Below are positions 1-29,215 of a DNA stretch of 29,215 bases, in pieces. Below the pieces are notes generated by a model. That model ran no database searches. It worked only from the letters and a program-made list of their open reading frames with translations, and was not told the origin of the DNA. The stretch is from a virus, in IMG/VR virus record IMGVR_UViG_3300043449_001694, positions 1 through 29,215 of that record. The stretch is one strand, 5' to 3'. Position numbers and translations under genes: made by a program. Within the stretch, counting starts at the first letter, position 1; every line of letters begins with the position of its first letter.

Positions 1-482
1 TTGAATTTGTCACTTAGTACTGTGGCGTCTATGGCTTCTCTGTCTGTGGCCAATGTGTAGTCCGTGACTTGGCCCAGCACGCTGTAGGTCACATCGCGTA
101 CAAGGAATTGAATGGGTAGTGGACTGCCGACAAAGTCGACAAGAGGATACTCGTTTGCTCGGTTGTTGTTTATCGCATCTTCGAACTGGTTGTAGAAGCG
201 GAGACCGCCAACTGCATTCACATTGACGTAGGCACTGATGCTCGCCTCGATGACACCTGAACTCCAAACTGACGGGTCAAAGCACAGCAATCCTCGAGGG
301 TCACTAGTCAGGATATCGACACGGTCGCCCGTAAGTAGATTGTCACCTGAACTGTCGAAGCTGAATCGGTTCAAGCTCGTGTTGACGTCCTCGGGAGCGA
401 TGCGGTCTGTCAGCTCGCCTACCTTTGCCGAGATAGCGCGGCGCAGGCGGACGTTACCTTTTGCCCCGAGGAAGAAAGTCAT
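1..482 (-). CDS. Tail or tail-tip protein, C-terminus cut by the window edge
   Basis: This open frame starts with ATG at 482 and stays open for 160 codons to the left edge, so only the N-terminal part is present. Its ATG overlaps the stop of the upstream gene in an ATGA junction, the coupling used throughout this operon. The protein begins MTFFLGAKGNVRLRRAISAK and includes the segment SSGDNLLTGDRVDILTSDP. It is mostly polar with many beta-prone stretches and no membrane segment or coiled coil. I do not recognise a named family. Its place directly after the J-like protein and a tube-like protein makes a structural tail-tip role likely. That role is inferred from context only; the reading frame itself is secure, because competing frames translate into Arg/Cys/Ser-rich noise. 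Confidence 0.82.
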   Translation of the reverse strand, partial: MTFFLGAKGNVRLRRAISAKVGELTDRIAPEDVNTSLNRFSFDSSGDNLLTGDRVDILTSDPRGLLCFDPSVWSSGVIEASISAYVNVNAVGGLRFYNQFEDAINNNRANEYPLVDFVGSPLPIQFLVRDVTYSVLGQVTDYTLATDREAIDATVLSDKF

Positions 483-928
483 GAGATCACACCATCCGCA
501 ATGAAATCTCCATCGACTGTGAATTGGATCGGTACAGAGACCAACTCACCGGTGCTGACCCCAATCTGAGCTGACGTGATGTACGCAAAGAATTCGACGT
601 CATCGTTGGCTGCCGACCCGATCCGGAGCTTGAGCTTCACGCGATCCGCTTCGGTGACCGCTCCCACTTTCTGAATCTTGCCCAGGAGCGCTGTGAATTC
701 CGATAGGTTCGTCGCCTCACCAGCTTCCAGTCGGTAGTAGAGGAGTGTCGCGCTTCCGCTAGCGGCCTTGATACCGGGTGTGTAGGTGCTAGCTGTGCTG
801 TCTACCGTGGTCGTTGACAGTAGTTCGACACTCGTGTCCAGTGACCAGTCCCGGATTTTAGCTACCGGCTTATAGGCCGTTCCGTCGTAGTACTCGAGTT
901 TTCCTGTCCGGCCCGTGTAAAAGCCCAT
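479..928 (-). CDS. Tail-tube-like structural protein (149 aa)
   Basis: A 149-residue protein starting MGFYTGRTGKLEYYDGTAYK. The alternation of short hydrophobic and polar stretches, the segment AKIRDWSLDTSVEL near residue 24, the Thr/Ser-rich stretch after it, the segment SATLLYYR near residue 60 and the C-terminal VPIQFTVDGDF resemble phage tail tube and tube-like proteins, which form a beta-barrel. This fold call is pattern recognition, not a motif match. It is unusual to find such a protein downstream of the J-like tail-tip gene, because the main tube protein lies at 12993-14009. It may form a ring in the tip or a side structure. A short inverted repeat (940-958) lies across the stop codon of the preceding gene, 11 bases before this ATG. 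There is no clear Shine-Dalgarno site. Confidence 0.85.
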   Translation of the reverse strand: MGFYTGRTGKLEYYDGTAYKPVAKIRDWSLDTSVELLSTTTVDSTASTYTPGIKAASGSATLLYYRLEAGEATNLSEFTALLGKIQKVGAVTEADRVKLKLRIGSAANDDVEFFAYITSAQIGVSTGELVSVPIQFTVDGDFIADGVIS

Positions 929-953
929 GGTGCGGGACTGCTAATACGTCAGA

Positions 954-3900
954 TTAGCGAACAGTAAACTGAGCATCATTGAAATCGGCTATTAAACTAA
1001 GAGTGGTCGAGCCTGATTCCTCGCATGGATGCTCGATGGCTTTAACACTAACTTCTCCTTCCTCGTCCATTTGAACCTCTGTGATCCGGAAGACGCGCTT
1101 ACGTGTGACGGTCGTCCCTAGCACAAATAGGTGACCGGCGTAGCCCGCGAGTGCGCTCGCTGTTCCACTGCTTACTGTCACCCCGCTGACAGTGGTTACA
1201 CCTGTCCCTGACTGGTAAACCAATGCCGTGAAGCCATTTCCGTTAAGAGTCCCGCTACTCAGTGGTGTGTTGAGGACTCCGCCGGCTTCCACGACCCCTG
1301 TCATGACATTGTCCCACTGGTTTTCCCCGAGTGCGACATAGATGTAGGCCCCCGGGCTCAGTGGGCTGTTAGTCGGGAACGTTGAGAACTCGATGGCGCG
1401 ACGGATGTGGCGGCGCTGGTTGCAGAGCAACTTGCCGTATTTGATCGCTTGGTCACGGCGGGTGACAAATTGAGAGAGATCGAAGGTCTGACGTACAGCG
1501 TTCGCCTCTGTGACGCCGGTCCGGCTGATCTCGACGCTGCTGTTACGGGGGAATACTCCGTCGACCTCGGTGTCGCGGTAGATGACCGAAGCGATCACAT
1601 CCTGGACTGAGCTGCCGTAGTCGATGAACTCTTCTTTGTAGGAGTCCTCAAGGATGTTGCCCTGGTTGAACAGTGCGGTGATGGTGATGGAGCGGGTGAT
1701 GTTGCCAGCGTTGTCGCAGGGCACTGCAGGGACGAGCGTCTCCTTGCCACCGATACGACCGAGTTCGAGCAGACTGAGGGGTGCCACTTCGGCCCAGAAC
1801 TGACGCCACGGCGTCTGGTCTGCGATCACCCCGTCCATAAACAGGGTGTTGCGTTGACAGAAGCGCTTGGCGAGAGCAAGGGCCTGGAGGTCGATTCCAT
1901 CGACCTTGGCGAAGCGACCGATGCCGTTCTGGCCGTCAAGAATGGTGTCGAGGAAGATGTCGGGGGCGTAGCTGCTCGAGCCATCGGGCTCGGTGGGATA
2001 GGTGCCGTCATCGCGCAGCCGGCGCAGCATCTTGCCCTTCTGCACGAAGACCGAGATCGAACGCAGGTCTTGGATGCCTTGGCCGCTGTAGGCGTTGAAG
2101 CCGAGGAGGGTCAGACCGTTGTAGAGGTTGGGGTAGTTGGCGAAGGCTTCGGTGCGCTGCTCGGTGACGGCCGTGATCGCCAGTTCTGGTCCTTGGTCGA
2201 AGCTGAAGCTGAGCTGTGTGTCTGAGAACATGGAGAACAGTCCCCATTCGTCAATCTCGGAAGGATTAACGTTCACTGGCGGCAGCTTTCCCTTGCGGCT
2301 GCGAACAGTCCCTAGGAAGGTGAACTGACCACCAAGCGGACCGGTGACCGACCGCACGTCACCACTATTTTCGATATAGGCAAAGTCGGCATTGCCGTGA
2401 TAAGACATTTCGGCGCCAGTGTCGGCGATGGGCTCGAAGCGGAACTGCCACTTACCGAGGTTGTCGTCGGCGATGAACTTCAGAGAGACGAAGTTATCTA
2501 CGTCCGCGCCGCGGCGGATGGTAAAGATGTAGGGCACACGCTGCCAAGCTGCGTCGGTCGTAGCCGTGCGGCGATACCAGACCCAGAAGAACATCGACCG
2601 CAGCTTTATGCCGTTGTCGCTGATCTTATAGTTGGACATACTCACTTCGCCGTACTTCTTGGCGCGGCCTTGTACACGCTTGAACACGCGGGCCTTCAGA
2701 GCAAAATCCACAACCCGGCATTCTGTGATGGTCTCGTACTTAGCCTCCTCGGACTTCACAAGGCATTTTACATTAAACCAGTCGTTCCACTTCTCTGGGT
2801 TTTTGAGATAGTCTTTGAGGTTATTGATTCGATTCTGTGCATTGCTGATTTGCGAGCGAAGGTTGTTGTCACGGTCCGCCATGGCCGGAAGATTAAGGTT
2901 GTTCGCATCGGCTGTCAGCTGCGCAATCTCGTCGTTTAGATCGCGCTCGCGGCGGTTGAGATAGCGCTTTTCCTGCTTGAGGGTCTTGCCGCGTCCTGGG
3001 ATAACGCCATCGGCAAAGCCGTACTGGCGGAACGCAGAATCCAGCTTGGCCTGCGCCTTCTTGATGTTCTTGTTGACTTCCGCTAGCTCAGAGCGCCATG
3101 CCTTGATCTGGTTTCTGTTGCGGTTATTGCTGGCTTTGTCCAGCTCATCCTCAATTGCATCGCGAAGCACCTTGCGGCGATCCCGGTGACCGTCTACGCG
3201 ATTTGCGTAGTCGACCACCACTGGATCGTAAAGCTCAGCGTTGTTTAGTAGGTTGTCGATCTCGGCTGAAGACCACTTGCGATCTGTCAGGTCGTCGATC
3301 AGGTCCTTTAGATCTGCGATCTCCTGTAGTTTCCGCTGCGCCTTGTCTCCTATGCCGTCCTTCAGGATTGGCTCGTTTTTCAGCAGCTGCTCGTTAAGAG
3401 CTGCAATCTGCTTCTCCAGCAAAACGATCTCGTCGTTTGCCTCGTCCTCGTTTTGCTTGAAGTTGGTGGTGCCGTAGTCCTCGGTGGGGCAGATGCCACT
3501 TTCAATGCATTCGAGCTTGACGCGCATCGAACCATCGTCTAGCTCGACGTTTCTGATTGGCTGTGCGACCTTAAACAGTGCGCTACCGAGCTTGTAGGTG
3601 CTGGCTGCGTCGATGTAGCTTGAAAGCGAGCGGCGAAGTTCGGCGGCGGCTTCCTCGACATCATCATCACGCCTGGGAACAATGCGCTTGAACACCAGCG
3701 TGAACACCGTGCCCACCGGGACAACGGTGCGGGTGTCATCGAGCACGTCGCGCGGCCAGTAGCGGCCGAAGTCCTCTAGGTCAACGCCAAGCTCGGCCCT
3801 GATGCGCTTGCCGTCTTCGTCGCGGTCGTAGTAGTTGACGTTGATCGGGATGGGGGCGTAGACGCCGCAGCGGGTCATCGTGCTGGGGGAGAACGCTTGG

Positions 3901-4577
3901 CTAAAGCCCTCGGTGTAGCTGTCGCCTACAAGATTGGCTCGGTAGGCATAGTCGCCCGGCGCCTGGCCGTCGCGGGTGGGATCGGTGGTGCTGCCGGTTG
4001 GGCGGAAGATGTCGGCGTACTGCAGTGGGCGGTTGTGGCCGAAATAAGTCCAGTTCTTCGTTGCAGCGAACTGGCGGATCGGGGTTTGTCCAAATGCGAT
4101 GCGGGCTGTGGCGATCTGCTGGATTCGCGAGGCGCCGATTGCCAGCAGCATTTGCATGAACTGGCTTGAGCCCTCGCTGTGGACTGAACTCCACAGCAGC
4201 GAGGTGGCCATGCGCACGCCGCCGGTGGTGTTGTCGTCCACGTTGCAGTAGACGAGGTTGACCGTGTCGCCGTACTTCGCCAGCTCCTGCTGGCTGTTGA
4301 AGCCGAAGCGCGGGGCAAAAACCTGTTCGCGGCGTGTTCTTTGATTTTTCTGCTCAGCTTGTTCGGGTCTGCTAAGAACTGCGGCAGCCACTTGAAACAG
4401 TGTCCCCACAATGGTGAGGACTAGCGCGATGGTACCGACCTCGGCACGCACTTCCTGCAACTTCTCGGCTGGAGCGATGCTGCAGTCGTGCTGCACGGCC
4501 AGGAAGGCGAGGTAGTCCTCCTTTGAGATCCCCAGGGTCTGGATCAGCTGATGCTCGTATGGCAGCAGGCGGCGCAT
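954..4577 (-). CDS. J-like central tail tip / host-specificity protein
   Basis: A 1207-residue protein in the position of lambda gpJ, after tape measure and M/L/K-position genes. Residues about 48-68 form a hydrophobic segment (AEVGTIALVLTIVG...), as in the early part of TipJ/J-like proteins. The region from about 80 to 370 is compatible with the baseplate-hub-like fold of such proteins. From about 375 to 590 there is a highly charged, Leu/Ile-spaced coiled-coil insertion. The C-terminus contains FRITEVQMDEEGEVSVKAIEH, typical of hub proteins ending in a beta domain. Known J-like proteins close the tail end and contact the host receptor; that role is inferred here. The ATG overlaps the preceding stop (TAATG). 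It lacks an obvious receptor-binding fibre tail, so a separate fibre may lie beyond the left edge. Confidence 0.88.
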   Translation of the reverse strand: MRRLLPYEHQLIQTLGISKEDYLAFLAVQHDCSIAPAEKLQEVRAEVGTIALVLTIVGTLFQVAAAVLSRPEQAEQKNQRTRREQVFAPRFGFNSQQELAKYGDTVNLVYCNVDDNTTGGVRMATSLLWSSVHSEGSSQFMQMLLAIGASRIQQIATARIAFGQTPIRQFAATKNWTYFGHNRPLQYADIFRPTGSTTDPTRDGQAPGDYAYRANLVGDSYTEGFSQAFSPSTMTRCGVYAPIPINVNYYDRDEDGKRIRAELGVDLEDFGRYWPRDVLDDTRTVVPVGTVFTLVFKRIVPRRDDDVEEAAAELRRSLSSYIDAASTYKLGSALFKVAQPIRNVELDDGSMRVKLECIESGICPTEDYGTTNFKQNEDEANDEIVLLEKQIAALNEQLLKNEPILKDGIGDKAQRKLQEIADLKDLIDDLTDRKWSSAEIDNLLNNAELYDPVVVDYANRVDGHRDRRKVLRDAIEDELDKASNNRNRNQIKAWRSELAEVNKNIKKAQAKLDSAFRQYGFADGVIPGRGKTLKQEKRYLNRRERDLNDEIAQLTADANNLNLPAMADRDNNLRSQISNAQNRINNLKDYLKNPEKWNDWFNVKCLVKSEEAKYETITECRVVDFALKARVFKRVQGRAKKYGEVSMSNYKISDNGIKLRSMFFWVWYRRTATTDAAWQRVPYIFTIRRGADVDNFVSLKFIADDNLGKWQFRFEPIADTGAEMSYHGNADFAYIENSGDVRSVTGPLGGQFTFLGTVRSRKGKLPPVNVNPSEIDEWGLFSMFSDTQLSFSFDQGPELAITAVTEQRTEAFANYPNLYNGLTLLGFNAYSGQGIQDLRSISVFVQKGKMLRRLRDDGTYPTEPDGSSSYAPDIFLDTILDGQNGIGRFAKVDGIDLQALALAKRFCQRNTLFMDGVIADQTPWRQFWAEVAPLSLLELGRIGGKETLVPAVPCDNAGNITRSITITALFNQGNILEDSYKEEFIDYGSSVQDVIASVIYRDTEVDGVFPRNSSVEISRTGVTEANAVRQTFDLSQFVTRRDQAIKYGKLLCNQRRHIRRAIEFSTFPTNSPLSPGAYIYVALGENQWDNVMTGVVEAGGVLNTPLSSGTLNGNGFTALVYQSGTGVTTVSGVTVSSGTASALAGYAGHLFVLGTTVTRKRVFRITEVQMDEEGEVSVKAIEHPCEESGSTTLSLIADFNDAQFTVR

Positions 4578-4954
4578 TAGCTGTCCATCCAGAAGTAGCG
4601 GGCTATCCCAGCAGGGATAGGGGCTTGAATCACATTCTGACGAGGTCCGATACAGAGGACTCGGTCTTCGACACAGGTACCTAGGGCCATACCGCCGGGG
4701 CTAGGCAGGAGAGCCACGGCCCCGTGACGAGGACTTCTTAGTTGATTTCCGTACTCGTGTAGCCAGCGGAGCAGGTTGCGACGAGGGAACGTGGTTTCGT
4801 CCCAGTGGTCGTAGACCCAGGCGAAGGTTTCTGAGAAGTCGTGGAGGTTTAAGCGGCGTCGTGCCTCACAGCACAGCTGAAAGCAATCAGTCAGCCCGCT
4901 TCCGTCCCCAGGACGATGCCCCCATCCATAGTGGAGGAACACAAGGTCGTTCAT
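4577..4954 (-). CDS. NlpC/P60-like tail tip protein, probably degenerate (lambda K position)
   Basis: A 125-residue protein in the position of lambda gpK, just before the J-like gene. The N-terminal stretch GSGLTDCFQLCCEARRRLNL matches the nucleophile segment of NlpC/P60-fold tail proteins, with Cys24 as candidate nucleophile, and HGAVALL near residues 77-83 matches the following strand. In active enzymes the next strand carries a catalytic His (pattern HVGI); here the corresponding place, near residues 91-95, reads LGTCV with no His. The protein may therefore be an inactive structural member, or use another residue. Active members trim peptidoglycan during entry. Start ATG at 4954 overlaps the previous stop, and its own stop overlaps the J-like start, so translation is probably coupled. 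Confidence 0.8.
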   Translation of the reverse strand: MNDLVFLHYGWGHRPGDGSGLTDCFQLCCEARRRLNLHDFSETFAWVYDHWDETTFPRRNLLRWLHEYGNQLRSPRHGAVALLPSPGGMALGTCVEDRVLCIGPRQNVIQAPIPAGIARYFWMDS

Positions 4955-5415
4955 CGCAGGAACAGCTCGCTGTTCAAAGGCAGCGGCCCCACGAGATCTC
5001 GGGTAAAGGTGCGTCCGGGGAAGGAGGAGCCCACACTGTCCACAGCTGAGCGGAAGCGCAGCTCGATGGTGGTTTCGCTGAAGCTGGCCCCTAGACCGAT
5101 GTAGTAGTCCGTCACAGAGCTACTGATCACCCCGCCCGCGGTTAACCAGGCTGTTGTGAGGCTGAGCTCACTCAGGCGATTTCCGTTACCGGCCTCTACG
5201 AGTACGAGGGCGTACTCGACATGGGGAAAGAGTATCTGAAGCTGCTGGTTGTCGCCGTTCAGCGTGGCTAGGGCGCCCTCGGCACGAAATGGTGCAAAGG
5301 GGTAGCTCTCGCTTAAAAAGGAGGAGCTTTGACCAACGAAGTAGTTCTGGTATCGGTGTGTCCGGCCATCGCTGGTTTCCAGCTTGAAGAATTGACAGAT
5401 CCTGATGTTGTCCAT
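4951..5415 (-). CDS. Minor tail protein (lambda L-like position)
   Basis: A 154-residue protein beginning MDNIRICQFFKLETSDGRTH, located between the M-position and K-position genes of the tail tip module. It is beta-rich with no membrane segment. The central part (FAPFRAEGALATLNGDNQQ, then LQILFPHVEYALVLVEAG) resembles minor tail proteins that form the ring between tube and tip in lambda-like phages. I cannot name a family from sequence alone. The start codon overlaps the preceding stop as TGATG, and the final codons overlap the next gene by four bases. The tip-ring role is inferred from gene order. Confidence 0.82.
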   Translation of the reverse strand: MDNIRICQFFKLETSDGRTHRYQNYFVGQSSSFLSESYPFAPFRAEGALATLNGDNQQLQILFPHVEYALVLVEAGNGNRLSELSLTTAWLTAGGVISSSVTDYYIGLGASFSETTIELRFRSAVDSVGSSFPGRTFTRDLVGPLPLNSELFLR

Positions 5416-5804
5416 CAGTAGTCGAGCTCACCAACCAGAGCGATGCTCACGCGGCTCAAGCCGGTGTACACCGATTGGACATCAGGGGGGCCGGCGTACT
5501 CCCACCGAATACTGGTCGGTGACTGAATGTGGTTGATCAGCGTGTTGGTCATCCCAGCGAAGATACCCGTAGGCAAGGTAAATCGCTCAAAGCCTCCACT
5601 CGTGCTGGTGTAATGGCTGAGTAGCGCTGCTGTGACCGAGTCCGAAACATTGCTGTACTCCAATCGCAGCTCGTAACCAGTGGCCCGATTGCCAAAGCTG
5701 CGTTTGACCGTGGCGCCCGACAGCGAGCGGTAAACCTTGGTGGGAAAAGTCCCGAGCTTGAAGGACCGACCAGAGGGTTTGATTTCGGGATACTGGTCTG
5801 CCAT
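5415..5804 (-). CDS. Minor tail protein (lambda M-like position)
   Basis: A 129-residue protein directly after the tape measure gene, where lambda-like phages encode gpM. It begins MADQYPEIKPSGRSFKLGTF. It carries the features of the M-type minor tail family: an early segment describing a repeated beta fold (SGATVKRSFGNRATGYELRLEYSNV in two pieces), then a region ending in W..AGPPDVQSVYTGLSRVS, which is similar in layout to the C-terminal strand of such proteins. In known phages this protein binds the tape measure tip and starts tube assembly. Stop codon overlaps the next ATG. Family assignment is by gene order and general pattern. Confidence 0.82.
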   Translation of the reverse strand: MADQYPEIKPSGRSFKLGTFPTKVYRSLSGATVKRSFGNRATGYELRLEYSNVSDSVTAALLSHYTSTSGGFERFTLPTGIFAGMTNTLINHIQSPTSIRWEYAGPPDVQSVYTGLSRVSIALVGELDY

Positions 5805-8800
5805 CAGCGGAGCCCCACACGACGCCTTGTGCCAGGAGATTGTTGAAGTCGATCTAGGGCAAGGGAGGAGCCACGACGTGCCCCTTCTTTAATGGCTTGG
5901 CGTCGTGTTACTGCCATGGCCTCTTCCAACTGGTCTCGGCTTACATAGTCTACTCCGCCGATATTGGTAGTTTGGAATGACATATTGAGGACGGGTGAAC
6001 CGCCGTTATTTGTAGGGGTATTGCCCATGGCTTCACGTAGTGACTGGTTTGACTGAATGTTGCCTGCCGCGCTCGGGATGAAGAGTTCTGGACCCCTTTC
6101 GCCAACCATGTAGGGGCGTGACGAGGAGATTGCACCACCGCCAGCCCGCCTCCCGAACAAGCCCATGCCACCAAACCCGCCGATGGCGCTACCAAGGCCG
6201 AGGAAGATGGAGCCGATTCCGGCCAATGTGTTGGACGTGCCACCCTTGCCTAGCTGTTGGATGCCTCCGGCGATTGACATGGCACCGGCGGCCACACCAG
6301 CCATACCACCGAGGAAGTTTTGGAAGCCCTTGTTGGCCTCCTGGGCTTTGAGTGGGGCTTGTGCAAGGTTCGTATTTATTTCGTTGAGGGACTCGGCAAA
6401 TTCCGTTCCGTTTTTGCTGAGTGGGGCCAGTTGACCGAGGGCAGTCACTGACTCAACCGGGAGTGCTGTGATGGCACCACCTGTCGTAGGCAGCCCAGGG
6501 AGAACCTGTCCGCTAGTCGCTAGGGCCGTAGCAACGCGCTCGAGGGCGCTGGTATTAAGGCCAAGAGCGGAGTTGTTTTCACGCTGGAGTGCCATGGTTG
6601 GATCTTCAGGCATGAGGAAGTTCTTGAACTGCTCTTGTAAAAGCTTCTCTATTGGTGCGAAGGCATAATCGACGGCCATGCCGAGGAACTTCTCGCCGAT
6701 GGCGCGGCCCATTTCTCCGACTGCCTTGGATAGGTTGTCACCCCGTAGAAGAGAGTTGACAAAACCTTTTGTACCTTCAGTCAGGCTCCGTGCTGCCTCG
6801 TTGATCAGAGCAATGCGCAGCTGGAACTGTTCGAGTTTTGAGGCCAGCTCACCGAGCTTGGTGGCGTTGGCTCGGGCTGCGTCGCTGTACAGCTTGAATG
6901 CAGCTAGTGCCTCCGGGTCTTTTAGTGCCTCCTTATTACGTAGCTTGAGCTGCTCTAGCTCCGCATCGAGAACAGCGAGACGCTGACGTACAGGGTCGCC
7001 TTGGGCATATAACTGTTTAATTTCTGCAAACATCGTGGCAGTTTCCTGCGCCATCGTGTCAGGCAGTGTTGTCATTGCCTGCTGCAGTTCCTTGACTAAG
7101 GTCAACGCAGACTGTTTTGTGTTAAGTGGTGCGTTGGTACGCTCACGGTCAGCAGCAGCGCCGGCCCCAGCCACGGTGTACTTCAAGGCTGATCCGAAGG
7201 CATCGCTGCTAAAAGTTCCATTGACGTCCTCGAGTGATGCTTGTCCTCGGAGATACCGTCGTGCAACTTCTTTCGACACGTTCACCATTTCGTCGGTGAC
7301 GTTAGTTCCACTCGCACGTTTTGCTTTCGCGACTTGATCAATTGCAGCCATGAGGCTCTGCTCAATCAAGCGGAGACGCGCGGTTAAGGGATCAATCGAT
7401 GTCGATCCAGCTTTTGCGGCTTCCGACAAATCCAGAATCGTTGTACGAAGTGCATCTATATTGTCCCGAATCATCTCAGGTGCAGGAGCATCTGTGTAGA
7501 GTCCAGGGTCGAGCAGTCGGTTCTTTACTTCGTTTGCAGCGAGTGTATTAGCTATGTTCAGGCTTTCATTAGCTTGACGGATTGATGCTTTCAGTACAGT
7601 GTCCAGAGCAGTCTGAAGCCGTCCTACAGTTGACTCAACTGTCGCGGCGTATTCAGTAAAGCCCTTTAGTTTGGGTGGGGTTGTTGGTGCTGTTTTGATG
7701 AAGCGACGTGAACCAAGCTCAGCCTCGGCGGTCCGCAGAGCGTAGGTGCCACCGGTGGACTGTCCGTAGAGAGCCTTAGTACGCGCATTAAGTGCCTGCT
7801 CAAATGCGCCGTTATCTGAGCTAAGTGCAGCACCAAACTGCTCAACCAGCTTGTCGATCACATCCTTCGGACTAGCACCAGGAGCTACACCTAGACTTGA
7901 TGCTGCTCCTGTTTTCAGCAGAGCTAGTGATTTTGTAGCGCTGACACCCCTCTGGGCGGCAGCATTCATGAATTGATCCCGCTCTTCCGGGGTCACAATG
8001 AAGCCCTCGGCCTGCAGTGCAGCAGTGCGCATGGCGTACTCGAGAACTGCTTTGGCACTGCGAATTCGCTCGCTGGCCTCGTAGTCAGCAACCTTCTTGT
8101 TGTACTCCCCGAGTTTGATCCGAAGTTTATAGGTCTGATCCTCGAGCTTTAGCTTGTAATCGCTAACTTCTTTCTCAATGGTTTCACGCTGGCGGGCGAT
8201 GTCAAACTGTCGTTTCTGTGCCTCGGTCTGGGCATTAAACAGAGACTTCTCGTAATCTCCGAGGATCTGCGCAACTTGCTGGCGGACACCGCTAAGACCT
8301 TGTTGTTCCTGCTTAAGCTTTTGGTCTAGCGCGTTTTGGTCGAGCTGCCTGCGTGCTTCGTAGATGCTTTGCTCAGTCCTGAGATATTCTTGTCGCAGGC
8401 TAAACTCTTTGTCTACGATCTCGCGGGTGAGCTGCTTGCGCTCTTCGGCGAGGCGCGTCTCAATGTCGCGACGCTCCTTTGCCAAGAGTTGAACATCTTC
8501 TTTTGCTTTATTTTCTTGCCTGTTTTTCTCGTCAATCTTGGAAAGCTTGTCGTATTCTCTTCGTATCTCAGCTATATTTGCCTTGATCTTCTCAGGATCA
8601 AGACTTTGTGAGAAGCTGAGCGCGAATGCCTTGAAGTTATTTGCTGCGTTCTCGAGTGGTCCGTTGCTCGACTTGCCAAGATCAGCTTCTAGGTCGCGTA
8701 GCTTCCTGTACTGCTCTGAGTACTCCTCTAGGGATTTCGTTAGCTTGTCAATCCGACTGCTAACAATGCTTTCTTCAAAGGCTTTGGCCGCTTTTGTCGC

Positions 8801-11080
8801 GGCTGTAGCGTTTTCACCGACCTCGGCATAGACCGTGCTTAAGCGCTTAATGGCGATCTCAGCTCTTGTCTGGTCTGAGATCTCCTGCTGGCGTCTCTGC
8901 CAACGACCTAAAAGATCAAATGCCAAAGTGAAGGCAAGCTGCCAAGCCAGCATCCCACCTAAGAACTTTGCGGTGCTTACTACCCAGTTACCCACAAAGC
9001 CTGATACTGCTCCAGCTGCCTTTTGAAAGCCGCTGGTAACCGTGTTGCCGATGTTGCGCATAGCACCAGCAACTTCCTGAGCTTTTACCTCGAGCTTTTC
9101 AAGTTGCGCTGTGCTCTGAAGCGCGAACTCAGCAACACGGACTTGCGTCGTCTTGACGTGCTTGTCGACGTTTAAGAAGGCCTTGCCGACACTGCTGATT
9201 GATACAGCTAGTTTCCCGAACTGCGGTGCTGTCGCCTGCAGTGCAACTCCTAGGTCAACTAGGAACACGCCTAGGGTCTGGACTGCAAGCCGAATCGCTC
9301 CGAGTAAGGCTTTGACTACAACGGCTGCTAGGGAGACAAATCCCTTACCCAGTGCTGCTAGGCCCGCGCTGGCACCGGCGACCGCTCCGGCAACCCCGCT
9401 AAAGGCTGTAGTGACGGCGCTGCCGACGGCCTTGATTGCGGTGCTAACCCAGCCAAAAACGACTTTAAGACTTTCAAAGATACCAGGCAGAATATACAGT
9501 GTTCTGATTAGAGGCAGTACGCCTGCGTCATTTAGGATCTTAAAGTTTGCGGCGACCTGACTTAAATACTGGGCGAATGGATTTGCAAGAATTGCCCCAT
9601 AGATCTCTAGTAGCCTTGTAAGAGCTGGGATGACTGTCGCATTTAAGATGTTCCCCAGTCCGGTCAGGGCTGTGATGTAGATCTTGAACTGTTCAAACCT
9701 AAATGAGGCAAAGCCCTTTAACAAGGATATGAGCCCACCAGAGATTTGAGCAATGCCTTTAACGAACTGGTTCGTCAGCAGGGCAATTTGAGGCCTCAGC
9801 TTGTCAATAGCCTCCTGAATCCGCAGAAACATTCGCACAGAGTCTTGCTCCATGCCTTTGAACGCATCGACTTGATCGCGCTGGCTCACACCCGCCAGGC
9901 TCGGTGCGGCAGCAGCTGCTCCAATGACACCGCGTCCAACAGCACTGAAGCTTTTCCCAAGAGCGTCGGCAATGCCGAACGTGCTCTTGAAGACCAGCTG
10001 TAGGCGCTGATAAAGAACAGTCAGTCCATCCAGTAAGGGCGCTAAGAAACTACGGCCGAATGCTCGGCTGATCTCCTCTCGGAATTCCTGGATGTTGCTG
10101 ATGATTCCACCGAAGCTCTTTGCGGCGATGGACTGACCGGCCGTGAATGCAGCCAGGCGACGCTGCAGGAAACCAATTAGGCCCTCAGCTGAGGTCTTCG
10201 CTTTTTGAACCTCTTCGTTCGTGAGACCCAATGAGCGAGCCAGCACTGAGTTCTGGTCAATGTTGCCCGTCAGGATGGAACGAATCTCCTGGGTGGCATA
10301 CATCGGGTCTGACAGACCCATTGTCCCCAATGCAGCGCTGAAACTGATCGCCAGATCTTCTGCGTCTTTTAGCGAGCCACCGACTGAAGCGATTTGGGAC
10401 GCAACCACCCCGAAGACTTGAACGATGGCGTCGGATGTTGTGCCGGCGATCTCGAGGGAGCGAGCTCTGATGCTTTCAATCGTTTGGTTGATCGGTCCCT
10501 CAAGGGCCACAATGGCTTGATAGGGATCTGTAATTCGTTTGCCATTAGCGGCTACATCCGCTGTGGAGACGAGAGTTGTCTTAGTACGGAGCAACGCTTC
10601 TTGCAGCCGTACTTCTCGCCCGATGGTTTCATCGAAAAAGCCGCCAAAGGCCTGCCTCAGTACCGAGACCGACTGGGTGACACCAAAGACTGTGTAGCCA
10701 AGGGATGCTGTGCTCTTGGCGACGCCGTCAATGGCGCCTGTAGCCCCCCGGAAGCTGGTCGTCAAGATCTGACCAGGAGAAGCCGCTTTGATCAGCTCAA
10801 AGGACTTTGCTACGTACTCGCCTGTCTTTCCTACCTTGCTCAGTACTGTTTCTACATCTTGAATCCGTCCTCCTACTACGGGTAGATTCCTTGCGATTGA
10901 ATACGTTGTATTGAGCGCTTTTCCTAGTGTTTCTACCCCGTCTATTGCATCTTGCAGGCTCGGGAGCTGCAGATTGACCTTTCGACTCCGTTCTACATCG
11001 TTGAGATGGCGGTCTAGACGCTTTAGCTTCTCGTCTGCTTCGCGAGTCTGGGCCTCTACCCTGATTGTGTAGTCGGCCAC
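5804..11080 (-). CDS. Tail tape measure protein
   Basis: The largest gene of the window (1758 aa, GTG start at 11080). It sits immediately after the G/GT chaperone pair, the universal position of the tape measure. Residues 1-60 are a charged helix. About 190-360 matches the conserved N-terminal tape-measure region, with lines such as LTGNIDQNSVLARSLGLTNEEV and a following sniQEFREEISRAFG-type segment. Hydrophobic, Ala/Gly-rich stretches lie near 450-640, a long charged coiled coil near 750-1000, and a Gly-rich C-terminus near 1590-1670 carries GERGPELFIPSAAG, a hallmark of many tape measures. The protein sets tail length and may be injected with DNA. At about 0.15 nm per residue it predicts a tail near 260 nm, which is long for a siphovirus. 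ATG of the next gene overlaps its end. Confidence 0.96.
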   Translation of the reverse strand: MADYTIRVEAQTREADEKLKRLDRHLNDVERSRKVNLQLPSLQDAIDGVETLGKALNTTYSIARNLPVVGGRIQDVETVLSKVGKTGEYVAKSFELIKAASPGQILTTSFRGATGAIDGVAKSTASLGYTVFGVTQSVSVLRQAFGGFFDETIGREVRLQEALLRTKTTLVSTADVAANGKRITDPYQAIVALEGPINQTIESIRARSLEIAGTTSDAIVQVFGVVASQIASVGGSLKDAEDLAISFSAALGTMGLSDPMYATQEIRSILTGNIDQNSVLARSLGLTNEEVQKAKTSAEGLIGFLQRRLAAFTAGQSIAAKSFGGIISNIQEFREEISRAFGRSFLAPLLDGLTVLYQRLQLVFKSTFGIADALGKSFSAVGRGVIGAAAAAPSLAGVSQRDQVDAFKGMEQDSVRMFLRIQEAIDKLRPQIALLTNQFVKGIAQISGGLISLLKGFASFRFEQFKIYITALTGLGNILNATVIPALTRLLEIYGAILANPFAQYLSQVAANFKILNDAGVLPLIRTLYILPGIFESLKVVFGWVSTAIKAVGSAVTTAFSGVAGAVAGASAGLAALGKGFVSLAAVVVKALLGAIRLAVQTLGVFLVDLGVALQATAPQFGKLAVSISSVGKAFLNVDKHVKTTQVRVAEFALQSTAQLEKLEVKAQEVAGAMRNIGNTVTSGFQKAAGAVSGFVGNWVVSTAKFLGGMLAWQLAFTLAFDLLGRWQRRQQEISDQTRAEIAIKRLSTVYAEVGENATAATKAAKAFEESIVSSRIDKLTKSLEEYSEQYRKLRDLEADLGKSSNGPLENAANNFKAFALSFSQSLDPEKIKANIAEIRREYDKLSKIDEKNRQENKAKEDVQLLAKERRDIETRLAEERKQLTREIVDKEFSLRQEYLRTEQSIYEARRQLDQNALDQKLKQEQQGLSGVRQQVAQILGDYEKSLFNAQTEAQKRQFDIARQRETIEKEVSDYKLKLEDQTYKLRIKLGEYNKKVADYEASERIRSAKAVLEYAMRTAALQAEGFIVTPEERDQFMNAAAQRGVSATKSLALLKTGAASSLGVAPGASPKDVIDKLVEQFGAALSSDNGAFEQALNARTKALYGQSTGGTYALRTAEAELGSRRFIKTAPTTPPKLKGFTEYAATVESTVGRLQTALDTVLKASIRQANESLNIANTLAANEVKNRLLDPGLYTDAPAPEMIRDNIDALRTTILDLSEAAKAGSTSIDPLTARLRLIEQSLMAAIDQVAKAKRASGTNVTDEMVNVSKEVARRYLRGQASLEDVNGTFSSDAFGSALKYTVAGAGAAADRERTNAPLNTKQSALTLVKELQQAMTTLPDTMAQETATMFAEIKQLYAQGDPVRQRLAVLDAELEQLKLRNKEALKDPEALAAFKLYSDAARANATKLGELASKLEQFQLRIALINEAARSLTEGTKGFVNSLLRGDNLSKAVGEMGRAIGEKFLGMAVDYAFAPIEKLLQEQFKNFLMPEDPTMALQRENNSALGLNTSALERVATALATSGQVLPGLPTTGGAITALPVESVTALGQLAPLSKNGTEFAESLNEINTNLAQAPLKAQEANKGFQNFLGGMAGVAAGAMSIAGGIQQLGKGGTSNTLAGIGSIFLGLGSAIGGFGGMGLFGRRAGGGAISSSRPYMVGERGPELFIPSAAGNIQSNQSLREAMGNTPTNNGGSPVLNMSFQTTNIGGVDYVSRDQLEEAMAVTRRQAIKEGARRGSSLALDRLQQSPGTRRRVGLR

Positions 11081-11118
11081 GGCTTACAGCACTACTCGAT
11101 ATCCGTATGGTAAGGCCG

Positions 11119-12086
11119 CTATTTGGCAGGAGTAGTCAGCGCAGTGAAGACGTGTAGCGGTATCTGGCGGGTACGAACCAATTCCGACAAGACGAATCGA
11201 GTCGGTTGATCAGGCCCGTCCAGCTCGTCTGAGGACGGCTTCCAGTCTGGAAATGGTAGAAACTCTGTGAGTTTATTCTTAGGTGCAGCGTGTTTTGAAC
11301 CTGAGAACGCGTGGGCAACTTGTATTACTATCTGTGTTAGTCGAGCTGTTGTAATAGCCGCCATGTTGGCTTGTGCTTTTTCCGCGTCGTCGATTTGGCG
11401 TAAAAGCCACCTTATGGTGCTAATCGGAGTCCGGACGAACCTTGCTGCAGGAAAATCCGAGCCGATCTCTGAGGACCGTACTCGGATGTAGATCAGGTCC
11501 CAGTCGGTGAGGGGAGCGCGCAGCTGCTCCTCACACTGCTTCAGGATTTGTTCGGGGGTGGGCTGAACTCTGGCTCGGGCTCGTTTCCCGCTGCTTGCGG
11601 TGCTGGCCATCCATCGCGTTCCCACATGATCAGCTCAAAGACATCCTGCATGAGCTTGGTGGGCATTGCCTCGGTATCGATCTCGCTCCAGTCCTCGAGC
11701 TTGGTCCAGTCCTTAGAGCGGGGCAGCTTGGCTTCGCCTCGATAGCGCATGAACAGCGTGACGAAGGCGATCTGCTGCTCGGTAGCGCCTAGGTTCTCTC
11801 GTTGCAGCTCCTCGAGATCGGAAGCATAGTCGTAGAGGATGTCCTGGTTTTCTTCGTCCCCTGCTCTTGTCAACAGATCCAGGGCTTCTTTTGTGCTGAC
11901 ACCCTTATCCTTGGCGATCCGCTGGGCTAGCTTGATAGACCGGAAGGTGGCTTTGGACTGTCGTCGCCCAATTTCTTCAATGCCCTTGGATTCGCCGGGG
12001 ACCAGATCGTTGTAGATCGGGAAGCGGAAGGGGCCGATCTCGTGGTACTTGTCTGGAGTGAAAAGAAGCGAAGCGTATTTCGACAT
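11119..12086 (-). CDS. Tail assembly chaperone GT fusion made by -1 ribosomal frameshift
   Basis: Two minus-strand frames overlap between 11541 and 11625. Reading the first (from ATG 12086) through the slippery heptamer at 11583-11589 and shifting back one base enters the second frame, which runs to its stop at 11119. The predicted fusion is 168 codons of the first frame plus 154 of the second, 322 aa in all. The T-like part begins RARARVQPTPEQILKQ and ends FVLSELVRTRQIPLHVF. In lambda, G and GT bind the tape measure protein and recruit tube subunits, and their ratio matters for tail assembly. Here the pair lies between the tube module and the tape measure, as expected. The second frame has no good start codon of its own at the right place (a GTG at 11625 is possible), which supports frameshift expression. 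Confidence 0.85.
11541..12086 (-). CDS. Tail assembly chaperone G
   Basis: The unshifted product is 181 residues, starting MSKYASLLFTPDKYHEIGPF and ending in a short Pro/Glu-rich tail after the slippery site (EPEPEFSPPPNKS). The body is helical and charged, including the segment VSTKEALDLLTRAGDEENQD. It has no catalytic motif. It is placed as the G-type chaperone by size, position before the tape measure and the frameshift overlap. A nested inverted repeat occupies its leader, ending next to the ATG (12088-12132), and a terminator lies upstream at 12939-12963, so this gene may head a separately controlled tail-assembly transcript. Confidence 0.87.
   Translation of the reverse strand: MSKYASLLFTPDKYHEIGPFRFPIYNDLVPGESKGIEEIGRRQSKATFRSIKLAQRIAKDKGVSTKEALDLLTRAGDEENQDILYDYASDLEELQRENLGATEQQIAFVTLFMRYRGEAKLPRSKDWTKLEDWSEIDTEAMPTKLMQDVFELIMWERDGWPAPQAAGNEPEPEFSPPPNKS
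11583..11589 (-). promoter_or_regulatory. Programmed -1 frameshift slippery site GGGAAAC
   Basis: The minus strand reads GCG GGA AAC in the frame of the first chaperone. The heptamer G-GGA-AAC fits the X-XXY-YYZ rule and, after slipping one base back, is read GGG-AAA, which continues in the second chaperone frame. The lambda G/GT site is GGGAAAG, so this is a one-base variant of the classic site. The frame relationship was checked from codon positions: zero-frame codons begin at coordinates equal to 2 modulo 3, and the downstream frame at 0 modulo 3, which is exactly a -1 shift on this strand. Confidence 0.88.
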
Positions 12087-12087
12087 G

Positions 12088-12132
12088 GCTGAGCGGGTGC
12101 TAGCGAAATTCTATCGCTGTTATCCGCTCAGC
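12088..12132 (-). promoter_or_regulatory. Nested inverted repeat in the leader of the tail chaperone gene
   Basis: A perfect 9-bp inverted repeat (GCTGAGCGG at 12088-12096, CCGCTCAGC at 12124-12132) encloses a second one (AGCGA at 12102-12106, TCGCT at 12114-12118). The outer stem ends one base from the chaperone ATG at 12086, so on the minus-strand transcript it could fold over the ribosome landing site. It could equally be an operator in the divergent gap shared with the plus-strand HNH gene. A TAGAAT hexamer lies on the minus strand in the inner loop, but no convincing -35 sequence is found at the right distance. Confidence 0.45.
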
Positions 12133-12158
12133 GTATAGACTTGTTTTAGTGAGTTGGC

Positions 12159-12698
12159 TTGGCTTTGGAGTGTTGGAAGCCCATCCCAGGCTGGGAAGAT
12201 CTGTACAAAGCGTCATCGGATGGACGTATTAAGTCTGAAGACCGTGTTAGTACTTATATCCAGGGAAATGCTCTTGTAACTCGGCGAAGGAAGGGTAAGG
12301 TGTTGACGCCGATCAAGATGAACTCTGGCTATTGGGGCGTAATACTCTGTAGGGATGGTGCGCGGTCATACATTCCTATTCACAGGCTTGTAGCTGCTGC
12401 TTTTTACGGACCCAGGCCTAAAGAGCTTGTAACCCGTCACATTGATGGAAATGTCGACAATAATACGGTTGAAAACCTCGCCTATGGCACTACGCAGGAG
12501 AACGTTGACGATAGGTCTAGGCACGGTCGCACCTCCCGCGGTGATCGGCATCCCCTGGCCAAGCTGTCCGATGTACAAATCAGAGAGATGAGGCGTATTC
12601 ACGCAGAGACCAACGCTTCCACGCGGGCTTTGGCTTCGAGGTTTGGTGTGTCGAATGTGCGTGTCTCTCAGATTTTGAGAGGTGGACATCGACCTTGA
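12159..12698 (+). CDS. HNH homing-type endonuclease with NUMOD4 and C-terminal helix-turn-helix
   Basis: A 179-residue plus-strand protein within the minus-strand tail region. Residues 5-55 match NUMOD4 (WKPIPGWEDLYKASSDGRIK). Residues about 75-115 match the HNH_3 type: HRLVAAAF, then RHIDGNVDNNTVENLAYGT. Residues about 133-175 form a helix-turn-helix (LSDVQIREMRRI, then ASRFGVSNVRVSQILRGG). This order is typical of free-standing phage homing endonucleases. They cut target DNA and spread their own gene. Start is a TTG at 12159, because the in-frame TGA at 12150-12152 prevents a longer form. Its stop directly abuts the stop of the convergent 84-aa gene. The gene lies between the tube gene and the chaperones, consistent with insertion at a module border. 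Confidence 0.93.
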   Translation: MALECWKPIPGWEDLYKASSDGRIKSEDRVSTYIQGNALVTRRRKGKVLTPIKMNSGYWGVILCRDGARSYIPIHRLVAAAFYGPRPKELVTRHIDGNVDNNTVENLAYGTTQENVDDRSRHGRTSRGDRHPLAKLSDVQIREMRRIHAETNASTRALASRFGVSNVRVSQILRGGHRP

Positions 12699-12932
12699 TC
12701 ACTCATCGACAATCGGGAGCTCCACAGACCACGCACGAAAGGGTGCTGACTGGTTGAGGAGTTCAAGTGGAAGTTCGATCTTCACATTAGCGTCCTCATA
12801 CGCTAGGCGTATATGCTGGGATTGGATCAGGGGGTCTAGGTACAGGGCGCCACAGTGCAGGGTGGTGCCTTCTACCCGGCAATTGACTGCAAAGACGCTG
12901 TTGATCGCGTCGAGGAGTAAGTCGTGGTGCAT
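12699..12932 (-). CDS. Small conserved-looking protein of unknown function (tail region)
   Basis: About 77 residues from ATG at 12932, beginning MHHDLLLDAINSVFAVNCRV and ending FRAWSVELPIVDE. A longer form from a TTG at 12953 would start inside the terminator hairpin and is unlikely. The sequence has balanced composition, with a likely beta-hairpin (RVEGTTLHCGALYL) and an amphipathic helix; there is no membrane segment. I do not recognise it. It lies just 6 bases past the T-run of the terminator that follows the tube gene, so expression would depend on read-through or its own promoter. Confidence 0.72.
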   Translation of the reverse strand: MHHDLLLDAINSVFAVNCRVEGTTLHCGALYLDPLIQSQHIRLAYEDANVKIELPLELLNQSAPFRAWSVELPIVDE

Positions 12933-12938
12933 GGTGAC

Positions 12939-12963
12939 AAAAAAGCCCCGCAAAAGCGGGGCT
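12939..12963 (-). terminator. Rho-independent terminator after the major tail protein gene
   Basis: On the minus strand an 8-bp perfect stem (GCCCCGC/GCGGGGC at 12945-12951 and 12956-12962, plus an A-T closing pair) with a TTTT loop is followed by six T. It begins 30 bases after the stop of the tail tube gene. This is the strongest intrinsic terminator seen in the window and it points the way the structural genes are transcribed. Confidence 0.9.
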
Positions 12964-12992
12964 CGGAGGTTGGCTCGTCAGCAGTCTGACGC

Positions 12993-14009
12993 TTATGCGG
13001 TCTTGAAGCTGCTGGTGAAGCCTTCCAGGGGGCGTTTGATGCCGGAAGCAGAGGCGGTACCGCTGCTGTCCACAGCTTGGGTTATTGCACCGTCGGCCAC
13101 AACCAGCTGGTAGATGGTGGCAGCAGCCAGGTTGGCATCGGGGTTGATGGTGACCACGCCGGTGGTCGCATTGAGCGACACAGCAGCAGGAACACGCACA
13201 CCGGTAGAAGCAACCTCGAGGCGGAAACCGCTGCCATCGGTTTGGCCGAGGGCCAGTTGGGTGAGAGCAGTGGTGCCGTCTGCGGTGTAGGTGACGGTGA
13301 GGTTGTCGCCCACAGCGATGGCGGCGGCGTTATCAGCAGGCACCGTGGCGTAGCGGCGGGTACCCGAGCTCGGGGAGGTGAACAACAGGCTGGACTGCAC
13401 ACCACCGAAGCTAATCGGGGTAGCACCAGCGTTGTAGCGGCCGAACACAGGGCGGGCGCGGGACATCAGGTCGAAGGTGATCTCGGTGAGGCCTTCGGCG
13501 TTGATGGACTCCTGGTAGTTCATGATCACCGCGTTGAAGCCGGTGAAGTCATACAGGTAGTTGCCTGTGGTGCCGTCAGCTTGGCCCAGCTCTTTAAGGA
13601 ACTCGATGTAGATCTCGTAGTCCTTGTTGTAGCGGGCCCGCTGGATCAGGTTGAAACCCTCGTCGTAGTTGCCACGGAACTGCGGGCAGTTCTGGCCGGC
13701 GGGGATCTCGGCGTCCTTCAGGAAGTAGGCGGTCACCGATGCTTGCACCGAGGAACCGGTGATCACGCTGTCAGCCCAGCCGTCATCGCCCAGGAGACGG
13801 AACTCCTGGTTGTTGTCGTTGATCTGGAAGCTGGTCTGGGTGATGCCCTGCAGCTCGACGTAGCTGGAGCCGGCGTCGAGGCTGGGCAGGGTGATCAGTC
13901 CGGCGCTGTCGCGGGTGGCGAAGTAACGGCAGGGAGGGGTCAGATCCACGGCACGGACAATGGTCCGGTGAGCCTTGTGGAACGAGAGCCCGATGGCGTA
14001 GTCGGCCAT
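12993..14009 (-). CDS. Major tail tube protein with C-terminal Ig-like domain
   Basis: A 338-residue protein starting MADYAIGLSFHKAHRTIVRA, after the tail terminator gene and before the chaperones, the normal place of the tube protein. Residues 1-195 form the tube-type domain (SSYVELQGITQTSFQINDNN; later ITEVTFDLMSRARPVFG-like pattern). Residues about 210-325 are Thr/Ala/Val-rich and read as a bacterial Ig-like domain: DNAAAIAVGDNLTVTYTADG, then SLNATTGVVTINPDANLAAA. Such added domains decorate the outside of siphovirus tails, as in lambda gpV. A good Shine-Dalgarno site AGAGGA precedes the ATG by 7 bases, consistent with strong expression. A terminator follows at once. Confidence 0.92.
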   Translation of the reverse strand: MADYAIGLSFHKAHRTIVRAVDLTPPCRYFATRDSAGLITLPSLDAGSSYVELQGITQTSFQINDNNQEFRLLGDDGWADSVITGSSVQASVTAYFLKDAEIPAGQNCPQFRGNYDEGFNLIQRARYNKDYEIYIEFLKELGQADGTTGNYLYDFTGFNAVIMNYQESINAEGLTEITFDLMSRARPVFGRYNAGATPISFGGVQSSLLFTSPSSGTRRYATVPADNAAAIAVGDNLTVTYTADGTTALTQLALGQTDGSGFRLEVASTGVRVPAAVSLNATTGVVTINPDANLAAATIYQLVVADGAITQAVDSSGTASASGIKRPLEGFTSSFKTA

Positions 14010-14021
14010 GGTTGTGTCCTC

Positions 14022-14495
14022 TTAGGGGATCGGGGGGTTCAGCACAGTCCCGCGGATGCGGGCTGTCAGGGCCTCAAAGGTGGCCTCGGTCCGGGCCATG
14101 TACGTGACTTGGTCCCGTGGGAAGGCGCGGGCCAGACGGCGGCTGATGTCCAGTAACGTCGTTGACATCCGCGTCCCTTTGTTGGTGCCGTAGTTGGTGA
14201 AGCGCACGTTCCACGTTTCGATGGAAATCACGCCCCCTACGGAGCCGGGGCTGACGATCTCGGGCACGTCCTCGATGGTGCATTCGATGCCCGTGACCGC
14301 CCAGTTAGAGGGGACCATGGAGGCACCGACGACGTAGACCGCTGGGGTGCGGCTCGTGTTTGGGAGCGTGTAGTAGCCCGGCCAGGCGGTGTACGGCTTG
14401 AGCGTGGTTCCGTCGGCCTCGTACAAGGCGAGGATGTGGCGCTCAATCGTTGACCGCAGTGCAGTTACTGGCGGGCAGTGCGTGGAGATCGTCAT
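14022..14495 (-). CDS. Tail terminator / tail completion protein
   Basis: A protein of 157 residues from ATG at 14495 (MTISTHCPPVTALRSTIERH), whose ATG overlaps the stop of the upstream neck gene as ATGA. A longer form from 14570 would overlap that gene by about 79 bases and has no support. It has an N-terminal helix followed by a beta-rich body (GVISIETWNVRFTNYGTNKG) and a C-terminal helix (RISR-type LLDISRRLARAFPRDQV). This layout fits tail terminator proteins (lambda gpU-like fold), which cap the growing tube and attach to the neck. It lies immediately before the tube gene. Assignment is from position and general fold pattern. Confidence 0.8.
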   Translation of the reverse strand: MTISTHCPPVTALRSTIERHILALYEADGTTLKPYTAWPGYYTLPNTSRTPAVYVVGASMVPSNWAVTGIECTIEDVPEIVSPGSVGGVISIETWNVRFTNYGTNKGTRMSTTLLDISRRLARAFPRDQVTYMARTEATFEALTARIRGTVLNPPIP

Positions 14496-14866
14496 TGCTG
14501 CTCCTCCAAGGCGCGGCGGAGCAGTTGACCGAACTTGGTAGGAGCCTCTTGAAGGGGCGCCTGGGTCCAAGGCCGGCCTGGGAAGCGTTGGCCGTTAAGG
14601 CCGACACCGCCCTCGTGGACTTGGGTGGCGTACTCGGTGGGCCAGGTGAAGGTCACCGAGCCGTCCGGGTTCACAGTGCGGGTTTGGCTGGCACGAAGAC
14701 GGCCAGAGTCCACGATGTCCCGTACCTGAGGAGGGGAGGGATAGTCCCACTTCGCCGAGGAGATTTCCTGGGTGAAGCGACCATCCAGCCAGGTGCTCAA
14801 CTGCTGCACGGCTTTGGCCGTCGCGGTTTGCAGGGCCTGGTCGAGTGCGCGACGTTGCTGGGCCAT
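14492..14866 (-). CDS. HK97 gp10-like neck protein
   Basis: A 124-residue protein. The N-terminal helix (ALQTATAKAVQQLSTWL) and the C-terminal stretch ATQVHEGGVGLNGQRFPGRP followed by WTQAPLQEAP match the HK97 gp10-like/head-tail joining pattern, in which a Y-A..V..G segment is followed by PGRPW and a terminal helix. Such proteins sit between head connector and tail terminator. Start overlaps the preceding stop (TGATG) and its own end overlaps the next start (ATGA), so the neck genes are likely translated in sequence. Confidence 0.82.
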   Translation of the reverse strand: MAQQRRALDQALQTATAKAVQQLSTWLDGRFTQEISSAKWDYPSPPQVRDIVDSGRLRASQTRTVNPDGSVTFTWPTEYATQVHEGGVGLNGQRFPGRPWTQAPLQEAPTKFGQLLRRALEEQQ

Positions 14867-15264
14867 CAGCTGGGACCTCCCACAACGCGGAAGATGCCGC
14901 TCAAGGTCTGGCGGATGTCGCGATAGGCCGCCTGGTCCATGTTCAGGCTGTAGGTCAGCTCGAACCGGCCTCGGTAGCCGTTGATGGTGGCGACTGCTTG
15001 GCTTCCGTTCGTGATCCGGGGATCCAGAACAGAAGGGCTCAGCAGGCGACCTTCACAGGCGTAAACCGTGGTGTCGATGCCGGCTTCTCCTGTCCAACGT
15101 GGGGGCTGGAGGGAGAGGGCGGCGAGGTACTCGACAACCTCGGTGCTCTGGGTGGCGTTCCCCGTGGTGGGGTCCGTGGTCGTGAGACCGGTGGCCACCT
15201 CGAACGCCAGCTGGGCATTGCCCCAGGGGGCGTAGCTGGCGATGGTTGAGGTGGAAATAGCCAT
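14866..15264 (-). CDS. Head-tail joining protein, unassigned family
   Basis: A 132-residue protein between the DUF4054 connector and the gp10-like neck protein, where head closure/stopper proteins are normally encoded. It begins MAISTSTIASYAPWGNAQLA and has a helical N-terminus, a variable middle and a C-terminal segment INGYRGRFELTYSLNMDQAA. I do not recognise a named family. It could be the head closure protein or a second connector. Only gene order supports the role. Confidence 0.8.
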   Translation of the reverse strand: MAISTSTIASYAPWGNAQLAFEVATGLTTTDPTTGNATQSTEVVEYLAALSLQPPRWTGEAGIDTTVYACEGRLLSPSVLDPRITNGSQAVATINGYRGRFELTYSLNMDQAAYRDIRQTLSGIFRVVGGPS

Positions 15265-15266
15265 GG

Positions 15267-15575
15267 TCAGAGCGCGAAGCCTGAGATGGGGAGGCTGCCC
15301 AGTAGGCGCTGGTACTCCTGGCCGTACAGGGAGGCTTGGATTTGGTCCCCTGTGGGGGAGCCAGACATCGAGCCGACCTGGAGGCCGATCTGCATCACGC
15401 GGGTGGCCAGCAAGTGGGCCGCGAGATAGCTGACTGCGTCGCTGTGGATGGTTCCCCAGCGGGCTTCAGGAGTGAAACGACCGGCCTCCGCCAAGGAGCC
15501 CTCGACCACCGCGAGCGACAGTTCGCCGAACTCGGGGAAACGGAGGAGAAATGCGTTGGCGGAGGGGACAGCCAT
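15267..15575 (-). CDS. DUF4054 head-tail connector protein
   Basis: A 102-residue protein beginning MAVPSANAFLLRFPEFGELS. The pattern FPEF near the start, an early helix (VEGSLAEAGRF), the W near residue 41, and DAVSYLAAHLLATRVMQIGL are characteristic of DUF4054/connector proteins, where an A-A-H-L-L motif is conserved. Connectors of this type bind under the portal. It is the correct size (family about 110-150 aa, slightly short here). TAATG overlap with the upstream gene. Confidence 0.88.
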   Translation of the reverse strand: MAVPSANAFLLRFPEFGELSLAVVEGSLAEAGRFTPEARWGTIHSDAVSYLAAHLLATRVMQIGLQVGSMSGSPTGDQIQASLYGQEYQRLLGSLPISGFAL

Positions 15576-15994
15576 TAGCCGTTGCCTTCAGTGATGGCGC
15601 TGATGCGCTTGGCAATGGCGTTCTTCACGCGGATCCGGGCTTCTTTGGCGTCCCAACGTTGAAGTTGGGCCACATCGAAGCTGTCCTCGATCAGGTTCAG
15701 GGCTTGAGTGATCGGCAGGTCGGCAACCGTGTCGGCCGCGGAGGGCGAAATCTTGGCGTCCTCGGTGATGTCGCTGGCCTCTTCTTCGATGCGCAGGGCG
15801 CCGAGTTTGAGGAGGCCTTTGACCACGTCGTAGTCCTTGATCTTGTCCCAGGTGGCGTCGGGGAAACCCCGGTTCACACCAGAGGTGAGCTGGATGTGTT
15901 CGGTTACGCCGGTTCCTGCAATGAAGGAGAAGCCCAAAGAGCACTCCTTGTCCATGGGAGGACTTTCAAGCTCGGGGCGATAAACGAGGATCAT
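15575..15994 (-). CDS. Small head-region protein with FluMu-type N-terminal pattern
   Basis: About 139 residues from ATG at 15994 (MILVYRPELESPPMDKECSL); a TTG start at 16018 is possible but adds an unlikely leader. Residues about 38-70 read IQLTSGVNRGFPDATWDKIK followed by DYDVVKGLLKLGALRI, which resembles the small FluMu N-terminal domain (I.L..GVN.....W.....V..LL..G.L). The C-terminal half is acidic, then helical (AKEARIRVKNAIAKR). It lies between major capsid and connector genes. Mu-like phages carry similar proteins in the head-to-tail region; a structural or assembly role is inferred. The FluMu resemblance is by eye. Confidence 0.8.
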   Translation of the reverse strand: MILVYRPELESPPMDKECSLGFSFIAGTGVTEHIQLTSGVNRGFPDATWDKIKDYDVVKGLLKLGALRIEEEASDITEDAKISPSAADTVADLPITQALNLIEDSFDVAQLQRWDAKEARIRVKNAIAKRISAITEGNG

Positions 15995-16051
15995 GGTCCG
16001 GTGAAGTGAGGGAGCCAACCAATTCAGAGCGGGTTAGGAGAAAGCCTGGGA

Positions 16052-16963
16052 TCAGGCCTTTTCCAGCACCATGGCGCTCTTGGGGTAGTAGAGGGACAGG
16101 CCGCCGATGCGGGCGTGGGCTGCCACGGAGAACTCGAGGGCCTGACGCACGGGGGGCAGGAACTCGAGAGGCTGGGGCAGGTGCAGTTGCAGCTTGTCGG
16201 GGCTGCGGTCGTACACGAACACGCGGTCCTTGGACAGCGAACCACCCGACTTGGAGGCCTCGAGCTCGTTGATGGGCTCGATGGCGCTGATCATCGGGTT
16301 CGTCCGGAGGAAGAACTCCATGATCGTGGTGTCCGAAGTGGACGACCGGGGGGTGGTGCTGATGATGCGGTACACGTTGTAGGGCACCAGCATCGTGTTG
16401 GGCATCTCCTTCATGTTGGAGTTCTGCACCACACGGGTGGGAACTTCATTCAGGAGTTGGATCAGCTCGTCGGTGGTTGCGGTGTCGAACCACACGCTGG
16501 GGACCAGCTTGTCGACCTGATCGTTGTTGAACAGGCCCTTCATGCCCGAGGCGGCGTCGCCGAAGTAGGCGATTTCCTGCACCTTCTCCTCGTAGGCGCG
16601 ACGCACGGCGTTGGCACGGCGTTGCTCCAGGTTCATGCCGGGCACCATGACGGCGGCACGGGTTTCCTGGATGGTGTACGCGAAGGAGGCACCGAGGCTA
16701 CGCACAGGGTGCGTGACCTCTTTGCGCAGGACGTCGGCACGGGGCAGGTCGTTGGCTTTGTCGCCAATGACCTTCATCGAGCCTTGCTTGTCGAAGACGC
16801 GATAGGTGAAGGAGTCGGCGCCGGATCCGACCTCGGTGGAGATCGGGATCAGCTGGCTGTACTTGATGTCGGCGTACTCGACCTCGAAAGTGCGAGCCAG
16901 GATGGTCTCCAGCTCACGGGCGAGAAAGACGCCGACCTCGTCGTTACGAATTTCGGTAGTCAT
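16052..16963 (-). CDS. Major capsid protein (DUF2184 type)
   Basis: A 303-residue protein matching the DUF2184 family of HK97-fold capsid proteins. Typical segments are FLARELETILARTFEVEYAD, IPISTEVGSGADSFTYRVFD (the family has I.......GA...TY...D), and EKVQEIAYFGDAASGMKGLF, where the family carries a ...GD...G..GL.N pattern. The C-terminus EFSVAAHARIGGLSLYYPKS is also typical. It forms the icosahedral head shell. Gene order protease/scaffold, cement, capsid is the usual order for this head module. A GGAG lies 10 bases before the ATG. Size agrees with the family (about 300). Confidence 0.95.
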   Translation of the reverse strand: MTTEIRNDEVGVFLARELETILARTFEVEYADIKYSQLIPISTEVGSGADSFTYRVFDKQGSMKVIGDKANDLPRADVLRKEVTHPVRSLGASFAYTIQETRAAVMVPGMNLEQRRANAVRRAYEEKVQEIAYFGDAASGMKGLFNNDQVDKLVPSVWFDTATTDELIQLLNEVPTRVVQNSNMKEMPNTMLVPYNVYRIISTTPRSSTSDTTIMEFFLRTNPMISAIEPINELEASKSGGSLSKDRVFVYDRSPDKLQLHLPQPLEFLPPVRQALEFSVAAHARIGGLSLYYPKSAMVLEKA

Positions 16964-16980
16964 TGGTAGAAGCTCCGTGA

Positions 16981-17595
16981 TCAGGAGTCGGCGGCGAAGG
17001 TGCAGGCTGGGATGTCCAGTTCCAACAGCACCAGACCGGCGCCGGAGGTTTCAGACAGCCAACGAGCACCCGCCGTGACGGCGGTCGTCTTGGTGGTAGA
17101 CGCGGTCTTGCAGAAACGACCGAGGAAGGCGCCGGAAACGGAGCCAGAGTTGTCGGTGTCCCAGAAGCGGACGGCGTCGCCCAGTGCCACGGCCTCGGTG
17201 GTGTACACCCAGATGACACCCTTGGAGAGCACGTTGACGGTCTCTTTGTCGGGGTAACCGACGCGGCCGTCAGCGGCAAACGGGGTGGGCACAGGGGTGT
17301 AGGCCGAGCCGCCGCTCACGCCCTCGAAAGTGAGGGAGCTAACAGCGAGACCCACGATGCCGGTGGCACCGGTGGCGGGCTCGACGGCCAGGGCGTTGTT
17401 GCTGGTCGGGGAGTTGTCGGTCATCACCAACACCCCGAAGGGGATGGCGGCGCCGGATTGGTTGCGGAAGCTGCGAGACACGTAGGCCTGCAGGTCGGCA
17501 ATCATGCCCTCGTGACCGGCAACTTCGGTCAGGGGGTAGCTGCCTTGAGCCCCAGAGGGGTTGGTAACAGTGGTGGCGGTGAAAGTAGCGGCCAT
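16981..17595 (-). CDS. Capsid structural cement protein (Gp24/DUF2190-like)
   Basis: A 204-residue beta-rich protein between the DUF2213 and DUF2184 genes, the usual place of the capsid cement protein. It contains PYGVLV-like IPFGVLVMTDN, then IVGLAVSSLTFEG, and VWVYTTEAVALGDAVRFWDT (here IWVYTTEAVALGDAVRFWDT), the segment typical of the family, followed by a C-terminal LVLLELDIPA. Such trimers sit on the outer shell and stiffen it. An AAGGAG Shine-Dalgarno site overlaps the stop of the upstream gene and lies about 9 bases before the ATG, suggesting strong expression in keeping with a stoichiometric shell protein. Confidence 0.9.
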   Translation of the reverse strand: MAATFTATTVTNPSGAQGSYPLTEVAGHEGMIADLQAYVSRSFRNQSGAAIPFGVLVMTDNSPTSNNALAVEPATGATGIVGLAVSSLTFEGVSGGSAYTPVPTPFAADGRVGYPDKETVNVLSKGVIWVYTTEAVALGDAVRFWDTDNSGSVSGAFLGRFCKTASTTKTTAVTAGARWLSETSGAGLVLLELDIPACTFAADS

Positions 17596-17607
17596 GGAAG
17601 GAGCTCC

Positions 17608-18918
17608 TTACTTGGTGGCGGTGAGGGGACGCTTCCAGGCTTCGACCTGCCGAGCTCGGTAAGAAGACACGGGGTCGTCGTTGGAGCGACCGGCTCCCTT
17701 CAGCGCGTCGCGCAGGGCGGCGGTGCTGTCGGAACGGGCGTCGGCGGCGTCCTCTTTGGTTTCACCGGTTTCACCGGCTTCACCGTCGTCGGAGCCTTCG
17801 GCTTCTTCACCGTCGCCCTCTTCACCTTCGGCGTCAGCGCGGGCGGCAAGGATGCCGTCCACAACACCACAGATGTAGGAGGGGTCGGCGTCTTCGCGAG
17901 GAGCGGCGCCGGTCAGGTTTTCGAAGGCCTGGTTGTACAGAGTGGCGTCGTCGATGCCGTCGAACTTGAAGTCCTCGGTAAAGGCGGGGGCCAGCTTCTG
18001 GAGGGTGGAGAGACGAGCGGCGACCAGTTGGTCGAGCTCGGCTGTGTCGATACGAGCAGAGCCGGATTCGAGCTCGGTGATGCGCTCTTCGAGAGCATCA
18101 GCACGGCCTTCGGCGGCTTCCTTCTCGTAGGCGATGGAGTCGAAGTCTGCGTTGAGGGAGTCGAGCTTGGAAGAAAGCTCGTCGCGCTCGGTGGTCACAG
18201 CTTTGAGTTGGCGCTCCATGTCCCGTGCGAAGGACTGGACCGCCGTTGCTGCTTCCGCGGGCAGATCGATCTCCAGGCCGTCAAGTTTGACGGTGGCCAT
18301 AACGGGAGATGCAGGTTGACTGGGCTGGAGCGCCGACCCATAGGTGTGGGTCAGTTCCTGGTCGTAGGCCACAGCGTCAGCTGCGTCCATACGGTCAAGG
18401 AGCAGTCGTACCTCCGGGCCAGCCCGGCCACGGGGCACGATGGCGATGTGATTCACCCGGATGTTGCGCTGGATGCCGGAGTACTCCTCGCCCTCGGGGG
18501 TGAGCCCGGGGGTGGGGTCGAAATCGACCTTGTAGCCGGCAGACACCTCAGTGGCGTCCTTGCGCTTGATCTTCTCGATGGCGTCTGCGTCGGTGACGAC
18601 GAGGGCGACTTCAACGAAACCGTCGTTGTAACGGACCTGGCTACCGGAATAGCCGACCTGATACGTCTTGGTGTTGGAAGAGTCGAGAAGAACGGGTGGA
18701 TGCCCCCATGTCGCGGGTTTCATCCCGAACGTGGAAAGCGAATCGGGAGCACTGACCTCCTCAGGGGGCCTGTATTCCCGGACTTGGGAGCCATCAGCAC
18801 GCCGATAGAGCTGAGTGCCCGTACGTGCAGCACGACACCACACACGGAGGTAACCCTCCTCTGTGGTTTCGCTACCCGTGATGGGGGCGAAGTCGTACCT
18901 GGATACTGATGTTTCCAT
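17608..18918 (-). CDS. DUF2213 prohead protease fused to scaffold
   Basis: About 436 residues from ATG at 18918 (GTG at 18924 is an alternative). Residues 1-175 match DUF2213: GMKPATWGHPPVLLD with His73, DATEVSAGYKVDF with Ser126, and RVNHIAIVPRGRAG with His157, the places expected for a His/Ser protease of prohead type. Residues about 215-300 form a charged coiled coil (RDMERQLKAVTTERDELSSK). Residues about 340-400 are an acidic Glu/Asp/Gly low-complexity stretch, followed by a basic C-terminus (YRARQVEAWKRPLTATK), a common layout of a scaffold whose C-terminus binds the shell. The protease would cut the scaffold away during head maturation. Catalytic roles are inferred from the family. Confidence 0.92.
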   Translation of the reverse strand: METSVSRYDFAPITGSETTEEGYLRVWCRAARTGTQLYRRADGSQVREYRPPEEVSAPDSLSTFGMKPATWGHPPVLLDSSNTKTYQVGYSGSQVRYNDGFVEVALVVTDADAIEKIKRKDATEVSAGYKVDFDPTPGLTPEGEEYSGIQRNIRVNHIAIVPRGRAGPEVRLLLDRMDAADAVAYDQELTHTYGSALQPSQPASPVMATVKLDGLEIDLPAEAATAVQSFARDMERQLKAVTTERDELSSKLDSLNADFDSIAYEKEAAEGRADALEERITELESGSARIDTAELDQLVAARLSTLQKLAPAFTEDFKFDGIDDATLYNQAFENLTGAAPREDADPSYICGVVDGILAARADAEGEEGDGEEAEGSDDGEAGETGETKEDAADARSDSTAALRDALKGAGRSNDDPVSSYRARQVEAWKRPLTATK

Positions 18919-18930
18919 GCGCACAGATTA

Positions 18931-18947
18931 CGCCTTTTGAGAAGGCG
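18931..18947. promoter_or_regulatory. Palindrome between divergent Xre and protease/scaffold genes
   Basis: CGCCTT-TTGAG-AAGGCG is a perfect 6-bp inverted repeat with a 5-base spacer, in the short gap between the minus-strand protease/scaffold gene and the plus-strand Xre-type regulator. A dyad of this kind beside an Xre gene could be its operator. It has no T-run on either strand, so it is not a terminator. Confidence 0.4.
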
Positions 18948-18980
18948 CGATAGCCTTAAACGCAAAGCGGATAAAGGGGA

Positions 18981-19196
18981 GTGGCAATCCACCGGCAATT
19001 GACTATGTGCCGCAGGATGCGCGCCTTACGGGAGTACACAGGTCATACCCAGGCAGAAGTGGCGGAACGCCTGGGGATCAGTCAGGCTGCGTACTCGAGG
19101 CTGGAAAAGGGTGAAGTAGAGATATCGCTGTCGAAGCTAATAGTATTGAGCGAGATCTACGCAGTACCGTTGCACGAGATGCTGCAGGGCATCTAG
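18981..19196 (+). CDS. Xre-family helix-turn-helix regulator (71 aa)
   Basis: A single-domain DNA-binding protein on the plus strand. MRALREYTGHTQAEVAERLG, then ISQAAYSRLEKGEVEISLSK is a clear HTH_3/Cro-C1 motif: helix 2 around TQAEVAERLG, recognition helix around SQAAYSRLEKG. It ends EIYAVPLHEMLQGI, as many short Xre proteins do. The GTG at 18981 gives 71 residues; ATG at 19005 gives 63 and still covers the domain. It lies between the protease/scaffold gene and the Cys-motif genes, on the opposite strand, with a palindrome just upstream. Its target is not evident: it may control itself, neighbouring late genes, or be a cargo gene. It ends overlapping the convergent 59-aa gene by four bases. 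Confidence 0.93.
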   Translation: MAIHRQLTMCRRMRALREYTGHTQAEVAERLGISQAAYSRLEKGEVEISLSKLIVLSEIYAVPLHEMLQGI

Positions 19197-19372
19197 GCGT
19201 TGTAGACCTCGGTGTGCCAGACCACGGCGCCCTCGGACAGCAGACGCTGGCGGATGGCGTTGGCTTCGTGGACGGGACAGAGCAGAGTCTGAGCACCAGC
19301 AGGGTTCCAGTACCAGAGGCGGGTGAAGGCGTGTTCGGGCGGCTTAGCCGGTTTCACGTCGGTGTCCTGCAC
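19193..19372 (-). CDS. Small protein of 59 aa, unknown function
   Basis: A GTG-started minus-strand frame just below usual ORF length limits; a second GTG at 19357 would give 54 aa. The product contains EHAFTRLWYWNPAGAQTLLC and PVHEANAIRQRLLSEGAVVW, ending HTEVYNA. This is a well-behaved protein sequence with aromatic residues spaced as in a small folded domain, unlike shadow frames nearby. It fills the only gap between the Xre gene and the Cys-rich 356-aa gene in the correct orientation for the head operon. I do not recognise a family. Its stop is four bases into the end of the convergent Xre gene. Confidence 0.65.
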   Translation of the reverse strand: MQDTDVKPAKPPEHAFTRLWYWNPAGAQTLLCPVHEANAIRQRLLSEGAVVWHTEVYNA

Positions 19373-19405
19373 TCAGGCTCGGGTAACTGAGCTCATTGTG
19401 CGGAC

Positions 19406-20476
19406 TTAGCGGCGGCTGGTTTTACCCGAGCACTTCCACTTAGCACGGGAGAGACAAAGCGGGGTGTTGCGTTGGGCGCCAGAGCAGTCATAACCCTCGG
19501 ATTTCATGTCGCCGAAGGACCGGGCGCAGTAGCGGTCACCTTTGGGTGTTCCGGGGGCGATCCGGTAACCCTTGGCGCCGTAGCGGACCTTGTTGGGGCG
19601 GCCGGTCTCAGGGTTGGTGACGGTCTTGGTGTACTTCTTGCCGTCTTCGGTGTCCTTCTGAGTTCGAGGTTTGGCCAGTCCAGAGGAAGCAGGGACACAG
19701 TTGGGCACTTCGCGCTTGCCTTGGCGCTTCATGCCGGCTTGGACGTAGCCCTCCCAGCAAGCGTCACGACGGATGGGCGGTTGAAGCTGGACTGGGGCGT
19801 AAGTCTGGATGTAGGCGTCACGCCGCCCGAAACCCTCAACACGGCGGCGACTTGGCTGGCCGGTCCGCGGGTCAAGCGGTAAGAGCACACGCTCGGGTGT
19901 CAGGTTGCTCTCAGGGAGTTGGGCTTGAATCCCACCCGGTAAGCGCTTCTGGTCGGGTCTGCGATAGCCAGGCTCGAAACGGCGTCGAGCAGCTTCAGTG
20001 CGGAGACGAAGCTCTCGCGCTGTGGTTTTAACGGCCATGCCGGTGGCTTCACCCGTGGCGGCCATGGTGTTGCCGATCTGGCCGAGGCGTCTGATCTCCT
20101 CTCGCGCAGTCTGGGCGATGCGGCCTTCAGCGTTGCGAATGGCGGCAGCCGTGTTCTCCCGCATGCGTGCGGTCTTGGACTGGGGAACCCGAGCCGGTGC
20201 GAGAAGGGCTCGTGGGGTGAAGCCGGGCAGACGGGACGGACCAGAGGGGCGTTCAGGACTAGAGGTTATGGAAGTGGTAGCCCGGCTCAGGCGTGCCTTG
20301 CCTCCAGACTTGCGCGTCAGAGCAAGAGCCCCAAGGGCAAGCGCACCAGCAGTCAGACCAGCAGCAGCAGCGACTTTGGTTGCAGTGCTAGGGCCTTTGT
20401 GGCACTTCTCGCCCTCGGAGATGGCACCTTTGCCACATTTCAGGTCGAGTCTGAGCGTACTCGGTGTGAGGGTCAT
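19406..20476 (-). CDS. Cys-motif head-region protein with membrane-like segment (356 aa)
   Basis: Near the N-terminus, residues 10-25 read LDLKCGKGAISEGEKC, a motif shared with the next upstream protein and with the large 22441-25131 protein. It is followed at about 33-54 by an Ala/Gly/Leu-rich hydrophobic stretch (VAAAAGLTAGALALGALAL) that could span a membrane. The middle is basic and helical. The C-terminal third is Cys-rich: CWEGYVQAGMKRQGK and VPNCVP, then KVRYGAKGYRIAPGTPKGDR, YCARSFG, YDCSGAQRNTPLCLSRAKWK, ending KCSGKTSRR. The last part resembles a short C-terminal domain known from cyanophage virion proteins, as far as I can recall. The function is unknown. Position suggests a head or internal virion protein, possibly ejected. 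Confidence 0.85.
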   Translation of the reverse strand: MTLTPSTLRLDLKCGKGAISEGEKCHKGPSTATKVAAAAGLTAGALALGALALTRKSGGKARLSRATTSITSSPERPSGPSRLPGFTPRALLAPARVPQSKTARMRENTAAAIRNAEGRIAQTAREEIRRLGQIGNTMAATGEATGMAVKTTARELRLRTEAARRRFEPGYRRPDQKRLPGGIQAQLPESNLTPERVLLPLDPRTGQPSRRRVEGFGRRDAYIQTYAPVQLQPPIRRDACWEGYVQAGMKRQGKREVPNCVPASSGLAKPRTQKDTEDGKKYTKTVTNPETGRPNKVRYGAKGYRIAPGTPKGDRYCARSFGDMKSEGYDCSGAQRNTPLCLSRAKWKCSGKTSRR

Positions 20477-20479
20477 AGG

Positions 20480-21298
20480 TCAGATGGCTAGTTGGTTGTA
20501 ATCAACTGAGAAGCCTTTGGCATAGGTGCCCCCGTCGCGGTACCCAACACTGCGACGCCAAGCCTTCTCTTTTTTCTCATTCTGAGCATGCTGCTGAAGA
20601 TCAGTGGCACCAAAAGCCCCTACGCGTCTAGCGGCACCGAAACCTGCTTGAGGTCCAAACAGAAAAGTAGATGCTGTGACTGAAGCAACCTTGCTACCCA
20701 TTGACCCTTTTTCGTTCTTTCCTCCAGTGATCCCAGAAGCGAGTGTCTTGCCGAGGTTGTAACCAGAGGTCCACTTCACGGTTTCCAGGGCCACCTTGCC
20801 TGCCGTCTTCAATCCCTGGCCAATCTGGACACCGGCGCTGGGCCCTTCAGCCTTGGTCGCCGCACCCTTACTGCACTTCTCTCCCTGAGAGATCGAGCCT
20901 TTGCCGCACTTCAAATCAAGCCGCTCTGCAGTGTCGAGACGGGCTCGGATGTAGGAACGGGAGCGGCCTTGGATGCCGAGGTCGCAAGCGGCGAGGTACT
21001 CCTGAGGGGTCAGGGCGTCGTTGCGGTCCATCTTCTTGCCATAGCTGCCGCAGTTGCCATCGCAGGACGCTTTGCCTTTGCGAGCACCGCAGCTGCAACC
21101 CTCTCCATCCATGGGAGCTTTGGTGTTCTTGGCACCTTTGGCGCTGCGCTTGCGATTGGTCTTGCCCGCGGGCATGTCGTCGGGCTCGGCGCCTTCGCGC
21201 ATCTCCTCTTGCGCGGTTTCAGCCATCTCGTGTTTCTTGCCCTCGCCCGGCTCCATTTCCATGGACTTGGACTTCATGGACATGCTGGGCTTGGCCAT
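20480..21298 (-). CDS. Cys-motif head-region protein (272 aa)
   Basis: Begins with a Met/Ser/Lys-rich leader (MAKPSMSMKSKSMEMEPGEG) and an acidic stretch. A compact Cys cluster at residues 68-83 (CSCGARKGKASCDGNC) looks able to bind a metal. Residues about 96-128 are helical (ALTPQEYLAACDLGIQGRSR), leading into RLDLKCGKGSISQGEKC at about 126-142, the motif shared with two neighbours. The C-terminal half has alternating Gly-rich hydrophobic stretches (STFLFGPQAGFGAARRVGAF). The function is unknown. It is a member of a local family with the 356-aa and 896-aa proteins and probably part of the virion. ATG start; the 3-base gap to the next gene suggests coupled translation. Confidence 0.85.
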   Translation of the reverse strand: MAKPSMSMKSKSMEMEPGEGKKHEMAETAQEEMREGAEPDDMPAGKTNRKRSAKGAKNTKAPMDGEGCSCGARKGKASCDGNCGSYGKKMDRNDALTPQEYLAACDLGIQGRSRSYIRARLDTAERLDLKCGKGSISQGEKCSKGAATKAEGPSAGVQIGQGLKTAGKVALETVKWTSGYNLGKTLASGITGGKNEKGSMGSKVASVTASTFLFGPQAGFGAARRVGAFGATDLQQHAQNEKKEKAWRRSVGYRDGGTYAKGFSVDYNQLAI

Positions 21299-21362
21299 AG
21301 CAAGGGTGGCCGGGATGGCGTAGTCGGATAGGCCAGATTACCGCTGGTGGAGCTTGCTTACG

Positions 21363-21566
21363 GTGACAGGTAGTGGAGTACCTCCCGTGGACATTGGAAA
21401 GTTTCTAGGAAATGAAGTTGAGCATGCTGCTGGTCCGATTACACAGAGAGTTGATACGGTAATTAAGCGTCTTGATGAGATTCAGACTCAGCTTGAGGAG
21501 CTGAATCGTCGTTTGGATGCCTTGGGTCCGCTGTTTCGCTTTCTGGGACGCTTTACCCGGCGCTGA
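21363..21566 (+). CDS. Short coiled-coil protein on the opposite strand
   Basis: About 67 residues from GTG at 21363, preceded by GGTGGAG with 10 bases spacing; a TTG at 21354 gives 70. The segment ITQRVDTVIKRLDEIQTQLE, then ELNRRLDALGPLFRFLG has regular heptad spacing of I/V/L and is an amphipathic coiled coil with a basic end (RFTRR). It occupies the only gap between two minus-strand genes and overlaps the end of the MuF-type gene by 14 bases. The composition is protein-like rather than shadow-like. The function is unknown; a small oligomeric accessory protein is likely. No homologue is recognised. Confidence 0.68.
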   Translation: MTGSGVPPVDIGKFLGNEVEHAAGPITQRVDTVIKRLDEIQTQLEELNRRLDALGPLFRFLGRFTRR

Positions 21567-22437
21567 GGGGGGTGGGGGCGAGCTGTTCGAAGACGGCAGC
21601 ACGGTTGAGGCTGGCGAGCTCGGTGGTGCCGGTCCGCTTGAGAGCAGCTGCCACCTCTTGTTTATGCAGTCCTTGCATAGCTGCGTAGTCAGGGTCCATC
21701 TGGGCGATCTCGGGGTCCCAAGGGGCGACGTAACAGCGGCAGCGGGGGTGAAGGGGCACCTTGATTTCGCTGCGTCTGTATAGCTCCCCAGCCCTCGGGG
21801 CGCAGATGGGGCAGGCTCGGTCATCGGCGGTCGCGTAGTACATGACGACGTCGATGCCCTGGGCTGCGTAGTACGTGTTGGACGCACTGTTGTAAGCACG
21901 TAAGGACTCCGTGCGCACGATCACGTCGGCGCGGGACTTCACTACGCCCAGGCGTAGCCGCATGTCCTGCACCATGGCGTCTGTTGGGCGGCCTTCGGCG
22001 ATCCCTTGGGCGACCGTGGCGGCAGCGGTCTCGGCAAACTTCTCACCGTGACGGCGGAGATAGCCCTTGGCTTGGTTAGCGGCAGCCACCGTGGCCTCCA
22101 GTGGAATGGAGACATCGATGCGTGGAGTGTCGGGGCGCATCTGGGTGGTCAGTTGCTGGCTGACGTCCAGGCCGAGCCCGGAGGCAGCACGCACGAGATT
22201 CCGGAATAACCGGTCGTAGGCGTCCACCTTGTCGGGACGAAAGGCCGGGACCAGTTGGCGGAACTCTTGCAGCAAGGCGAGGTTGCGCTGGGACGGATCG
22301 GAGTATCCGGCCTTCATGTGGATCCGGGTTCGACGCACCAGGCGGTTGAAGGCCTGGTCGAGGACGCGGTTCAGGAGACGCAGTGTGCCGTCCTCGGTGG
22401 TGCGGAGGGTGCGGTTGTACTGCTCAAGGATGTCCAC
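21553..22437 (-). CDS. MuF-type head morphogenesis protein (SPP1 gp7 family)
   Basis: A 294-residue protein (GTG start at 22437). The C-terminal region carries the MuF signature ATADDRACPICAPRAGELYR, followed by VPLHPRCRCYVAPW: CPIC, then HP.CRC, a probable zinc-binding cluster. It is preceded by the conserved segment RADVIVRTESLRAYNSASNT (family R......ET...Y). The N-terminal part is helical. MuF-type proteins bind portal and scaffold during procapsid assembly, and a few copies remain inside the head. Here the gene lies one gene away from the portal, with a large Cys-motif gene inserted between them. The full family core is present. Confidence 0.95.
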   Translation of the reverse strand: MDILEQYNRTLRTTEDGTLRLLNRVLDQAFNRLVRRTRIHMKAGYSDPSQRNLALLQEFRQLVPAFRPDKVDAYDRLFRNLVRAASGLGLDVSQQLTTQMRPDTPRIDVSIPLEATVAAANQAKGYLRRHGEKFAETAAATVAQGIAEGRPTDAMVQDMRLRLGVVKSRADVIVRTESLRAYNSASNTYYAAQGIDVVMYYATADDRACPICAPRAGELYRRSEIKVPLHPRCRCYVAPWDPEIAQMDPDYAAMQGLHKQEVAAALKRTGTTELASLNRAAVFEQLAPTPLSAG

Positions 22438-22440
22438 CAG

Positions 22441-25131
22441 TTAGACCGGCGCGGCTTTGTTCGGTAGAAGTCCGTGATCTCGACGCGGACGAGCTTGGTA
22501 CCGTGCCGCCGCTGCCTGGGTATCACCCCCTCGAATCAGCTCCACGATGTAGCCCTCCTGCTCCTCTGGGATACGCGTGAGTTTCCCTTGGTTTTTAAGG
22601 GCATACATCTCGTTGCCGCGCAGTCCGTTGAGCTCACGGAACTTGAAGCGCTTGTAGATGCTGGCGCGTTTAGCTCCCAAGCCATCGTCCTTGAAGGGCT
22701 TGTTGAACAGCACTGCGTTCTCGGGGAGCTCATCCAACTGACGGTTGAACATGCTCTTGACTTGCTTAGAGACCGCCAGCGACTGAGCTTTGGTAACCCC
22801 CTCCTTCTGGGAGAAGCTCAGGTCCGTTTGGAAGGCCACGCCATACTTGTCGAAAGCACCGGCCTTACCCTTGCGCTCAGCGACGAAGGTGACGAGCGTG
22901 TCGTCAACCGAGCCCATGCTCAGGACGTGCCCTGTTGTCGGGTTGTGCCAGGTGCTGAAGTTGTTCTCGGTGTCGACGTGCTTGAGCCTTAAGCCCTGGG
23001 CGTCTGCAGCCACATAGGCCAGGCCAAGCTTGGCTTTACCCAAGAGCTTGCTGGCTGGCTGCTGCCATTGCTTGGGAAGTTTGGCAATGTTACGGCGCAC
23101 CTGGGTGTCGGACAAGCCTTTGATGCCTTGCTCGATGTATCGGGCGGAGTTCTTGTACAGCCCCATCGACTGCCTGTTCTTGTAGGCGTACCGTCCGCCA
23201 AGGGTCAGGCCTGCCACCGTGCCAGCAATGGCGGCTGCTTTGCCTACACGACTGAGCGTGGAACCGGCTGTTCCGGATGTGGTAGGACGCTCAGCTGTCG
23301 ATGACGTCGCCGAAACAGCTGCTGTCTGTTTTGAGCACTTACGGTTATCTGGGATACCCGACTTGCCGCAGCGCTTGTCGAGACGAGCATCGACTGAGTC
23401 GCGGCGGCGCATGGCCTCGTAGGCGTTCTCGGCGGCGGCGCGTGTGGCATAGCGCGGTGTGCCATCGGGGTTCTTCTGCCGCAACAGCGCGGCGACGGCT
23501 TGACCGCGGGAACGACGGCGGGCTGGACGCTCTACGCCGGTCGCTGCGCGCGGTGCCGTGCTCGATGTGGGAACTGCCCGGCGAACGCGGGTGATCGAAC
23601 GCCATCCAGACGCTGCCCCCGCTTCGTTAACCACCCGCAGCGCCTCGCTCGGGTCGCCGACCGTCGTACCCCGCAGCTCACTAGCTGCAGTCACGAGCTC
23701 GGTGTCCGTCATGGAGAAGCTGGGCTTGGTCTGACCCATCACGACCTTGGAGTGATAGGCCTTGCGTAGTAGGAGGGCTGTACCAGATCCAGGGATAGGC
23801 CGCTGCCAGGACAGACGCTGCGCCAGGTATTGGGCGTGCCCCAGAGATGCGTCGATATACGAGCTGGCCTTGATCCCGGTACGAATACCGGGGGCGATTG
23901 TTCCGGACTCAGCGATGTCCCGAAACGCGCTGTCAAAACCACCCAGCGTGTCCTTGTAGAGCGTTTCAGCCTGGGCCAGTGGCGACTTTTTGTCGTCCAT
24001 CAGCTTGATGAAGTAGGCCTCGGTGGCCGCGTCTAAGTCGGCATCACCGCTTTTCCAGCTCGTAGCGGTCTTGTTGAGGTACTCGGGGAGGTCGCTCTGC
24101 GACTTGGGATCGAGGCCAGCCTGCTGCATCCCTGTAGTGATGCGGCTGCGTTGGGCCTCGATCACTTCGGTGAGACCACGCTGCGTGTAAATCCGGTCAG
24201 CGTTGAGATCGGTGCCCCAGCCCTGGGGACGACGGAGCCCGAAGCTACGAGTCAACAGATTGTTGGTCGAACCGACCGAGAACAGGCTGCCTTGCCCCAG
24301 ATTCAAGGTGGCGGGTCGCTGGGTTCCCCAGAACTCGCGCAGGGACCGGGACTCCCACTCAGGGAAAGCAGTTTTGGATGGGACACCGTTCGACATGTCG
24401 ACGCTGTTCATCCGATCTCGAAGGGCGTCGCGGCCTGTTCCAGCGCGGGGGTTCTGCCGACGACCGATGGCTTGGAGGTTTTGACTAGCCAAGCCCTGCC
24501 GCATCTGGGCTTGAGCCGTCGCTGAGTGCTGTAGACCTTGAATGCCTAGGGCTTCACGCGCTCGGATGCGGTCACCCACAAGGGGCGTATTCCTTGCGAG
24601 GCCATCAATCGCCGTTTTGACAGAGTCGTCGATCTTGTCACCAATAGCGCGACGATACTGCGCATTGACAGACAGCCCCCTGTGACTAAGGGCAGCGAGC
24701 ATGACGATAGCAACAGGAGCGCCAACGTAAGTAGCAAACCGGTTGATATTGTTTTTAAGCTCTTCTTTGGCTTTAAGATCACCGGGGTGCACCTTTGCGG
24801 CACCACGAGCGATTGCGCGACGACCACCCTCGAGCTCGGAGAAGCTGAGCTTGGCTACGCCTTTGCCGAGGCGCTTGATACCTCGCTCGATGTTGGCAAA
24901 TCCTGCAATCGGGTCCGAGCCTTTACCTACCGAGCGGAGGTGAGGATCGTTGCCTTCGCCTTTTAGCCGACAGTCCCACTCAGGGGGGATACAGCGGTTG
25001 CCGCACTTGGTGTTAGGAGGTGTGCAGCGTACTGAACCGCGAGTTTTGCCTCGGCGTGCGTCTAAGCGAGCACGGGCTTCGAGGTATGCAACCGTCCGGA
25101 AACCGTCGGGGTTGATGTTCGGGGTTGTCAT
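22441..25131 (-). CDS. Large Cys-motif head-region protein (896 aa), possible internal virion protein
   Basis: ATG at 25131 overlaps the portal stop (TGATG) and is preceded by GGGAGA, so it is chosen over the ATG 15 bases upstream. The N-terminus (residues about 22-54) reads RLDARRGKTRGSVRC, then CTPPNTKCGNRCIPPEWDC, followed by a Gly/Lys-rich region and a hydrophobic stretch near 133-146 (VGAPVAIVMLAALSHRG). The long middle is helical. Near 583-601 a second motif ARLDKRCGKSGIPDNRKC precedes another Ala/Gly-rich hydrophobic stretch (AAAIAGTVAGLTLGGRYAY). The last 200 residues look like a folded alpha/beta domain, with ENAVLFNKPFKDDGLGAKRA and IYKRFKFREL; the latter resembles the end of GNAT folds, but this is weak. 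Position between portal and MuF suggests an internal, possibly ejected, head protein. Confidence 0.85.
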   Translation of the reverse strand: MTTPNINPDGFRTVAYLEARARLDARRGKTRGSVRCTPPNTKCGNRCIPPEWDCRLKGEGNDPHLRSVGKGSDPIAGFANIERGIKRLGKGVAKLSFSELEGGRRAIARGAAKVHPGDLKAKEELKNNINRFATYVGAPVAIVMLAALSHRGLSVNAQYRRAIGDKIDDSVKTAIDGLARNTPLVGDRIRAREALGIQGLQHSATAQAQMRQGLASQNLQAIGRRQNPRAGTGRDALRDRMNSVDMSNGVPSKTAFPEWESRSLREFWGTQRPATLNLGQGSLFSVGSTNNLLTRSFGLRRPQGWGTDLNADRIYTQRGLTEVIEAQRSRITTGMQQAGLDPKSQSDLPEYLNKTATSWKSGDADLDAATEAYFIKLMDDKKSPLAQAETLYKDTLGGFDSAFRDIAESGTIAPGIRTGIKASSYIDASLGHAQYLAQRLSWQRPIPGSGTALLLRKAYHSKVVMGQTKPSFSMTDTELVTAASELRGTTVGDPSEALRVVNEAGAASGWRSITRVRRAVPTSSTAPRAATGVERPARRRSRGQAVAALLRQKNPDGTPRYATRAAAENAYEAMRRRDSVDARLDKRCGKSGIPDNRKCSKQTAAVSATSSTAERPTTSGTAGSTLSRVGKAAAIAGTVAGLTLGGRYAYKNRQSMGLYKNSARYIEQGIKGLSDTQVRRNIAKLPKQWQQPASKLLGKAKLGLAYVAADAQGLRLKHVDTENNFSTWHNPTTGHVLSMGSVDDTLVTFVAERKGKAGAFDKYGVAFQTDLSFSQKEGVTKAQSLAVSKQVKSMFNRQLDELPENAVLFNKPFKDDGLGAKRASIYKRFKFRELNGLRGNEMYALKNQGKLTRIPEEQEGYIVELIRGGDTQAAAARYQARPRRDHGLLPNKAAPV

Positions 25132-26960
25132 CAGTACGTCTCCCAAGCGGCTCGGAGTGCTTCGACTTCGCCCTCGGGTACAGGGGAGAGCCCTGCCACA
25201 GTCTGCCGAGGGAATAAAGCGTTGATGCCGCTCTTTGCTGCGCGCAAGGAGGCGAAGCCTGTTGCATAGGGGCCGTCAATCAGGGCGCCGTCGACGACAA
25301 AGCGGGCTCGGTAGACCTTGTAAGCCTTGGTGCGATTGGGACCAAAGACCATCAGGGGTGCGCCCTCGGTGGCATCGGTGCGTTGACCGTCGGGGCCTAC
25401 CAGATGCCCGGCTTTGACACCGCTCAGTTCGTGCGAAACAGCGATGCGTAGGCCGTGGGCCTCGTAGTGGTCAAACAGGGAGGCGTCACCACGGCCAGGT
25501 GGGAGGATTGCGGTCTGTGCTGGGTCGTCTGCTTCCTCTGCCGGCGGTAAGCCGGGTTGCTCTGGTGACGCAGCTGACAGTTGAGCCTCGTAGCCCGCCA
25601 TCTGCGATTGGAATGAGGCGTCGGTCTGGGCAACCAATTGCTCAGTGACCGCCTCGTTGAGCGTGGTGTCGATGCTGTACTCGGTGCCACCGAAGCGGGC
25701 TTCGCGTACTTCGAGGGGGTTCAGGACTCCAAGATTGATGTACTGCGCATCGACTTGAGCCATCTGCAGGCGCAGACCCGCTTTTTCCTCGTCGGTCTGG
25801 GTGAAGACACTCGGGAAGCGAACACTCCAGGATTCCGGAACTCGTCCTCGGGTGGGGCCTTCGCGGCTGGCGAGGATGTAGGTGAAGACCTCGGTCAGTG
25901 GGGTGCGGCAGTAAACCTCCTGCCACTGCTCGACCAGGGAGGCCCAGACGCGTTCCTCGAAGCGGCCTTCCTTACCCAGGCCACCGGGAGAGTCACCCAT
26001 CAGGATCGAGGCGGGCCAACCCGTGGCTGCTTGGAGATCCTTGATAAAGGGCTCGGTGGCACTGGCCATGTTGGACAGCGCACGGTTGAGGAACTGAAGG
26101 TCTTCCTCCTGGTCGACGACCATGCCGCCGTAGACGGAGCGGCTGAGGTTGTTGGCCTCGAGGCGCTTGCGCAGATCCGTCTCGTTTCCGGAAGCAATCC
26201 GCTGGAACAGGCCGGGGATCTTGTGGACAAACAGATCCGAGTCCGTGGTCATGGTTTCGAGACCCGACATCGTGGACTCGTAGCGCTTGTAGGCCTCCCA
26301 GATCAGCTGAAGGACCGACTGACCCCAGCCGGTGTTGCGGACACGGACGTTCCAGGGCAGATACAGACCATCGAAGCGGGCGACCCGGGTGTTGTGGATG
26401 CGGACGTTGGTGTACGAGCCCGTCTGGTTGGGGGTGATCCGCTGGCTGGTAGTGATCCGGTAATGCGAGGGCTTCGAGTAGTCCGTGATCGAGAAGTCCT
26501 CGGGGATCAGCTCGTGCCGTGACAGAGGAACGAAGCCGCGAACTGCGCGGATGCGGTTGAGGTCGACCGGTTCCTCCTCGGGGAGACCGTCGTCGATCAA
26601 CAGGACTAGGCCCGCTCCACCGTAGAGGCGCTGCAGTTTGACGACCTCGGAGAGGGCGTAGTGGAACTGGGTGGCCTGGAGAAAAGTCTCGACACTGCTG
26701 ATGGTGTTGTTGGCATCAGGCTCGGTGTCGCTGCCCAGGACGATGGTGGTGCGGTGGCGCAGGATCTCATCGGCGATGGCGTCGACGTAGCGACGAGGTA
26801 CGCCGTGGCTGTAAAGGGCCTCGAGCTCGGATTCTGAGAGGAAGGCTTTTGCTGCTACAGATGTTGCTGTTGTCTTGTCTCGAGATGACAGGCCCATTCC
26901 TGTCAACACGTTGACTAAAGCACCATCATTCCGGAAAGTATCGGTAGTGTTTTGCGTCAC
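25131..26960 (-). CDS. Portal protein (DUF1073 type)
   Basis: About 609 residues from GTG at 26960 (MTQNTTDTFRNDGALVNVLT); a longer form from TTG at 27002 is possible. The DUF1073 portal features are clear: an early ...LVN.LTGMG..RDK segment, RRYVDAIADEILRHRTTIVL, FHYALSEVVKLQRLYGGAGL, VHKIPGLFQRIASGNETDLR (family segment K.pgl...), and ATGWPASILMGDSPGGLGKE with EERVWASLVEQWQ, the conserved G.SP.G.N/K region. Portal dodecamers form the DNA entry vertex and anchor the motor and neck. A tail of roughly 110 residues (FDHYEAHGLRIAVSHELSGV to the end) lies beyond the usual core and contains NRTKAYKVYRARFVVDGALI; its function is unknown. No terminase is found next to it. Confidence 0.95.
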   Translation of the reverse strand: MTQNTTDTFRNDGALVNVLTGMGLSSRDKTTATSVAAKAFLSESELEALYSHGVPRRYVDAIADEILRHRTTIVLGSDTEPDANNTISSVETFLQATQFHYALSEVVKLQRLYGGAGLVLLIDDGLPEEEPVDLNRIRAVRGFVPLSRHELIPEDFSITDYSKPSHYRITTSQRITPNQTGSYTNVRIHNTRVARFDGLYLPWNVRVRNTGWGQSVLQLIWEAYKRYESTMSGLETMTTDSDLFVHKIPGLFQRIASGNETDLRKRLEANNLSRSVYGGMVVDQEEDLQFLNRALSNMASATEPFIKDLQAATGWPASILMGDSPGGLGKEGRFEERVWASLVEQWQEVYCRTPLTEVFTYILASREGPTRGRVPESWSVRFPSVFTQTDEEKAGLRLQMAQVDAQYINLGVLNPLEVREARFGGTEYSIDTTLNEAVTEQLVAQTDASFQSQMAGYEAQLSAASPEQPGLPPAEEADDPAQTAILPPGRGDASLFDHYEAHGLRIAVSHELSGVKAGHLVGPDGQRTDATEGAPLMVFGPNRTKAYKVYRARFVVDGALIDGPYATGFASLRAAKSGINALFPRQTVAGLSPVPEGEVEALRAAWETY

Positions 26961-27047
26961 GACAGCGCAAGACGCGGCGGGATATGCAAAATGTATCGCC
27001 AAATTGCAAACTTGCGCACAGGGTGCGAATGCGAGTTAGCGGTATAC

Positions 27048-27121
27048 GAGTTTAGATTCTGGATGCACGAGTTTAGATTCGCGGGGTGCGAGTTTAGATT
27101 TCAAGAACACGAGTTTAGATT
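27048..27121. repeat. Four tandem 21-bp direct repeats before the portal gene
   Basis: The 11-base core GAGTTTAGATT occurs exactly at 27048-27058, 27069-27079, 27090-27100 and 27111-27121, a strict 21-bp period. Bases between the cores differ (cores are often preceded by CAC, TAC or TGC). The array lies in the non-coding gap between the divergent portal (minus) and HNH (plus) genes. A 21-bp period is two helical turns, so a protein could bind all copies on one face of the DNA. If translated, either strand would give a 7-residue repeat, but no good gene frame uses it. Confidence 0.9.
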
Positions 27122-27202
27122 TCGAGGCCGCTGTTTTCTCTGTTGCAGACTGCGACGGGGACTTTGCTCTGGTCCGTAGGCTGGGAAAGCTGCCACGCCG
27201 GC

Positions 27203-27511
27203 ATGTTGGACCATCACATCGATGGATCCCTCCTCTGCTCAAAACGGTGCGCCAAGCTGCGATTTCGGCAGGGGATCCTCGACTCCTGGGGGTCTTCCTG
27301 CGCGTATTGCGGTAAGCCAGCCGGAACCTTGGATCATGTCCGTCCTCGGTGCAAAGGGGGGCACACCGTTGCCCACAACCTCATTGCCGCTTGCGCTGAG
27401 TGCAATCGAGGTAAAGGGTCAGAGGCGGACTGGAGAACTTGGTTTCGGAGTCAGCCCTCGTGGTCCCCGGACCGAGAAGCCAGTATTTGGGACTGGCTCA
27501 ACCCGGCATAG
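27203..27511 (+). CDS. HNH endonuclease
   Basis: About 102 residues from ATG at 27203; a TTG at 27143 would give 122. CSKRCAKLRFRQGILDSWGS precedes CAYCGKPAGTLDHVRPRCKG, then NLIAACAECNRGKGSE, a complete HNH domain: Cys pairs (CAYC and CAEC) for structural zinc, DH at the first catalytic position, N and N in the later strand-helix. The end WFRSQPSWSPDREASIWDWL is a feature I associate with Synechococcus-type HNH proteins. HNH nucleases next to packaging genes often work with the terminase in DNA cutting, but this gene is on the strand opposite to the head genes and a free-standing role cannot be excluded. Confidence 0.92.
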   Translation: MLDHHIDGSLLCSKRCAKLRFRQGILDSWGSSCAYCGKPAGTLDHVRPRCKGGHTVAHNLIAACAECNRGKGSEADWRTWFRSQPSWSPDREASIWDWLNPA

Positions 27512-27561
27512 TTGCTAGGCTGTTGGTCCAATGATTTCAAGGAATCACTGGGCATTCCGCA

Positions 27562-27615
27562 GTGTGGAGGCTGCGGTGAGGCGTGCAGGCGCGAGAGCCG
27601 GCGCCACCTCCACAC
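27562..27615. repeat. Inverted repeat between convergent genes
   Basis: GTGTGGAGG at 27562-27570 and CCTCCACAC at 27607-27615 are perfect complements with a 36-base GC-rich interior that can itself form short stems. It lies between the end of the plus-strand HNH gene (27511) and the end of the minus-strand membrane peptide gene (27621). It has no T-run, so an intrinsic terminator is doubtful. Otherwise I see nothing in this roughly 110-base gap. Confidence 0.5.
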
Positions 27616-27620
27616 CCCAA

Positions 27621-27710
27621 TCAAGGCAGGATCTTGGACGCCAGCCAGAGTGCCAGGCAACACGCCACGACGTAGACGACGAGAAGCTCGAATAGCAGGG
27701 GGACAGTCAT
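27621..27710 (-). CDS. Membrane peptide of 29 aa
   Basis: The frame MTVPLLFELLVVYVVACCLA followed by LWLASKILP is one continuous hydrophobic helix with a short charged end, a typical single-pass membrane peptide. Its ATG overlaps the TGA of the 28-aa gene upstream (ATGA), the same junction type as all verified genes of this operon. No intergenic space remains between it and the upstream genes. A role such as a holin-like or accessory membrane peptide is possible, but there is no family evidence. It ends 110 bases before the convergent HNH gene. Confidence 0.6.
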   Translation of the reverse strand: MTVPLLFELLVVYVVACCLALWLASKILP

Positions 27711-27793
27711 CGGAGTAGATGTGCAATTACTGCGGTGGTGCCAGCGATAACGACAAACCAGATCGCGGCGTCATAGGGAGGGCCTTGTCTCAT
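27707..27793 (-). CDS. Membrane peptide of 28 aa
   Basis: MRQGPPYDAAIWFVVIAGTT followed by AVIAHLLR: a short polar N-terminus and one hydrophobic helix of about 16 residues. The ATG overlaps the stop of the 82-aa gene (ATGA) and its stop overlaps the next ATG, so two membrane peptides are translated back to back. This exact chaining is the main evidence that the frame is real, since the peptide is too short for composition to decide. The function is unknown. Confidence 0.58.
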   Translation of the reverse strand: MRQGPPYDAAIWFVVIAGTTAVIAHLLR

Positions 27794-28038
27794 TGCTGGC
27801 CCTCCAGCTCGGCAGCGATGGCGAGGAGTTTCTGACGGATCTCCACCATCTTTGTCAGCGGCATCGCTTGATTTCTGTCGTGGAACTCTTCTTCAAGGGC
27901 GGGCGGCACCACCTGATCCGCAGCAGCGCGGAGGGCGGCAGCAATCATCTCAGTATCGGTGACATCACGATCAAGGTTATCGGCCAGTGTGAAGTAGGCA
28001 TCCAGCACCGCCTGCGCAGCGGGGGAGAGGTCAGTCAT
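27790..28038 (-). CDS. Small cyanophage-type protein (82 aa)
   Basis: MTDLSPAAQAVLDAYFTLAD and IAAALRAAADQVVPP, ending VEIRQKLLAIAAELEGQQ, is a pattern I recognise from small uncharacterised proteins in Synechococcus phages. It is helical, acidic and has no membrane part. The function is unknown. It is part of a string of small genes at the right edge, linked by overlaps on both sides (8 bases with the upstream gene, ATGA with the downstream peptide). The family resemblance is from memory. Confidence 0.85.
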   Translation of the reverse strand: MTDLSPAAQAVLDAYFTLADNLDRDVTDTEMIAAALRAAADQVVPPALEEEFHDRNQAMPLTKMVEIRQKLLAIAAELEGQQ

Positions 28039-28216
28039 TAATCGGCTTCATGTAGATGCGAACATTGCGACCGAAGCCACAGGTGCCCCAGCGGATGTAC
28101 CACTTGTTGTCCCAAGGAGATACATGCCCCATCCAGAAGCGTTCAACGTTGTTGGAGTTGAACCACCAGAGCTGGCCGATGCGGCCGGTCTCTGAGTCGA
28201 TGTATAAATCAGTCAT
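28031..28216 (-). CDS. Small Trp-rich protein (61 aa)
   Basis: MTDLYIDSETGRIGQLWWFN and FWMGHVSPWDNKWYIRWGTC, ending FGRNVRIYMKPIND. It is unusually rich in aromatics (six Trp in 61 residues) with strand-like alternation, suggesting a small compact beta domain. I do not recognise a family. Its ATG overlaps the stop of the upstream gene (ATGA) and its end overlaps the next gene by eight bases. A role in host takeover is a general guess for such early-type small genes and is not supported here directly. Confidence 0.8.
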   Translation of the reverse strand: MTDLYIDSETGRIGQLWWFNSNNVERFWMGHVSPWDNKWYIRWGTCGFGRNVRIYMKPIND

Positions 28217-28539
28217 TCGGGCAGGGCCTCCAGGGCGCGGCTGATAAGTTGCCAGTCTTCAGCACGCCAAGCTCCGGTTGTTAGGCGCTGCTGTGCCTCC
28301 AGCGCCTGCCGCTTCAAGCTCGGCGGCTTGGGGCGGCGGGCAGCGCGGAGTTCATTGGCGTCCTCTGGCTCCCATTGAGCGCAGCGCACCAGATACTCAC
28401 AACACGCCTCCAGCTCCTGGTCGGCGCCAGCTTGGAACGCCTGGATCAACAGCACATCGGCATGCTCCCGCTCATCAAACCAGTCGTCCTCCCATTGCTT
28501 AAGAAGCTCCGGCGGTGGGGGGATGGGGTGGTCAGTCAT
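28213..28539 (-). CDS. Small acidic protein (108 aa) of cyanophage type
   Basis: MTDHPIPPPPELLKQWEDDW at the start and ELRAARRPKPPSLKRQALEA later are segments I have seen in small uncharacterised cyanophage proteins. The middle (QAFQAGADQELEACCEYLVR) is a Cys-containing helix. No catalytic motif is visible. ATG overlaps the upstream stop as TAATG. The function is unknown. Confidence 0.85.
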   Translation of the reverse strand: MTDHPIPPPPELLKQWEDDWFDEREHADVLLIQAFQAGADQELEACCEYLVRCAQWEPEDANELRAARRPKPPSLKRQALEAQQRLTTGAWRAEDWQLISRALEALPE

Positions 28540-28715
28540 TAGTTCTCCCCGCTACGGTTGTTCTCTAGCTTCCCAACACGCTGATGCAGCCTGCCGACGG
28601 TATCAGTTAGAAGCTGCAGGCTTCGCCTTAGATCAACAATGACCTCGGCAATGCTTTCGTCCATCTGATCCAGTCGGTCTAGAAGCTGCTTGTCTGGGTC
28701 CGGGAAACTAGGCAT
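28539..28715 (-). CDS. Small coiled-coil protein (58 aa)
   Basis: From ATG at 28715: MPSFPDPDKQLLDRLDQMDE, then SIAEVIVDLRRSLQLLTDTV and GRLHQRVGKLENNRSGEN. The regular spacing of L/I/V makes it an amphipathic helix or coiled coil over most of its length. A longer frame up to 28856 exists but its extra N-terminus overlaps the upstream gene and is Pro/Thr/Ala-rich noise, so the short start is chosen. The pattern resembles the plus-strand coiled coil at 21363-21566 in general design only. The function is unknown. Confidence 0.75.
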   Translation of the reverse strand: MPSFPDPDKQLLDRLDQMDESIAEVIVDLRRSLQLLTDTVGRLHQRVGKLENNRSGEN

Positions 28716-28926
28716 CGAAGTCCTCTTGGCGAGTGGGGTGGGTGTTGGTGTTCCAAATGGCGCTGCGTCGTTTCTCTCCGCAAGTCGGGCAGTAGTTAAC
28801 GCGCCAGCTGGTGTCCAAGATGCAGGGCATAGCGAACACGCCGGGTTCATCGGCAAACTGAAACCATTTCAGGTGCGGTCTGATTTCAGGCCAAGCGGCG
28901 CAGCAGTCTTCGCTGGTGAGGGTCAT
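28708..28926 (-). CDS. Small protein with CxxC motif (72 aa)
   Basis: From ATG at 28926: MTLTSEDCCAAWPEIRPHLK, then WFQFADEPGVFAMPC and a YCPTCGEKRRSAIW segment near residues 46-59 that looks like half of a zinc ribbon. The longer frame to 29067 is rejected, because its extra part is an Arg/Gly-rich shadow of the upstream gene. The ATG overlaps the upstream TAA as TAATG. With one strong CPTC pair and Cys at positions 8-9, metal binding is possible but not shown. Confidence 0.8.
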   Translation of the reverse strand: MTLTSEDCCAAWPEIRPHLKWFQFADEPGVFAMPCILDTSWRVNYCPTCGEKRRSAIWNTNTHPTRQEDFDA

Positions 28927-29215
28927 TACTCCACCTCCTGTTCGAGCTTCAGCGCGGCCCAGGTGTGTTCGCCCTCCTTGAGCCAGGCCAGCACTTGGCG
29001 AATCGCGGCGCGGGCTTCGGGCTCCCAGTTGACGGCCTCGTCGTCCCAGCAGGAAGAGTCTTCGCATCGGCTGATGGCGATGGCCACCCGCTCCACCAGC
29101 GAACTCCTAATTGGGAGTGAATTAGGAGTTGGTTGGGAGTCCTCGTCGTCTGGCAGCAGAGCGTTAAAGAATTTCGGGCGGTCTGGGGCTAGCGAGGCGC
29201 ATGTGTTGGCGAGGC
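28926..29215 (-). CDS. Partial small cyanophage-type protein, N-terminus cut by the window edge
   Basis: The frame is open from the right edge (29215) to a TAA at 28926, 96 codons. It reads CASLAPDRPKFFNALLPDDE near the edge, and VERVAIAISRCEDSSCWDDE, then AVNWEPEARAAIRQVLAWLK, ending HTWAALKLEQEVE. The W-DE...NWEPEARAAI segment is one I recognise from small cyanophage proteins. The start lies outside the window. A linker around 29100-29145 coincides with a strong inverted repeat. The function is unknown. Confidence 0.78.
   Translation of the reverse strand, partial: LANTCASLAPDRPKFFNALLPDDEDSQPTPNSLPIRSSLVERVAIAISRCEDSSCWDDEAVNWEPEARAAIRQVLAWLKEGEHTWAALKLEQEVE
29102..29130. repeat. Perfect 11-bp inverted repeat at the right edge
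   Basis: AACTCCTAATT (29102-29112) and AATTAGGAGTT (29120-29130) are exact complements with a 7-base spacer. Further copies of GGGAGT are nearby (29113-29118 and 29135-29140). It falls inside the open frame of the edge gene, in a linker-like part of the protein (SQPTPNSLPIRSS). No T-run follows on either strand. A regulatory dyad or a mobile miniature element end is possible. Confidence 0.6.

Follow-up and report, generated by a model that had tools for sequence, protein, structure and literature searches.

The internal proteins of phage T4 (IPI-III and Alt) have a common leader that directs their packaging, and they are injected with the DNA (PMC3012670, PMC12373910). Polyvalent proteins are large multidomain proteins encoded near virion genes and predicted to be delivered with DNA; their domains include kinase, GNAT, ADP-ribosyltransferase and zincin domains, and self-processing by an included zincin metallopeptidase is a theme, though not a universal one (Iyer et al. 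2017, PMC5512222). MuF polymorphic toxins couple effectors to a MuF domain as the delivery part (Jamet et al. 2017, PMC5576092). For the cyanophage CL131, the virion proteome has been measured and comprises 23 proteins (PMC6293099). Here we describe a head-gene cassette in IMG/VR record IMGVR_UViG_3300043449_001694 (positions 1-29,215; 'the window' denotes this whole 29,215-nt stretch) in which three proteins carry a short cysteine motif, termed the header, whose function is probably delivery-related.

A head-gene cassette with a cysteine header

The cassette lies between genes for a portal protein and a DUF2213 head maturation protease/scaffold (Table 1). MuF is a gene of its own, and Pfam detected no MuF match in the 356-, 272- and 896-aa proteins. 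The nearest portal and protease among isolates belong to Synechococcus phage S-CBS4. Neither the window, by DNA, nor the 896-aa protein matched GenBank phages, and the header regions of the three proteins had no Pfam match at E <= 1. No recognised effector domain was found in the 272-aa protein.

Table 1 Features of the head-gene cassette, in window coordinates
Feature	Positions	Strand	Remarks
Portal protein	25131..27002	-	PF06381, 1.4e-54; upstream border of the cassette
896-aa multi-module protein	22441..25131	-	Directly after the portal gene
Leader and 4-Cys header GFRTVAYLEARARLDARRGKTRGSVRCTPPNTKCGNRCIPPEWDCR	24967..25104	-	N-terminus of the 896-aa protein
2-Cys header RLDKRCGKSGIPDNRKC / RLDKRCGKSGIPDNRKCSKQ	23326..23385	-	Internal in the 896-aa protein, between conserved helical region and cargo domain
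Cargo domain, probable GNAT acetyltransferase fold	22576..22998	-	Residues 712-852, C-terminal in the 896-aa protein
MuF minor head protein	21553..22437	-	PF04233, 2.3e-13; own gene within the cassette
272-aa motif protein	20480..21298	-	N-terminal half conserved, with header; second half variable; tail conserved
2-Cys header RLDLKCGKGSISQGEKC / RLDLKCGKGSISQGEKCSKG	20864..20923	-	Internal in the 272-aa protein
Segment replaced in 90%-identical phage L005	20478..20851	-	Left edge 13 nt after the 272-aa header
C-terminal tail YRDGGTYAKGFSVDYNQLAI	20483..20542	-	272-aa protein; tail consensus R-x-D-S-[VI]-[YW]-A-x-G-F
356-aa motif protein	19406..20476	-	pI 10.8; two more Cys modules in C-terminal part
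2-Cys header RLDLKCGKGAISEGEKC / RLDLKCGKGAISEGEKCHKG	20393..20452	-	N-terminus of the 356-aa protein
Ala/Gly-rich hydrophobic (TM-like) stretch	20315..20377	-	After the 356-aa header; Kyte-Doolittle 1.88
Module CWEGYVQAGMKRQGKREVPNCVP	19691..19768 (approximate)	-	356-aa protein
C-terminal module YCARSFGDMKS..CSG..RNTPLCLSRAKWKCSGKTSRR	19409..19540	-	356-aa protein; 4 Cys; common to unrelated marine phages
DUF2213 head maturation protease/scaffold	17608..18924	-	Downstream border; very acidic; RxD-A/S just past the protease domain
Major capsid protein (MCP)	16052..16963	-	PF09950, 1.2e-56

The header consists of RxD followed by a cysteine clip, either CGx[SG]xI[PSA]xxxxC (2-Cys) or C-x6-CGxxCIP-x5-C (4-Cys). 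The preliminary description had reported an RLD..CGK motif in the three proteins and RLDARRGK with a Cys cluster at the N-terminus of the 896-aa protein. All strings are present as quoted, and the DNA pattern of the motif has three matches in the window versus 0.00 expected (100 shuffles). The N-terminal cluster is the 4-Cys version of the motif, the register C-G-x-x-x-I-P-x4-C being common to both versions. The R and D of the reported RLD are fixed; its middle residue varies. An RxD lies <=20 aa ahead of the clip in 290/302 2-Cys headers versus 12.6% in the control. Only K, C, G, I and C are near-invariant over 78 non-redundant motif ORFs, and in 29 relatives of the 896-aa protein the near-invariant columns fall mostly within the Cys headers; the header is therefore independent of its cargo, which bears out the proposed common tag on otherwise unrelated head-region proteins. 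The same description had placed an Ala/Gly-rich hydrophobic stretch after three of the four occurrences. In the 356-aa protein the stretch comes immediately after the header (peak Kyte-Doolittle 1.88); it is moderate at the internal 896-aa site (1.33) and lies ~80 residues further on at the 896-aa N-terminus. The 272-aa protein lacks it, as described (peak 1.01). Among GKPC-type headers, 84% are followed by a TM-like stretch versus 14% in the control.

C1 and C3 occur together in 57 headers and are jointly missing from 299; neither is ever found alone. C2 and C4 probably form the disulfide that closes the clip, with C1-C3 as a second one in the 4-Cys form. The internal header region has low confidence in the predicted model of the 896-aa protein, which therefore lends the clip no structural support. 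CGxRCIPxxWxC resembles LDL-receptor class A repeats, a likeness that no family match backs.

Cargo, distribution and exchange

The domains behind the header are mutually unrelated and comprise LRAT-like, kinase, J-domain, ADP-ribosyltransferase, zincin and hydrolase domains. Families matched over the 78 ORFs include LRAT (11), DnaJ (8) and Pkinase (6), with an ADP-ribosyltransferase exoenzyme (3e-10) and a zincin-like domain in two ORFs each. HExxH occurs by pattern in 5/78, the ATLF/M3 matches being weak, and PHROG matches include an Alt-like RNA polymerase ADP-ribosyltransferase. Single polypeptides combine a zincin-like HExxH domain (weak, E 0.03) with LRAT (1.1e-9; L153), GNAT-like with kinase domains (RIO1 1.8e-9; L107), and LRAT (weak) with DnaJ (1.2e-7; L095). 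Many units end in RRDS-type tails, and cargo units often have a [YWF]AxGF tail. Motif ORFs carry a charge of +9.6 per 100 aa versus -8.1 for DUF2213.

Foldseek with the whole 896-aa model returned no significant match, and the C-terminal cargo domain was therefore folded alone (pLDDT 85). Nearly all top VIA-align rows for this model were GNATs, with Z of 5.9-7.4, below 8, and a conserved G-x-G-x-K-R-x-x-I-Y-x-R-x-G-F resembles GNAT motifs A/B. The domain drew no Foldseek match at E <= 0.001, and neither Pfam nor a profile search against PDB sequences gave a hit. Its predicted structure points to a probable GNAT acetyltransferase fold.

Related IMG/VR contigs contain several hundred motif copies, with at most six per contig. 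Wherever a locus has a head-gene anchor, its motif ORFs share the strand of the head genes (561/561), and all those with both borders known lie between portal and DUF2213/MCP (133/133). Among 50,697 phage records, the consensus 2-Cys header found no credible match, and 4-Cys and GKPC-type queries matched credibly only in CL131, whose gp048 repeats the architecture, with five headers and alpha/beta hydrolase domains. Outside phages, the DNA pattern matched 14 genome contigs, and the motif lay in long ORFs only in one Thermosynechococcus metagenome-assembled genome (3 loci, 4 matches in all; one locus shares its contig with a DUF2213 gene). The strict 4-Cys pattern matched 0/386 cyanobacterial genomes. 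On these two results, an ordinary bacterial domain was rejected, in keeping with a phage-restricted motif.

An undescribed family of cyanophage proteins had been proposed. The cyanophage affinity agrees with S-CBS4 as the nearest isolate by portal and protease and with motif relatives in cultured cyanophages, and the motif-bearing uncultured viruses probably infect cyanobacteria. We found no description of the shared header in the literature; what is shared is this header, and its bearers are not a family of homologues.

DNA similarity among related phages breaks preferentially just past the motif, with 49% of right-hand breakpoints <=60 nt from it versus 13% at random. Two phages ~90% identical to the window have swapped or extra cargo with edges <=~15 nt from the motif. 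In one of these, L005, the replacement is about 1.1 kb of unrelated DNA with an extra header gene. Beyond the preliminary description, the analysis adds the unity of 2-Cys and 4-Cys forms, the modular effector cargo, the position of swap edges beside the motif, and a C-terminal tail motif.

Candidate functions of the header

We consider it fairly probable that the header is a transplantable label of effector proteins that would be packaged in the head and ejected from it, acting by analogy like the T4 capsid-targeting sequence in another form. This reading draws on sequence-based evidence, namely location, modularity, cargo by family match, the 2-Cys/4-Cys relation and breakpoints at the header; from it we infer packaging, cleavage, ejection and disulfides. 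In a cargo unit, a short leader with RxD at its end would be followed by the Cys clip, in many cases by an Ala/Gly-rich hydrophobic helix, and then by a variable effector and often the [YWF]AxGF tail, with units standing alone as small genes (356 and 272 aa) or strung in one polypeptide (896 aa). At the portal vertex, the acidic core of DUF2213 scaffold would take up the basic header proteins while the prohead assembles. The scaffold would then be removed, possibly with cleavage at RxD, which may be a processing site, while cargo would stay with the DNA and be ejected together with it. In the new host, effectors (GNAT-like, kinase, LRAT-like, J-domain, ADP-ribosyltransferase, zincin and hydrolase) would act on host targets or the membrane. 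A stronger and rather unlikely version would make the header a self-sufficient loading and injection signal for an exchangeable effector arsenal, with a disulfide clip that stays shut in the virion and opens in the reducing host cytoplasm as a release switch.

A main role in polyprotein processing is unlikely. In this reading, DUF2213 or another protease would cut at RxD to separate units, and the clip would be only a protective fold behind the cut. RxD does occur in nearly all headers, at variable distance from the clip (5, 8, 12-13 and more residues); most DUF2213 homologues themselves have RxD-A/S after the protease domain, and the RRDS-type tails would fit as well. However, single-unit proteins have their header right at the N-terminus, so that a cut would release little, and a bare protease site has no need of a conserved clip. 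The MCP, considered as an RxD-processed protein, was set aside, as inspection revealed no such processed N-terminal region.

Distinctly unlikely is a membrane module, in which header and helix would insert cargo into the cytoplasmic or thylakoid membrane of the host after ejection, or form a DNA channel. The frequent TM-like stretch after GKPC-type headers would fit, and LRAT-like and lipase-like cargo are enzymes working on lipids; yet at an equal cut-off the share with such a stretch drops to 41% for KCGK/RCGK-type and 18% for 4-Cys headers, and kinase and J-domain cargo have no evident need for a membrane. Head operons can hold variable accessory genes, such as the glycosyltransferases of S-CBS4, so that header proteins could instead be ordinary late intracellular proteins for host takeover or exclusion, encoded in the head operon and unpackaged. 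We regard this as very unlikely given the strict confinement to the portal-protease interval, the unrelated cargo under a common header, the strong positive charge and the presence of T4 Alt-like ADP-ribosyltransferases in the cargo set. Shuffling of cargo genes at a DNA-level recombination site, with the protein sequence a by-product, would explain the clustered breakpoints but is extremely improbable, because motif copies within one genome have 75.5% of amino acids versus 70.2% of nucleotides in common and differ in 46% of codons for identical residues, which disfavours a DNA-level repeat and indicates selection on the protein.

Injected phage effectors are usually found singly, because they have nothing recognisable in common. 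As a label of packaged cargo, the header would provide a search key, which has so far retrieved cargo with kinase, LRAT-like, J-domain, ADP-ribosyltransferase, zincin and hydrolase domains from uncultured phages of probable cyanobacterial hosts.

Comparison with described systems

The equivalent slot of S-CBS4 holds glycosyltransferases and a methyltransferase, without annotated cargo of the header kind, and the header is therefore not essential to this head type. Mic1 ORF3 and ORF4, virion proteins encoded directly after the portal (PMC7156551), have no such header. As in MuF toxins, variable effector domains are tied to a head-vertex gene beside the portal, but MuF is encoded separately here, and the common part is the Cys header. 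Conceptually, header cargo proteins would be polyvalent proteins, injected and multidomain: several distinct effector domains occur per polypeptide (L153, L107, L095), and header ORFs stand in a virion gene context. They differ in their repeated Cys header, which is present on every unit and also in small genes with a single unit; the words 'cysteine', 'LRAT' and 'DnaJ' do not occur in the main text of PMC5512222.

Further parallels are the 4-Cys headers (C-x6-CGxxC-x6-C) on large structural-block proteins of Aphanizomenon phage CL131, Planktothrix phage PaV-LD and Nodularia phage 2AV2. RxD precedes the header in CL131 and PaV-LD. Header proteins lie between portal and protease in PaV-LD and 2AV2, whereas those of CL131 are encoded between capsid/neck and tape-measure genes. 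Cargo differs as well, with alpha/beta hydrolases in CL131 and DUF3626 in 2AV2. Through the header, the question of cyanophage-injected proteins becomes directly testable in cultured CL131.

In T4, as here, unrelated and diverse proteins have only a short leader in common, and Alt-like ADP-ribosyltransferases are among the proteins that carry it. Unlike the T4 leader, the header contains a Cys clip, may sit inside a polypeptide, may repeat and is often followed by a hydrophobic helix, and its head is of the DUF2213 type. The header is a candidate signal, other than that of T4, for loading proteins into a phage head.

Form and conservation of the header

The preliminary description proposed a cysteine motif shared by the 896-, 272- and 356-aa proteins; every motif string it quoted was found in the window, where matches to the DNA pattern are confined to the three expected sites (0.00 expected from shuffles). 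This header comprises RxD followed by a Cys clip, either a 2-Cys form (CGx[SG]xI[PSA]xxxxC; for example, KCGKGAISEGEKC and GKPCGESHIPKSHKC) or, in the same register, a 4-Cys form (C-x6-CGxxCIP-x5-C; for example, CNPPNVRCGGRCIPPNWDC). Relatives from ~200 loci were gathered by querying with the 896- and 272-aa proteins and a degenerate DNA pattern. The strict form yielded 75 distinct 20-residue cores, in which R, D, C, G, I, K and C were almost invariant and position 2 was free, and a relaxed pattern (CGx[SGRA]x[IV]xxxxxC) matched 502 times in 391 distinct ORFs. C1 and C3 occurred together in 57 headers, were both missing from 299 and appeared alone in 0, but the 4-Cys headers are mostly located at the N-terminus of the 896-aa family, which makes these counts non-independent. 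This co-occurrence is compatible with C1-C3 and C2-C4 pairing. RxD lies ≤20 residues upstream of the clip in 290/302 2-Cys headers versus 12.6% in the control, with spacings of 5, 8, 12-13 and more residues, and is usually slightly farther upstream in 4-Cys headers of the 896-aa family. A hydrophobic helix follows 84% of GKPC-type, 41% of KCGK-type and 18% of 4-Cys headers (control, 14%), and the C-terminal tail [YWF]AxGF was present in 129/391 motif ORFs versus 7/1900 other ORFs.

The 356-aa protein also carries a C-terminal 4-Cys module (YCARS..CSG..NTPLCLSRAKWKCSG) common to Synechococcus phage S-TIM5, Roseobacter phage CRP-212 and many Vibrio phages, including 1.054.O, in which an ORF with this module lies immediately upstream of the portal gene. 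A second recurrent Cys module, CWEGYVQAGMKRQGKREVPNCVP, is found in function-unassigned proteins of cyanophages and other marine phages, and adjoins the header in Thermosynechococcus MAG contigs. The N-terminal half of the 272-aa family has an additional conserved N-terminal Cys cluster, GEGCSCGARKGKASCDGNCGSYGKKMDRNDALTPQEYLAACDLG.

Position in the head operon and exchange at the motif

The 29,215-base IMG/VR virus record, possibly a fragment, carries a siphovirus-like structural block on its minus strand. The usual order among loci is portal, 896-type, MuF, 272-type, 0 to 3 small header genes, 356-type, protease, cement and capsid. Wherever a locus has a recognisable head gene, its motif ORFs share that gene's strand (561/561), and those for which both borders could be identified (133/133) fall in the interval bounded by portal on one side and protease, cement or capsid genes on the other. 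The loci were fetched around these genes and thus under-sample distant genome regions.

Structural block and associated features of the window
Feature	Position	Strand	Remark
Portal	25131-27002	-	structural block
896-aa protein	22441-25131	-	structural block
MuF protein	21553-22437	-	structural block
272-aa protein	20480-21298	-	structural block
356-aa protein	19406-20476	-	structural block
CWEGYVQAGMKRQGKREVPNCVP module	19691-19768	-	
YCARS module	19409-19540	-	356-aa protein
HTH_3 regulator	18981-19196	+	71 aa; match 7.2e-14
DUF2213 protease/scaffold	17608-18924	-	structural block
Cement-like protein		-	structural block; listed between DUF2213 protease/scaffold and major capsid protein
Major capsid protein	16052-16963	-	structural block
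Tape-measure-like ORF, long	5804-11080	-	structural block
HNH endonuclease	12159-12698	+	NUMOD4/HNH_3
HNH endonuclease	27143-27511	+	HNH_5

Two genes inside or beside the block, on the opposite strand, are possibly homing endonucleases (HNH). The HTH_3 regulator, directly upstream of the DUF2213 gene, is set against the head operon; homologues occupy the same site, on the opposite strand, in 76/93 loci having a DUF2213 gene (median gap, 27 nt), and annotated regulators do so in CL131 (gp037) and S-CBS4 (gp021).

The window and a related phage locus, L005, are 90% identical across 6.2 kb. Their DNA similarity ends 13 nt past the 272-aa gene's header and restarts 2 nt before the 356-aa gene; in the replaced interval L005 has a different C-terminal part, plus an additional header gene (248 aa) whose counterpart in another locus, L004, carries a J-domain. 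L004 shows a further break ≤2 nt from where the header of the 356-aa gene ends. Across all locus pairs, right-hand breakpoints fell ≤30 nt from a motif edge in 36% of cases versus 8% at random (≤60 nt, 49% versus 13%) and left-hand breakpoints showed little enrichment, although breakpoints are not independent and motif conservation itself lets alignments extend up to the motif. On sequence comparison, units of header plus cargo, the variable domain that follows, are exchanged at the motif. Motif copies within one genome share 75.5% protein and 70.2% DNA identity, and 46% of identical-residue codons differ, indicating that selection on the motif acts at the protein level.

Cargo domains and host

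Among 78 non-redundant motif ORFs, Pfam detected LRAT (11), DnaJ (8), protein kinase, including related kinase models (6), ADP-ribosyltransferase exoenzyme (2; best 3e-10) and zincin-like (2) domains, and PHROGs added Alt-like RNA polymerase ADP-ribosyltransferases. The modelled C-terminal domain of the 896-aa protein (pLDDT 85) has structural neighbours that are nearly all GNAT acetyltransferases (Z 5.9-7.4); as Foldseek gave no match at E ≤ 0.001, it is a probable GNAT. In several relatives the alignment places the next header immediately after this GNAT-like domain (LIRGDAADTRVDLKCGKGSIS, LIRGDRADAATGKPCGASHIP).

The window's own host is likely a cyanobacterium, because its portal and protease are closest, among isolates, to those of Synechococcus phage S-CBS4 (42-43% identity), 4-Cys headers are present in isolated cyanophages and the motif occurs in a Thermosynechococcus MAG. 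The isolates are CL131 (Aphanizomenon; gp044, gp047 and gp048, the last containing five headers together with alpha/beta hydrolase domains), PaV-LD (Planktothrix; ORF061 and ORF065) and 2AV2 (Nodularia; a variant in 2AV2_17 and 2AV2_23). Among genome contigs, long ORFs with the motif were found only in that MAG, one sharing a contig with a DUF2213 gene; a strict 4-Cys pattern was detected in 0/386 cyanobacterial genomes. On visual inspection, PaV-LD ORF062 (L206:40907-41488), a small protein that comes after a 4-Cys-header protein and bears the annotation 'minor head protein', resembles an ADP-ribosyltransferase; it had no Pfam match.

Proposed delivery role and known systems

A constant tag, varying cargo and confinement to the portal-protease interval suggest that the header serves delivery, not the activity of the cargo. 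Motif ORFs are strongly basic (median +9.6 per 100 aa, counted from the motif onward) and the DUF2213 scaffold-protease is strongly acidic (-8.1 per 100 aa), as expected if cargo were first held in the acidic scaffold core and later by DNA. RxD may mark a site of processing; in most DUF2213 homologues the protease domain, too, is followed by RxD-A/S. The hydrophobic helix may aid membrane crossing or anchoring. From sequence and analogy, we propose that header-bearing proteins would be packaged and ejected, that cleavage may occur and that disulfides may form.

Multidomain injected phage proteins are already known as polyvalent proteins (PMC5512222), as are MuF toxins, effector fusions at the portal vertex (PMC5576092). 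A repeated Cys header that labels and bounds units was found neither in these texts nor in literature searches (subscription papers and preprints being outside their scope), and we therefore take this header as the new part, within the literature searched. The working analogy is with T4 internal proteins, which have only a leader in common, one that directs packaging (PMC12373910, PMC3012670); packaging by the header is proposed here from sequence.

Follow-up and report, generated by a model that had tools for sequence, protein, structure and literature searches.

An array of three to five direct units with a period of 20 or 21 bp was found in the gap that precedes the portal gene in 34 of the 45 gap clusters obtained from more than 100 related viral loci. 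The period is common to the clades, while the core sequence is specific to each of them, and the array sits upstream of the portal gene in every locus that carries one. We propose, with a probability of about 0.5, that it is an operator or activator array of a putative head-operon promoter, the reader of which could be changed between phages. Control of the late genes fits the data best because the array is phased with a promoter-like element; among the functions suggested in the preliminary description of this DNA, the late-gene control site is thus the one that we retain, as a putative function.

The array in the window

The window analyzed here is a viral fragment of 29,215 bases, the relevant features of which are listed in Table 1. 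The four repeats with an exact 21-bp period, initially noticed in the sequence alone, were confirmed. The sequence GAGTTTAGATT starts at positions 27048, 27069, 27090, and 27111 of the plus strand (spacing 21/21/21), and the base located 5' of it is also invariant in the array copies, so that the core was extended to the 12-bp sequence CGAGTTTAGATT. When the whole window was scanned, no further copy of CGAGTTTAGATT with 0 or 1 mismatch was found, and the one copy with two mismatches, at position 8397, corresponds to the chance level; the window contains no other strong site. The self-match of the array at lag 21 was 46/63, and the maximum observed after shuffling was 36 over all lags from 10 to 44 (60 dinucleotide shuffles, whole window). 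The array is far beyond chance.

Table 1. Coordinates of the array and of the neighboring features in the window.
Feature	Position	Strand	Remarks
Portal protein gene	25131..26960	-	PF06381, phrog_146; likely GTG start 26960
-10-like TACATT, putative portal/head-operon promoter	26990..26995	-	
Degenerate inverted unit GCGCAAGTTTGCAATT	27002..27017	-	Portal-proximal; centre ~14 bp upstream of the -10-like element
Direct-repeat array, four 12-bp cores CGAGTTTAGATT	27047..27121	+	Period 21 bp, variable 9-bp spacers
CGAGTTTAGATT core copies	27047-27058, 27068-27079, 27089-27100, 27110-27121	+	
Conserved GTASSCTGnnnnAGC element immediately 5' of the HNH start	27176..27190	+	Missing where HNH is missing
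HNH endonuclease gene, divergent from portal	27203..27511	+	PF14279/PF01844, phrog_2214; ATG 27203

As had also been described, the bases between the cores vary, and the 9-bp spacers differ from copy to copy. A repeat encoding heptads was considered, as a 21-bp period is a multiple of three and open frames cross the array on both strands, but the core is identical at every base between units and the spacers are free, which argues for a signal at the DNA level. The degenerate unit found in inverted orientation scored 8.2 bits with the position weight matrix (PWM), versus 22-25 bits for the direct units; none of the other best PWM matches in the window was both noncoding and on the minus strand. 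Searches against Rfam and for tRNAs gave no match.

The open frame of the portal gene reaches a TTG at 27002, and the GTG indicated in Table 1 is probably its start; the HNH open frame runs from a TTG at 27143, with similarity starting mostly at the ATG. The nearest isolates are both cyanophages, S-CBS4 by the portal (42%) and S-CBS1 by the HNH (59%), so that a cyanobacterial host is likely for the phage of the window, judging from these similarities. S-CBS4 was discarded as a carrier of the array, its TerS and TerL genes being divergent from the portal gene, with a gap of 74 bp and no array. Elsewhere in the window, the segment 28301-28353 showed 92-95% identity to hypothetical genes of the cyanophages S-RIP1 and S-CBS2.

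Arrays in related loci and their genomic context

Relatives were gathered by pattern, portal, HNH, and TerL, and the gap preceding portal was extracted from each. The 34 clusters with an array include 33 for which the best lag was 20, 21, or 40 with p < 0.06, and L238, which was counted despite a tie between lags 13 and 21. By the same lag test, no 20/21-bp array was found in the 11 other clusters, including L120, which gave a weak 19-bp signal, and L090, which gave a 13-bp signal. The first pattern scan also matched nine other sequences (L004-L010, L014, and L016), which were rejected as relatives because they belong to a different, AT-rich phage. The repeats of L014 (11803-11910), which lie inside an ORF of 386 aa, are SLDLN-type coding repeats, and their resemblance to the array (spacing 21/24 bp) is fortuitous.

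The array of the window was kept in L011-L013, L015, L017, and L018. Other clades carry unlike cores, such as AAAACTTAGAGTC in L032, GCAGAAAGATCGAG in L037, ATCTGGTAACGT in L061 and many others, CAACATGTTAG in L072, a TGTGT-type core in L075, CACGAACATGGGC in L089 and L091, AAGATNCGTTCT in L205, and AGATTNCGGGGT in L215. The portal-end unit was inverted in many arrays, with the same clade-specific core, and two to three inverted units were present at this end in L063 and L075. In each genome scanned, the array was the only strong site of its own core, and no described site of such form was found in the body of literature searched.

These data corroborate the initial proposal that the repeats are a protein-binding array and not an accident of duplication, since arrays with unlike cores share period, copy number, and place, and their inverted units repeat the core of the direct ones. 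A neutral tandem duplication, the similarity of which would be maintained by concerted evolution, is conceivable in that direct repeats can homogenise, and the variability of core and spacer did not differ significantly in the window's own class (variable columns: 7/48 in the core versus 10/36 in the spacers, p = 0.17). However, it accounts neither for spacers that are unlike between copies and inverted units with the same core, nor for the persistence of position, period, and phase over many clades, and we consider it very improbable.

In a related clade (L047, L090, L123, L124, L127, and L132), the array is absent, the -10-like element is kept, and TerS is near-identical; its gap has conserved blocks, including GTAAGGTAAACTT and AAAGTTATCG. 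In L020, L030, and L041, the array region and the HNH gene are separated by an insert of about 400 bp, which is the size of a gene and perhaps a mobile endonuclease.

The order of the late genes in the relatives is TerS, TerL, zero to several small genes, antisense HNH, array, and portal. Six loci (L089, L091, L092, L205, L207, and L215) carry the array between TerL and portal with no adjacent HNH gene, and in L091, it begins about 30 bp past the TerL stop. The array is thus a feature of the TerL/portal junction and does not require HNH. The link to HNH that had initially been suggested has to be abandoned, and of the expected location at the portal/HNH junction, only the position upstream of portal is general. 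The array could otherwise have served the HNH gene as an operator, or been a cos or nicking site cut with the help of HNH as in HK97-type packaging, since the HNH gene is adjacent and divergent in most loci and a conserved element is found at its start. This explanation is largely refuted by the six HNH-less loci and by the T4-type (Terminase_6) domains of TerL, leaving it with a very low probability. The conserved element was also considered as a cosN site, but it is lost in loci without HNH and resembles a -10 sequence; it is therefore probably the -10 or leader of the HNH promoter, which is likelier than cosN.

Phasing with a putative promoter and candidate readers

In 44 of the 45 gap clusters, the portal start is preceded at 22-33 nt by a TANNNT sequence; TANNCT occurs in 30 of 45, versus about 1 in most other distance intervals. 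No consensus -35 was found for this putative promoter. In clades with unlike cores, which were hand-picked for this measure, the units lie at about 14-17, 34-38, 55-59, 75-80 bp, and so on, from the -10-like element. The phase of the lattice relative to this element was supported by a circular R of 0.55 (p = 0.006) with an automatic measure applied to 16 class representatives, by an R of 0.71 (p = 0.0008) when only the 13 of them with strong arrays were kept, and by a p value of 0.007 for ten core classes, although all these values assume independent classes and are thus optimistic, being inflated by shared ancestry, and the core classes were grouped by eye. The phase relative to the portal start codon was weaker (p = 0.05-0.18). 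Three arrays, L205 and the degenerate L020 and L029, were out of phase, and in L071 and L079, the array was located one or two units nearer the promoter with the phase roughly kept. Overall, the helical phase between the lattice and the -10-like element tends to be preserved, with the core changing between clades.

If the array controls the head operon, its three to five direct units, which stop just upstream of TANNNT on a 20/21-bp lattice equivalent to two helical turns, would be bound by one phage-encoded sequence-specific protein, copies of which would occupy adjacent units along the same face of the helix. The bound copies may then influence RNA polymerase at a promoter that depends on an activator and is devoid of a recognisable -35. 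The specificity of this reader would be replaced or drift fast between relatives, and this would explain why the cores change and the geometry stays. Nine of the compared genomes (G001-G008 and G013) have a gene for a sigma-70-family protein, making dedicated phage transcription control plausible. Counting against an operator, the presence of the core at a single place per scanned genome argues that there is no regulon, the array-negative related clade retains its -10-like element, and the three arrays mentioned above are out of phase. In addition, no reader was found, and the variability of core and spacer in the window's own class, as given above, did not differ significantly.

The first candidate reader was TerS, which carries a helix-turn-helix (HTH). 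The period seemed linked to the type of TerS in L072, but L200 breaks this pattern. The TerS proteins of L072 and L200 are about 94% identical and differ by one HTH residue, whereas their arrays are CAACATGTTAG with a 21-bp period and ATCTGGTAACGT with a 20-bp period, respectively; moreover, L127 has an HTH identical to that of L021 and L200, L132 has nearly the same one, and both are without an array. It follows that TerS does not set the core, which speaks against the terminase-read site envisaged in the preliminary description. Phyletic profiles gave another candidate, the only family found in most array genomes and missing from the three no-array genomes, which was rejected because its sequence looks like that of a structural protein, and comparing the genes of G015, G016, and G017 one by one yielded no reader candidate.

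The main rival explanation, which we consider possible but doubtful, is a pac site that may overlap the promoter as in SPP1. A TerS ring would wrap the array with one HTH per 20-21 bp, and TerL would make its first cut nearby; recognition would depend mostly on DNA shape and spacing, leaving the core free to change. Wherever an array locus shows both TerL and portal, the array is located between the two, directly past the TerL stop in the shortest cases, and it is single in each scanned genome. In addition, the T4-type domains of TerL (PF03237/PF17289) are typical of headful packaging, and long contigs are opened at differing points. A precedent for incompletely conserved direct repeats with interchangeable TerS proteins is given by SPP1 and SF6: the pac site of SPP1 extends over promoters, only some of its direct repeats are conserved in SF6, and SF6 TerS can replace SPP1 TerS even though the DNA-binding domain of the SF6 protein is nearly non-specific (PMC4737164). 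However, neither near-identical TerS proteins with unlike arrays or none, nor phasing with a promoter-like element, would be expected of a pac site. Recognition by shape only, as proposed for SF6 TerS (PMC4737164), would survive the TerS data but leaves unexplained why inverted units share the clade core, which suggests that the sequence is read and not the shape alone.

The ends of several contigs fall near the portal start or inside the array. Ends within portal codons 20-30 (L068-L070, L027, L028, and L078) are commoner than elsewhere and could reflect either assembly breaks or a DNA end. Contig ends were not retained as evidence of packaged ends, since their clustering near the portal start is partly due to one sampling project and assembly breaks at the variable gap explain them equally well.

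A replication or partition site was also considered, in which iterons would be bound by an initiator or partition protein with diversifying specificity, as in plasmids. Four to five direct repeats of about 21 bp with a diversifying core, present at one place per genome, have an iteron-like form. Nevertheless, in G001, G005, G006, and G008 (66-72 kb), the array does not coincide with a switch in GC skew, a result that is uninformative if replication is unidirectional, no initiator gene lies nearby (the neighbors being portal, HNH, TerL, and small genes), and the late-operon location and the promoter phasing are left unexplained. The replication iteron proposed initially thus received no support, and we regard it as improbable. 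In these four genomes (L178-L193), the GC skew keeps one sign over nearly the whole genome, even across flips of the gene strand, and this may be due to unidirectional replication. G008 (L186-L189) has identical ends of 122 bp, indicating a circular assembly, and is probably complete.

More tentatively than for head-operon control itself, we propose that the family combines a fixed frame, consisting of the 20/21-bp lattice, the inverted lead unit, and the promoter phase, with swapped recognition words and a dedicated putative reader acting in head-operon control or packaging. The turnover of reader specificity would then outpace that of the terminase, portal, and HNH genes.

Comparison with known systems

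Among bacterial promoters, fhaB is preceded by a two-turn-spaced array of sites for the activator BvgA. Its units, like those described here, are about 21-22 bp apart on one DNA face, and they reach or overlap the -35 region while keeping phase with the -10; in contrast, the present array is located at a putative phage late promoter, and its core is exchanged between close relatives. The R sites of lambda cosB are read during packaging and adjoin packaging genes. The cos site of HK97 is likewise a packaging-read site beside packaging genes, and an HNH gene is near it in HK97-like phages (PMC11331095), but HNH is dispensable for the array and the phages carrying it have a TerL with T4-type domains.

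The pac sites of SPP1 and SF6 resemble the array in that their direct repeats overlap promoters beside the terminase genes and are only partially conserved despite interchangeable terminases (PMC4737164). They differ from the regular 20/21-bp lattice with inverted units, which is located upstream of portal and not at the start of the TerS gene. The 17-bp repeats of Cluster O mycobacteriophages and the stoperators of Cluster A are also short, phage-group-specific repeats that are probably bound by proteins, but they are scattered genome-wide, with more than 30 copies in Cluster O (PMC4351075), and not gathered in a single phased array.

The geometry of the array is constant while its recognition sequence changes, even with near-identical terminases. 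This family of arrays thus constitutes a natural experiment on the joint change of specificity of a DNA-binding protein and of its multi-site target. If the array is a late switch, it would offer a route to the late regulator of a little-studied phage group, and if it is a pac site, it would support recognition by spacing and shape.
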